IMG/VR virus record: IMGVR_UViG_3300008262_002979
Span: 1-42,290 of that record
Source of the DNA: a virus
DNA length: 42,290 bases
Reading direction: 5' to 3' (one strand)
The notes under the pieces were generated by a model that saw nothing but the letters and a program-made list of their open reading frames with translations, searched no databases and had not been told where the DNA came from. Positions 1-42,290 of this stretch are shown piece after piece; the first letter of the stretch is position 1, and each line of letters starts with the position of its first letter. The position numbers were made by a program, and so were the translations under genes.

Positions 1-42
1 CAAGGGTGAGAGCTTTGCCTATTTGCTTACGATCGCATAGTA

Positions 43-71
43 ATTATATACTTATCGCAATACTTTGTCAA
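43..71 (-). promoter_or_regulatory. sigma70-type promoter
   Basis: Reading minus, TTGACA (66-71) is followed by a 17-bp spacer and TATAAT (43-48), a perfect consensus. It lies just after the last tRNA of the array and would drive genes beyond the left edge of the window. Confidence 0.8.
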
Positions 72-88
72 ATATTGATTTGCTCAAA

Positions 89-163
89 TGGTGTCCCTGA
101 CAGGAATCGAACCTGTATCTAATTCTTAGGAGGAATCTATTCTATCCATTGAACTACGGGGAC
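89..163 (-). tRNA. tRNA-Arg(CCT)
   Basis: A full cloverleaf with acceptor GTCCCCG/CAGGGAC, anticodon loop CTCCTAA and T-loop TTCGATT. A73 and CCA are encoded. It reads AGG and is the last tRNA in the direction of transcription. Confidence 0.93.
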
Positions 164-165
164 AG

Positions 166-240
166 TGGCCGGTCTTGAGAGGATCGAACTCCCACCCTCG
201 GTTTCGAAGACCGAGATGATATCCATTTCACCAAAGACCG
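166..240 (-). tRNA. tRNA-Arg(TCG)
   Basis: Acceptor CGGTCTT/AAGACCG, anticodon loop CTTCGAA, G73 and an encoded CCA. It lies 2 nt from the neighbouring tRNA-Arg(CCT). It reads CGA. Confidence 0.92.
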
Positions 241-247
241 AATTGTG

Positions 248-321
248 TGGAGCGGGATAGGAGAATCGAACTCCTGACTAAACCTTGGCAAGGTTTCGTT
301 TGACCATTAAACTAATCCCGC
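248..321 (-). tRNA. tRNA-Gly(GCC)
   Basis: Acceptor GCGGGAT/ATCCCGC, anticodon loop TTGCCAA, T73 and an encoded CCA. Confidence 0.93.
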
Positions 322-322
322 A

Positions 323-463
323 TTATCTTGTAAACTTACGCATCAATACTAACCAATAGTATTTAATGCCACGACGGGTTGGTACCCAATCTAAGTCAAT
401 GTAAGGAGTAGGCTCTTTTGCTATACTGCCATAGGCACGATCTAAAATATCTTTCGACTTCAT
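323..463 (-). CDS. 46-aa protein between tRNA genes
   Basis: An ATG at 461-463 is preceded by a strong Shine-Dalgarno (AAGGAGTAGGT, 3 nt from the start) and opens 46 codons ending TAA next to the tRNA-Gly gene. The protein starts MKSKDILDRAYG and ends with a basic, aromatic stretch (RRGIKYYWLVLMRKFTR). I do not recognise the family. The good ribosome-binding site and exact fit between two tRNA genes argue that it is translated. Confidence 0.6.
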   Translation of the reverse strand: MKSKDILDRAYGSIAKEPTPYIDLDWVPTRRGIKYYWLVLMRKFTR

Positions 464-480
464 ACCTACTCCTTTATATA

Positions 481-557
481 TGGTGCCCAAGGAGAGACTC
501 GAACTCTCAAAATTTGGCTTCTAAGACCAACACGTATACCAATTCCGTCACCTGGGC
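481..557 (-). tRNA. tRNA-Leu(TAG), short variable loop
   Basis: Acceptor GCCCAGG/CTTGGGC, a Leu-like D-arm, anticodon loop CTTAGAA, A73 and CCA. The variable region is only about 5 nt (ATTTT) instead of the long arm normal for bacterial tRNA-Leu. Confidence 0.88.
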
Positions 558-580
558 GTAAACTTACTTATCTTAACATA

Positions 581-658
581 TGGAGCACCGAGTCAGATTT
601 GAACTGACGACTTTACGGATTTGCAATCCGTTGCATTTGACCACTCTGCCACCGGTGC
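581..658 (-). tRNA. tRNA-Cys(GCA)
   Basis: Acceptor GCACCGG/CTCGGTGC region, anticodon loop TTGCAAA, T-loop TTCAAAT, T73 and an encoded CCA. Confidence 0.93.
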
Positions 659-664
659 ATTTAA

Positions 665-895
665 TTAACGAACTCGTTTCAAGTATTCTGCACCTACTTT
701 GCCTTCTTGTATTTCAAGTAAAGCAGTTACTGGTGCATTGAGTTGATCTTTACGTTCACTATGTCTGTGTTGCCTTGCGAGCTCTCTTGCTCGAATTGCG
801 GCTATGATAACTAAGTCGAACCTGTTACCTACATTTTCAACACAAATATCATTGTTCAAAGTTGTGCCTCGACTTGCTGTTTTTCTTAAGTTCAT
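665..895 (-). CDS. rpoZ: R​NA polymerase omega subunit-like protein
   Basis: This 76-aa protein carries the omega signature: residues 19-38 contain ENVGNRFDLVIIAAIRAREL, close to the IGNRFDLVLVAARRARQ of bacterial RpoZ. Later it has an APVTALLEIQEGKV segment matching the TTVIALREIEEG region. Omega binds beta-prime and helps assemble RNA polymerase. The ATG is preceded by CAGGAAC, and the gene sits among tRNA genes downstream of a 235-nt structured spacer. A phage omega could mark or stabilise host polymerase, or replace host omega; that role is inferred. Slightly shorter than bacterial omega, lacking the variable C-terminal tail. Confidence 0.85.
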   Translation of the reverse strand: MNLRKTASRGTTLNNDICVENVGNRFDLVIIAAIRARELARQHRHSERKDQLNAPVTALLEIQEGKVGAEYLKRVR

Positions 896-1130
896 ATAGT
901 TCCTGTTTAAAAAGTTTATTAGAAAAGGATCACGAAGTTTTGGTTTATTGAAGGCGACCCGGAGTTTACAGCCCCGCTTCTTTTGTCTCGCCTAACATGG
1001 GATCCTACTTGCTCATCACAATCGCCCAGGCTGTAAACCCTGATCGTCTCTGAAGCTGTCGAGCCGTTTAAAACGACCGATCCTTCTACGCTTCCGGCAT
1101 AGACTGACCTCTCTTACGAGTCCACTTGGA
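896..1130 (-). other. structured spacer / possible leader RNA upstream of rpoZ
   Basis: This non-coding stretch is rich in complementary segments. A perfect 10-bp pair GTTTACAGCC/GGCTGTAAAC lies at 964-973 and 1029-1038. Another hairpin is GCCGTTTAAAACGAC, and GGCGA/TCGCC arms enclose about 30 nt. It could be a long 5' leader of rpoZ or an independent RNA. No tRNA fold was found in it. Confidence 0.4.
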
Positions 1131-1637
1131 TCATAATCCCTTACTAATAAAATTTAGTGCGCTATCTATAGTTGCCGGCTTAGTTAAGCTAATAGAAATT
1201 AGATAGCGAGTCTCGTCACTGTAGTTTATACCACAATGCCATCGAGAGCCATTGAATAGATACATTGTATTGGGTTTGTAATACAACGGTCTAAGTTCAC
1301 AAAAATGGTTTACTTCTCTTCTTTCTGCAAAAAGAGTTAGACTGTTCTCTGTTTGATTAAGACACAATGTTAACGATGCATTTCTTGCATAATCAGTATG
1401 CCAATTATAAGATGTTCTTGGCTCTAATCGTTGAATGAACATTCTATGGGGCAGTACAAACTCGTTGATTAACGCTTGAGTCTTAGGGTTACCTTCAAAT
1501 ATATCAGGAGTAATACTAATACGGTATTCAACTGAGTTATTTTCTCTCCACCAATCTTCTAACTTGGCATTATTAATTAAATCCCACAACTTACTAATTG
1601 TATTATCAGTGCAAGTTTCATATTCATAAAATAACAT
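1131..1637 (-). CDS. 2OG-Fe(II) / aspartyl-hydroxylase-like oxygenase
   Basis: This 168-aa protein has the double-stranded beta-helix iron signature: HTD near residue 80 in YNWHTDYARNASLTL, a second His in NGSRWHCGINY, and a 2-oxoglutarate-binding Arg in DETRYLISISL. The layout resembles Asp/Asn beta-hydroxylase-like phage proteins. The substrate is unknown. It lies inside the tRNA array, so a tRNA or ribosomal target is possible but unproven. There is no Shine-Dalgarno; a TAAATA box (1645-1650) ends 7 nt before the ATG. Confidence 0.72.
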   Translation of the reverse strand: MLFYEYETCTDNTISKLWDLINNAKLEDWWRENNSVEYRISITPDIFEGNPKTQALINEFVLPHRMFIQRLEPRTSYNWHTDYARNASLTLCLNQTENSLTLFAERREVNHFCELRPLYYKPNTMYLFNGSRWHCGINYSDETRYLISISLTKPATIDSALNFISKGL

Positions 1638-1653
1638 AGTTGTCTATTTATTA

Positions 1654-1727
1654 TGGCGTACCTCCAAGGACTCGAACCTTGACTGACGGTTTTGGAGACC
1701 GCGGTGCTGCCATTACACCAGAGATAC
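1654..1727 (-). tRNA. tRNA-Trp(CCA)
   Basis: Anticodon loop CTCCAAA in stem GCGGT/ACCGT, T-arm CAAGG TTCGAGT CCTTG, G73 and an encoded CCA. Confidence 0.92.
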
Positions 1728-1757
1728 ATTATTTGATTTTAAGTATTAAACTAAGAT

Positions 1758-2408
1758 TTATTCTTTAGGAATGTCTATTTGTAACATTAATAAAACACTT
1801 AATCTATTTGTATTGGCATGATTAAACCCTTCATGCCAATTGCTATGAGTATTTGCTGCAAACCATCCATTTTGGAAACCTGTAGGCACTTCTAATGGAT
1901 TTGATTTTTGTTCATCAGTATAGAATATAGTTGATTGTCTGCCATCGGATTTCTCATTGAGATAAATCATTCCGGTGCCTACTAACAGTCTATTATCTAA
2001 ATGTATTTTGACAGTTAGTCCTGGCAGATCTGTTATGAAGCAGGCTATTAATTTTGTGAGTTTAAAAAGTGAGTCTTTACTAATTCCCCATAATCTTTTA
2101 AATTCAGTATCTTCATACAGTGCATCTACTATGATATTTTTTAATGTATCTGACTGCAAATATTCGTGTAAACTTTTTAGTTCATCTGTTTTTAACAATT
2201 CGTTATGTAACCCAGCTCGAGATGTTGACCCTTTGATAAGGTGTCGTAATCCGCTGCCTCGATTAGCCTGTCGTCGTAACTGATGAAATATTTCAACTTC
2301 CCATTCTTCAGCTGCATATAGTTCTGAGACTTGATCAGAAGTTAAGTCTGAAATGAGTTGTAAGTTATATATCATATCTCTGTCAGATTTTATTATAGAT
2401 AAATTCAT
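1758..2408 (-). CDS. 2OG-Fe(II) oxygenase-like protein
   Basis: 216 aa. An HLD iron-binding motif sits in LTVKIHLDNRLLVGTGMIYL, the distal His in NTHSNWHEGFNH, and the co-substrate Arg in NTNRLSVLLML. The N-terminal ~110 residues are helical and charged with no recognised domain. It is the second oxygenase embedded in the tRNA array. The substrate is unknown. The start has no Shine-Dalgarno; a TAAATA box (2414-2419) ends 5 nt before the ATG, as at several other genes here. Confidence 0.68.
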   Translation of the reverse strand: MNLSIIKSDRDMIYNLQLISDLTSDQVSELYAAEEWEVEIFHQLRRQANRGSGLRHLIKGSTSRAGLHNELLKTDELKSLHEYLQSDTLKNIIVDALYEDTEFKRLWGISKDSLFKLTKLIACFITDLPGLTVKIHLDNRLLVGTGMIYLNEKSDGRQSTIFYTDEQKSNPLEVPTGFQNGWFAANTHSNWHEGFNHANTNRLSVLLMLQIDIPKE

Positions 2409-2424
2409 ACTAATATTTATTTAA

Positions 2425-2516
2425 TGGTACCAGCGGAGGGAATCAAACCCTCTCAAGAACGCTAATCTGGCGCTAAAAGGTTTATAAAACCTCTCTGACT
2501 GTCAAGTCTCGCTGGC
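2425..2516 (-). tRNA. class II tRNA with anticodon TAT (Ile?)
   Basis: A 92-nt tRNA with acceptor GCCAGCG/CGCTGGT (G1-U72), A73, encoded CCA and T-arm GAGGG TTTGATT CCCTC. The variable arm is long and self-complementary (AGCGC/GCGTT). The best 7-nt anticodon loop is TTTATAA, giving TAT (Ile, AUA). A long variable arm is atypical for tRNA-Ile, so the isotype is uncertain. Confidence 0.6.
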
Positions 2517-2522
2517 ATTGTT

Positions 2523-2597
2523 TGGCGATGCGTGGGAGAATCGAACTCCCGTAAGCGGATAGACAATCCGCAGTAATAACCTCTATACGAACGCACC
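2523..2597 (-). tRNA. tRNA-Asp(GTC)
   Basis: Anticodon stem-loop GCGGA TTGTCTA TCCGC, T-arm GGGAG TTCGATT CTCCC, G73 and an encoded CCA. Confidence 0.92.
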
Positions 2598-2607
2598 TAA
2601 ATAAAAA

Positions 2608-2694
2608 TGGTGGAGACGACTGGAGTCGAACCAGTAGTGCCTTTCGGGCGGCGGATTTACAGTCCACTGGGGTTACCAATTTTCCTACATCTCC
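2608..2694 (-). tRNA. tRNA-Tyr(GTA)
   Basis: A class II tRNA with anticodon loop CTGTAAA, a variable arm built on GCCCGAAAGGC, A73 and an encoded CCA. The D-arm is normal, unlike the second GTA gene at 7780. Confidence 0.92.
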
Positions 2695-2832
2695 ATTTAG
2701 TAATAGCACAGTTTACTATTCTCTTGCTACCTGGTGTTAACAGTCTATGACTGTTAGTTACTAGTATCCCAGGACTCCGCTTTGAACAAGGTTGGCCGTG
2801 TACATTGGCCCGCGAGCTATGCTATTACTAAA
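2695..2832 (-). ncRNA. structured inter-tRNA RNA sealed by an inverted repeat
   Basis: The spacer between tRNA-Glu and tRNA-Tyr is closed by perfect arms (2695-2708 with 2820-2833). The pairing extends to 16 bp, CCATTTAGTAATAGCA, by using the first bases of tRNA-Tyr and the CCA of tRNA-Glu. Inside is a perfect AACAGTC-ATA-GACTGTT hairpin and a CCTGG/CCAGG stem. No ORF explains it. It may guide tRNA processing or be a stable RNA. Confidence 0.5.
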
Positions 2833-2907
2833 TGGAAGAGCCTAGGGGAGTCGAACCCCTCTTCTCAGGATGAAAACCTGATGTCCTAACCGATAGACGA
2901 AGGCTCC
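2833..2907 (-). tRNA. tRNA-Glu(TTC)
   Basis: Anticodon stem-loop TCAGG TTTTCAT CCTGA, Glu-type D-arm GTCTATCGGTTAGGAC, T-loop TTCGACT and an encoded CCA. Confidence 0.92.
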
Positions 2908-2958
2908 ATTTTTACTATGAATTTTTAAAGAACGTTGTTAATTGCTTAACAAGTGTTT

Positions 2959-2987
2959 ATTATACAGTCTTTTGTGGTATGCGTCAA
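2959..2987 (-). promoter_or_regulatory. sigma70-type promoter inside the tRNA array
   Basis: Minus-strand TTGACG (2982-2987), a 17-bp spacer and TATAAT (2959-2964). It sits between tRNA-Thr(GGT) and tRNA-Glu and would restart transcription of the left part of the array. Confidence 0.75.
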
Positions 2988-2994
2988 CTGATTT

Positions 2995-3068
2995 TGGTGC
3001 TCCAGGGTGGTATCGATCCACCGTTTCTACATTACCAATGTAGTGTACTACCTTTGTACTACAAGAGC
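2995..3068 (-). tRNA. tRNA-Thr(GGT)
   Basis: Anticodon stem-loop CTACA TTGGTAA TGTAG, T-loop ATCGATA, A73 and CCA. The acceptor GCTCTTG/CTGGAGC holds one mismatch. Confidence 0.88.
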
Positions 3069-3098
3069 ATTAGACTTGATTTTGTAAATAAATATCAA

Positions 3099-3926
3099 AT
3101 GAATAAACAGATATATCTTCTAAGATTTAATGGCGGCGCTGGCGGCGATTTTTTAACATATCAAATTTCTCAAGATTCTAATTTTTATCCTGTGACACTT
3201 TCTAGCACTGATGATAATAATACTTGGAATATAGACAATGTACTAACAGAGTTTAATTTAGATTTAAAAAATATAGTGTTAGAAGAACAATGCAATATTA
3301 ACAAGAGTACTTTAGATTTAATTGATACTAAATTTAGTGAGAAAAATCTTATTATTAATACTCATTGGACCGGACCTGCATCATTATTAAAATTACCAAG
3401 GATGATTCCAATTAAATTAAATTTTACTGGAAAGATTAGTTACTTATTTTATTCGTTGCTTTGGATTAAACGTTATATTAATCCTTGTTCTAAAACTTCA
3501 TTAGAGGAAGCTATTCAATTTTCCTCTAATAGATATAATTTACAAAAACAACTTAACTATATTAATTCTAGGCCAGCCGCTTATTCTTTTGAAAGACAGG
3601 CATTGATGTATGGAATTGAAAACTCATATGATCTCATTGATAGTTTTTTTATTCGATATCAAAATTTTAATCTAAATAAATTTGATTATGCAAACTTTGA
3701 TATAGAAGAATTATATAGATATCCTAAATTAAATGTAACTAAGTATAAAAGTTTTTTCCAGATGGAAAAAAACTTAGATTATAATCTAATAGAAGAATAT
3801 TTTTCTAAAAACAATCAAATATTTGAAAATACATTTAATAGAACTTTTGAAAGTTATAAAAGCGATCAAGAATTTTTAAATGATTTAAGATCATTTGTTA
3901 TCCAGAATACCCCTGGTGCATATTAG
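3099..3926 (+). CDS. unknown 275-aa protein with GGAGGDF motif
   Basis: This is one of the few plus-strand genes within the array. The ATG at 3099 is chosen because the upstream in-frame codons run antisense through tRNA-Thr; a TAAATA box (3085-3090) lies 8 nt upstream and there is no Shine-Dalgarno. The N-terminus MNKQIYLLRFNGGAGGDFLT has a glycine-rich turn after a beta-strand, reminiscent of sulfotransferase-like or P-loop starts, but the family is not certain. The rest is Asn-, Tyr- and Phe-rich and soluble. It stops 1 nt before tRNA-Leu(CAA), which lies on the other strand. Lower GC than its surroundings. Confidence 0.6.
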   Translation: MNKQIYLLRFNGGAGGDFLTYQISQDSNFYPVTLSSTDDNNTWNIDNVLTEFNLDLKNIVLEEQCNINKSTLDLIDTKFSEKNLIINTHWTGPASLLKLPRMIPIKLNFTGKISYLFYSLLWIKRYINPCSKTSLEEAIQFSSNRYNLQKQLNYINSRPAAYSFERQALMYGIENSYDLIDSFFIRYQNFNLNKFDYANFDIEELYRYPKLNVTKYKSFFQMEKNLDYNLIEEYFSKNNQIFENTFNRTFESYKSDQEFLNDLRSFVIQNTPGAY

Positions 3927-3927
3927 T

Positions 3928-4005
3928 TGGTACCCCTTGTCGGACTCGAACCGACACGATTCTCCTTTTGAGAGAGACGCCTCATACCAATTGGGCTAAA
4001 GGGGC
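3928..4005 (-). tRNA. tRNA-Leu(CAA), short variable loop
   Basis: Acceptor GCCCCTT/AAGGGGT, anticodon stem-loop TCTCT CTCAAAA GGAGA, T-arm GTCGG TTCGAGT CCGAC, A73 and CCA. The variable loop is only ATCGT (5 nt), again unlike normal class II tRNA-Leu. Confidence 0.85.
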
Positions 4006-4099
4006 ATATAAGTAAACACACTAGCCACCGCAATCCGCAATGCCGCAGGCTAAGCCCTAAGGTTTATAACCGTTCTTTCACTAGTGTGTTTGTTTATAT
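4006..4099 (-). ncRNA. structured element with AAACACACTAG closing stem
   Basis: Arms at 4006-4024 and 4081-4099 pair over 17 of 19 positions, including a perfect AAACACACTAG/CTAGTGTGTTT. A GGTTATAAACC hairpin lies inside. The closing-stem sequence is nearly the same as that of the element at 6921-7048, so the two look related. It directly abuts the 5' end of tRNA-Leu(CAA). Confidence 0.45.
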
Positions 4100-4131
4100 C
4101 CTTTAAGTTGTATCAAGTAATTAAATAGTTA

Positions 4132-4725
4132 ATGTTAAGTCAACAAATAAAAGAAATTCTCATAAAACATCAAACAATTGGTATATTTGTGTCTGGAGGA
4201 TTCGATAGCGCATTATTGCTATACCTTTGCCATTTATTAAAAAATAATAACACCTTTGTTTTGTTTACAGTAGCTCGTGAAAATAATTCTGTTTTCTATA
4301 GTAAACAAGTTGTAGATTGGATTGATACAAAATTTAATACTAAGTCTGAAATTAATTTTGTAGGAACATCCTTAGTGCATCATTCTATGCAGGTAATTTC
4401 AGGAATCAAAGAAGCTAAAAAGTTTCCTATTGATGTTATAATTTTAGGGGATACAAAAAATCCACCCAATTTACCAGATGGACCCACTCGTCCTAAATCT
4501 AATGATTCAAGAGTATTGCAACCGTTCTTTGAAATAACTAAAGATTATTTAATTAAGGAAGCAATAACATTAGGTATTCAAGATCTGATTCATATCACAG
4601 GAACTTGTGGACGAGGATCAAATCCTGCCTGTCAGGAATGTTGGCAGTGCCAAGAAAAGACATGGGCTCTGAAACAAAATAATTTGGTACCGCCTAGAGG
4701 AATCGAACCCTTATTCGTAGGGTAG
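4132..4725 (+). CDS. QueC-like PP-loop ATPase
   Basis: 197 aa. The PP-loop signature SGGFDSALLL (residues ~21-30) marks an adenine-nucleotide alpha-hydrolase. A C-terminal Cys cluster (CGRGSNPACQECWQC) resembles the zinc site of QueC, which makes 7-cyano-7-deazaguanine for tRNA queuosine or phage DNA modification. No queD, queE or tgt is in view, so function is inferred. The start follows TAAATA by 4 nt (4122-4127) with no Shine-Dalgarno. The last ~14 codons run antisense through tRNA-Arg(TCT), so CDS and tRNA overlap by about 41 bp. Confidence 0.7.
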   Translation: MLSQQIKEILIKHQTIGIFVSGGFDSALLLYLCHLLKNNNTFVLFTVARENNSVFYSKQVVDWIDTKFNTKSEINFVGTSLVHHSMQVISGIKEAKKFPIDVIILGDTKNPPNLPDGPTRPKSNDSRVLQPFFEITKDYLIKEAITLGIQDLIHITGTCGRGSNPACQECWQCQEKTWALKQNNLVPPRGIEPLFVG

Positions 4726-4759
4726 AAGCCTACTGTATTATCCATTATACGAAAGCGGT
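4685..4759 (-). tRNA. tRNA-Arg(TCT)
   Basis: Acceptor ACCGCTT/AGGCGGT, anticodon stem-loop GTAGG CTTCTAC CCTAC, A73 and an encoded CCA. It is overlapped on the opposite strand by the end of the QueC-like gene. Confidence 0.92.
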
Positions 4760-4760
4760 A

Positions 4761-4837
4761 TGGTACCCCTGGCGAGATTCGAACCCGCACTCGACAGATT
4801 TTAAGTCTGCTACCTCTACCTATTGGGCTACAGGGGC
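4761..4837 (-). tRNA. tRNA-Leu(TAA), short variable loop
   Basis: Acceptor GCCCCTG/CAGGGGT, anticodon stem-loop GCAGA CTTAAAA TCTGT, T-arm GCGGG TTCGAAT CTCGC, A73 and CCA. The variable loop is 5 nt (CGAGT). This is the third Leu tRNA of this compact form. Confidence 0.87.
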
Positions 4838-4996
4838 ATTGTAGGGCGGGAGCCCGGCTATCTTGTTGTTAGCAAGCCTCACCGGATTGTCTCGAACACA
4901 AGAGTTTATGCTACCTTATAGTCGTCTGCGGTGTCACATGGCCAACCTAAACCATGCTAGACTATCTGGGACTCATCATGTCGTCTATCCCTAAAC
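4838..4996 (-). other. structured inter-tRNA spacer
   Basis: A 159-nt non-coding spacer between tRNA-Val and tRNA-Leu(TAA) with several possible hairpins: ATAGTC/GACTAT enclosing CATGG/CCATG, CTTG-CTAACAA-CAAG, and a T-arm-like TTGT-GTTCGAG-ACAA. No complete tRNA fold was found. It may be a tRNA remnant or a structured RNA. Confidence 0.35.
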
Positions 4997-5071
4997 TGGT
5001 AGTTCCTACAAGGTTTGAACTTGTGACCTTCAGCGTGTCGAGCTGTTGCTCTACCACTGAGCTAAGGAACT
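4997..5071 (-). tRNA. tRNA-Val(GAC)
   Basis: Acceptor AGTTCCT/AGGAACT, D-arm GCTCAGTGGTAGAGC, T-arm ACAAG TTCAAAC CTTGT, A73 and CCA. The anticodon loop reads TCGACAC, so position 33 is C rather than the near-universal U, and the outermost anticodon pair is A-A. Confidence 0.8.
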
Positions 5072-5078
5072 ATAAACT

Positions 5079-5154
5079 TGGTCTCCATACTAGGATTCGA
5101 ACCTAGACCACACGGCCCCAAACCGCGGATGCAACCAGATAACACTTTACAGAG
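5079..5154 (-). tRNA. tRNA-Pro(TGG)
   Basis: Acceptor CTCTGTA/TATGGAG with the Pro-type C1-G72 pair, anticodon stem-loop CGCGG TTTGGGG CCGTG, T-arm CTAGG TTCGAAT CCTAG and an encoded CCA. Confidence 0.9.
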
Positions 5155-5161
5155 ATAAAAT

Positions 5162-5235
5162 TGGATGCGGGTGATAGATTCGAACTATCGATGCTCCGAG
5201 CTTATGAGACTGGAGTGGTGGCCGCCCTACCCGCG
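5162..5235 (-). tRNA. tRNA-Met(CAT), initiator-like
   Basis: Acceptor CGCGGGT/ACCCGCA gives a C1-A72 mismatch, the hallmark of bacterial initiator tRNA. The anticodon loop is CTCATAA and CCA is encoded. The D-arm is hard to fold, the three G-C pairs of true initiators are missing, and position 73 is T. It may be a degenerate initiator. Confidence 0.6.
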
Positions 5236-5243
5236 CAAACCTT

Positions 5244-5317
5244 TGGTGCCCCATGACAGAATCGAACTGCCGTAACCTGATTACAAAACAGGTGTAATAC
5301 CATTATACTAATAGGGC
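5244..5317 (-). tRNA. tRNA-Thr(TGT)
   Basis: Acceptor GCCCTAT/ATGGGGC, anticodon loop TTTGTAA, T-loop TTCGATT, A73 and CCA. Confidence 0.87.
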
Positions 5318-5367
5318 GAAATTGGTGCAAGATTGATAACGCACAATCTGCAAGGCGGGGTCTGTGT

Positions 5368-5442
5368 TGGTGCGCTCGGAAGGAATCGAACCTCCGTTCC
5401 AAACTTCGTAGGATTGTGTATTCTCCACTATACGACGAGCGC
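5368..5442 (-). tRNA. tRNA-Arg(ACG)
   Basis: Acceptor GCGCTCG/CGAGCGC, D-arm GTATAGTGGAGAATAC, anticodon loop CTACGAA, T-loop TTCGATT, A73 and CCA. Confidence 0.9.
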
Positions 5443-5450
5443 GAATTGAT

Positions 5451-6044
5451 TTATCTATAGTTGGCCATTAGGCCTTCTGGCATTATTATTCTAGTATTAA
5501 ATGCAATACTAATTCTTTCACTATCTCCAAAATTATGTTCTACATAATGTATTAACCAACTTGGAAATATTAATAACTTGCCAGCCACTGGAGCGTGATT
5601 AATGATTGCAGAATTAAAACTATTACATATTTCTATTGCAGGAGGTGGTATTGTACCAAGCAACTCACGATTAGGATTTAAAAAATTTATATTTCCTGAA
5701 AGTTCATCTGCTTTAACATAATACACTCCTGAAAAAAAGAAACCAGGGTGAGAATGAGCGCCATCAATAAAGATATTATTGTTTACATTAACCCATGCTT
5801 TTGTAAGTTCTTGTCTAGAATTTGAAGTAAGGCCTAAACTCCGATGTAGGAATTTAAGATCCTTTTCAATTGCAGAGAATAATGGTTTTACTTCTGGAGC
5901 ATCAAAATTTAAATAGCAACTATACTTTGGATTAAGTTCTTGCTGTTCTTGATACTTTTCTTTGCAATAAATTGCCAAGGCATCATTATCAATATTTAAA
6001 TGATCTTCAGCGATAAAATTACTAAAAACAGTGTTTATTTTCAT
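5451..6044 (-). CDS. 2OG-Fe(II) oxygenase, TIGR02466-type
   Basis: 197 aa. The iron-binding region HSHPGFFFSGVYYVK is followed by the family's SGNINFLNP strand, the distal His in LLIFPSWLIHYVEHN and the co-substrate Arg in SERISIAFN. This spacing fits the phage-abundant TIGR02466 putative oxygenase family well. The target is unknown. It is the third oxygenase inside the tRNA array, between tRNA-Ser and tRNA-Arg(ACG). Confidence 0.82.
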   Translation of the reverse strand: MKINTVFSNFIAEDHLNIDNDALAIYCKEKYQEQQELNPKYSCYLNFDAPEVKPLFSAIEKDLKFLHRSLGLTSNSRQELTKAWVNVNNNIFIDGAHSHPGFFFSGVYYVKADELSGNINFLNPNRELLGTIPPPAIEICNSFNSAIINHAPVAGKLLIFPSWLIHYVEHNFGDSERISIAFNTRIIMPEGLMANYR

Positions 6045-6083
6045 ACATTACTTATTATGCTAGAAATATTTTAGTATATAAAT

Positions 6084-6174
6084 TGGCGGAAGGATGGCGT
6101 AATCGAAACCCTGGGCATCACTGCCTCCACCTGTGTTCAAAACAGGGCCAGCATCCCCGGCTGGACAACCTTCC
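6084..6174 (-). tRNA. tRNA-Ser(TGA)
   Basis: A class II tRNA with acceptor GGAAGG, anticodon stem-loop CCTGT TTTGAAC ACAGG, long variable arm GGCAGTGATGCC, G73 and CCA. The T-stem pairs poorly around TTTCGATTA, so function is not certain. Confidence 0.82.
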
Positions 6175-6381
6175 ATATTGAATTTGTAAGTAGTTCCCCC
6201 ATCGTTATAGGAACCATTCACCCGTGTAATAAACTCGAGCGGGACTCGGTACGTTACTTGGGATCCATCCAGTGTTCTCGCCTGTTGAGATTTTCAGGGA
6301 ATCGAACCCTCACCTTCTACTAGCTCGATCCTTCGAAGAAATCTTACTAGCGTGATTTCACTTGCTGACACTTACAAAACT
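6175..6381 (-). ncRNA. structured inter-tRNA RNA with T-arm-like hairpin
   Basis: A 207-nt spacer with arms TTTGTAAGT/ACTTACAAA (6183-6191 and 6370-6378). Inside, AGATTTC/GAAAATCT arms enclose about 45 nt ending in AGGG TTCGATT CCCT, a perfect T-arm mimic. There is no room for D- and anticodon arms, so this is not an ordinary tRNA. Other hairpins include GTTCC/GGAAC. It could be a tRNA relic or a T-loop RNA. Confidence 0.45.
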
Positions 6382-6457
6382 TGGTGCAACCTGTAGGGAT
6401 CGAACCTACTTCAATGGCTCTTCAGACCACCGCTATGACCACATCAGCTAAAGTTGC
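6382..6457 (-). tRNA. tRNA-Phe(GAA)
   Basis: Acceptor GCAACTT/AGGTTGC, anticodon stem-loop GTGGT CTGAAGA GCCAT, T-arm GTAGG TTCGATC CCTAC, A73 and CCA. Confidence 0.9.
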
Positions 6458-6471
6458 ATAAACTTATTAGG

Positions 6472-6542
6472 GGTGACTATCGGGATTTGAACCCGAACTA
6501 CCAGAGTCACAGTCTAGGTTGCTACCATTACAACATAGCCAC
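6472..6542 (-). tRNA. tRNA-His(GTG), CCA not encoded
   Basis: Acceptor GTGGCTA/TAGTCAC, anticodon stem-loop CTAGA CTGTGAC TCTGG, T-arm TCGGG TTCAAAT CCCGA and C73. The next bases are CCT, not CCA, and the base before G1 is T rather than G. It is the clearest array member lacking an encoded CCA. Confidence 0.85.
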
Positions 6543-6562
6543 ACCTAATAAGTCTAGATTAT

Positions 6563-6636
6563 TGGCACCCGGAGTAGGAATCGAACCTACAATAGCAGAG
6601 TCAAAGTCTGTTGTGTTACCACTACACTATCCGGGA
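6563..6636 (-). tRNA. tRNA-Gln(TTG)
   Basis: Anticodon stem-loop ACAGA CTTTGAC TCTGC, T-arm GTAGG TTCGATT CCTAC, G73 and CCA. The 1-72 pair is T-T, a weak first pair as is typical of tRNA-Gln. Confidence 0.88.
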
Positions 6637-6645
6637 ATAATAAAA

Positions 6646-6703
6646 CAGGATACTATTTTGTTTTCATTTACAGTGAAATTTTTGAATTTGCTGTTAGTAT
6701 CCT
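6646..6703 (-). ncRNA. 58-nt double-stem element, tRNA-like geometry (copy 1)
   Basis: On minus, a 7-bp outer stem AGGATAC/GTATCCT is followed by conserved ACAGCAAATTCAAAAA, then a 5-bp stem TTTCA/TGAAA with 7-nt loop CTGTAAA (an anticodon-like GTA with U33), then 8 nt to the outer stem. It has a sister at 7315-7370 with compensating base changes. There is no T-arm and no CCA. Terminator-like Us follow. Confidence 0.5.
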
Positions 6704-6707
6704 AAAC

Positions 6708-6782
6708 TGGTTGCCTGTACAAGAATCGAACTTGTGTCGGTCGATTATCAGTCGACTGCTCTAGCCATTGAGCTAACGGGCA
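6708..6782 (-). tRNA. tRNA-Ile(GAT)
   Basis: Acceptor TGCCCGT/ACAGGCA, D-arm GCTCAATGGCTAGAGC, anticodon stem-loop GTCGA CTGATAA TCGAC, A73 and CCA. Confidence 0.92.
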
Positions 6783-6845
6783 AAAATTTGTGCTGGGTAG
6801 GTGCTCCAGCGACGATCGTCTTGATATTATCTCACGCCCCTTGTT

Positions 6846-6920
6846 TGGTGGTACTAAGTGGACTCGAACCACTAACACTCTCCGTATGAAGGAGGAAGAC
6901 TACCATTGTCCTACAGTACC
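6846..6920 (-). tRNA. tRNA-Met(CAT), elongator-type
   Basis: Acceptor GGTACTG/TAGTACC, anticodon loop TTCATAC, T-arm TAGTGG TTCGAGT CCACT, A73 and CCA. A CAT anticodon could also be a lysidine-type Ile tRNA, which sequence alone does not settle. Confidence 0.85.
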
Positions 6921-7048
6921 ATAAGTAAACACACTCGGCTCTCCTTACAACCTTATTCCTGTCTATTCAGGATGAACCTGGCTCAAGTCCAGCGGCTCCC
7001 CTTGGTTGTTTGTATCTGTCAATTCAGATTGAAAGTGTGTTTGCTTAT
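6921..7048 (-). ncRNA. structured inter-tRNA RNA sealed by an inverted repeat
   Basis: Arms 6921-6935 and 7034-7048 pair at 14 of 15 positions and, with flanking tRNA bases, form a 17-bp stem starting CCATAAG. Inside on minus are CTGG-ACTTGAG-CCAG, two similar hairpins ATCTG-AATTGA-CAGAT and TCCTG-AATAGA-CAGGA, and an ACAACC/GGTTGT stem. It fills the whole space between tRNA-Lys(TTT) and tRNA-Met. Its closing stem matches that of 4006-4099. Confidence 0.5.
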
Positions 7049-7121
7049 GGTAGGGGTGCTCGGGAACGATCCGAGTTTTACTGGTTAAAAGCCAGTTACT
7101 TCACCTTAAAGTTTCACCCCC
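7048..7121 (-). tRNA. tRNA-Lys(TTT)
   Basis: Acceptor GGGGGTG/CACCCCT, anticodon stem-loop ACTGG CTTTTAA CCAGT, T-arm CTCGG ATCGTTC CCGAG, A73 and CCA. Confidence 0.9.
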
Positions 7122-7124
7122 ATA

Positions 7125-7199
7125 TGGTCCATGCTCCGAGAATCGAACTCGGTTCCTCCGGTTAAGAGCCGGTTACTTCGCCACTAAAGTTTAGCATGG
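7125..7199 (-). tRNA. tRNA-Lys(CTT)
   Basis: Acceptor CCATGCT/AGCATGG, anticodon loop CTCTTAA in stem CCGG/CCGG, T-arm CCGAG TTCGATT CTCGG, A73 and CCA. It shares its 5' half with a fragment near 7250-7275. Confidence 0.9.
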
Positions 7200-7314
7200 G
7201 TGTTCGTATTGATATTATCTTTTACGTGCCACCTTAGACCATACGGGGATCTAAGGGACACTAAAGTTTAGCTGAGCTTCGCTTCATTGTGTTCTCCTTG
7301 AACATTATTAAAAA
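7200..7314 (-). other. spacer with tRNA-Lys fragment and hairpin
   Basis: The minus strand contains GCTAAACTTTAGTG (about 7260-7273), identical to the 5' part of the adjacent tRNA-Lys(CTT), without the rest of a cloverleaf. A perfect 7-bp hairpin CCTTAGA/TCTAAGG follows. It also carries AGATAATATCAA (7209-7220), repeated at 6821-6832. It is probably a decayed tRNA copy. Confidence 0.4.
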
Positions 7315-7370
7315 CAGGATGCTTATTTTTCAATTAAAAGTTGAATTTTTGAATTTGCTGTTCGCATCCT
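7315..7370 (-). ncRNA. 56-nt double-stem element, tRNA-like geometry (copy 2)
   Basis: Outer stem AGGATGC/GCATCCT, the same conserved ACAGCAAATTCAAAAA as copy 1, inner stem TTCAA/TTGAA and 7-nt loop CTTTTAA (anticodon-like TTT), then 6 nt to the outer stem. Relative to copy 1 both stems carry paired changes, for example A-T to G-C in the outer stem. Confidence 0.5.
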
Positions 7371-7375
7371 TAACT

Positions 7376-7450
7376 TGGTGGAGGCCGAGGGAATCGAACC
7401 CTTCTAGACAGTATGCTTGCAAGGCAAACCCGTAGCCCACTACTGCCCCC
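7376..7450 (-). tRNA. tRNA-Ala(TGC)
   Basis: Anticodon stem-loop TTTGC CTTGCAA GCATA, T-loop TTCGATT, A73 and CCA. The acceptor GGGGGCA/GGCCTCC contains a G3-T70 pair, the alanine identity element, and a mismatch at the base of the stem. Confidence 0.87.
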
Positions 7451-7534
7451 ATTATAGAAACACATTTAAACAGTCCTTCAACGCTCGGACGCTATCTCCC
7501 TGCCGCAGGGCGGATCTGTATGTGCTTCTATAAT
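7451..7534 (-). ncRNA. structured inter-tRNA RNA sealed by an inverted repeat
   Basis: Arms ATTATAGAAACACA (7451-7464) and TGTGCTTCTATAAT (7521-7534) pair with one G-U and extend by two bases into each flanking tRNA, giving a 16-bp stem. Inside is CCCTG-CGG-CAGGG. It exactly fills the gap between tRNA-Asn and tRNA-Ala. Confidence 0.5.
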
Positions 7535-7611
7535 GGCTGTCCGACTAGGGATCGAACCTAGCTCATTCTTCGTTAACAGCGAAGCGCCTACACCATGCTT
7601 GCTCTCGGACA
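7534..7611 (-). tRNA. tRNA-Asn(GTT)
   Basis: Acceptor TGTCCGA/TCGGACA, anticodon stem-loop CTTCG CTGTTAA CGAAG, T-arm CTAGG TTCGATC CCTAG, G73 and CCA. Confidence 0.92.
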
Positions 7612-7619
7612 ATAAATTT

Positions 7620-7694
7620 TGGCGCCGTAGATGGGAATCGAACCCACCTAAGTCTCGCAGACAACGAGTCACCCTCCCAGAGAGCTACTACGGC
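7620..7694 (-). tRNA. tRNA-Asp(GTC), second copy, atypical loop
   Basis: Acceptor GCCGTAG/CTACGGC, T-arm GTGGG TTCGATT CCCAT, G73 and CCA. The anticodon loop TTGTCTG has T37 where a purine is expected, and the outermost anticodon pair is A-A. GTC is the best reading. Confidence 0.75.
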
Positions 7695-7698
7695 ATAT

Positions 7699-7773
7699 TG
7701 GTACTCCGAACGGGTTTCGATCCCGCTTCTCCAACTTGAAAGGCTGGCGTCCTAGCCACTAGACGACCGGAGT
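7699..7773 (-). tRNA. tRNA-Glu(TTC), second copy
   Basis: Acceptor ACTCCGG/TCGGAGT, anticodon stem-loop CCAGC CTTTCAA GTTGG, D-arm GTCTAGTGGCTAGGAC, A73 and CCA. It differs widely in sequence from the Glu gene at 2833. Confidence 0.9.
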
Positions 7774-7779
7774 ATAATT

Positions 7780-7868
7780 TGGTGGACCGTAAAGGAATCG
7801 AACCTAACTGCCGCCACCCTACATATTAATGGCAACGGATTTACAGTCCGCCGTAGGGAATACGATCC
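7780..7868 (-). tRNA. tRNA-Tyr(GTA)-like, D-arm missing
   Basis: Acceptor GGATCGT/ACGGTCC, perfect anticodon arm GCGGA CTGTAAA TCCGT, T-loop TTCGATT, A73 and CCA. Only about 8 nt (TCCCTACG) occupy the D-arm position, and the enlarged variable region contains GTAGGG, which can pair with CCCTAC there. It is either a decayed tRNA or an alternative fold. Confidence 0.6.
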
Positions 7869-8084
7869 AAAACACACTCTTTCGAATGTGCATATTAAAA
7901 CATACTAATAACGCCACTATGTGTACTGTACTATGAGTACAGCCGTCCCTTTCAGTATGCTTTAATATACTAGATTTTTCACACCACAAAAGGTGCTTCA
8001 TCCTTAGTACCGCCCGTTTGCTCTGTGTTTTAAGTGCAGAGCCAGGACCTCGTTTCCTGTATGTTCACACTTTGCGGTCTACAA
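7869..8084 (-). other. structured non-coding stretch at array start
   Basis: Arms 7893-7906 and 7954-7967 (TATTAAAACATACT with AGTATGCTTTAATA, one G-U) enclose a perfect 7-bp hairpin CTGTACT-ATG-AGTACAG at 7926-7942. A second hairpin GCTCTG/CAGAGC lies at 8020-8042. No gene or tRNA seen. It resembles the other sealed spacers. Confidence 0.4.
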
Positions 8085-8240
8085 TTACCCTTGAGCAATC
8101 TCGCGCTTTCTAACAGCTAGACTATACACTCTTGCACGTTCTGCCTTTTCCAGGATCATCTTACGAAAATCCTGTGGAGTCATTGTGTGCTTCTGCGTAT
8201 ACTCTGCTTCTAGTTGTTTCTTCTTATCTTTATCTATCAT
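8085..8240 (-). CDS. 51-aa basic protein at head of tRNA array
   Basis: The ORF starts MIDKDKKKQLEAEYTQ and ends AVRKREIAQG. It is highly charged and helical, with no recognised domain. The ATG follows ACAAAGGTT, a weak ribosome-binding site that lies in the 3' arm of a TTTGTTGC/GCAACAAA hairpin just after the terminator at 8257-8290. It would be translated from read-through transcripts entering the array. Confidence 0.5.
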   Translation of the reverse strand: MIDKDKKKQLEAEYTQKHTMTPQDFRKMILEKAERARVYSLAVRKREIAQG

Positions 8241-8256
8241 AACCTTTGTTGCGAGC

Positions 8257-8290
8257 AACAAAAAACCCCAGGGTGTTTAGTCCTGGGGTC
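8257..8290 (-). terminator. rho-independent terminator or attenuator
   Basis: On minus, ACCCCAGG and CCTGGGGT arms with an ACTAAACAC loop are followed by TTTTTT. It lies downstream of three strong promoters and upstream of the tRNA array, so it may limit rather than abolish array transcription. Confidence 0.8.
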
Positions 8291-8314
8291 CTTGGAGTGT
8301 TGTTGTGTATTTGG

Positions 8315-8503
8315 TTACACTACGGTCCTCCGGGACCCCTGGCAAATCTCTGGTGTGCGATCATAACTTGACAGTCCATTAATCGATAACCAAGAGCAGG
8401 CTATTACACCTACCTGTTTGGGCATCGTATTAAACTGATGTCTGTTAAATGATTGCATTTTGTTTCTCTTAAATCTCTTTAAAAATTTGTTAGTAAGCAC
8501 CAT
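8315..8503 (-). CDS. possible 62-aa basic protein or leader RNA
   Basis: An ORF starting MVLTNKFLKRFKRNK lies between the triple promoters and the terminator. The upstream GCAGGCA is a poor ribosome-binding site and I see no family. The same ~260-nt segment could instead be a small non-coding RNA ending at the 8257-8290 terminator. Confidence 0.25.
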   Translation of the reverse strand: MVLTNKFLKRFKRNKMQSFNRHQFNTMPKQVGVIACSWLSINGLSSYDRTPEICQGSRRTVV

Positions 8504-8624
8504 TGCCTGCTAACTTGTATCTATTATAGCGTCTTTCAACGCCCCTGTCAACATGTTTTGGAATTCTTTTTTGTTGTATTTTTACAACACTGTTGAACAC
8601 CTTGCTTGCTAACTTGTTTCTATT
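8498..8624 (-). repeat. imperfect direct repeat of promoter-start regions
   Basis: Segments 8498-8525 and 8598-8624 are near-identical on minus: AATAGATACAAGTTAGCA and AATAGAAACAAGTTAGCA, each followed by a GCAA...GGTG. Each begins at the -10 of one promoter, so promoter plus initial transcribed region was duplicated. Confidence 0.7.
8523..8551 (-). promoter_or_regulatory. consensus sigma70 promoter (proximal)
   Basis: TTGACA (8546-8551), 17-bp spacer, TATAAT (8523-8528), a perfect consensus. First of three promoters firing toward the tRNA array. Confidence 0.85.
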
Positions 8625-8650
8625 GTACAGTTAATTAGTCTCTGTGTCAA
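8622..8650 (-). promoter_or_regulatory. sigma70 promoter (middle)
   Basis: TTGACA (8645-8650), 17-bp spacer, TACAAT (8622-8627). Paralogous to the proximal promoter. Confidence 0.82.
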
Positions 8651-8708
8651 CCTCTATTTGCAAATCTGGCAAATAAATTTTTCACAGGCACTTTTTAACA
8701 GTCTCTCT

Positions 8709-8737
8709 ATTATAAGAGTATTTATACTTCTTGTCAA
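8709..8737 (-). promoter_or_regulatory. consensus sigma70 promoter (distal)
   Basis: TTGACA (8732-8737), 17-bp spacer, TATAAT (8709-8714). The spacer contains TATAAATA, a T4-late-type box, so early and late signals may overlap. Confidence 0.85.
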
Positions 8738-8761
8738 GAACCATGTGATAATGTGGCTTTT

Positions 8762-9250
8762 TTACAACAAAATAATTTTTACTGCTTGGTCCACTGTTAT
8801 ATAGTCACTAGGAGTAAAGTTTGGATACTTTTTTAGAATAGCTTCAGTACCAACATACCCGAACCATTTGTAAACAACCTTGCATCTCCATCCTTGTAAT
8901 GAGTCAGTCATATGCTTTAGTGCAAGTTTTTCTGCTTGATAATTTAGTAAGACATGTCGATGATCCGGTATTTTAATCTCAGCTATACGACTACCAACAT
9001 TGATAATAGTTTTATCTAAATATTTCCACTCACGGAATAAGTCAATTAACAAGTGTGTCTGGCCAAACTCACTGTGTGCATTATTAATGAACATATCACA
9101 GTCACGCGACTCTTCTATTATCCTAACTCTATCAGATTTAGAGTTAATATCATATCCGGTAGATTTGCTAAATCCAATAACATTAGGACTAAGGTGTTGA
9201 TATAATCCCGCACCTATTCCTGATGTATGTCCAGTTACTGCTATTTTCAT
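8762..9250 (-). CDS. short-chain dehydrogenase/reductase (SDR), compact
   Basis: 162 aa with a Rossmann signature TGHTSGIG (residues ~6-13), an NNAH motif after strand 4, a candidate catalytic Ser in INVGSR, and a YQAEK Y-x3-K pair. Shorter than the usual ~250 aa, lacking most of the C-terminal substrate lobe. The substrate is unknown. It starts by an ATGA overlap with the upstream oxygenase gene, so the two are co-translated and may act on one substrate. Confidence 0.78.
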   Translation of the reverse strand: MKIAVTGHTSGIGAGLYQHLSPNVIGFSKSTGYDINSKSDRVRIIEESRDCDMFINNAHSEFGQTHLLIDLFREWKYLDKTIINVGSRIAEIKIPDHRHVLLNYQAEKLALKHMTDSLQGWRCKVVYKWFGYVGTEAILKKYPNFTPSDYITVDQAVKIILL

Positions 9251-9732
9251 TTTTCAACAATACCAACTAGGTGTAATCTTGGGCTGGACGAGCAATTCAT
9301 AAATGTATGAAGTTTAGTAGTATCTACCCAATAAACACTACCTACAGGTAAATGTGAAATTAATCCTTGTTTAAAAACAAAATAGCATTCAGGATTAGTT
9401 ATTATTGGCACATGTATTCTCGGAGTGTCATCTTTATGTATGCTATAACAAGCATACGGACCGATCCACATTAATCTAGTTTTAAGTAATTTATAATTGT
9501 TAATTACTTCTTCAAAAATAGTATCTTTAAAAAATGGATTTAGGTTAATGTAATCAAGTTCTTGCCCACGATTTTTTCCAACTGCACTAGTCCACGGATC
9601 GTCGTCCGTTTTATGCTGAAGACTTGTTTGCTTGCCTTTATGCCCGTATTCTGTCCATTGAATATCTTTTTCTAATCGGGTGTATTCGTCAAGTAGTGGT
9701 TGTACATCAATATGCGATAATAGTTTAATCAT
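9247..9732 (-). CDS. Asp/Asn beta-hydroxylase-like oxygenase
   Basis: 161 aa. The cupin iron site is seen as YSIHKDDTPRIHVPI, with the distal His in GSVYWVDTTKLHTFMN and Arg in SPRLHLVGIV. This is the Asp/Asn beta-hydroxylase layout (H-x-D, then H, then R). The substrate is unknown. It overlaps the SDR gene by 4 nt. Just upstream is the terminator of the ahpCD module. Confidence 0.75.
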   Translation of the reverse strand: MIKLLSHIDVQPLLDEYTRLEKDIQWTEYGHKGKQTSLQHKTDDDPWTSAVGKNRGQELDYINLNPFFKDTIFEEVINNYKLLKTRLMWIGPYACYSIHKDDTPRIHVPIITNPECYFVFKQGLISHLPVGSVYWVDTTKLHTFMNCSSSPRLHLVGIVEK

Positions 9733-9735
9733 AAT

Positions 9736-9757
9736 AAAAGGAACCGGAGTTCCTTTT
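9736..9757 (-). terminator. terminator of ahpC-ahpD
   Basis: AAAAGGAAC-TCCG-GTTCCTTTT hairpin with its own T-rich 3' arm, between the ahpD stop and the next start. Confidence 0.75.
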
Positions 9758-9759
9758 AT

Positions 9760-10236
9760 TTAACTGTTTAGTACCTTAGCGACACTATTCATAACACTAG
9801 CAATACGCCCAATGTCCCGAAGATTTTCTACAGTATAGCCTTCTGTCTTCAATGTTTCGTAATGTGCCTTAACACAGAAGTGACACTTGCCCACAATACT
9901 TGCGGCAAGACTGAATGCTTCGAAGTTTGACTTAGTAGTTCCGCCATGACTAGCAATAGCGTTCATGCGTAACTGTGCTGGAATACCTTTTAAGTCTAAA
10001 CCAATCATCTCAACATATGGATACCATACATTGTTTGCCGAGTCTGCGTGAACAGGAGCATCGGCTAACATAACAGCAAGTACCTTTCCATTGCCAGTTG
10101 CAGCGAGTGCGGCCACGGCACATCCCATAGCAACATCTGCATCTAAAGTACTACGCAGTAGAACAGCATCAAGATTTAACTTGGTGTCCTTTGCGTAGTC
10201 TGGCAACGCTGTTTTAATTGCGTCAATAAATGCCAT
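9760..10236 (-). CDS. ahpD: AhpD-like alkylhydroperoxidase (CMD family)
   Basis: 158 aa of the carboxymuconolactone decarboxylase/AhpD fold. The redox-active CHFC (CKCHFCVKAH region, residues ~118-125) is followed by the conserved His, with an acidic residue upstream in SNFEAFS. AhpD recycles AhpC using lipoyl or related thiols. The start overlaps the ahpC stop, so they form one operon. Together they would detoxify peroxides in the infected cell. Close resemblance to bacterial AhpD suggests capture from a host. Confidence 0.88.
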   Translation of the reverse strand: MAFIDAIKTALPDYAKDTKLNLDAVLLRSTLDADVAMGCAVAALAATGNGKVLAVMLADAPVHADSANNVWYPYVEMIGLDLKGIPAQLRMNAIASHGGTTKSNFEAFSLAASIVGKCHFCVKAHYETLKTEGYTVENLRDIGRIASVMNSVAKVLNS

Positions 10237-10775
10237 TATAGAGTCTCACCACCAACTGTACGGTTACAAGCACACAGTTCACCTGTTTGCAATGCGTCCA
10301 ATACACGAAGTGTTTCTTCTGGGCTACGACCCACATTCAAATTGTTAACTGTAACGTGCTGGATTTCATTGCTTGGGTCAACAATGAATGTGGCGCGAAG
10401 TGCGGCACCTGCTGGAGCATAGAACACACCCAACTGTTCAATCAAACTCAACTCACCACGTTGTGTGTCAGCAAATTGTGTGTGAGTAATCTTCTTCAAA
10501 TCAGCATGAGCTGTTTGCCAGCTAACTTTACAGAACTCATTGTCTGTTGAACCTGTGAGCAACACTGCATCACGGTCAGCAAAGTCCTGTGCTAGCTTAT
10601 CATAGGCTACAATCTCTGTAGGGCAAACGAATGTAAAATCTTTTGGATAGTAAACGATTACTTTCCATTTACCTGGAAAGCTCTCATCTGTAATGGTGAA
10701 GAATGCATCTTCTGGTTGTCCTGGCTTAACACCTGTGACTGCGAATTTTTCTAATTTGTCGCCAACTGTTTTCAT
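10236..10775 (-). CDS. ahpC: AhpC-type peroxiredoxin
   Basis: 179 aa. The peroxidatic Cys lies in DFTFVCPTEI (residue ~51) and a C-terminal Cys pair in ELCACNR includes the resolving Cys. Thioredoxin-fold peroxiredoxin reducing H2O2 and organic peroxides, probably recycled by the adjacent AhpD. ATG preceded by AAAGGAG. A perfect 16-bp palindrome lies upstream (10857-10872) near a TACAAT -10 (10831-10836), suggesting regulated expression. A peroxiredoxin pair is unusual in a phage. Confidence 0.92.
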   Translation of the reverse strand: MKTVGDKLEKFAVTGVKPGQPEDAFFTITDESFPGKWKVIVYYPKDFTFVCPTEIVAYDKLAQDFADRDAVLLTGSTDNEFCKVSWQTAHADLKKITHTQFADTQRGELSLIEQLGVFYAPAGAALRATFIVDPSNEIQHVTVNNLNVGRSPEETLRVLDALQTGELCACNRTVGGETL

Positions 10776-10856
10776 TTGTTTCTCCTTTGTGTGTGAAATG
10801 AATATTAAGAACTTTGTGTTCTATGTTTATATTGTACTATTATTTACACTATAAAC

Positions 10857-10872
10857 CTATGGTTTTCCATAG
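10857..10872. promoter_or_regulatory. palindromic operator candidate upstream of ahpC
   Basis: CTATGGTTTTCCATAG is a perfect inverted repeat about 20 bp upstream of a TACAAT -10 for ahpC. ATAG/CTAT half-sites recall OxyR targets but the spacing is not canonical, so the regulator is unknown. Confidence 0.45.
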
Positions 10873-10917
10873 TTTTTGACTAATATATATTAATGATGTC
10901 AATAGGAAAAATCAATA

Positions 10918-11337
10918 AAGGTCTAAAGACCAATGCTCACTTGCGATCGCATTATTTTTCTTTCTTTAAGTTTTGTTAGATTGTGAAGTCATACGGCACC
11001 CATATAATGAGCGCCGTTTCATGTTTGTTGAGTTGATCGTACACACGTTAGCAGAGAGTATTTGATTGTCCACGCTTCTGGGCTCTGTACCTTACCCCAC
11101 TCTCTACGATTTTTAAACTAGCCTCGGTGCCATTGCTAGTATGAGCGTATTGGAAATCTGCAACTGTTACGACTAAGAAAACGTTGCTCACAGTGGTGAG
11201 ACGTTTAAGCATCCTTTCGGGTAGTTCTTAGAAGATGCCGGCGCGAAGCGGCGGGGTATTGGGTCACACATCAGAACCTTACCCAGCAGAATATTAACCG
11301 GCCTGCTAACCTTTTGTCGAGCTGAACTGTCTGTGTG
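10918..11337 (-). ncRNA. candidate large structured RNA (~0.4 kb)
   Basis: This non-coding stretch is dense in perfect nested complements: CTAAGAA/TTCTTAG (11173-11179, 11225-11231) enclosing AAACGT/ACGTTT and CTCAC/GTGAG; ATCGTA/TACGAT (11036-11041, 11105-11110) enclosing GAGAGT/ACTCTC; ACTAGC/GCTAGT; and a terminal ACGGC/GCCGT hairpin. A TATAAT (11344-11349) lies at its 5' edge and a GGTCT-TTAGACC hairpin with T-rich tail at its 3' edge. It is comparable in style to phage-borne ornate RNAs such as GOLLD or ROOL, but I cannot show homology. Confidence 0.55.
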
Positions 11338-11390
11338 TTCTTTATTATACACGGTTAGCCAAATTTGGTCATTCTTTTTGATTGGTTACC

Positions 11391-11418
11391 CAAAAGAAAA
11401 GGCTCCGAAGAGCCTTTG
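11391..11418 (-). terminator. rho-independent terminator
   Basis: AAAGGCTC-TTCG-GAGCC followed by TTTTCTTTT on minus, just after the stop of the DUF4214-like gene. Confidence 0.85.
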
Positions 11419-11434
11419 TTCTAGTATTTGTAAA

Positions 11435-12331
11435 TTATACTACTGGAGTGTAGTCAATACCAGTTGTTGCTAAACCTACTAGTCCAATTGTAGTTTCAAA
11501 CGCTGCTAACTCACTTGCGGCAACTAATACATCAGCTTGTGATAACTTGCTGTTAGTCATCCATGCTGTATAATCAGTAACCTGTGTCAATGTAGCATCG
11601 GTGCCAAATACGTTTTTGTAAACGTGCTTGATGAATGTTTCATTGCTAACACCACCTGCGTCAGTTTTGTAAACATCTGTAGATAACAGGGCTTCTGCTA
11701 ATTGTTTATTGGTCCAGCCTGAGTCAGCAAGACTGATACCGATACCCTTGTATGCATTAGTAACATCAGCTGTACCAAGTGCGGCTGCTAACAATGCGTA
11801 CACATCACCAGCACGGCCTGTGGCATCATAGGCAATGGCTTTGTCTGTAAACACAACACGCTCGTGATCAGCAAGATTAAATTCCATGTTAGAAACTAGT
11901 GTGCTGTCTAATTCAATGTTACCAGCAGTTTTAGTAATTGTATATTCAGTACTTGCCCCGCCCATTGTGTAAGTGTCAACGCCTGTAGTGCCTGTGACAT
12001 CTACAGTAATATCAACTGTACCATCTCCTACACGGCCTGTACCTACTACACCAAAAGTAGCAATCTTACCAGCAGTACCAACTGTGGCTACTGTAACGAT
12101 TAGGTTGTTGGCAATAGTGCCGCCTAATGCTGTGCCAGCAAGAGTGATTGTATCGCCTGCAACATAGCCTGTACCTGCACTAGCAGCTAATGAGTCAAGA
12201 ACAACTGAATATGTTCCGTTGGTTTTTGTTACATCGAATGTAGCGCCATCACCTGATCCGCCAGTTAAGCCTGTAACATTTTGGTAGGTTGCGTTAATTG
12301 CCTTGTCTTTAATTGTAATTGTTGTTGTCAT
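11435..12331 (-). CDS. repetitive Gly/Thr-rich protein with DUF4214-like C-terminus
   Basis: 298 aa. Residues 1-140 are Gly/Thr/Val-rich beta-type repeats (GYVAGDTITLAG, then TVDITVDVTG). About residue 155 starts LADHERVVFTDKAIAYD, followed by GRAGDVYALLAAALG, and a helical tail follows (KHVYKNVFGTDATL). This matches the DUF4214-type region at the end of secreted RTX/S-layer-like proteins of betaproteobacteria. It could be a virion decoration or adhesin, or a surface protein made in the host cell. There is no signal peptide. Start preceded by AAGGAAAT. Terminator follows directly. Confidence 0.6.
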   Translation of the reverse strand: MTTTITIKDKAINATYQNVTGLTGGSGDGATFDVTKTNGTYSVVLDSLAASAGTGYVAGDTITLAGTALGGTIANNLIVTVATVGTAGKIATFGVVGTGRVGDGTVDITVDVTGTTGVDTYTMGGASTEYTITKTAGNIELDSTLVSNMEFNLADHERVVFTDKAIAYDATGRAGDVYALLAAALGTADVTNAYKGIGISLADSGWTNKQLAEALLSTDVYKTDAGGVSNETFIKHVYKNVFGTDATLTQVTDYTAWMTNSKLSQADVLVAASELAAFETTIGLVGLATTGIDYTPVV

Positions 12332-12382
12332 ATATTTCCTTATTTTAAATGAGTCATAAACTAATTAGTGGTTTATACTAAG

Positions 12383-12428
12383 ATTATACACAGTTCTGAC
12401 TGTAAAACATGTGCGTGTACGCACATGT
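12383..12428 (-). promoter_or_regulatory. promoter with 22-bp palindrome
   Basis: A TATAAT -10 (12383-12388) lies upstream of the DUF4214-like gene. Where the -35 should be sits an ACATGTGCG-TACA-CGCACATGT palindrome (12407-12428) instead of a consensus -35. This suggests control by a DNA-binding dimer, although the palindrome could also form an RNA hairpin. Confidence 0.45.
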
Positions 12429-12452
12429 TCGATACGAAATACAAGAAATATA

Positions 12453-12480
12453 GCCAAAAAAATAGGAACCTAAGTTCCTA
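12453..12480 (-). terminator. terminator of pstS
   Basis: TAGGAAC-TTAG-GTTCCTA followed by TTTTTTT on minus, downstream of pstS. Confidence 0.85.
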
Positions 12481-12524
12481 CTGCTGGCTACTTATCACAT
12501 TGTACGCTGCCAGCTAGCGAATTC

Positions 12525-13526
12525 TTATTTGATCTGTGTCCAAACACGTTCACGAATTTGTTTTGTTAAACTGTCTGGTAGTGCCACATAGTCCAAGTCA
12601 GCGGCATCTTTCTTGCCATTCTTAAATGCCCAATCAAAGAACTTTAGCACTTCATCGCTGGTGGCTTTGCTCTTTGGTTCTTTGTACATGATGATAAAAC
12701 TTGCAGAACTTACTGGCCAAGCATTGGGATTCTTTTGATCTACAATGCTCAGTCCCATACCAGGAACGCTAAACCAATCAGCACCGTCTGCCGCTGCCGC
12801 AAATGTTAAATCATCTGGACTAACATATTTGCCTGATTTGTTTTGTAGTTGTAAGAATACCATGTTGTTCTTCTTAACGTAAGCATACTCTACATAACCA
12901 ATACTACCTTTGATACGATTCACGTTGGCAGCAACACCTTCATTGCCTTTGCCACCCACTGAACTGGCAGCTGGCCATTTAACTGCGGCACCACGACCTA
13001 CTTTACTTAACCATTCAGGACTTACTGTAGCAAGATAGTCTGTCCAGTTAAATGTTGTTCCTGATCCATCAGCACGATGAACAATAGTGATTGGTGCATC
13101 TGGTAATGTCTTGCCTGGATTCAATGCTACTAACTTAGGATCATTCCACTTAGCAATAGTACCCATGAATACTTCTGCCATAACTGGTCCAGTGATACGT
13201 AGTTCGCCTGGCTTGAAACCATCTAAGTTAATAACAGGAACTGTTCCACCAATGATGGCAGGGAATTGTACTTGTCCATTCTTATCTAAATTTTCTCCAC
13301 TTACAGGAGCATCTGTTGCACCAAAGTCTACTGTCTTAGCATTGATTTGGCGTATACCGCCTGAACTACCGATACTCTGATAGTTTAAACTAGTGCCCGT
13401 AGCTTTTTTGTACCCTTCAGCCCATTTAGCGTAAATTGGAAATGGGAATGTAGCACCAGCACCTGTAATGTCTGCGTTTGCTGATAAAGTTACTGCGGCT
13501 AATAAAATTGCAATGAGGTTTTTCAC
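12525..13526 (-). CDS. pstS: phosphate-binding protein PstS
   Basis: 333 aa with a signal peptide (MKNLIAILLAAVTLSANA) and the PstS fold: ITGAGATFPFPIY at the mature N-terminus, SIGSSGGIRQI, FGATDAP and HRADGSGTTFNWTDYL phosphate-binding loops. It is the periplasmic subunit of the Pst ABC transporter; no PstCAB is in view, so it would feed the host's transporter, as known for cyanophage PstS. A Pho-box-like site lies upstream (13577-13594), plus a TAAATA box (13560-13565) and AAGGAG before the ATG. Flanked by its own terminator. Length is normal. Confidence 0.95.
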   Translation of the reverse strand: MKNLIAILLAAVTLSANADITGAGATFPFPIYAKWAEGYKKATGTSLNYQSIGSSGGIRQINAKTVDFGATDAPVSGENLDKNGQVQFPAIIGGTVPVINLDGFKPGELRITGPVMAEVFMGTIAKWNDPKLVALNPGKTLPDAPITIVHRADGSGTTFNWTDYLATVSPEWLSKVGRGAAVKWPAASSVGGKGNEGVAANVNRIKGSIGYVEYAYVKKNNMVFLQLQNKSGKYVSPDDLTFAAAADGADWFSVPGMGLSIVDQKNPNAWPVSSASFIIMYKEPKSKATSDEVLKFFDWAFKNGKKDAADLDYVALPDSLTKQIRERVWTQIK

Positions 13527-13576
13527 TGTAAGTCTCCTTCTGTGTTGTTCTTACACTAATATTTAAACACAAAATG

Positions 13577-13594
13577 ATTACAGTAATGTTACAA
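13577..13594 (-). promoter_or_regulatory. Pho-box-like site upstream of pstS
   Basis: TTGTAAC-ATTA-CTGTAAT on minus: two 7-mers similar to the PhoB half-site CTGTCAT/CTGTAAC, with the canonical 4-bp spacer, about 50 bp upstream of the pstS start. Suggests that host PhoB induces the gene under phosphate stress. Confidence 0.6.
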
Positions 13595-13611
13595 ACTTAA
13601 GAAATTTTAGC

Positions 13612-13641
13612 CAAAAAGATAGGACCCGAAGGTCCTATTTG
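13612..13641 (-). terminator. terminator of the tmRNA gene
   Basis: ATAGGACC-TTCG-GGTCCTAT followed by CTTTTT on minus, downstream of the tmRNA coding piece. Confidence 0.85.
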
Positions 13642-13857
13642 GTTGTTTATTTTACAAGGTAAGTCCTACCCCGGAGTTGCAGTTTCTTAGGCTGCGATTT
13701 CAAATTGCTCGTCATTCATTGCTGTAATGTCGAAGTCAACTGTGAAATACTCGAATGTATTTGCTTTTGCATTTACTTTGATTTGCTTGGATTACGTCCA
13801 TCGCCTATCGTGTTGCCGTCGCTAACTATTTGCCCAATCGATTACCGGAGCAGGCCC
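13642..13857 (-). ncRNA. ssrA: permuted tmRNA, coding piece
   Basis: The 5' strand GGGCCTG (13851-13857) pairs with CAGGTCC of the acceptor piece, creating the G3-U70 pair that specifies alanine. A D-loop-like CTCCGGTAATCGATTGGG follows. The resume context is AGTAAATGCA with the first GCA at 13768-13770. The tag frame runs 27 codons to TAA at 13687-13689, starting AKANTFEY and ending NDEQFEIAA, and so keeps the Ala-Ala end needed for ClpXP/ClpAP recognition. The tag is longer than the usual ~10-15 residues. No T-arm follows, so the gene is circularly permuted. The 3' end is set by the terminator hairpin; the exact mature end is not known. Confidence 0.82.
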
Positions 13858-13879
13858 AACTAAGCAGTTTCGCACCAAC

Positions 13880-13953
13880 TGGTGGATATAGCGAGAATTG
13901 ACCTCGCATTTTATAGATTCGGAATCCATCTGTCCTACTTGGACGATATACCC
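13880..13953 (-). tRNA. tRNA-Arg(CCG), within the tmRNA gene
   Basis: Acceptor GGGTATA/TATATCC, D-arm GTCCAAGTAGGAC, anticodon stem-loop ATGGA TTCCGAA TCTAT, T-arm GCGAG GTCAATT CTCGC, A73 and encoded CCA. It sits in the intervening segment between the acceptor and coding pieces of the permuted tmRNA, on the same strand. Confidence 0.9.
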
Positions 13954-13964
13954 GAAACCACTTA

Positions 13965-14029
13965 GGTGGACCTGGCGAGATTCGAACTCGCGTCTTGAAC
14001 ACATCCTCTTTGAAGGAATTACAACAATA
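13965..14029 (-). ncRNA. ssrA: permuted tmRNA, acceptor piece
   Basis: The minus strand reads GACGCGAG TTCGAAT CTCGC then CAGGTCC-A-CC, very close to the 3' end of bacterial tmRNA (GACGCGGGTTCAACTCCCGCCAGCTCCACCA type). No complementary GGACCTG-like strand lies upstream; it lies downstream at 13851-13857, beyond the tRNA-Arg, which is the permuted gene order. The encoded end is CCT, so CCA must be completed after transcription. The 5' end is estimated from the promoter. Confidence 0.82.
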
Positions 14030-14035
14030 ACTGTT

Positions 14036-14064
14036 ATTATACAGTCGCTAGTATTTATACGCAA
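14036..14064 (-). promoter_or_regulatory. promoter of tmRNA / tRNA-Arg unit
   Basis: TTGCGT (14059-14064), 17-bp spacer, TATAAT (14036-14041). A TATAAATA box (14052-14059) overlaps the spacer, as at 8719-8726. Confidence 0.75.
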
Positions 14065-14099
14065 GCATTTTGGTAAATATCTTTGTAGGAGCGAAAACT

Positions 14100-14378
14100 A
14101 TGGGTGATTTCTTTAAAATAGTAGCGGAACTAGGATTCCCAATTGCAGGTGCAATGGCAGCGGGCTACTTTGTTTTTCTAACATTAAAATTTATTCTTGC
14201 TGGTGTAACGTCTAGCGTAAACGGTATGGGCGGCATTATCAAAGGTTTAGACAGTCGTGTTGATACTATGACTAATCAACTACAGCGTATTGATGTTAAA
14301 GTAAGTCACGCTCTAGGCTTACAACCTGATTATGATAGAATTAGTAGAGCAGAACAAGCGGATCAAAGGAAAGACTAA
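14100..14378 (+). CDS. small membrane protein, holin-like
   Basis: 92 aa, starting at the ATG 7 nt after TAGGAG. One hydrophobic segment (residues ~12-38, GFPIAGAMAAGYFVFLTLKF) is followed by an amphipathic, probably coiled-coil tail (SRVDTMTNQLQRIDVKV). The same GFPI-x-A...GYF pattern occurs in the gene at 14557, so the two are paralogues. One TM plus a coiled tail suits a holin or envelope accessory, but function is not known. First gene of a three-gene plus-strand operon with TAATG overlaps. Confidence 0.6.
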   Translation: MGDFFKIVAELGFPIAGAMAAGYFVFLTLKFILAGVTSSVNGMGGIIKGLDSRVDTMTNQLQRIDVKVSHALGLQPDYDRISRAEQADQRKD

Positions 14379-14557
14379 TGAAGTATGTAGACTATGACTG
14401 GGATCTTCACAAAGATAAGATTGTGCTAGATCGCAAACTTAATATTGATAAGTTAGAGTGGCATGCAGGTGATCATTTTGAAGTTAGAAACACAGATGGC
14501 AGAGTAGAACTAGTTAAAGTTGATCCTGTTGTTAAATTTATTAAAGGGTACAAATAA
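14378..14557 (+). CDS. 59-aa acidic protein in membrane-protein operon
   Basis: The ORF starts MKYVDYDWDLHKDKIVLDRK and ends DPVVKFIKGYK. Both ends overlap neighbours by the shared base of TAATG, strong evidence of translational coupling. No signal peptide or TM. The fold is unknown; predicted short beta-strands. Confidence 0.7.
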   Translation: MKYVDYDWDLHKDKIVLDRKLNIDKLEWHAGDHFEVRNTDGRVELVKVDPVVKFIKGYK

Positions 14558-14916
14558 TGGATCCGGTAGAGTTAGTAAACAAATATGGATTCCCCATTGT
14601 TGCCGCAGGCGGCATGGGTTATTTCATTTACTATGTGTGGACATGGGTTACCACAGAAATCAAGCCCGTTATAGGACAAGCTAATGGAACTCTTATTGCT
14701 CTTATTGATCGCATTCGTATGTTGGACAACGACCTTATAAGATTAAATCAAAAGGTTGAAACTGTAATGGAACTACGTGGCAAGACCATTGAACGTGAGC
14801 GTATTGAAGCTGAGAAAGATATTAATCAGACTAGGCGTAGAGAAGATCCTAATCCGCCAATTGGTCCTAAACGTAAAGCAACTAAAGACGAAATTAAAGA
14901 CGCTGCTGGAGATTAA
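14557..14916 (+). CDS. small membrane protein, holin-like paralogue
   Basis: 119 aa. The N-terminal TM (residues ~9-32, GFPIVAAGGMGYFIYYVWTW) matches the first gene of the operon; then a coiled-coil (IRMLDNDLIRLNQKVETVMEL) and a charged, Lys-rich tail. It may form a membrane complex with its paralogue, for example in lysis or envelope remodelling; this is inference. A bidirectional terminator follows at once. Confidence 0.62.
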   Translation: MDPVELVNKYGFPIVAAGGMGYFIYYVWTWVTTEIKPVIGQANGTLIALIDRIRMLDNDLIRLNQKVETVMELRGKTIERERIEAEKDINQTRRREDPNPPIGPKRKATKDEIKDAAGD

Positions 14917-14940
14917 AAAAGGACCCTAAGGGTCCTTTTT
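14915..14940. terminator. bidirectional terminator
   Basis: AAAAAAGGACCC-TAA-GGGTCCTTTTT separates the converging plus-strand operon and the minus-strand cyclase gene and can serve both. Confidence 0.85.
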
Positions 14941-14942
14941 GT

Positions 14943-17006
14943 TTATTTCGACGTTGCTCGGTACGTACCGTCCCAATCTGCGGGTAGGTTTCTAGAGCGC
15001 ATTTCACCAATGCGTTCAATCCACAGTTCGTAGTAGTGATCCATCTTGCTGTCAAACTCGCCTGTAAGTTCGTTACATAATTCAATAGCCTTGTCCCACT
15101 GTTGTTTACGATAGTACTCTAACATTAACTCGTGATGTTCTCTAGCACTGATCCAATCAGCAGCAACAGTAACATCTGGATTGTAGAATACTGTAAAGAT
15201 ATTAACACCAATAGTTTTACCCTTAACAGCGATACAGTCTAGGGGAATAGTAAAGTAGTTGTCACCTACTCGAGCCTGTGTAAACTCACTGATAATAATC
15301 AACACACCATAGTTCTTAGTCTGCCCTTCTAATCGAGCTGTTAAACTAACGCTATCACCTAGTACGTCATAACCAAAGCGATCCTTACTTCCTATGTTAC
15401 CGATCAATGTCTGTCCTGTGTTAATACCTAGTCCGCAACCTACTAATGGCTTGCCTTCTTTGGTTAGTTCAATGTTAAACAACTCAACAGCATGTAACAT
15501 TTCAAGACCTGTACGCACACCTGCAAGCACATGATCCGGATCTTGTTCTTCTTGAATAGGGGCTCCGTGTACGTGTAAACTTGCATCACCAATGAATTTA
15601 ATTAAACAACCATTGTTGCGTAGGATAGGTTCTGCAATAGCAGTCATGTAGCGATTCATTGTGTTAGTAAACGCCACAACGTCATCGCCATAAGTTTCTC
15701 CTAAGCCAGTGAAGTTACGCATGTCGCTCATGATGACAGTGAGATCACGCTTCTCTCCGCCTAGTTTAATAAAGCTAGGATCTTTCTGTAGTCGTTCAAC
15801 AATAACAGGGTTTACATAACTACCAAACTGTTTCTTAATCTGCGACTTTTGCAAGAACTCACTTACAAACTTGATGCCATAGGCATGCAAAGCGACCAAA
15901 GTTGTGATAACTGCAAAGGCAGTAGCATCGAATAGGAATAGAAGATGACTATAAGCATAAATGCTGCCAGCAATACCCCCACCGACCAATACAACCACTG
16001 AGGCAAGTCCAACATATGTCCACCTTGTTAAAAATAGTAATAGTACACCTGCTATTAGTATAGCCATTATTTCTAAATCATTTGCGTAGCCGGGACGCTG
16101 AATATTACTTTGTGTAATCATAGTGCCAATGACTGCACCTTGTAAGTATTGTGGCCATACTTCGCCCTTGGCTGTACTGACTGGATTAACTAATCCGGCA
16201 GCACTAAGTCCAACGATAACAATGCCGCCATCAAATGATTCTGGCAACTTCATGTAGCTGTACTCTCGAGGAGTAGCTGACCAGTCAATCCAAACACGAC
16301 CTAGATCGTCTGTAGGTATTTTACCAAACTTAGGAACACGCACAGCTTCTACACCCATGTCCCCAATCTTAACTTGGAACTTAGGATCTTTGGCAGCTAC
16401 ACGTAGCGTTTCTAATGCTAGGCTAGGATGCAGTTGTTCTTGACTTAGTATGACCATTGGCATACGACGAACAACACCATCAATCTCTGGGAATGTGTTA
16501 ACTACACCAACACCAGCAGCTAGACTTTCTTGTGGCTCAACGTTGCTGATAAATCCAGGATACTCTACAACTAGGCCTTTTGGATCCATGCCAATAGCCT
16601 GCGCTGGGCTTCCATGATTAGTATTCTTTTGTTTCTCACTACCCAGTGTAGGTAACACTACAGGATATTTTTTAAGAGTTTCACCTAATACAGCATCTTT
16701 ACCAAAGCGATCTTTCTCTGGCATTAGCACGTTGAATACAACTAAGCCGGCTTCACGCTTGTAAAGTTCTTTAATAATGTCAGCATACATGTCTCTAGGA
16801 AACGGAAACTGTCCTAGCTTATCTAATGTAGCTTCGTCAATGTTAACTGTATAAACAGGAACATCTTTAGCCTGCTGGCTTGTGATTAGTTGATCAAAAT
16901 AACGCAGTCTTACTGATTCTATGAAACTAGGATCTGCAATACGAATTAAGAGTAATAATGCTAAAGTGGCGATTGCTAGCCAAGGGGATAATAATATTTT
17001 CTTCAT
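14943..17006 (-). CDS. CHASE2-domain class III adenylate cyclase
   Basis: 687 aa. An N-terminal TM is followed by an extracytoplasmic CHASE2 sensor (about 25-315, with YTVNIDEATLDKLGQFPFPRD), three TM helices (~325-395) and a class III cyclase domain (~405-610). Metal Asp residues are visible in VIMSDMRNFT and IGDASLHVHG; Lys in IKFIGD and Asp in YDVLGD fit ATP specificity. The transition-state Asn is replaced by Ser (GDSVSLTARLE), so activity may be low. It ends the curli-like operon and could report envelope or fibre state through cAMP. A TAAATA box (17011-17016) lies 4 nt before the ATG, with no Shine-Dalgarno. I know of no common phage counterpart. Confidence 0.88.
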   Translation of the reverse strand: MKKILLSPWLAIATLALLLLIRIADPSFIESVRLRYFDQLITSQQAKDVPVYTVNIDEATLDKLGQFPFPRDMYADIIKELYKREAGLVVFNVLMPEKDRFGKDAVLGETLKKYPVVLPTLGSEKQKNTNHGSPAQAIGMDPKGLVVEYPGFISNVEPQESLAAGVGVVNTFPEIDGVVRRMPMVILSQEQLHPSLALETLRVAAKDPKFQVKIGDMGVEAVRVPKFGKIPTDDLGRVWIDWSATPREYSYMKLPESFDGGIVIVGLSAAGLVNPVSTAKGEVWPQYLQGAVIGTMITQSNIQRPGYANDLEIMAILIAGVLLLFLTRWTYVGLASVVVLVGGGIAGSIYAYSHLLFLFDATAFAVITTLVALHAYGIKFVSEFLQKSQIKKQFGSYVNPVIVERLQKDPSFIKLGGEKRDLTVIMSDMRNFTGLGETYGDDVVAFTNTMNRYMTAIAEPILRNNGCLIKFIGDASLHVHGAPIQEEQDPDHVLAGVRTGLEMLHAVELFNIELTKEGKPLVGCGLGINTGQTLIGNIGSKDRFGYDVLGDSVSLTARLEGQTKNYGVLIIISEFTQARVGDNYFTIPLDCIAVKGKTIGVNIFTVFYNPDVTVAADWISAREHHELMLEYYRKQQWDKAIELCNELTGEFDSKMDHYYELWIERIGEMRSRNLPADWDGTYRATSK

Positions 17007-17016
17007 TATATATTTA

Positions 17017-17499
17017 CTATCTAACTATCATAGCGAAAGTAAACATCACTGTAGGAACAGCTATTGCCATGAAACTTGTACCTATAAGCACTCTATCTAT
17101 CATGTCAGATTGTGCTTGAATCCTAGCATTTTTAATGTCTGCTTCTAGTTTAGCACGTTCCTTATACATACGCACACGCTCGGCCATCATTTCATCCCAA
17201 ACATCTTTGTTCCCGGACCATATCAACATCTCTTTTAATTCTTTTTCAGCATCACGTAGAGCCTTGCTTTGCATGGCAATCTGAACTGACATAGCTCTAA
17301 TCTGTCCGTCTGTAAGAATCTTTTTACTGTTTTGTGCCGCGACATTAGCACCATGAATCTTATCGCTGTTTTCAAAGAACTTGGCAAACTGTCCGTAGAG
17401 GCTGTTAACGTCTTTGCCTAGAGCAATGGCTTTTTTGATATAGCCCACTGACTGCTGTGCGGCTGTGAAGGCAATGCCAAGTGTGATAGGATCAATCAT
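17017..17499 (-). CDS. 160-aa coiled protein with C-terminal TM
   Basis: The ATG at 17499 is preferred to an upstream in-frame codon because it overlaps the previous stop (ATGA) and has AAGGAG upstream. The protein starts MIDPITLGIAFTAAQQSVGY, has long charged helices (residues ~60-130), and a hydrophobic C-terminus (FMAIAVPTVMFTFAMIV). It looks like a tail-anchored membrane protein. Family unknown. It lies between the adhesin and the cyclase, so it may couple them. Confidence 0.65.
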   Translation of the reverse strand: MIDPITLGIAFTAAQQSVGYIKKAIALGKDVNSLYGQFAKFFENSDKIHGANVAAQNSKKILTDGQIRAMSVQIAMQSKALRDAEKELKEMLIWSGNKDVWDEMMAERVRMYKERAKLEADIKNARIQAQSDMIDRVLIGTSFMAIAVPTVMFTFAMIVR

Positions 17500-17660
17500 G
17501 TTTTCTTGGGCTCCTTGTCCTTGGGTGGCTTTTGCGGTTTGTCCCATTCTAAACATACCACTCGACGATTGTAAACATCTCCCGTCCACGTCCACTTCAC
17601 ACACCTTGGTTCTTGGGCTAACATACCTGCCAACATCAATGAACCAATGGCGTTAAACAT
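17496..17660 (-). CDS. 54-aa small protein in the curli-like operon
   Basis: The ORF starts MFNAIGSLMLAGMLAQEPRC and ends KPPKDKEPKKT. A short hydrophobic N-terminus could be a signal or anchor; the rest is basic and Pro/Lys-rich. It starts 1 nt after the adhesin stop and ends by ATGA overlap with the next gene, so it is well embedded in the operon. Confidence 0.6.
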   Translation of the reverse strand: MFNAIGSLMLAGMLAQEPRCVKWTWTGDVYNRRVVCLEWDKPQKPPKDKEPKKT

Positions 17661-17661
17661 A

Positions 17662-19571
17662 CTATGGTCCTGTGCCCTGTGTTACTGAAACACTACATCC
17701 GGCTAATGTAGCACACTGTTGAGTAATGTTAATGTTTTGTGCTGTAGTGCCTTGTTGTATTAGATTAACTGTGCTAGACCCGCCAGCATTGGTTAAGTTA
17801 ACTGTGGCCTTGTGGCTACCTGCATCCTTTTGATTAGCAGAGACATTGTGTCCGTTGCCAGTTAATGCCAAATCAAAGTAACTGCCTGAACCTTGTTGTG
17901 TAACATCAAACACGTTGGTATTACCATTGACGATGCCAAAGAATGTTTTCTCACCATTACCTATTTGCTTTAGTGAAGCATTGTTGCCCGTGCCAGTAAC
18001 ATCAACATAGGCAAAATGGCCACTAGTAGTGCCGCCATCATTGCTCTGTTTTAAGGATATTGTGTTTGTGTTGCCGTTGATGTTTAAGCCCATATAGTGA
18101 CCACCACTTTCACTACCATCTTTTAATCCTGTTGTAGGGCTACGTGATTGCCATATAGTAACATTATTAGTGTTACCCTTAATGGCAAACTCAATAAGAT
18201 TTTTTCCTAGTGTGTCACCTTGCTTGATATTAACTGTGTTACTAGAACCTTCAAGTGTTGCATAAGTAGTTCCGCCTAGACCTGAAATCTTATTGTAAAA
18301 TCCAGTCTGTTCTACAGTAACTGAGTTATTACTACTGCCAATCTTTTCTTCAACATATAAACTGTTGCCCAAAGAAACATTGCTTACACGACCTTTGGCT
18401 GAATTTTTCTGTGTAGTTTGATTTACAGTGATATCACTAGTTGCGGGCCAAGTAGGAGCACAGTCGGCACAAACGCTGCCAGCTTGTCCTGGGTTACTAG
18501 GAGTTCCGCCTGAACCTGTAGCAGTCGAAGTTACTCCATCATTTAAATCATAGTAGTAGGTGACTTCACCAATCTGCATACTGTCATAGGGTAATGCACA
18601 TTGTCCAGTACAACCTGCTGGAGCATTGCCTGCTTTAGTCGTAGGGAATAGAATGAAGTAGTAAACATAGGCAGTGGTGTTGCCTGTTTGTATCTCAGGG
18701 CTAGTCCAGTAGCGTGACTCACTTAGGTGGTGTTGCCTGTTTGTATCTCAGGGCTAGTCCAGTAGCGTGACTCACTTAGACTTAGTGAGTCTTGCTTAAT
18801 CAATGTCCAAGTAACGCCGTCATTTGATCCGTATAACTTATAGCTTGTAGGATCACGACCTGAAAAGTCATTGGCAGTGGTAATAGTAAACTTTTGAACT
18901 ACACGACCTTGACTCAGTTTGACAGTAACACCTGCGTTAGCCTTGTCAAAGTTTAGATACTTGGTGTTAGGATTGCCGTCGAAAGCATTGGCAGCACCTT
19001 CACCGGGAGGACTGTTATTGCTTGTAGGATAGATGTTGCTGATAACAACAGGATTACTGTTAGTATTAACTGTTTGCCAATCAACTGTCGGCGTTGCCGG
19101 TGCTGCTGTTTGCCCTGCTGCTAGTGGAGTTGAACTGGCATAAGTGTAATTGTTTAGATCTGTACTTGTAACGCTAGTATCCATATTAGTAAAACTAGCA
19201 CTTGACCCGTAGCTATACCCTTGTGCTGTAGTAATAACATTGCCAAAGAATCCACTAGCGCCATTACCTAAAGCAGTGATATCACCGGTATCGTGTACAA
19301 TGCTGTGCTGTGTACCGTTGCTGTTCATCAACTTTAATCCGTAAGTGCCAGGATTAGTTGTGCTGGCAAAGAATTGAAAATATTGTCCTGCTGTAGTCGT
19401 AACAGTTTGAAAGTTTTTATTGTAAGGTGCAATAAAGTTGCTGGCGTTTAATGTTGTTCCACTCCAATTATACTGCACATCAAATATTTGGTTGATACCA
19501 AACTTACCGTCAGTGATGGCAGCAAATGCATTAGAGCATACGAACATTAAGGCTAATAATATCTTTTTCAT
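17662..19571 (-). pseudogene. discoidin plus curlin-repeat adhesin, frameshifted by 53-bp duplication
   Basis: Two ORFs (19571-18723 and 18579-17662) are one gene interrupted by an exact 53-bp tandem duplication (18674-18779). Removing one copy restores 619 codons (618 aa). The product has a signal peptide (MKKILLALMFVCSNAFAA), an F5/8 type C (discoidin)-like domain (about 200-310, NFDKANAGVTVKLS ... YKLYGSNDGVTW ... MQIGEV), a Cys pair (CADC) and curlin-like repeats to the end (NTNNVTIWQ, NTNTISLKQ, GNNASLKQIGN). It starts by ATGA overlap with fecR. A sugar-binding head on an amyloid-forming tail fits a surface adhesin. As assembled it is broken after ~282 residues; phase variation or assembly error are both possible. 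Confidence 0.8.
18674..18779. repeat. 53-bp exact tandem duplication
   Basis: Copies at 18674-18726 and 18727-18779 are identical. As 53 is not a multiple of three, the repeat shifts the reading frame of the adhesin gene and introduces TAA at 18723-18725. Confidence 0.95.
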
Positions 19572-20734
19572 CTGAAGTTCTGATTGATAACAATCTGCCC
19601 TACTGCTTTGCCGCTACTGAAGTTCCAACTGTTAGTCTGCATATCCTGCGTTACAATCACCTGCACTTGTGTATTCATTGGCATAACCACATTAGCATAA
19701 TGACGACTAGTAGGGCTCAGACTTTCGTACATCCAGCCCACTTGTTGTGTTTCGCTTTTGTCTTTCCACAATTTAAACAAATAGGGATTTTCTGTTTCAC
19801 TAACTGCGGCCACTTGGCTAGCTAATGTTTCTTCTTTAGTGTCTAACCCAACTTTAGTTCTATTGTCAGGATCTTCGTCACCTTCGTTGGCACTACGACC
19901 CTGCTTTGATGAACGAGCACCGCCGCCTTCTTTGTTGGCAGCGTGTTGGCGTTCTTCCTTAGCATCATCCTTGTCGTCTTTTTCGTCCTTCTTGTCTTTG
20001 TTATCACCTTTCTTAGCATCACCAGTAGCTTGTGCGGCAGCACGAGCGGCAGCAATAACATTTAAGCCAGTAGTTGTTCGTGGCGGATTAACCATTAGGT
20101 TGTTGCCAATAGCCATACCGTTAAGGGCAACAATAACAGCAGGACTAGGAACACCATTTAGTGTTTCAACTAGGGTGGCTTGATAAGGACGATTCAACTT
20201 AACAATGCCTGCTGGTGTTTCTACATCGATAGCACCACTGCCACAGGTAAGTCCTTTTAAGTTTACGTTCTGTTCTATTTCACAAGTGGGCATTAGCATG
20301 ATCATACTGGCACCTGTTTCGCTAACAGCCATGACAAAGTCAGTGCCACGAACAGCAATAGCCGCTGTTGGTGTATTAATTTTTACATTCTTAGGATCTT
20401 TGGCAATACTGCCTGATACGTATCGCACAGTACCTGCGGCTGCTTTAAGACCTAGTTTACCTGCGCCGCTTTTAGGATCATATACGAAATCATCAATAAC
20501 AAGGCTACTCGACTCAGTAACAGTAACATTTGTATCGTCTTTAAAAACGATCTTAACTTTTCCATTCTTAGTTTCGATCTTGTCGTTGGTTTTAATTTCT
20601 GTGCCTTTGACAATTTGAATTGTGTCCTTACCACGTTTGATGATAGCAGTGCCACTGGCTTCTGTAACAGAGCCAATGTCTGCCCAAGCCGAACCGGATA
20701 TCATCAAGCCTACGATAAGAGCAACAACTTTCAT
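19568..20734 (-). CDS. FecR-domain secreted protein
   Basis: 388 aa with a signal peptide (MKVVALIVGLMISGSAWA). Residues ~20-140 form a FecR domain (IGSVTEASGTAIIKRGKD, then INTPTAAIAVRGTDFVM). A strongly charged Lys/Asp/Glu linker (~240-275) precedes a smaller C-terminal domain. FecR-domain proteins act in the periplasm or cell surface, often beside CHASE2 cyclases or surface polymers. Here it sits between the curlin protein and the adhesin, with tight spacing. A role in sensing or anchoring the fibre is inferred. Confidence 0.82.
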   Translation of the reverse strand: MKVVALIVGLMISGSAWADIGSVTEASGTAIIKRGKDTIQIVKGTEIKTNDKIETKNGKVKIVFKDDTNVTVTESSSLVIDDFVYDPKSGAGKLGLKAAAGTVRYVSGSIAKDPKNVKINTPTAAIAVRGTDFVMAVSETGASMIMLMPTCEIEQNVNLKGLTCGSGAIDVETPAGIVKLNRPYQATLVETLNGVPSPAVIVALNGMAIGNNLMVNPPRTTTGLNVIAAARAAAQATGDAKKGDNKDKKDEKDDKDDAKEERQHAANKEGGGARSSKQGRSANEGDEDPDNRTKVGLDTKEETLASQVAAVSETENPYLFKLWKDKSETQQVGWMYESLSPTSRHYANVVMPMNTQVQVIVTQDMQTNSWNFSSGKAVGQIVINQNFR

Positions 20735-20743
20735 TGTTAGCCC

Positions 20744-21604
20744 TTAGTTGGTCTTTTGGTTAATGTTCCAGGTTCCAGTACTGGCCACACTCTTAATATT
20801 AACAACACTGTCAACAGTTCCAGACTGGTTAACGGTAAATCTGTTGGTGCTGCCTGTAACGTCAATCCAAGCACTGCTACCTGCTGTTCCTGTGCTTGTT
20901 TGGCTAACATTGAATACGTTGAAGTCACCAACAACTTTTATTGTCTGTGATTGATTGTTACCAATAGCATCAATATAAAACTCATTGCTATTGCCGGCTG
21001 CATCTACATTGCTGTTAAGATTGTCGCCTGTACCACGGAATTGCATAACGTTAGTATTTCCTGCAAACTTCCAGTTTAATACAGCATCTTTACATCCTGT
21101 TAGAGCAGTAGTTCCATTGCTGGCTGTGCCACCTCCGCAGGCTGCATCAACTAAGTTGCTATTACCGATCTGCTGAATAGTAATATTAACACCGTCACCT
21201 GCAGTTGTAGGATTTTCTGCTCTTAGACCAATTGTGTTATTATTACCTGTCTGAACTGTGACAACAGTTTGATCTCTACCTCTTAGATACACAGGACTGC
21301 TTAATGTCCAAGCTCTTGTTGTTGGAGTTCCTAATCTGTTAGGAATGCCAGTTAGTTCTTTAGTGTGAGTGGTGTCTGCGCCTACAGTATTTCCTGTACC
21401 TGTTTGTGTGATATTGATATTTGGATTCTCACCACTTTGATCAATAAACACTCTGTTAGTAGCACTTAGAGCTAATGCACTAGCAGCGTTAGGGCTAACA
21501 GTAGCTACCGAAGGGATTGTAGGAGCAGTTGGGGCTAGCACCTGTTGTTGCGCCATTGCTGGGAACGCTGTCAATATTGCTAATACTAATAATATTTGTT
21601 TCAT
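20744..21604 (-). CDS. curlin-repeat amyloid subunit (CsgA/B-like)
   Basis: 286 aa with a signal peptide (MKQILLVLAILTAFPAMA). Repeats follow the curlin pattern N-x-x-x-I-x-Q-x-G-x-x-N: PNINITQTGTGNTV, TVVTVQTGNNNTIG, VNITIQQIGNSNLV, FNVFNVSQTSTG, NRFTVNQSGTVD. Spacing between repeats is irregular, with insertions, unlike E. coli CsgA. Expected to be secreted by the CsgG/CsgF pair encoded just upstream and to polymerise outside the cell. AAAGGAAA precedes the ATG. Confidence 0.82.
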   Translation of the reverse strand: MKQILLVLAILTAFPAMAQQQVLAPTAPTIPSVATVSPNAASALALSATNRVFIDQSGENPNINITQTGTGNTVGADTTHTKELTGIPNRLGTPTTRAWTLSSPVYLRGRDQTVVTVQTGNNNTIGLRAENPTTAGDGVNITIQQIGNSNLVDAACGGGTASNGTTALTGCKDAVLNWKFAGNTNVMQFRGTGDNLNSNVDAAGNSNEFYIDAIGNNQSQTIKVVGDFNVFNVSQTSTGTAGSSAWIDVTGSTNRFTVNQSGTVDSVVNIKSVASTGTWNINQKTN

Positions 21605-21753
21605 AATGTTTCCTTTGGACTCGAATGTCCGTTGTGTATTTTATTTAAAAGGAACGTCTCATAGATAAACTACCGCTGTTATTTTTCTAACATGTAAAAA
21701 AATTTACTGTAAAATTTTTTACACCCCAGTCTGATTATTTTTCTTTATTCTTT

Positions 21754-22692
21754 TTATTTCCAGAACTGGATTCTTCCCCAGATACTCTTCTCTTTGCTTC
21801 CTTCAACACCTGCTCCGATATTGGACTGCTGTGGTGCGGGTGTAGTTTTGGGGGATTCTTTAGTCTTGGTTTGTGTTTGAACCAACTCATTGGACTTCTC
21901 CTTGAATTGCCATAAACCGTTACGTTCGCCTTTCTTAATTAACTCAATAACTGCTGTTTCAATTGCTGAACGTAGGGCATAGTTACCTGGCTCGTTAAAT
22001 GTTTGGCTTGAATCAAATTCAAATGCCTGTGTTGCCTGGTTGAAAAACTTCAACGCTGTAGCACCATCTGCGGTGCTGAGCAAGTTCTTTTCTACTGTAA
22101 CAGTAGTTAAAACTTCTCCAGTTTGTACACTTACTAGACGTAGGCTAATAACAACCACGTCTTGCGTGTAGGCTGTAGATGTCCCAATACCCAACCAACG
22201 AGCACCTGTGCCGCCTGTTAGTGTATTGCTGTTATAATCGATGATACCGCCTTCTAAAATAACGCCTGCCATTTGTAGTGGAGGCAACGGTTTGGCATTT
22301 GCGCCTTCATAGATCTCACGTGTCTGTTTGATCATCTGACGCTCTTTCAACAAGTTGTCTAGGCCGACACGCTCAACAACTGTGAACCATTGTCGGTTGC
22401 CGACTTCTTGTAAACTCTTCATTAGGTATGCTTCAGCACCCTGTGTAACTGCTGTACTAAACAAACTCAATGTTGAACTTGGCTTACGCTGTCCAGTTAG
22501 GTCCTTGAAACCATATACAGCTACGGTTACTGCCGGACCTGCTGGCGCAGGCACATTAACAAAACTTTTATTGATTGTTTCACTAACTTTAGCTTCTTCT
22601 TTGATTTGTGTACTGCCCCATGGACGTACTGTAGAGCAACCTGCTAATGCTACTACTGCTAGTGTGATTAAGGATAATTTGATTGCTTTCAT
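21754..22692 (-). CDS. csgG: curli secretion channel CsgG
   Basis: 312 aa. Lipoprotein signal (MKAIKLSLITLAVVALAGC) and the CsgG body: VAVYGFKDLTGQRKP, QGAEAYLMKSLQEVG, WFTVVERVGLDNLLKERQ and GVILEGGIIDYNSNT all match the family. It forms the nonameric outer-membrane pore for curli subunits. A C-terminal extension (~270-312) is Lys/Thr/Pro/Gln-rich and not typical. It lies 9 nt after csgF. No CsgE was found. Confidence 0.92.
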   Translation of the reverse strand: MKAIKLSLITLAVVALAGCSTVRPWGSTQIKEEAKVSETINKSFVNVPAPAGPAVTVAVYGFKDLTGQRKPSSTLSLFSTAVTQGAEAYLMKSLQEVGNRQWFTVVERVGLDNLLKERQMIKQTREIYEGANAKPLPPLQMAGVILEGGIIDYNSNTLTGGTGARWLGIGTSTAYTQDVVVISLRLVSVQTGEVLTTVTVEKNLLSTADGATALKFFNQATQAFEFDSSQTFNEPGNYALRSAIETAVIELIKKGERNGLWQFKEKSNELVQTQTKTKESPKTTPAPQQSNIGAGVEGSKEKSIWGRIQFWK

Positions 22693-22701
22693 ATGTTTTC
22701 C

Positions 22702-23181
22702 TTAAAAACTAAAACTAGCAATTGGAACTACGACAGTCGTAACAGTGCCTTTAACATCTACTACTGTTAGAGTAACTCGATCATTGGCTTTTGTCCAGGT
22801 AACAGTATTACCGTCTAAGCGGAAATTACCAGTTGTTGGATTCACACATCCTGGTATGGCTGAGCCATCTGCGGCACTGCATTTATTTTGAAATAGATTG
22901 CTGCTCAACTGTGTAGCTAGTTGAGCATATACTTGACTTTGGAATAGACTCATAAATCTATTCAAAGGTGTGTTTAGCAATTCTGCTTCTGCTTTGGCAA
23001 TAGCAGATTTTTTATCTGCTTCTATAGCATCACGACGTGACTTTTCGATACTGTCGATTGTTAAAACGTGACTGCTAAATCCAATGCCGCTAAAGGCTGG
23101 ATTTTTAAATTGATGTACTAATTCTGCATGAGCCGCAGTAGCTAATAATATCAGACTGACTGATACTAGGATGTTTCTCAT
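22702..23181 (-). CDS. csgF: curli assembly factor CsgF
   Basis: 159 aa with a signal peptide (MRNILVSVSLILLATAAHA). The mature start ELVHQFKNPAFSGIGFSS matches the CsgF N-terminus (TFQFRNPNFGG) that plugs the CsgG pore, and the C-terminal strands (VTLTVVDVKGTVTTVVVPIASF) match its end. First gene of the curli-like operon. AAGGAG upstream; a TAAATA box lies at 23210-23215. Somewhat longer than E. coli CsgF. Confidence 0.88.
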   Translation of the reverse strand: MRNILVSVSLILLATAAHAELVHQFKNPAFSGIGFSSHVLTIDSIEKSRRDAIEADKKSAIAKAEAELLNTPLNRFMSLFQSQVYAQLATQLSSNLFQNKCSAADGSAIPGCVNPTTGNFRLDGNTVTWTKANDRVTLTVVDVKGTVTTVVVPIASFSF

Positions 23182-23244
23182 TGGTTCGCTCCTTGAGACT
23201 TTACCTAAGTATTTACTCAGATTAATACAAAGTTATGTGCTAAG

Positions 23245-23613
23245 TTAAAGTAGTATATACCAAGCTATAACAAGGTATGATGTTTGATGCGCTAGTTGAT
23301 CTAGGCCGAACTGATTCCAAAACAAAGGCTTAGTATTGTCTTTGCAACCGTACTTTACCTTAGTGTAATCTATAAGGTAATGATAGAAACCTTCTAATAC
23401 GGCTACTGCAATAATTGTAAATGCTGGAATAGGATGGTAAAAACTAAACAAAAATAAACAGACTAGCGTAGTCCAAATATGATCAGCAGTATGACTCATG
23501 CCAACAGGATCTAGCCAGACTCCTTTTTTAACAGTCTGCATGTATGTTTGTATTTTGAAATCAGCGTACCAGTGCTTGATTTGAAATAACAATAAAAGTG
23601 CTAGTATTTCCAT
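23245..23613 (-). CDS. DUF3307-like membrane protein
   Basis: 122 aa, mostly hydrophobic, with about three or four TM helices. His and Asp residues within helices (LLLFQIKHWYADF, MSHTADHIWTTL, YHYLIDYTKVKYGCKD, LDQLAHQTSYL) fit DUF3307-type membrane proteins. Function unknown. A TAAATA box (23620-23625) lies 6 nt before the ATG, with no Shine-Dalgarno. Confidence 0.6.
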   Translation of the reverse strand: MEILALLLLFQIKHWYADFKIQTYMQTVKKGVWLDPVGMSHTADHIWTTLVCLFLFSFYHPIPAFTIIAVAVLEGFYHYLIDYTKVKYGCKDNTKPLFWNQFGLDQLAHQTSYLVIAWYILL

Positions 23614-23667
23614 GTGTTTTATTTAGTTTAACACAATGGCAGAAAAGACGCAAGTGAAACGGTGAAA

Positions 23668-25278
23668 TTAGCCGTTTTTAGTCGACGCTATGTTTTCAGG
23701 TTCTGTGTCGTCTTGTTGATCACTAGGTTCCTCAACCGGAGCGGCTACTTTTGCCTTAGTTGGTACTTTAGCTGGAACAGCGGCAGGGTTACCTAATGGT
23801 TTATTAGCAGATTTTGCCACTGGCTGTCCTGCAGGTTGTTGTGCTACTTGTTGATTAGCAGTATCTGTCGTTTCTTTCTTCTTAGCATCTCTAATTAAAT
23901 CTAACAAGTAGTCTAACTCAAATGTATGCGTCATTCTACCAGACTTAAGAATAGCTAATCTAACGTGCATAATAGATTTGCCGCTAACTTTATCTATAAT
24001 GTAGATGTATGGTACAGCTTTAGAGTCCATATCAACAATAACATCTAAATTAATATGTTTTGCAAGTGTAGTTATTAGTTGCGGATTTAGTTTATTATAT
24101 GCACCCTTTGCATCAAAGTTAACATATACTAATTTACCTTCTCCTTCAATTGAGCTTCGTAATCTTCCTAAAAACTCGTGAACATATTCTGCTTCGCCAT
24201 CATCGTTCAATGCTCCGATGCGTTGTTTCAGTTGTAAACCGGCAATTTCGTAAATTTGTTTAACTGCTTCTACACGGGTCTTAGCTTGCTCAGGAGTATC
24301 TTCAACTCTATCTACTTTACTTTGAAACTTAACGTGACGCATAGCATCGGCTGCATCAAGTGGATTCAATCCCAGAGTATCATAAAATTTAAATATGCCA
24401 TCCTCGTTCATGCCGCTTGCTTGATCGTACATGTCACTGCCAGCTTTAATGCTCATACTTAAATGACTTAATGGACGTTCTGTTCCGTCGGGTTTTGTAT
24501 AGGTAGTTGCAATATCAGTTTTTGCTCCACTGATACCTACAACACCAATGTTTACTGGATCACGCTTGTTATTCGATGCAAAAAATCTGCTGTACTTGCC
24601 AATATCAGATTCTGTATTAACGTAATTAATAATACCTTGTAATGTTCCCCATGCTTTTTTATCAGCAGGACTAACATTAACGGCACGTTGGAAAGGAGGT
24701 GAGCTTAGACGGATAGTAAGTGTAAAGATATCTTGTACTTGTTTAGATGTATCGTAAACTCGTCTGTTGTATGTGCTAGAAGTAGTAGCAACAGTTTTAT
24801 TCTTTTCTTTAACCTGCTGAGCACGTTCTTTCATAATGTCAGCAACTTTTAAAACATCGTCGGCATTGATAGCAGATTTACCACGTGCAACTAACTTGGC
24901 AAAAATAGCCATAGATTTAAGTGCTTCTACTGTAGGACCAATATTTGCTTCTCCTACTTTTTCGCCTTCTGCACCTACACCAGCTTTACCCCCAAAGTCT
25001 GATGTCTTCATTAGCTGGGATAATGGTACGCCACCAATCTTGTTTAACATTCTACTATTGCTAATAACTGTGCCCTTGGCATCGTAATTAGTTTTTAGTA
25101 GGTTAATAAGATACTTAAATTCTTCTGGTGTAGCTCTAAGTGAAATAGATTCACCGTCTACAGTTAGAAACTTTTCACCGGGCGTTTTAAGGCGGGTAAT
25201 CAAATTCTGCAGACGATCTTTGACATAAAATGTCTTAGTTGCCAATGCGGCCTCGGATAAAAACTGTTTTGCTCTCAT
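23668..25278 (-). CDS. large phage protein of unknown function
   Basis: 536 aa from the ATG at 25278 (MRAKQFLSEAAL), preferred because the longer frame overlaps the upstream gene and a TAAATA box (25286-25291) lies 7 nt before it. The body is soluble and mixed alpha/beta (KYLINLLKTNYDAKG, SSPPFQRAVNVSPADK), with no catalytic motif recognised. The C-terminal ~80 residues are Gln/Ala/Pro-rich and low in complexity. MRAKQFLSE-type starts are frequent in T4-like phage proteins. Could be structural or a nucleic-acid enzyme; not known. Confidence 0.6.
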   Translation of the reverse strand: MRAKQFLSEAALATKTFYVKDRLQNLITRLKTPGEKFLTVDGESISLRATPEEFKYLINLLKTNYDAKGTVISNSRMLNKIGGVPLSQLMKTSDFGGKAGVGAEGEKVGEANIGPTVEALKSMAIFAKLVARGKSAINADDVLKVADIMKERAQQVKEKNKTVATTSSTYNRRVYDTSKQVQDIFTLTIRLSSPPFQRAVNVSPADKKAWGTLQGIINYVNTESDIGKYSRFFASNNKRDPVNIGVVGISGAKTDIATTYTKPDGTERPLSHLSMSIKAGSDMYDQASGMNEDGIFKFYDTLGLNPLDAADAMRHVKFQSKVDRVEDTPEQAKTRVEAVKQIYEIAGLQLKQRIGALNDDGEAEYVHEFLGRLRSSIEGEGKLVYVNFDAKGAYNKLNPQLITTLAKHINLDVIVDMDSKAVPYIYIIDKVSGKSIMHVRLAILKSGRMTHTFELDYLLDLIRDAKKKETTDTANQQVAQQPAGQPVAKSANKPLGNPAAVPAKVPTKAKVAAPVEEPSDQQDDTEPENIASTKNG

Positions 25279-25288
25279 AGTACAATAT

Positions 25289-25966
25289 TTAGCGTATTTC
25301 TGGGAACAAGCATTCCTGAATAAACACACGCACATCTTCCTCGTCTAATCCCAAACTAGCCATAACTTTAGGTGTATGCGGATTTTGTTTCTGATTAATA
25401 GCATAGAAGTTTTGTGCTTCTCTAGAATCGCCCATAGCGGTTGTTTCGCCTACACACTCTGTGTAGTGATTTACTAGAATCTGTGCTAAACTTGCAATTT
25501 GCTGTAATTCAGTTTCATCGCTAACATTACCAGCTGCAATCATATTTTTACTAAAAATACGTTCTGCCCACTCAGGCAATTTTCTGGGTTTATTCCATTC
25601 GTATTTGCTTACTTCGTCTGCAAAGTAGCCAATCATAGGATGTTTAGGGTTAGTGGTTGGGCTGTAATCAATAAAGCAGCCTGTGATCTTATTCTTACCA
25701 GCAATAACATCAAATCCAAAAATAGGCGCAGGATTGTGTGTATGTGGAAATACACAGCAATGCATCATCCATAAGCCTTTGGTTTCACGGGCATCTACAA
25801 CATCAATGTGTGCCCTGCGATAATTTTTGCTAGTCCAAACACGATTGATCCAGCCGGGCTGGTTAAAGCGATCCATGCCTGATTCAAATGTTTCTGTACC
25901 CGTTTCGCTGAATCTCTTTTCTAATAAGTGCTGAATATCAATCAGCGTATTCCATACATTACTCAT
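25289..25966 (-). CDS. ferredoxin-dependent bilin reductase (PcyA/PcyX-like)
   Basis: 225 aa. The core LWMMHCCVFPHTHNPAPIFGFDVIAG aligns with PcyA ([23 protein letters not shown]): the His88 and Asp105 equivalents are present, while the Glu76 position is Asp (AHIDVVD). The C-terminal PEWAERIFS and YAINQKQNPHTPKVM also match PcyA. It reduces biliverdin from the adjacent heme oxygenase to a phytobilin. The arrangement recalls viral pcyX next to ho genes. ATG at 25966 chosen because the upstream in-frame start is TTG; it overlaps the heme oxygenase stop by 8 nt. Confidence 0.85.
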   Translation of the reverse strand: MSNVWNTLIDIQHLLEKRFSETGTETFESGMDRFNQPGWINRVWTSKNYRRAHIDVVDARETKGLWMMHCCVFPHTHNPAPIFGFDVIAGKNKITGCFIDYSPTTNPKHPMIGYFADEVSKYEWNKPRKLPEWAERIFSKNMIAAGNVSDETELQQIASLAQILVNHYTECVGETTAMGDSREAQNFYAINQKQNPHTPKVMASLGLDEEDVRVFIQECLFPEIR

Positions 25967-26513
25967 CGACAAACTCAACTAACTTCATCATGTCTTTAAA
26001 CGTGTCTGCGGCAAAACCAAAACATACAATAGCTTCTTCTGCAAGACTGTCATCTAATTTGCTACGCAGTATATTTTTGATTTCTTCAGGGTTACCATCG
26101 AATTGATAGTACTTACCAGATCCGGGTACACGTTTACTAATCATTTGTCCGCCTGACAAATCACCAAAGTGTCTAACATACAAGTGTGCTAGTATTTTCT
26201 TAGGGTCATCTTTGATAGACATTAGATGAGCATGATACCGTTTTACCATTGGTAATTCTTCTGGCATTGTTGTCTTATCATCCCACAGTTCTTCAAAGTC
26301 AGCATAGATGCTTGGCGCCCTACGAATAGTAGGATAGTCATTCATCAAGCCATGCATCATAGCAATGGCTTCTAGTAAATCATATTGTTTGTGTTGGTTG
26401 TACAAAAACACAGCATACAGTTTAGGATCAATTTTACCTGAAAACAGTATCTTAACAAACGGCTGTGTCTCTGCGCTTCGGTGTGCTTCGTGTGTTAGTT
26501 CTTTTAAGCTCAT
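25959..26513 (-). CDS. heme oxygenase
   Basis: 184 aa, heme-oxygenase fold. The proximal heme His lies in LTHEAHRSAE (residue ~11) and the distal-helix signature is RHFGDLSGGQMI (~127-138). It opens heme to biliverdin, CO and Fe2+ using a ferredoxin-like donor. It starts by ATGA overlap with clpS and feeds the downstream bilin reductase. In a heterotroph phage the likely benefits are iron release or making a bilin for a photoreceptor; this is inference. Confidence 0.93.
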   Translation of the reverse strand: MSLKELTHEAHRSAETQPFVKILFSGKIDPKLYAVFLYNQHKQYDLLEAIAMMHGLMNDYPTIRRAPSIYADFEELWDDKTTMPEELPMVKRYHAHLMSIKDDPKKILAHLYVRHFGDLSGGQMISKRVPGSGKYYQFDGNPEEIKNILRSKLDDSLAEEAIVCFGFAADTFKDMMKLVEFVDE

Positions 26514-26812
26514 TCTTCTTCCATTTTAATTTGGAGTGGGAAACCGTTGCCTCTAGCTAGGTTAGTTGCTTCAACTGCTTTTACTTCTGCAATTTCAAAA
26601 CTGTAAACACCAGCAATACCACTGCCTTCAGTATGTATCTGCATAGTAACATTCTTGGCTGTTTCTTGGCTGTGTTTAAAAATCTCAGTTAACACACTAA
26701 TAACGAACTCCATCGGAGTATGTTCGTCATTTAAGAAAATCACTTTCCAGCGATGCGGTTCCTGAACTTTCAGTTTAATTTTCTCATCGAGTTTTACGTC
26801 TGTTGTACTCAT
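26510..26812 (-). CDS. clpS: ClpS N-end-rule adaptor
   Basis: 100 aa from the second ATG, which has GGAG 7 nt upstream. Motifs WKVIFLNDEHTPMEFV (substrate-pocket Asn-Asp, Thr-Pro-Met) and IHTEGSGIAGVYSFEIAE match ClpS throughout. It delivers N-degron proteins to ClpAP and inhibits SsrA-tag degradation by ClpA, which is interesting given the tmRNA in this window. It may redirect host proteolysis. Confidence 0.92.
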   Translation of the reverse strand: MSTTDVKLDEKIKLKVQEPHRWKVIFLNDEHTPMEFVISVLTEIFKHSQETAKNVTMQIHTEGSGIAGVYSFEIAEVKAVEATNLARGNGFPLQIKMEEE

Positions 26813-26838
26813 AATCATTCTCCAAAATTAGTTAATGC

Positions 26839-26862
26839 TAAGGGGAAGTTGCCTTCCCCTTA
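26839..26862 (-). terminator. hairpin after hsp20
   Basis: TAAGGGGAAG-GCAA-CTTCCCCTTA is a perfect 10-bp stem between hsp20 and clpS. There is no T-run behind it, so it may protect a 3' end or partly terminate. Confidence 0.5.
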
Positions 26863-26867
26863 TTATA

Positions 26868-27317
26868 TTACTTAACCTCTACAATGTCAATTACCCTGGC
26901 TTTCTTATCTTCGGGTATAACATATTTAAGGCTAATTGTTAAGATTCCGTCTTTCATTTCGGCACCTTCAACAACCATATGTTCAGCTAGCTGCCAACTT
27001 CTTTCAAAGTTGCGGCTGCTTAAACCTCTGTGTAAATATTGGCGAGATGTATTCTCATTTAATGTTTCACAATCGCCCTTTACTGTAAGAACTTCTTGTT
27101 CTATCTCTACACTAATTTCGTGACGTTTGAAACCTGCTACTGCAATCTCAATTGCATAGCGAGTCTCATCTATTTTTACCACATTGTGTGGGGGATAGTT
27201 AGTTGATAGTTGATTGGCAAATCTACTTTCGAACCCATCGAATAGTCTGTCAAATCCCACTAGAGCTCTGTTAAGTTGAGCTAGACTGTTTGTGTCAAAA
27301 CGGCTTACTTGTGTCAT
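26868..27317 (-). CDS. Hsp20 small heat-shock protein
   Basis: 149 aa. Alpha-crystallin domain about residues 45-140 (HNVVKIDETRYAIEIAVAGFKRHEISVEIEQ), with NFERSWQLAE and GILTISLKYVIPE strands; an IxI-like VID tail. ATP-independent holdase. Phage Hsp20 is well known in T4-like cyanophages. Its 5' leader (27318-27381) closely resembles that of dnaK. Confidence 0.93.
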   Translation of the reverse strand: MTQVSRFDTNSLAQLNRALVGFDRLFDGFESRFANQLSTNYPPHNVVKIDETRYAIEIAVAGFKRHEISVEIEQEVLTVKGDCETLNENTSRQYLHRGLSSRNFERSWQLAEHMVVEGAEMKDGILTISLKYVIPEDKKARVIDIVEVK

Positions 27318-27381
27318 AATATTTCTCCTTTAATAAGCAAGAATTGTGTAGGACCTCACCCGAGCGTCCTACTAATATTTA
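27318..27381 (-). promoter_or_regulatory. hsp20 leader with hairpin, shared with dnaK
   Basis: TAAATA (27376-27381) is followed by a GTAGGAC/GTCCTAC hairpin and then ACAATTCTTGCTTATT and AAAGGAG. The dnaK leader has the same order and nearly the same ACAAT-CTTGCTTA-TTAAGGAG stretch. Confidence 0.6.
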
Positions 27382-27394
27382 ACGTGTGTCTGTG

Positions 27395-29260
27395 TTAGTT
27401 AACTTCGGTAAACTCTGCGTCTACTGGAGTTTCATTTTTTGCAGCTTCTTCTTTCTTGTTCTTAGCTTCCATGATAGGTTGAGCGGCAGCAAACAAGTCA
27501 CTTAACTTTTGTGTGATAGTATCTTTATCTTCTCCAGCTAGTGCTTCATTAACTGCTTTGATAGCGTCTTCTACTTTATCTTTAGCTTCTTGACTGACAT
27601 CAACTTCTGCCATGTCTTTTCTAATGCTATGAATTTGTGCTTCTGCTGTATTACGGGCTTCGATTAGTTGACGCTTCTTCATATCGTCTTCTGCATTAGC
27701 CTCGGCTTCTTGTACCATGCGTTCGATTTCTTCTTTGCTAAGTCCGCTATCACTCTTAATAGTGATTTTGTTTTCCTTACCAGTGTTCTTGTCTTTAGCA
27801 CTAACGTGCATAATACCGTTAGCATCAATATCAAGGGTAACTTCAATTTGTGGCATACCACGCATAGCTGGCGCAATACCTTCTAAGTTAAACTCACCTA
27901 ATAGTTTATTGTGTTGTACTAGTTCACGCTCACCTTGGAATGCTTTAATTGTAACAGCTGGCTGGTTGTCTTCTGCTGTTGAAAAAACTTGACTTGCCTT
28001 AGTCGGGATAGTCGTATTTTTCTGAATTAACTTGGCCATAATGCCACCCATCGTTTCAATACCAAGACTTAACGGAGTTACATCGAGCAACAGTACGTCA
28101 TTACGATCGCCTGCTAGTACTGAGCCTTGTACGGCTGCACCTGCGGCAACTGCTTCGTCAGGATTAACATCTTTACGTGGTGCTTTACCGAATAGTTTCT
28201 CTACAGTCTCTTGGACCTTAGGCATACGAGTCATACCGCCAACTAGGATAACTTCGTCAATTTCATCTAGACTAATACCAGCATCTTTAATAGCAGTTTG
28301 GCACGGACCTACTGAACGTTGAATTAATTCATCAACTAACTGCTCTAGTTTAGCACGAGTTAGTTTAACGTTCATGTGCTTAGGACCACTTGCATCTGCT
28401 GTAATGTATGGCAAATTAACGTCTGTCTGAGCTGAACTAGACAATTCAATCTTTGCCTTTTCAGCGGCTTCTTTTAAACGCTGTAATGCTAGAGTATCTT
28501 TCTTAAGATCAACGCCGTTGTCTTTCTTAAACTCGTCAACTAAGAAGTCCATGATGCGTTGGTCAAAGTCTTCACCGCCTAGGAATGTATCACCGTTAGT
28601 AGATAATACTTCGATTTGCTTATCGCCATCGACGTCGGCAATTTCGATAATAGATACGTCGAATGTACCGCCACCTAGGTCATATACCGCAACTTTACTA
28701 TCTTTTTTATCTTTCTTATCAACACCGTAAGCCAGTGCAGCCGCTGTTGGCTCGTTGATAATACGTAGAACTTCTAGGCCTGCAATTTGTCCTGCGTCTT
28801 TAGTAGCTTGACGTTGACTGTCGTTAAAGTATGCTGGAACTGTAATAACAGCTTGTGTTACTTCGTGACCCAAATAATCTTCAGCAGTCTTTTTCATCTT
28901 ACGCAAGACTTCTGCTGAAATCTGCGGAGGTGCAAGTTCCTTGCCGGCTGCGCTAACCCATGCATCGCCGTTGGCTGCTTCCATAATAGTATATGGCATT
29001 AGACCAATGTCTTTTTGTACAGCAGACTCTTTGAACTTACGTCCGATTAGTCGTTTGCTAGCATAAATTGTATTTTTGGGGTTTGTTACTGCTTGACGCT
29101 TTGCGCTTGCGCCTACTAGAATTTCATCATTAGCGTATGCAACAATACTAGGTGTAGTACGTGCGCCTTCTGAATTTTCAATTACTTTTGCGACTCCATT
29201 TTCAATAATCGCTACGCATGAATTTGTTGTACCTAAATCGATACCGATGACTTTGCTCAT
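27395..29260 (-). CDS. dnaK: Hsp70 chaperone DnaK
   Basis: 621 aa, full length. Nucleotide-binding domain with [45 protein letters not shown] and [11 protein letters not shown]; substrate domain from about residue 390 ([17 protein letters not shown]); C-terminal acidic helix. Folding ATPase acting with DnaJ/GrpE, which are not in view, so host co-chaperones are needed. It could also replace HscA for the IscU encoded at 37817. Phage-encoded complete DnaK is rare. Confidence 0.97.
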
Positions 29261-29325
29261 AATGTTTCTCCTTAATTAAGCAAGATTGTGTAAAACCCTA
29301 ACGGCGTTCTACACATTTATTTATA
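29261..29325 (-). promoter_or_regulatory. dnaK leader: TATAAATA box and hairpin
   Basis: TATAAATA (29318-29325), then TGTGTA/TACACA arms around AACGCC...GGGTT, then ACAATCTTGCTTAATTAAGGAG before the ATG. Similar to the hsp20 leader; a shared late promoter plus structured leader. Confidence 0.6.
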
Positions 29326-29327
29326 TT

Positions 29328-30305
29328 TTAATTATTCCAACCAACTTCTTTTATGATAGGAATCCACTGTTTTCGTAAATCCATCATGCTTGCTTCAAAG
29401 CCCTTGGGGTTTTGCTCCCTAGGTTCTGCAAACATTAGATTATCTTTAATAAACTGCTTGCCCTCGGGGCTGTTAATAGCAGTTCTAAAATTTGTTACAT
29501 ACCAATTAATAATGTCCTTATTTGTACCTTTAGGGAATATAATACCCCAAGCTGCATAGACATTCATCCCTGGAACAAAGTCTTTCATTAGAGGTACATC
29601 TTTAAGACCCTCTATTCGATATTCGCTAGTAAGTGCAATAATTTTAACCTTACCTGACTTAACTAACGTGTTAGCCACAGCTACTGGAATAATGCCAAAT
29701 TCTAGATGTCCGCCAGCAACATCTTGTCCTGCCTGTGCTGGACCTTTGTAAGGCACTGTTTTAATAAGTTCTCTATTGCCTTTAATATTATACATCATAT
29801 ATTCGTAGGCAAGTTTATGGGCACCTGAGCCAGCGGCAATACTAATTGGCTTTTGCGGATTCTTCATACGATCCATAAATTCTCTAGGAGTATTTGTAGG
29901 ACTTTCGTGATGTGCAATAATAGCAAGAGGACTCTTTGCTAGTGTTAGTCCGTATTCAAAATCGTCTAACGCATACTTTTTATTTTCTGGGTTAGCAAAT
30001 TCCGCAGTTACCCAAATACCTTGATGGCTTGCAACATAAATGTGATACCCATCATTTGGCTGCTTAATAAAATGATTCATACCAATGGTTCCGTCACCGC
30101 CAGGACGATTTTCTACAATAAAGTTAATTTTAGGATTAGCTTTTTCTATAAGACTGCTAAATCCTCTAAAACTAAGTTCATTACCTGAGCCAGGAGCAAA
30201 TCCTATAACTGCGGTTACAGGTTTAGTTGGTTCCCAAGCGTGTGCTGTTAATGTAATTGATGTTGCTAAAATTACTTTAATAAAGTTACTAATATATCTG
30301 ACCAT
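29328..30305 (-). CDS. TctC/Bug-family solute-binding protein
   Basis: 325 aa from the ATG at 30305, which gives a signal peptide (MVRYISNFIKVILATSITLTAHA). Tripartite tricarboxylate transporter binding fold: VIGFAPGSGNELSFR, VENRPGGDGTIGMNHF, VPYKGPAQAGQDVAGGHLEF. Such proteins are hugely expanded in Burkholderiales and bind carboxylates in the periplasm. No TctA/TctB partner is present. It overlaps the upstream sulfotransferase-like gene by 34 nt. It could feed a host transporter. Confidence 0.9.
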   Translation of the reverse strand: MVRYISNFIKVILATSITLTAHAWEPTKPVTAVIGFAPGSGNELSFRGFSSLIEKANPKINFIVENRPGGDGTIGMNHFIKQPNDGYHIYVASHQGIWVTAEFANPENKKYALDDFEYGLTLAKSPLAIIAHHESPTNTPREFMDRMKNPQKPISIAAGSGAHKLAYEYMMYNIKGNRELIKTVPYKGPAQAGQDVAGGHLEFGIIPVAVANTLVKSGKVKIIALTSEYRIEGLKDVPLMKDFVPGMNVYAAWGIIFPKGTNKDIINWYVTNFRTAINSPEGKQFIKDNLMFAEPREQNPKGFEASMMDLRKQWIPIIKEVGWNN

Positions 30306-30889
30306 TTGTTGTTTACCTCTATACGTTGTCCAAAGTTTTGTTCTATCCATTTGGGTGTAAAATAATTCCAAGTTAGTTCGTGATTGCTGGCAAATTGTAA
30401 AATATCAGTATTTTGTTTTACAATCTCTCCTAGCATAGTAGCACTATTCTTGTATGCTGAGTAATTAGGATATTTAATATTAAATCCACCCGCTTCGTGC
30501 CACCATGCATAACTGATCATATCAGGTCGATAAACTAACATAATCCAATTGTCCGGATACACATCTCGTATTGTTTGTAATTTATGAGCCCACTCATGAC
30601 TCTTTACTAGTTTACATCCTGTAGAAGTTAACCAGGCATTGTCAATATATTTTGGATCTAAGTATGACTCAAACTCCATACCTTTGCCAAAGTATGCACC
30701 TTTGTGCCCTGTAAATCCGCTGTGATTAAATTCTCTAGTAGGAGTTCGATCACTAGTATTGAATCCTGTTAACGATTCGATAGTCTGTGCAATACCACTC
30801 CATCTACTACCAGGTACGCCTGTAAGGAAAATTCTATTAGGCAGTTCTATGCCATTCTGCATAGAGTCTTGGTTTTGTTGGATGTTCAT
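30272..30889 (-). CDS. sulfotransferase-like P-loop protein
   Basis: 205 aa. A strand plus loop RIFLTGVPGSRWSGIA near residue 19 fits the 5'-PSB loop of sulfotransferases, which bind PAPS. ATG at 30889 taken because the longer frame starts at TTG. It is part of a chain of overlapping genes with the methyltransferase (53 nt overlap) and TctC. Acceptor unknown; cell-surface glycans are plausible. Confidence 0.6.
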   Translation of the reverse strand: MNIQQNQDSMQNGIELPNRIFLTGVPGSRWSGIAQTIESLTGFNTSDRTPTREFNHSGFTGHKGAYFGKGMEFESYLDPKYIDNAWLTSTGCKLVKSHEWAHKLQTIRDVYPDNWIMLVYRPDMISYAWWHEAGGFNIKYPNYSAYKNSATMLGEIVKQNTDILQFASNHELTWNYFTPKWIEQNFGQRIEVNNKWSDILVTLLK

Positions 30890-31373
30890 CAATTTTCTCT
30901 ACTGTTTGTTTATAATTATGAGTGTCCGCAAACTCGCGCAATTTTTCAAATGTCCAGGGGAAGAATGGAATGTTCTGACATTGTTCATTATCGTGATCGT
31001 AGCGTCCCGGATTTAACCTCCAGTAAATTCTACTTGTAGGTTTAAGACAGCTAACCACTTTGGCAATTTGTCCAGCAACAACTTCTTCAGTTCCAAAGTT
31101 AATACTGCCCAAACATGTAGCAACATCGAACTGTCTATCTGGTACATATTCTTCAATTGTACATTTTACATCAGCTTCATCAAACGCAGGATCTACACCT
31201 ACTACCTGTTTGCCTAATGCTTTAAATGGATTAGCACCACATCCTGCATCTAAGATCCATTCGTTATCTTTAATTTTTTCTGCAAGTACTGCATGGCTAG
31301 TAAGTCCACGTCCGTATCCAGATTTCCAGTGTTTAGAAAAATATTCTGTAATTAATTGTTGATTATGTTTCAT
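30837..31373 (-). CDS. class I SAM-dependent methyltransferase
   Basis: 178 aa. Motif I WILDAGCGANPF (residues ~39-50), VVGVDPAF after strand 2 and DVATCLGSINF as motif IV are clear. It resembles small-molecule or sugar methyltransferases rather than DNA methylases, since no NPPY-type motif is present. Its start overlaps the MazG-like stop (TAATG). Substrate unknown. Confidence 0.8.
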   Translation of the reverse strand: MKHNQQLITEYFSKHWKSGYGRGLTSHAVLAEKIKDNEWILDAGCGANPFKALGKQVVGVDPAFDEADVKCTIEEYVPDRQFDVATCLGSINFGTEEVVAGQIAKVVSCLKPTSRIYWRLNPGRYDHDNEQCQNIPFFPWTFEKLREFADTHNYKQTVEKIDEHPTKPRLYAEWHRTA

Positions 31374-31657
31374 TACATTTCGTGAACTATTTCAATTGTG
31401 GACCACTGTTTTAGCTTTTCAATTTTAGCTTCTCTAGCAGCCTCGATATTGTTAAAACTAACTTCGTCCATTGCCTGTAGAATATCGATCATAGCTAGCA
31501 TATCGCCAATTTCTTCTTCTAAATGTTGACGGTTAGTTTGCGGTTTTCCTGGCTTATAATTATCTAAGCCAAATCTGTAGCATTTGCTAACAGCTTGAAT
31601 AACTTCTGCGGCTTCTTCTTGTAGGATAGCCATAACTTCGTAAGTTTGTTCGTTCAT
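31373..31657 (-). CDS. MazG-like nucleotide pyrophosphohydrolase
   Basis: 94 aa, all-alpha NTP pyrophosphatase. Metal-binding acid clusters in LQEEAAEVIQA (~13-23) and LEEEIGDMLAM (~46-56). Such phage enzymes cleave (d)NTPs or tune ppGpp. Starts by ATGA overlap with the upstream gene. Confidence 0.82.
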   Translation of the reverse strand: MNEQTYEVMAILQEEAAEVIQAVSKCYRFGLDNYKPGKPQTNRQHLEEEIGDMLAMIDILQAMDEVSFNNIEAAREAKIEKLKQWSTIEIVHEM

Positions 31658-31878
31658 TCTTTATTTCCAATATTATACTTTTGTCGAATCTTTGAGGCAA
31701 CAACATTTGCCGGATACATCGGCTCAAGAGATAACATATCATCGCAAATATCGTTGACAATTAACTCAGCAAACTTTTCTATAGTATGTTCCCACGGGAT
31801 TCGTTTTGCTCCGAGTCCATAAATTTCGAGCCCTGAAGCTCTTTCAAATTCTCTAAGTTTATCATGCATATTATTCAT
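31654..31878 (-). CDS. conserved phage-type small protein
   Basis: 74 aa starting MNNMHDKLREFERASGLEI, with a helical body (IEKFAELIVNDICDDML) and a short tail. Its FAELIV-DI pattern is frequent in small proteins of large phages. No known function. Followed by the MazG-like gene with ATGA overlap. Confidence 0.6.
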   Translation of the reverse strand: MNNMHDKLREFERASGLEIYGLGAKRIPWEHTIEKFAELIVNDICDDMLSLEPMYPANVVASKIRQKYNIGNKE

Positions 31879-31879
31879 A

Positions 31880-32614
31880 TTATCTCAAATTCTGATCTAA
31901 AAATTCACGGCTTCGCTGTTGCGACTCTCTTGCCGCAGCCGGATCATATCGATGTGTAAATGGTGTTGTAGTTGTCATATTAACATCGAATACGTGTGTT
32001 GCATTCTTATAAATGTAAGATTGGTACCGGGCATCAGTTAATTCAGATGTACAATATCTAATGTAGGCTAAATCATCTTTTTCAGCAAGGTGTACCTGAG
32101 TCGGTATCTGTGGTGAGCTAGGAGGTGCATTAATTGCACATGCTGGATAAAATGTAATTGCTGCGGCATAAGGAGTTTTGCTAGAAATTAATGAAAATAC
32201 ACCAGCACCACCTTGACTAAATCCAACCACTGCTAGTTTACCTTGATGCCAAGATTGTTGTTTAATCCAGTTAGCAACAGCATTCATATCTTGAGCCCGA
32301 TCCCATGCTCCGGCACCGGGAGCAATTCTACCAGTATGGTCGCCAATACCTCGTAGGGTATAATGATCAATGACTACTGCGTTATATCCCCAAGACTGCG
32401 CTAGTGATGCCCAAACTCGTTGAGACGGTTTAACACCGCCTGACCCATGTGCAATTACAACTGTAGGCGTCGGCTGATTAGATGTCGACAAAAAAAGTTC
32501 AATTTGAACTGGCAATGACGATCCACTATTAGATTTAAAGGGTGTGTCAACGGGTGTTGCACAACCAACTAATGATACAAGTAGACTGAGTACAGCAAAT
32601 ACTTTAATTTTCAT
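31880..32614 (-). CDS. alpha/beta hydrolase lipoprotein (dienelactone-hydrolase-like)
   Basis: 244 aa. Lipoprotein signal (MKIKVFAVLSLLVSLVGC). Alpha/beta-hydrolase features: oxyanion HGSGG, nucleophile elbow GFSQGG (Ser ~143), an acid in LAEKDD, and His in NATHVFDV. A periplasmic lipid-anchored esterase, perhaps acting on an envelope ester. Similar to bacterial dienelactone hydrolase-like proteins; unusual in phages. Confidence 0.85.
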   Translation of the reverse strand: MKIKVFAVLSLLVSLVGCATPVDTPFKSNSGSSLPVQIELFLSTSNQPTPTVVIAHGSGGVKPSQRVWASLAQSWGYNAVVIDHYTLRGIGDHTGRIAPGAGAWDRAQDMNAVANWIKQQSWHQGKLAVVGFSQGGAGVFSLISSKTPYAAAITFYPACAINAPPSSPQIPTQVHLAEKDDLAYIRYCTSELTDARYQSYIYKNATHVFDVNMTTTTPFTHRYDPAAARESQQRSREFLDQNLR

Positions 32615-32617
32615 GAT

Positions 32618-33062
32618 TTATCTTTCACGTGCAAATGGTTGGATATATTGTCCAGCACTGGTAGTACTTGTCTTGAGAGTTTTGAAAACATTCTGTACGC
32701 CTACTGCTTGATTCCATGCATCTTCTAAGGCATGGTGTTTAAGCACAGGAGGACGTTGTGGATTGATGCCAATGTCAAATAGTGTACGTGTACATCGAGC
32801 TTCCCAGAAACTCCAAGGAACTGCCTTGCCAATCTTTTTAAACACATGTTCGCAGATCACAATGTCAAAGGCAGCACCGTGACTCCAAACACGTTTAGCA
32901 CCCCAACAAAATTTGTACAGTTGATTAAACGCATCAACTACATCAATCCTATTGTTTTCACTGAACGCTTCGTCCTGTGCTTCTTTGCTTTGACGTAAGA
33001 ATGGCAGCATCCGGAGATGTTGCCAATGTTTCTAAATCGATCATAATATCTGTATTTGCCAT
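32618..33062 (-). pseudogene. RNase T-like 3'-5' exonuclease with internal deletion
   Basis: From ATG 33062 the frame reads MANTDIMIDLETLATSPDAA, the DEDD exo I motif (D-L-E), then runs to TGA at 32958. From 33010 a second frame (LRQSKEAQDEAFSENN ... WSHGAAFDIV ... HHALEDAW) gives exo II and exo III motifs. About 60 residues normally joining these (up to the WWL before RQS) are missing and the frames differ. So the gene looks deleted and frameshifted, unless the assembly is wrong. Confidence 0.68.
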
Positions 33063-33112
33063 ATAAGTATCTTTCTTTAAGAAACTTATTATAACACATA
33101 CAGACTATTAGG

Positions 33113-33343
33113 TCAATACATTTTCTTAGGTAATGAGTCTTTTTCCAGTTTTTTAATCCAACGAGCTCTTGCCGCTGATTTCTTGCGTTTACGTTCAGTA
33201 GTTGGCTTTTCATAAAACTCATTCTTTTGTAGAGTTTTTAGTGTACCTACTTCCTCAATTTTATTTTTAAATCGGCGAATTGCACGATTAATATCTTCAC
33301 CGTCTTTTAACACTACGGCAGTGCCTCTAACATTATTCCTCAT
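33113..33343 (-). CDS. rpsU: ribosomal protein bS21
   Basis: 76 aa starting at ATG 33343 (MRNNVRGTAVVL), with AGAGGA upstream. Family hallmark NEFYEKPTTERKRKK and a basic C-terminus ending LPKKMY. bS21 sits near the anti-Shine-Dalgarno of 16S rRNA and helps select mRNAs; phage bS21 homologues are known and may bias host ribosomes. It overlaps the previous gene by 11 nt. Confidence 0.93.
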   Translation of the reverse strand: MRNNVRGTAVVLKDGEDINRAIRRFKNKIEEVGTLKTLQKNEFYEKPTTERKRKKSAARARWIKKLEKDSLPKKMY

Positions 33344-33749
33344 CGGGTTCCTCTTCGTTATCATCGTTGGCCTCTTTTAAGGCATCTAAAATCCAGTCTA
33401 AGTTATATATCCTATTACGACTAATCAGGTGCCAAGGTGTGATTTCATCTGTAGTCAAATAATGGGTATTGGGTTGTGCTAGTAAGAAACTAACAAATTG
33501 TTTAGTAATTGAATCACAATTATCGATGTCAATAATGATAAAGTCAGCTTGTTGGCTAACACTTAACATCCATTCAATATCAACTTCGTCTGTGTCATAC
33601 ATGTAGACATTTAAGTCATCTATACTTTGGCTTAGCAGTTGCTGGAACTGCATTTTAACTTTAGTACTAGGTTTGATTAATAGGTATCCAGGATTAAGAT
33701 TAAACAACTTATCCGGAGGGGTAATTAGGTTTATTTTTCCAAGGTTCAT
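33333..33749 (-). CDS. conserved phage protein of unknown function
   Basis: 138 aa. It starts MNLGKINLITPPDKLFNLNP, a start seen in proteins of T4-like phages. The core alternates strands and helices (ADFIIIDIDNCDSITKQF), with a very acidic tail (NDDNEEEPDEE). No catalytic motif seen. Overlaps rpsU. Confidence 0.65.
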   Translation of the reverse strand: MNLGKINLITPPDKLFNLNPGYLLIKPSTKVKMQFQQLLSQSIDDLNVYMYDTDEVDIEWMLSVSQQADFIIIDIDNCDSITKQFVSFLLAQPNTHYLTTDEITPWHLISRNRIYNLDWILDALKEANDDNEEEPDEE

Positions 33750-33753
33750 ATTA

Positions 33754-33822
33754 TTAATTAGCTGTCTCTGTGTTTAATACGATTCCAAAGAGAGTTAGGA
33801 GTCTGTTCGCTATTTTGAACAT
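33754..33822 (-). CDS. possible 22-aa peptide
   Basis: ATG at 33820-33822 has AAGGA 7 nt upstream and opens MFKIANRLLTLFGIVLNTET, ending TAA 4 nt before the next gene. It could be an amphipathic micro-protein or a coupling ORF. Weak evidence beyond the ribosome-binding site. Confidence 0.3.
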   Translation of the reverse strand: MFKIANRLLTLFGIVLNTETAN

Positions 33823-33825
33823 AGC

Positions 33826-35217
33826 TTAGTCCTTGGTCTTCACGACTAACTCTCCCTCTTTCCTCATCATGTAGCTGCTCTTTTTTTTTGATTCGTCTAA
33901 CTCTTTAACTGCTTCTTGATCAGACGAGTCAGCATTGATCCACATACTACCATTAAAAATAAGATTACGCATTACACCGTCAATCTCTCTAGTTGTACGA
34001 TCACCCTTCATTGGATTTTCTGGATAAGGAAACAGTGCTTTGATTCCTTCGTCAACAATTTCTTCAGCAGATTTTTCTTTAGAAACTTCTTCTTCAGCGG
34101 CTTCAATCATTTTGTTCCACTGATCTAAAGGATCTACTTGTTCTGTGACAGTAGTTTCGTTGGCTATGCCATTTCCACTCTCCGTAGTCAGGCTGTCACC
34201 CTCTGCTTTGTGAACTATCGGTTCTAGATTTTTAAAATGCGAGAAAGGTTGATTCAAGTACGGGTGTTGTTCTAATATAGATTTTTCTTCTACAGGTTTG
34301 TCAAACATCCAACCTGGCGGGTGCGGATCATTCGACACAGTTTCTTCTTTGGGCTTCTCATCTGCAAATGCCTGATTTAACTCGTCAGCTACTTCCCGGA
34401 GGTGCGCTTCCATATAATCAAACTCATCTTCTTCTTTAGCTTGTCTAAACCACTGGAATGAGTATTGGCTTGCTAACAATAGGATAACAGCTAGCGGGTC
34501 AAACACTACAACAATAATAATGATTACCCATGTAACAGCTTTTTCTAATACATTAGCATCGGGATTGTCACCGTAGATAAAGTTAGCAATATATTTTATC
34601 GGACCAACTTCTGCCTCCACTTTGCGTACTTCTGCGGCAATGGGTGCTCGCTCTTCATTAAGCTGAGTAATTGTTTTCTGTTCGGCTGCAATCTCGGATT
34701 GAAGACGACTGCGTTCTTTTTGTTGTGCTCGGCGGATTGCCACTGCTTTGTCGGCACCTGTTTCCGTAGTACTGCGACCCATAACCTGGTCGACAGCTTC
34801 ATCCATTTGTTTAAGAGCTTTGCGGTTTGCATCTATATTGTCCTTTGCTGTCTTAATCTTTTCATCATAGACTGAAATCTTAGCCTGTACATCACCTGAC
34901 ACTAGGCCAGCATCACTATGTGCTTTACTTAGGAATCCAAAGATACCCATACTAGTAATAAGCATTAATATAGCAATGGCAGCGAGCAGATAACCTTTAA
35001 TGAATACAGGTGCTCGATGCCAATTTAACTTTAACCAGACAGTGGCAATTAGTTTACTAACCTCTAGTACCACGCCCATGACAATAATAGGCACTACAGC
35101 AGCCGCAAAGATACTAACCAATCCTGCAACACTATACCAAATGGCAACGGCAGATATAGTTAATCCGCTTAGGAGCGCAAACCATGCTATAGACTTATCG
35201 GCTAATGTTATCTTCAT
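33826..35217 (-). CDS. membrane protein with central coiled coil
   Basis: 463 aa. Three N-terminal TM helices (about 12-32, 33-58, 74-97), a long coiled coil (~118-210, KTAKDNIDANRKALKQMD), another TM (~230-255, WVIIIIVVVFDPLAVILLL), then an acidic cytoplasmic tail. Similar membrane-plus-coil proteins occur in large phages but their function is unknown. A TAAATA box (35224-35229) lies 6 nt before the ATG, with no Shine-Dalgarno. Confidence 0.65.
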   Translation of the reverse strand: MKITLADKSIAWFALLSGLTISAVAIWYSVAGLVSIFAAAVVPIIVMGVVLEVSKLIATVWLKLNWHRAPVFIKGYLLAAIAILMLITSMGIFGFLSKAHSDAGLVSGDVQAKISVYDEKIKTAKDNIDANRKALKQMDEAVDQVMGRSTTETGADKAVAIRRAQQKERSRLQSEIAAEQKTITQLNEERAPIAAEVRKVEAEVGPIKYIANFIYGDNPDANVLEKAVTWVIIIIVVVFDPLAVILLLASQYSFQWFRQAKEEDEFDYMEAHLREVADELNQAFADEKPKEETVSNDPHPPGWMFDKPVEEKSILEQHPYLNQPFSHFKNLEPIVHKAEGDSLTTESGNGIANETTVTEQVDPLDQWNKMIEAAEEEVSKEKSAEEIVDEGIKALFPYPENPMKGDRTTREIDGVMRNLIFNGSMWINADSSDQEAVKELDESKKKSSYMMRKEGELVVKTKD

Positions 35218-35261
35218 AGAATGTATTTATTGTAATTTTTATAGGTATTATACCCATATAA

Positions 35262-35582
35262 TTACTTAAAGATTATTAGTGCCATCAACATGGCTTGGAC
35301 AAAGAAGCCAAAACCAATTGTGATAATGTTTAACAAGTCTTTGGCAATTACTGATCGCACAAAGAATGTAAACAGGCCCAACCACATTAGGGCAACCATG
35401 TCAACTGGTGGCAACTTTTCAGTTAGTCCAGTGAGCACAGCAACCAAAGTTGGAATAGTGGCTAAATGCACTAGAATTACGGCAACCCAACCTAATGTCT
35501 CTGCTGACATGTGCCCGATGTTTTCTTTAATATTGTCCATAACTCTGCGAACGTTAACCAACTCTCTCAAACTAACTTGCAT
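35262..35582 (-). CDS. small multi-pass membrane protein
   Basis: 106 aa with about three TM helices (ETLGWVAVILVHLATIPTLVA, MVALMWLGLFTFFV, FGFFVQAMLMALII) after an N-terminal amphipathic helix. It follows the SleB-type lysin by 9 nt, so a holin or spanin-like lysis role is possible; this is inference. Confidence 0.55.
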   Translation of the reverse strand: MQVSLRELVNVRRVMDNIKENIGHMSAETLGWVAVILVHLATIPTLVAVLTGLTEKLPPVDMVALMWLGLFTFFVRSVIAKDLLNIITIGFGFFVQAMLMALIIFK

Positions 35583-35591
35583 GATAAATCC

Positions 35592-36092
35592 TTATTTGTA
35601 AAATACATGACCGGCAATGGTTGCTACTCGTTCTCTGTTCCATTTTGGATTGATATGAGTAGCGTGGAAGTAAAGTGCCTTCTGAAGGCTGGGTAAACGG
35701 AATCCTTCTAATAAGACCTGACGTGCAACCATTTCACTTTCTTTGAACGCAGCCATATTTCTAGGCCTAGTCATAGTGGCAGTTTCGCAATACCAACTAA
35801 ATTGGCATAGAACTTTCTCATAGACTATGTTCTTTTGATAAACAACTTGACAGATGTCTTTGGGGAACTGTCCGCTTTCGGCACGATTGATAGTAACCTG
35901 TGCCACAGCAACCTTACCTTCAAATGGTTGGTTGCCTGCTTCGTAATAGATGTTACGAGCCAAACATTCTAACTGTTTGTTTCTAACTTCAGCAGTGACT
36001 GAGGTGTTATTCATAACCAACTGCTTGTTTGGGTCAAGTTTATACATGACCGCTTTGTATCCAATAAATCCAACAAGTGCTAGACCGATCAA
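35592..36092 (-). CDS. SleB-type cell-wall hydrolase (endolysin)
   Basis: 166 aa. One N-terminal TM (LALVGFIGYKAVMY), then a Hydrolase_2/SleB domain: LARNIYYEAGNQPFEGKVAV with the catalytic Glu, QVTINRAESG, FPKDICQVVYQ and LCQFSWYC. It cuts glycan strands of peptidoglycan. Starts at TTG within TTGA, overlapping the previous stop, so it is translationally coupled. The TM suggests a signal-arrest type lysin. Confidence 0.85.
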   Translation of the reverse strand: MIGLALVGFIGYKAVMYKLDPNKQLVMNNTSVTAEVRNKQLECLARNIYYEAGNQPFEGKVAVAQVTINRAESGQFPKDICQVVYQKNIVYEKVLCQFSWYCETATMTRPRNMAAFKESEMVARQVLLEGFRLPSLQKALYFHATHINPKWNRERVATIAGHVFYK

Positions 36093-36478
36093 TACAAGTA
36101 AGATTTTAATGAGTTTAATATGGCTTCTTCGTCGCTAAAGATCGGAACAGCATTGCTTTTATGCATAGTGCCAATACCTTTAACTTTAGTGCCAGTGTAG
36201 ACTGGATTGGGTTTGAGTACAGCATTTCCTGTACTGTCGCCACGACTGGGAATATGTGCAGTAGTACGTTGATTTGGGCTGTTTAAAGAATACTGCAACG
36301 GCTCAGCGGCCATTGCTCGTTTACGTTTCTTTTCTTCTGCCTCAACACCCCACTTTTTTTGGATGTCTTTCCAATCTTGGTCCAACTGCTCTGCTCGACG
36401 TTTAGCTTCTGATGAAGCAAACTTTTGTTTGCCTTTTCGTTTACCTGTAGTAGATAACCACGGGCCTTCTAAATGCAT
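36089..36478 (-). CDS. conserved phage protein (MHLEGPWLS family)
   Basis: 129 aa from ATG 36478, with AGGAG 11 nt upstream. The start MHLEGPWLSTTGKRKGKQKF is typical of a family widespread in T4-like and jumbo phages. Lys/Arg-rich helices follow. Function unknown. Heads the operon with the lysin; a good promoter lies at 36516-36544. Confidence 0.72.
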   Translation of the reverse strand: MHLEGPWLSTTGKRKGKQKFASSEAKRRAEQLDQDWKDIQKKWGVEAEEKKRKRAMAAEPLQYSLNSPNQRTTAHIPSRGDSTGNAVLKPNPVYTGTKVKGIGTMHKSNAVPIFSDEEAILNSLKSYLY

Positions 36479-36515
36479 TGACAATTCATACTCCTAAAAG
36501 TTAAACACAATCTGT

Positions 36516-36544
36516 ATTGTAACTTCTTTTTAGGAATATGTCTA
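36516..36544 (-). promoter_or_regulatory. sigma70-like promoter
   Basis: TAGACA (36539-36544), 17-bp spacer, TACAAT (36516-36521), upstream of the MHLEGPWLS gene and lysin. Confidence 0.65.
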
Positions 36545-36560
36545 GTCTTTTGGACAGTAT

Positions 36561-37130
36561 CTATATAGTAGTAGCCAAACGATCTAGATTATAGAGATTG
36601 ATAATCATATGAATTCTGTGATCATCGCCACCGTTATACACACCATGCATTCTCGTGCTATCAAATTCATAAATCTTACCTTTTTCCCAATGGTAAGAAT
36701 TATTATCTATTCTATATATTGCCTTGTCATTTGTTTGAATAGGCACATGGATCCTATGGCAGAGTGTTAAAAAGTTGCCTCTGTCAACATGACCACCAAC
36801 AAAACCTTTAGGATGACATCTAGTTAAAAGAGCAGCATATTGTTTAAATTCGTAGTGATTCTTTAATAAAGCTAATACTGGCTCTATAACAGGAAAATAC
36901 TTATCGTATAATTTTCGTTTTGAAATATCCATAATGGATGTATCATCATCGAAAGCAGTTGCACATAAGCAAGTGTGAAATATAGGAATTGAATTTGTGC
37001 CAGCCATTGTCGGAATGCCAGCCCTGTACTCATCCTCAAACCAATCTTTTTCTTCAATAGTACTTAATATATCATCCACCATTGAAATAGGAATATCACA
37101 AATCACTTTTTGATCTATGTTCATTTTCAT
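36561..37130 (-). CDS. Asp/Asn beta-hydroxylase-like oxygenase
   Basis: 189 aa. Iron ligands in GGHVDRGNFLTLCHRIHVPI (H-x-D), distal His in STRMHGVYNGG, Arg in DHRIHMIINLY; the FVFK-like strand is replaced by AIYRIDNNSYHWEKGKIYEFD, typical of this family. Substrate unknown. AAAGGAG precedes the ATG and a TAAATA box lies at 37149-37154. Confidence 0.8.
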   Translation of the reverse strand: MKMNIDQKVICDIPISMVDDILSTIEEKDWFEDEYRAGIPTMAGTNSIPIFHTCLCATAFDDDTSIMDISKRKLYDKYFPVIEPVLALLKNHYEFKQYAALLTRCHPKGFVGGHVDRGNFLTLCHRIHVPIQTNDKAIYRIDNNSYHWEKGKIYEFDSTRMHGVYNGGDDHRIHMIINLYNLDRLATTI

Positions 37131-37192
37131 TATGGGTCTCCTTTCTAATATTTACTATAACTGCTAGTACTGTTTAATTGACTAGCAGTCAA

Positions 37193-37522
37193 TTAAAATG
37201 AGCCCGCTACCATTTCTAGTAGTTCTTCATGTTCATACGATTCATATTCCTCGTTGAACTCATATATAGCATCATCGATACCTTCCCAACCTTTTACACC
37301 CAGCATTTCAAATAATTCTTTTTTGGTTATAGGTTCGTTACGCATATGGCTAACCCAAACTGATGTCATAATGATGCAGGCAAATACAGTTCTGTCACTA
37401 TACACTTCGTTGGCTTCACACCATTGAATAGTACGTTCCATGTAGTATCGAATGTCTTCAATTCTATGCTCTAATTGAGCAATCCAATCTCTAGTTGCTT
37501 TTCTATCCCACACTTTTTTCAT
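37193..37522 (-). CDS. hypothetical protein next to Fe-S genes
   Basis: 109 aa, helical and acidic (starts MKKVWDRKATRDWIAQLEHR; ends EELLEMVAGSF). It overlaps iscA by ATGA, so it belongs to the Fe-S operon. No domain recognised. Confidence 0.6.
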   Translation of the reverse strand: MKKVWDRKATRDWIAQLEHRIEDIRYYMERTIQWCEANEVYSDRTVFACIIMTSVWVSHMRNEPITKKELFEMLGVKGWEGIDDAIYEFNEEYESYEHEELLEMVAGSF

Positions 37523-37845
37523 ACCCTAAAACTTTCACCACATCCACATTTGTCACGTTCATTTGGATTTCGAAATTCAAATCCTTCATTGAGGCCATTG
37601 CGAATCCAATCAACTATTAGGCCTTTTAAATAGACTTCTGATTTAGCATCAACTAATAAGGCAAAATCTGGATGAGCGTAGTTGGTTACACCTACTTCAG
37701 CTTCGTAGCTATCCACAAATTCTAACACATAGGCTAACCCACTGCATCCTGTAGTTTTTACACCTAGCCTGATACCTATACCGCGGCCTCGTTTGGTTAA
37801 CTGTTGTTTGATCTTTTTAGCCGCTGTGTCTGTTACGGTAATCAT
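37519..37845 (-). CDS. iscA: A-type Fe-S carrier IscA
   Basis: 108 aa. The three conserved Cys are present: TTGCSGLAY (first) and CGCGESF (second and third). Carries Fe-S clusters from IscU to targets such as NrdB-related or radical enzymes. Its start lies within the end of iscU (29 nt overlap). Confidence 0.92.
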   Translation of the reverse strand: MITVTDTAAKKIKQQLTKRGRGIGIRLGVKTTGCSGLAYVLEFVDSYEAEVGVTNYAHPDFALLVDAKSEVYLKGLIVDWIRNGLNEGFEFRNPNERDKCGCGESFRV

Positions 37846-38203
37846 TTACTGCCGCCTTGATAGCATCTTCTGCCAATATGCTACAATGTATTTTAACTGG
37901 CGGTAGGGCTAGTTCTTCGGCGATTTCGGAGTTTTTAATTGATCCTGCTTCGTCGATGTGCATTCCTTTGACCCATTCTGTAATGAGGCTCGAGCTCGCA
38001 ATAGCCGATCCGCAGCCATACGTTTTAAATTTTGCATCTGTAATAATACCTGTATCATGATCCACCTTTATCTGTAATTTCATTACATCGCCGCAAGCAG
38101 GTGCGCCAACCATACCAGTACCAACATCAGGATCACTCTTATCAAAAGATCCGACATTCCTGGGATTTTCATAGTGATCAACAACTTTATCGCTGTATGC
38201 CAT
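37817..38203 (-). CDS. iscU: Fe-S scaffold IscU
   Basis: 128 aa, complete. Cluster ligands in PACGDVMKL, YGCGSAIA and HCSILAEDAI, the conserved Asp before the first ligand motif region, and the Hsp70-binding LPPVK motif. Needs a cysteine desulfurase (IscS), not in view, probably from the host. With the LPPVK motif and a phage DnaK in the window, phage chaperone-assisted cluster transfer is plausible. Confidence 0.95.
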   Translation of the reverse strand: MAYSDKVVDHYENPRNVGSFDKSDPDVGTGMVGAPACGDVMKLQIKVDHDTGIITDAKFKTYGCGSAIASSSLITEWVKGMHIDEAGSIKNSEIAEELALPPVKIHCSILAEDAIKAAVNDYRNRHSG

Positions 38204-38474
38204 AGCAAGTTCTCTCCTTATAAGTTTTACCTTCAGGAGTTTGTATTTCTCGCCATTCAGTACATGTCTGCACAGGCTGTTGTTCTATAATAACAGGCGC
38301 CGGTTGAGGACGGGTCAATACATAAGTTACTACGCCGCCTACAATGGCAGGAGCTATCCAATTATTGTGAGAGCCTTGCCAATATCCATGATGCCTAAAA
38401 CCATGTCCATGGTGCGGACCTGCAAATACAGTAGCACTGACAGTTAGTAAAAGAACAGTTAAAAGTTTTTTCAT
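38187..38474 (-). CDS. secreted His/Gly-rich protein
   Basis: 95 aa from ATG 38474, with a clear signal peptide (MKKLLTVLLLTVSATVFA). The mature part begins GPHHGHGFRHHGYW, His-rich and possibly metal-binding, followed by a Gly-rich hydrophobic stretch and a Cys pair near the end. Overlaps iscU by 17 nt. Function unknown. Confidence 0.6.
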   Translation of the reverse strand: MKKLLTVLLLTVSATVFAGPHHGHGFRHHGYWQGSHNNWIAPAIVGGVVTYVLTRPQPAPVIIEQQPVQTCTEWREIQTPEGKTYKERTCYGIQR

Positions 38475-38524
38475 ATTATACCCCTTGTAAGTATATAACG
38501 TATTTACCAGGGGTTTCGTTGACA

Positions 38525-38719
38525 TTAAGCTGCTTCTTTTCGAGCGTTCTTAACTGCGGTAACATCGTTACGAGTTTCTTTGCACAACTTAGCCAAATCT
38601 TGGCAAGCCTTACGTACACGAGTGCCGGCAGCGCCAACTTCCTTGTCATAGAATTTTTCGAAGTCTGCCTCCATAGCCTCTACGATTTTTGTGAATTCTG
38701 AATATTTGTTTGTTGCCAT
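38525..38719 (-). CDS. histone H1-like (Hc1-type) DNA-binding protein
   Basis: 64 aa. The pattern FTKIVEAMEADFEKFYDKE and AAGTRVRKACQDLAKLCKE matches the Hc1/H1-like family (GNKAAAQRVR region) of bacteria. The Lys-rich tail of other members is missing. Probably binds DNA or modulates nucleoid structure during infection. Confidence 0.75.
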   Translation of the reverse strand: MATNKYSEFTKIVEAMEADFEKFYDKEVGAAGTRVRKACQDLAKLCKETRNDVTAVKNARKEAA

Positions 38720-38791
38720 GTTATGGTCTCCTTTGTGTTATATTAGTTATTGCTAGCTACAGAATTGTACTTGCAATAGTGAAATGGATTT

Positions 38792-39292
38792 TTACAATGG
38801 GCCCAATTCTTTTTCTAACCATTCTTTACAGTCTGTCCAATTACGATATAAATGAGCGCGGCCGCCGGCTCTAATCCATTCTTCATTGTTACTGCGTCGA
38901 TCATCAATTAAGATATCTTCTGCACTTTCGCATCTAACCCATTTATCGTGACTATATGGTCCAAAAAATACAGGAATATGAGGAAAATGCAATCTTGCCC
39001 ACCATACTTTATCAACAAACGCCCAAGGCATATCATTGTTATGGGGAACAGCAGTTAAAAAGTATAAACCAACATCTTTATGTTTGTCAGTATACTCTGT
39101 GACCCAATTGACTAGATCAACAGCACCTTCTTTTAACGGAAGTTTACTGTACATACGTTGATCGTCTTTGAGACTATTCCACACTGGCTGAGGAAGCATT
39201 TCTCCCTCTTGCCAAGCAGGTTGTTTAAGGTAATTGCGGGCATAGCCCATCCAGTCGGCGACTACGTCGTCCATGTCTAAATAAATGTTCAT
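38792..39292 (-). CDS. 5'(3')-deoxyribonucleotidase-like HAD phosphatase
   Basis: 166 aa. HAD motif I LDMDDVVADW at the N-terminus, motif II-like LTAVPH, and motif III/IV DILIDDRRSNNEEW. This fits the NT5C family that dephosphorylates dNMPs, common in large phages. Would tune nucleotide pools with NrdB and glutaredoxin nearby. Confidence 0.8.
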   Translation of the reverse strand: MNIYLDMDDVVADWMGYARNYLKQPAWQEGEMLPQPVWNSLKDDQRMYSKLPLKEGAVDLVNWVTEYTDKHKDVGLYFLTAVPHNNDMPWAFVDKVWWARLHFPHIPVFFGPYSHDKWVRCESAEDILIDDRRSNNEEWIRAGGRAHLYRNWTDCKEWLEKELGPL

Positions 39293-39312
39293 GCGTACAT
39301 GATACTATCTAT

Positions 39313-39696
39313 TTAAGAATTAGCAAAGACATTTGGTGATCCTGACGATAGTGTATGACCACTGTAACTATCACCCAGACGACCAATGTTTAAATTATTA
39401 GCAAAAACATCTCCGCTGTAGCTTGTCAAGGAAACTTGATGGGGTTCGCACGTACTAACATATACTGTAGAATACGTAGGAACATATTCGGGAGGTGGTT
39501 CGGGAGGTGGAGGATCTTCAACTTCTACTGCTACAATGACTTCATAGTTGTGAACTTGACTCAAGTCGCCTTTACGTACAACACCGATACTGTTAGCAAA
39601 TACATCACCAGATCCAGTTAATGTAGTGGTAGTGGTATCACAACCATGCCCGGTTGTAATTGTATCAACACTGTCTTTTCTAGCTACGGCTGGCAT
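39313..39696 (-). CDS. PAAR-like tail-spike tip protein
   Basis: 127 aa. It starts MPAVARKDSVDTITTGHGCD and holds three similar loops: GSGDVFANSIGVVRKGD, YSGDVFANNLNIGRLGD and a final SPNVFANS. Such PAAR-like proteins cap the spike of contractile tails. A Pro-rich segment lies mid-way. Supports a myovirus. Confidence 0.8.
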   Translation of the reverse strand: MPAVARKDSVDTITTGHGCDTTTTTLTGSGDVFANSIGVVRKGDLSQVHNYEVIVAVEVEDPPPPEPPPEYVPTYSTVYVSTCEPHQVSLTSYSGDVFANNLNIGRLGDSYSGHTLSSGSPNVFANS

Positions 39697-39700
39697 GGTA

Positions 39701-39991
39701 TCAAGCTAGCGCAATGCCAGTTGTTGTTTCAAGGAACTGTTTAGCAAATTGTTCATCGCTTGCTTCAGCTACCGTTACTGTTGTTTTAAGTAGCTTAACA
39801 TCTCTGTCAGGGCTAACTGTAAACAGGTAAGGCATTAGTCCAGGACCTTTTGGACCCATACCAATAACCTGTATTCTTGATAGCTTATAATAGCTATCTG
39901 TTTCTTCTACTAGTTTAGCAACTAGTTCTTCTCCACTTGTGAGTTTAAGTGTAATAACTTCGCCTACGCTTACGCCTTTGTTAATTAACAT
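39701..39991 (-). CDS. LSm-like conserved phage protein
   Basis: 96 aa. GEVITLKLTSGEELVAKLVEE near the start is an Sm-like beta strand-turn-strand that recurs in T4-like phage proteins. The rest is beta with an Ala-rich helical tail. Function not known; RNA binding is possible. Confidence 0.62.
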   Translation of the reverse strand: MLINKGVSVGEVITLKLTSGEELVAKLVEETDSYYKLSRIQVIGMGPKGPGLMPYLFTVSPDRDVKLLKTTVTVAEASDEQFAKQFLETTTGIALA

Positions 39992-39992
39992 T

Positions 39993-40220
39993 TTATACCT
40001 TTTCTAAATGTGCTTTAAGTTCTGTAAATCCACCAATCAGTTCTTCGCCGATAAAAATCTGCGGAACTGTTCGTGCTGTTGGAACAGCTTCCAATAGTTC
40101 TTCTTTTGTGTATCCGTCTCCGATTTTCTTTTCTTCAAACTCGATACCTCGTTGTTTTAATAATGCCTTTGCTTGATCGCAATAAGGACAGTGGTACTTG
40201 GACCAAATAGTTGCTTTCAT
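39993..40220 (-). CDS. glutaredoxin
   Basis: 75 aa. Active site CPYC (residues ~11-14), cis-Pro TVPQIF and GG of the glutathione site (IGGFTEL). Electron donor for ribonucleotide reductase, consistent with nrdB two genes upstream. Confidence 0.93.
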   Translation of the reverse strand: MKATIWSKYHCPYCDQAKALLKQRGIEFEEKKIGDGYTKEELLEAVPTARTVPQIFIGEELIGGFTELKAHLEKV

Positions 40221-40222
40221 TG

Positions 40223-40777
40223 TTACACCTTATCTTCTATAATTTCTAATTTAAGAGCACAGGTAATTCTTAATAAATTATCTTGTGCTGGGCAGTCTCC
40301 GTAGTGTCTCCACGAACTAGGGAAAACTGCAATGCGTCCTGGAACAAATTTAATTTCTAAATCTTTATCATCGGGGGTTTTTAGTATTGTTGACCCTCTC
40401 GGATCGTCCCACGTTGGGTTTACATAATATAACAGCGTTAAAAACTTTTCAGGAGGAGAAGTGTTAGGCTCACCTGTTGGGGTATAATCCATATCAGTGT
40501 GCCATCCGCCTTGTTGATTAGAGGTCTGTCCATTTAATGCAGCAGAGTTAGTAACAAAATTGATGCTACTTACTGTCTTAAATTTCTTTTCTAAATACTC
40601 TACAAAAAAGTGTCCAGCTCCCGGCCGTTCATAAAGTTTTTGACCCCAAAATCTATTATCTTCTAATGTAGCTTGCCGGCCAAAGAACCAGCTATTAGAA
40701 TCCATAGTCCATTTATAGTACAGTTGCATCATTTCTTTATCAACTATATTATCATGTATTTGGAATAATTCTGTCAT
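40223..40777 (-). CDS. 2OG-Fe(II) oxygenase (prolyl-4-hydroxylase-like)
   Basis: 184 aa. H-x-D in GGWHTDMDYTP (residue ~94), distal His in FPSSWRHYGDCP and Arg in LLRITCALKLE. Layout of the P4H-like family found in many phages. It lies between glutaredoxin and nrdB. Target unknown. Confidence 0.85.
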   Translation of the reverse strand: MTELFQIHDNIVDKEMMQLYYKWTMDSNSWFFGRQATLEDNRFWGQKLYERPGAGHFFVEYLEKKFKTVSSINFVTNSAALNGQTSNQQGGWHTDMDYTPTGEPNTSPPEKFLTLLYYVNPTWDDPRGSTILKTPDDKDLEIKFVPGRIAVFPSSWRHYGDCPAQDNLLRITCALKLEIIEDKV

Positions 40778-40785
40778 AATTGTTA

Positions 40786-41886
40786 TTATAATACAGGAAG
40801 CTCGTCGTAGTCAATAGCGTCGGACATCACACCGATAACATAATTAGTTGATTCGTTTTCCTGCAATGCTGTTTGTTTCTTACTAGTATCGCTATGTTTG
40901 TTGAACCAAGGAATAGGTGTCGACTTTGGTGCCGGACTTAGATACTTAATACCAATATCCTTTAGTGCTCCAACTGCTGTGTAGTCTACAAAGTCTTTTA
41001 GAATATTAGCATTCAATCCAATAACTGGACCCATTTTAAACAAATAATCAGCCCATTCTCTTTCTTCACGAATAACATCCATGTACATCTTATATACTTC
41101 TTGTTCACATTCTTGTTTGGCTTTGACAAATCTAGGATCTTCCTTGACCACTTGATTAATCAAGTAAGCAGTCCAACCTTTGTGTAACAGTTCGTCTTGT
41201 AGGATCAAACTAATAATATTGCCGTTACCGATAAAGATTTTGTTCTCAACCATTGCAAGACTTGTAGCAAACGATACCATAAATCGGAATGCCTCTAATG
41301 CATAACTTGCGTTCAATGCCATCCAAATAGCTTTGATATGCTCGTGCTCGTCAACTGTTTCACCTACTTCTTTACGACAGTTGATTTTATGCAACGCATC
41401 GTAGTATAGGCCCACGCTTGATGCCATGTCTACAATCTCTTTGGTGTCGTGGATGGTGTTAAACACATCCTTGGGTACGTTGTAAATGTTACGAATGATA
41501 TGACTGTAGCTCTTGCTGTGAATGTTTGTTTCAAAGAATCCCCAGTTGTACATGAGAGCTTCAACTTCAGGCAACGAACATACTGGTGTAAATACCTGTG
41601 TTGGTCCACGACCTTGTAAACTATCAAGTGCTGTTTGACGTAGTAAGTTACTAGTAAAAATATGTTTGACAGCGTCACTTGCATCTTTAAAGTCATTGCT
41701 GTCTTTAGTAAGACTTACTTCTTCAGGTTGCCAGAAGAAGCCTCGGGCTGTGGCATCGAAGTCTGCAATCTTCTTGTACTTAACTTCTTCAAATCTTTGA
41801 ATAGTAACTGGTCCAGATGGGTCCAGAAACATTTTACGACTTAGATAGTCTGTCTTTGTGTGTAAGTTGTATTGTTGTTTGCTCAT
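40786..41886 (-). CDS. nrdB: class I ribonucleotide reductase small subunit
   Basis: 366 aa. Iron ligands: Asp in TALDSLQGR, Glu/His in FFETNIHSKSYSH, Glu in ALEAFRFMV and Glu/His in LQDELLHKGW. The radical Tyr is present in SKSYSH. One extra residue lies between the E and H ligands compared with E. coli (ETNIH vs ETIH). The tail YDELPVL is the NrdA-docking peptide; NrdA is outside the window. Starts by TAATG overlap with glyA. Confidence 0.96.
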   Translation of the reverse strand: MSKQQYNLHTKTDYLSRKMFLDPSGPVTIQRFEEVKYKKIADFDATARGFFWQPEEVSLTKDSNDFKDASDAVKHIFTSNLLRQTALDSLQGRGPTQVFTPVCSLPEVEALMYNWGFFETNIHSKSYSHIIRNIYNVPKDVFNTIHDTKEIVDMASSVGLYYDALHKINCRKEVGETVDEHEHIKAIWMALNASYALEAFRFMVSFATSLAMVENKIFIGNGNIISLILQDELLHKGWTAYLINQVVKEDPRFVKAKQECEQEVYKMYMDVIREEREWADYLFKMGPVIGLNANILKDFVDYTAVGALKDIGIKYLSPAPKSTPIPWFNKHSDTSKKQTALQENESTNYVIGVMSDAIDYDELPVL

Positions 41887-42290
41887 TATCCATTCCTTAA
41901 AATATCTATCATACGTCTAGCTAAGTCTATAAACCATTGTTCATCATGCCCGCGAGTTGTTTCTGCGGCTACACCGATACGTACTCCTGATGTTTCTGCA
42001 AAGCTACGTTGCTCACCAGGAACGCCATTTTTATTTACCGTGATGCCATGCTGTTCTAACTTATCTGCGTACTCACGCCCACTCATTGCTTGATTACGTA
42101 AATCTACAGTAAACATATGACATTCAGTACTACCGCTAACAATATCAACTCCTGCCATTACAAAAGTATTTGCCATAGCTTTAGCATTTGCTTTGATTTG
42201 GCGAGCGTAGTCTTTGAACTCAGGCTGTAGTGCTTCATAGAAACATTGTGCCTTGCCAGCAATAATGTGCATTAGTGGACCACCTTGTGT
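41886..42290 (-). CDS. glyA: serine hydroxymethyltransferase, C-terminal part
   Basis: The frame enters from the right edge (TQGGPLMHIIAGKAQCF) and runs 134 codons. Family segments GGPLMHIIA, FKDYARQIKANAKAMA, SGSTECHMFTVDLR and ITVNKNGVPGE ... SGVRIG match the C-terminal half of SHMT, a PLP enzyme supplying one-carbon units for thymidylate. The start and PLP lysine are outside the window. Rare in phages. Confidence 0.93.
   Translation of the reverse strand, partial: TQGGPLMHIIAGKAQCFYEALQPEFKDYARQIKANAKAMANTFVMAGVDIVSGSTECHMFTVDLRNQAMSGREYADKLEQHGITVNKNGVPGEQRSFAETSGVRIGVAAETTRGHDEQWFIDLARRMIDILRNG

Follow-up and report, generated by a model that had tools for sequence, protein, structure and literature searches.

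A probable curli-like secretion and fibre cassette with an exchangeable adhesin head and an adjoining p119 mini-operon in a large T4-like phage

The window analysed here is the whole 42,290-nucleotide stretch of the viral record IMGVR_UViG_3300008262_002979 (positions 1 to 42,290). A cassette on the minus strand occupies positions 14,943-23,181, and all of the genes that a preliminary description had placed there—for CsgF, CsgG, a curlin-repeat protein, a FecR-domain protein, an adhesin, two small proteins, and a CHASE2 cyclase—were found at the same coordinates by Pfam and NCBIfam profiles or as open reading frames (ORFs). In the direction of transcription, the cassette begins with a CsgF-like secreted accessory protein (22702-23181, 159 aa; Pfam CsgF, 2e-11), followed by a CsgG outer-membrane pore lipoprotein with an LAGC lipobox (21754-22692, 312 aa; Pfam CsgG, 3e-51), a first curlin-repeat protein with a signal peptide (20744-21604, 286 aa; NCBIfam CsgB, 4e-6), and an exported FecR-domain protein (19568-20734, 388 aa; Pfam FecR, 5e-10). 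The adhesin comes next, in two pieces described below, and is followed by a 54-aa ORF (17496-17660), which overlaps the next gene and has a 52-54-aa counterpart at the equivalent place in relatives L005, L007, L010, and L013. The next gene encodes an accessory helical protein (17017-17604) of 160-195 aa, the shorter length applying if translation begins, as is likely, at the ATG at 17499, with a C-terminal TM-like segment (residues 176-194); Pfam gives no informative match for it, its sole family is phrog_32327, of unknown function, and relatives occur in only 6 of 41 full-flank phage loci. The last gene encodes a 687-aa CHASE2 adenylate cyclase (14943-17006) with three TM-like segments and a conserved C-terminal tail (Pfam CHASE2, 1e-35; class III cyclase, 7e-14). 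Immediately before csgF, also on the minus strand, lies a gene for a DUF3307 membrane protein (23245-23613; Pfam, 1e-7), a neighbor in 29 of the 41 full-flank loci.

The bounds of 14943-23181 given in the preliminary description hold for these genes, but the unit continues leftward into a convergent plus-strand mini-operon at 14100-14916, which belongs with the cassette. This mini-operon encodes p119a (14100-14378, 92 aa), which has a single TM-like segment and a conserved C-terminus, a 59-aa ORF (14378-14557) whose ends overlap the stop codon of one neighbor and the start codon of the other, and p119b, a paralogue of p119a and a small membrane/coiled-coil protein (14557-14916, 119 aa; phrog_18771, 1e-32) with no TM-like segment above the cut-off. 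A hairpin terminator with an 11-pair stem and a T run, the top site in the scan, separates the cassette from the mini-operon (14916-14940). Sigma-70 promoters were at chance level in a scan of the sequence, and the T4 late promoter TATAAATA gave no signal, with 3 sites against 4.3 expected.

The same gene order, sought in other large phage contigs as had been proposed, recurs around csgG at more than 100 separate viral loci, which excludes chance. Where phage loci had enough flank, csgF, curlin, and fecR genes were present in 41/41, the cyclase gene in 37/41, and p119 in 35/41. The association also holds in reverse: when p119 was the only query, 42/42 of the loci retrieved carried the cyclase gene and a pair of p119 genes, with csgG visible in 37 and the remaining five running off the fetched stretch. 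Relatives of the 59-aa ORF were found in 129 loci, 126 of which adjoin p119. In marine-type loci, p119a and p119b occupy the position by csgF that publications assign to one or two 'histidine kinase' genes. Among 50,697 phage records, CsgG, FecR, the cyclase, and p119 mark the identical six genomes (four Melnitz strains and two HTVC008M records), and p119 occurs only in these six; none of the four was found in Mosig, which infects the same host as HTVC008M and is its nearest relative. The p119 pair is a previously unexamined constant companion of the cassette.

The view that this is a phage genome was upheld, the window being a piece of a large T4-like phage. Four other contigs with the cassette (383, 327, 250, and 168 kb) carry T4-type Gp23 and terminase genes, so the cassette is phage DNA, and two isolated phages, HTVC008M and Melnitz, have a matching cassette. 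The cassette also extends to T4-like phages with contigs of up to 383 kb, far beyond the pelagiphages. Phage CsgG proteins form one clade apart from the sampled bacterial CsgG proteins (100/98; 200/200 bootstrap trees), and FecR, the cyclase, and p119 were not nearby in 10 bacterial curli loci. A chimeric assembly, named beforehand as the finding that would overturn the proposal, or a bacterial curli operon acquired recently is refuted for the cassette by these structural genes, isolates, loci, and trees; the window contains no recognised capsid gene and the adhesin split could be an assembly fault, but the probability left to this explanation is close to negligible. GC content stays level through the cassette and the sequence on either side of it, so nothing points to a chimeric junction, and bacterial contamination was rejected on this ground together with the structural genes on relatives, the phage loci, and the CsgG clade. 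Three cellular matches (Rhodobacteraceae Water_Bin34, a Pirellulales MAG, and a Flavobacteriaceae MAG) show the complete gene order of the phages, but they were rejected as evidence of recent host capture: they are short contigs with p119 genes and are therefore interpreted as binned phage contigs.

The cassette encodes predicted curlin-repeat fibre subunits carrying signal peptides. In the first of these, the Pfam curlin match is weak (0.024); the QxGxxN motif occurs three times versus 0.19 in shuffles, and the G/N/Q ladder is conserved. A Foldseek search with its model returned no significant fold match. The second is the adhesin, which had been described as a single discoidin/curlin protein; its domains are present, but here it is split into two ORFs. 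The 5′ piece (18723-19571) overlaps the FecR stop codon by four bases (ATGA) and encodes a signal peptide, a beta-rich region, and the first part of a discoidin/CBM32-like head (Pfam F5/8-type-C, 2e-11, covering profile positions 5-83 of 127), corresponding to residues 1-287 of the intact 614-aa relative L010. The 3′ piece (17662-18579) encodes the end of the discoidin head and the curlin-repeat tail (Pfam Curlin_rpt, 4e-5); reading in this frame is uninterrupted from 18747 onward, and the product matches L010 residues 270-613. The split is attributed to a perfect tandem duplication with a 53-bp unit (18674-18779), which shifts the frame because 53 is not divisible by three. The duplication is missing from 12/12 relatives checked, and in most relatives the adhesin is a single ORF of about 460-790 aa; the split may be an assembly fault.

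The N-terminal head of the adhesin is a predicted CBM32/galactose-binding fold, by sequence profile and jelly-roll fold, for which sugar binding is likewise predicted; the head of L005 folds like galactose-binding CBM32, with E 4e-6 and target TM-scores reaching 0.78. As judged from sequence identity, heads (CBM32-like, PA14, and others) vary separately from the curlin tail and from the other parts of the cassette. Head and tail identities are 86-91% and 53-58%, respectively, in L018, L020, L022, and L025, and 82% and 35% in L035, where CsgF identity is 40%; the order is inverted in L014 and L032 (head 35-42%, tail 78-83%). A PA14 head is found on the second curlin protein of HTVC008M, and Pfam recognises no head on that of Melnitz (338 aa). 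The swapping head is a direct clue, since its ligand should reveal the purpose of the fibre. The same anatomy would also fit a superinfection shield, in which the fibres or the head mask the glycans of the infected cell and bar competing phages from their receptors, as suggested previously (PMC9599517); head swapping suits adaptation to varied surface sugars, but some heads are not recognisable as sugar binders, and a shield is considered unlikely.

With respect to the pore, CsgG matches the PDB CsgG structure 6lqh (1e-45). CsgF carries the motif ELVHQFKNPAFSG after its signal peptide, and a CsgF profile search of the PDB matched no chain. CsgE, already reported as absent, was found in 0/13 large phage contigs; in the control, it was present in 5/5 sampled Gammaproteobacteria with CsgG and in 0/5 sampled Alphaproteobacteria. 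Because CsgE is missing, gating is expected to differ from that in E. coli.

Tandem arrangement of short membrane proteins is known from some holin/antiholin pairs. The p119a/b pair, short membrane and coiled-coil proteins in tandem, could accordingly be holin-like helpers of a CsgG-CsgF pore acting as a lysis-timing device (pinholin or secretin-like), with the fibres secondary. Such a device was put forward for Melnitz (PMC9004378), whose authors assumed that fibre genes were absent; curlin proteins are, however, annotated in that phage, and the joint keeping of two exported curlin proteins, a swapping lectin head, FecR, and the cyclase would go unexplained, so that lysis timing as the main role is doubtful. 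The p119 match to a holin PHROG (0.088) was not significant. Searches of Pfam and NCBIfam with p119 gave nothing significant, and HisKA and HATPase domains were without a match at E<=5 in eight family members. Judged by position, p119 probably corresponds to the upstream gene published as a 'histidine kinase', though it has no kinase domain, and the pair probably corrects that annotation.

In the cyclase, the metal-binding Asp pair (D428 and D474), the adenine-specifying Lys (K470), and the transition-state Arg (R558) are invariant. The transition-state Asn, in the GDxVN motif, is Ser in 15 of 28 phages, including the present record, and activity is not certain because this Asn is catalytic. 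A CHASE2 cyclase also adjoins FecR in five Firmicutes/Clostridia loci; a literature search on FecR together with CHASE2 gave incidental mentions only. A pore for taking up large nutrients, with FecR hinting at iron, has been raised for such cassettes (PMC7029224; PMC9599517), and PstS and TctC binding proteins are encoded nearby; but no FecI or TonB partner was seen, and FecR is exported and co-conserved with the fibre proteins, making this role very improbable.

Read directly from the sequence are the gene set and order, the putative export signals, the identity of pore and curlins, the CBM32-like head, and the metal- and adenine-specifying residues of the cyclase. The favored reading, held at a probability of roughly 0.55, is a phage-encoded type VIII (curli-like) secretion and fibre cassette used in infection, producing sugar-binding amyloid fibres and sensing the envelope via cAMP. 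CsgG and CsgF would form an outer-membrane channel; Sec would carry both curlin proteins, the one with the head included, to the periplasm, from which they would exit through this channel, polymerising on the infected cell. Its head would show its sugar-binding module outside, most likely holding neighboring cells or particles near a cell about to lyse. Periplasmic FecR and CHASE2 may relay the envelope or secretion state to the cyclase, whose cAMP would tune host physiology, and p119a/p119b may be an inner-membrane part of the unit (scaffold, gate, or lysis link). A broader and more tentative proposal is an old, phage-owned amyloid apparatus in many aquatic phages, in which a swappable lectin head and a FecR-CHASE2-cAMP sensor are accompanied by an obligatory, phage-only p119 pair that replaces a CsgE-type gate or couples secretion to lysis; if true, infected cells would be sticky traps of chosen sugar specificity.

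Several observations speak against the favored model, namely the missing CsgE, the unmatched fold of the first curlin protein, the Ser in place of the catalytic Asn of the cyclase, the adhesin split in the present record, and the lack of clumping in Melnitz cultures reported by its authors (PMC9004378), although the second curlin protein of Melnitz is the one on which Pfam recognises no head.

The preliminary description knew of no such system in phages; CsgF and CsgG are in fact annotated in HTVC008M, and papers have already described this gene order in the pelagiphage HTVC008M, in the methylophage Melnitz, and in pelagipodophages (PMC7029224, 2020; PMC9004378, 2022; PMC9599517, 2022). Phage-encoded curli have been reported several times, without an agreed function. 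Caulobacter and Brevundimonas jumbo phages have CsgG/HfaB-like proteins of the CsgG superfamily, but these are 25-28% identical and the phages lack FecR, cyclase, and p119 matches. Escherichia coli curli (csgBAC/csgDEFG) share CsgG, CsgF, and curlin repeats, whereas the present cassette lacks CsgE, CsgC, and CsgD and adds FecR, the CHASE2 cyclase, a head-bearing curlin protein, and the p119 pair. HTVC023P-type pelagipodophages, unlike the present phage, are small podophages, with a reported order of HK(s)-CsgF-CsgG-CsgA/B-FecR-(CsgA/B-AC) (PMC9599517), in which the position of 'HK' indicates that it is probably the p119 family. Melnitz (PMC9004378) has six genes in matching order plus p119a/b, and its cyclase shares the Asn-to-Ser change, but its cyclase and CsgG are 40% and 45% identical, respectively, and its second curlin protein is headless by Pfam. 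In HTVC008M and other pelagimyophages (PMC7029224; PMC9599517), the order is csgF-csgG-curlin-FecR-curlin-cyclase, with p119a/b present. The second curlin protein of HTVC008M also bears a sugar-binding-type head, but of the PA14 rather than the CBM32-like type; its CsgG is only about 42-47% identical, and its p119a/b genes precede csgF and share its strand, whereas here they are convergent and downstream. To these published systems, the present analysis adds the adhesin split, the swapping CBM32-like head, the p119 mini-operon, and the separate phage CsgG clade.

Every domain named in the preliminary description was recovered by Pfam in this 42,290-bp IMG/VR virus record, the weakest being the curlin repeats in 20744-21604, which are backed by an NCBIfam CsgB match (4e-6) and by motif counts against shuffles, and there is no composition shift at either cassette border in the window. 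A single CsgG scan confirmed at least 584 relatives. Co-occurrence was counted over 129 distinct csgG loci, 41 of them flanked by 3 kb or more upstream and 8 kb or more downstream; in these full-flank loci, csgF, a curlin gene, and fecR are each found in 41/41, the cyclase in 37/41, and the DUF3307 gene in 29/41. The proposed linkage to virion genes was seen on relatives' contigs of 383, 327, 250, and 168 kb, which encode the Gp23 major capsid protein and terminase besides the cassette, and the reported lack of CsgE was borne out in all 13 large cassette-bearing phage contigs tested (0/13).

The adhesin appears as two genes: 18723-19571 breaks off inside the 127-position discoidin profile, at position 83, and 17662-18579 starts with the end of that profile. 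The pieces align to residues 1-287 and 270-613, respectively, of a single 614-aa relative (L010), and in most relatives the adhesin slot holds a single ORF of ~460-790 aa (shorter in some). At 18674-18779, between the pieces, a 53-bp unit is perfectly duplicated in tandem, a feature present in 0/12 relatives checked; in the window it is either an assembly fault or a real gene break. The AlphaFold model of an intact relative has a mean pLDDT of 66, with the N-terminal region poorer than the CBM32-like head and the curlin-repeat tail, and its PDB fold matches are galactose-binding CBM32 modules (E 4e-6 to 1e-5; TM-scores ~0.7-0.78 on the target). From fold and family, we infer that the heads bind sugar.

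Across 37 adhesin-slot proteins, head identity and tail identity are uncoupled. Four loci (L018, L020, L022, L025) have a common head (86-91% identical) on tails of 53-58% identity, and in L035 the head is 82% identical versus 35% for the tail, 40% for CsgF, and 48% for FecR; conversely, the tails of L014, L017, and L032 stay at 78-83% identity while their heads fall to 35-42%. Such sequence patterns would be expected of a recognition module. Discoidin/CBM32-type heads account for 15/39 and PA14 for 2, pelagiphage HTVC008M being among those 2. Compact cassettes carry unrelated genes in the slot (L059 12474-13220; L060 6239-6817), the L059 protein beginning with a phosphoesterase-like motif; the adhesin-slot set also has one Pfam match each to metallophosphatase and DUF4337. 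Several extra genes lie between adhesin and cyclase in L049 (12907-19501) and L052 (12866-20834).

Convergent to the cassette is a mini-operon of p119a (14100-14378), a 59-aa ORF (14378-14557), and p119b (14557-14916), with overlapping stop and start codons, separated from the cyclase gene by a hairpin terminator (14916-14940). The two p119 proteins are distant paralogues, each highly conserved as far as HTVC008M and the methylophage Melnitz. In marine-type loci (marine and freshwater labels are assigned from the isolates, not sample data), the pair immediately precedes csgF and shares its strand; in the window and similar loci, it is downstream and convergent. All 42 loci retrieved by p119 alone (at least 9 kb either side) carry the cyclase and two p119 genes, no more and no fewer; csgG is visible in 37/42, and the other 5 extend beyond the fetched stretch. 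Among 50,697 phage records, p119a, p119b, FecR, and the CHASE2 cyclase coincide in the same six, three additional matches in the cyclase search being to the cyclase domain only; Mosig, the nearest relative of HTVC008M on the same host and included in the set, is not among the six. Published loci were described as having csgF always preceded by one or two "histidine kinases" (PMC9599517). Because the p119 pair contains no kinase domain, these, matched by published description, are probably the p119 family under a wrong annotation. The pair may act as an inner-membrane scaffold, a gate replacing CsgE, or a link to lysis.

The cyclase retains both metal Asp residues, the adenine-specifying Lys, and the transition-state Arg, but the GDxVN Asn is Ser in the window, Melnitz, and 15/28 phages in all (canonical in 13/28); activity is therefore likely, though not certain. 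When L014, L024, L038, L052, L054, L055, and L080 are set against the window, the C-terminal half of the cyclase comes in two catalytic-domain versions (GDxVN, GDxVS) on a similar CHASE2 half, a pattern that suggests domain exchange. No sigma-factor partner was seen for the cassette FecR, an exported protein. FecR also adjoins a CHASE2 cyclase in five Firmicutes/Clostridia loci, which suggests that the two act as receptor and ligand independently of curli.

In ten alpha- and gammaproteobacterial curli loci, FecR, the CHASE2 cyclase, and p119 are absent within ~8 kb where the contig allows, and p119a was not found in the same genomes. A tree of 44 CsgG proteins parts the 34 phage-type from the sampled alpha- and gammaproteobacterial sequences by one branch (100/98; 200/200 bootstrap trees), the bacterial sample being small and the tree silent on the published alphaproteobacterial origin. 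CsgG occurred in only 6/385 and 5/369 genomes sampled from the two classes. This split and scarcity argue, for the bacteria sampled, that the module is an old phage lineage and not a recently captured bacterial curli operon. Published module transfer between phage families (PMC9599517) agrees with an old phage lineage. The Rhodobacteraceae Water_Bin34 MAG (G016) has four CsgG contigs (handles L106, L107, L446, L447, L449), and seems to contain phage contigs because at least three show the phage gene order with p119. OR851715.1, labelled Salmonella phage, is 1,499 bp long and contains csgG; it is probably a bacterial fragment.

Elsewhere, the window encodes a cluster of 30 tRNA genes spanning less than 8 kb (89-7773) and covering most amino acids, and, likewise on the minus strand, PstS (12525-13526), heme oxygenase (25959-26513), full-length DnaK (27395-29260), and a TctC solute receptor (29328-30371), in addition to 2OG-oxygenases and a phage-type ribonucleotide reductase small subunit. 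In L038, pstS lies within the cassette, immediately before the cyclase. Intergenic T-arm-like sequences at 13840-14010 (e.g., gcgagattcgaactcgc), uncalled by ARAGORN, are possibly degenerate or unusual tRNAs.

The best-supported function is that the curli-like secretion system would place amyloid fibres on infected cells, and that these would carry a sugar-binding head. The sequence strongly implies the secretion part; fibre formation, binding target, and benefit we infer. The lack of clumping reported for Melnitz (PMC9004378) says nothing about cassettes whose fibre protein bears a head, since none is recognised on the Melnitz protein. The CsgG/HfaB-like proteins (25-28% identity) of Brevundimonas phages ON529851-ON529860 and Caulobacter phages CcrPW and CcrColossus, jumbo phages of stalked hosts, fall outside the window's cassette type and are possibly holdfast-related. 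No description of head exchange or of the p119 operon was found in the published accounts consulted. The cassette set out in the preliminary description is confirmed, and its interpretation is partly right: systems of this kind are already published in phages, and the one in the window is a variant in its arrangement.
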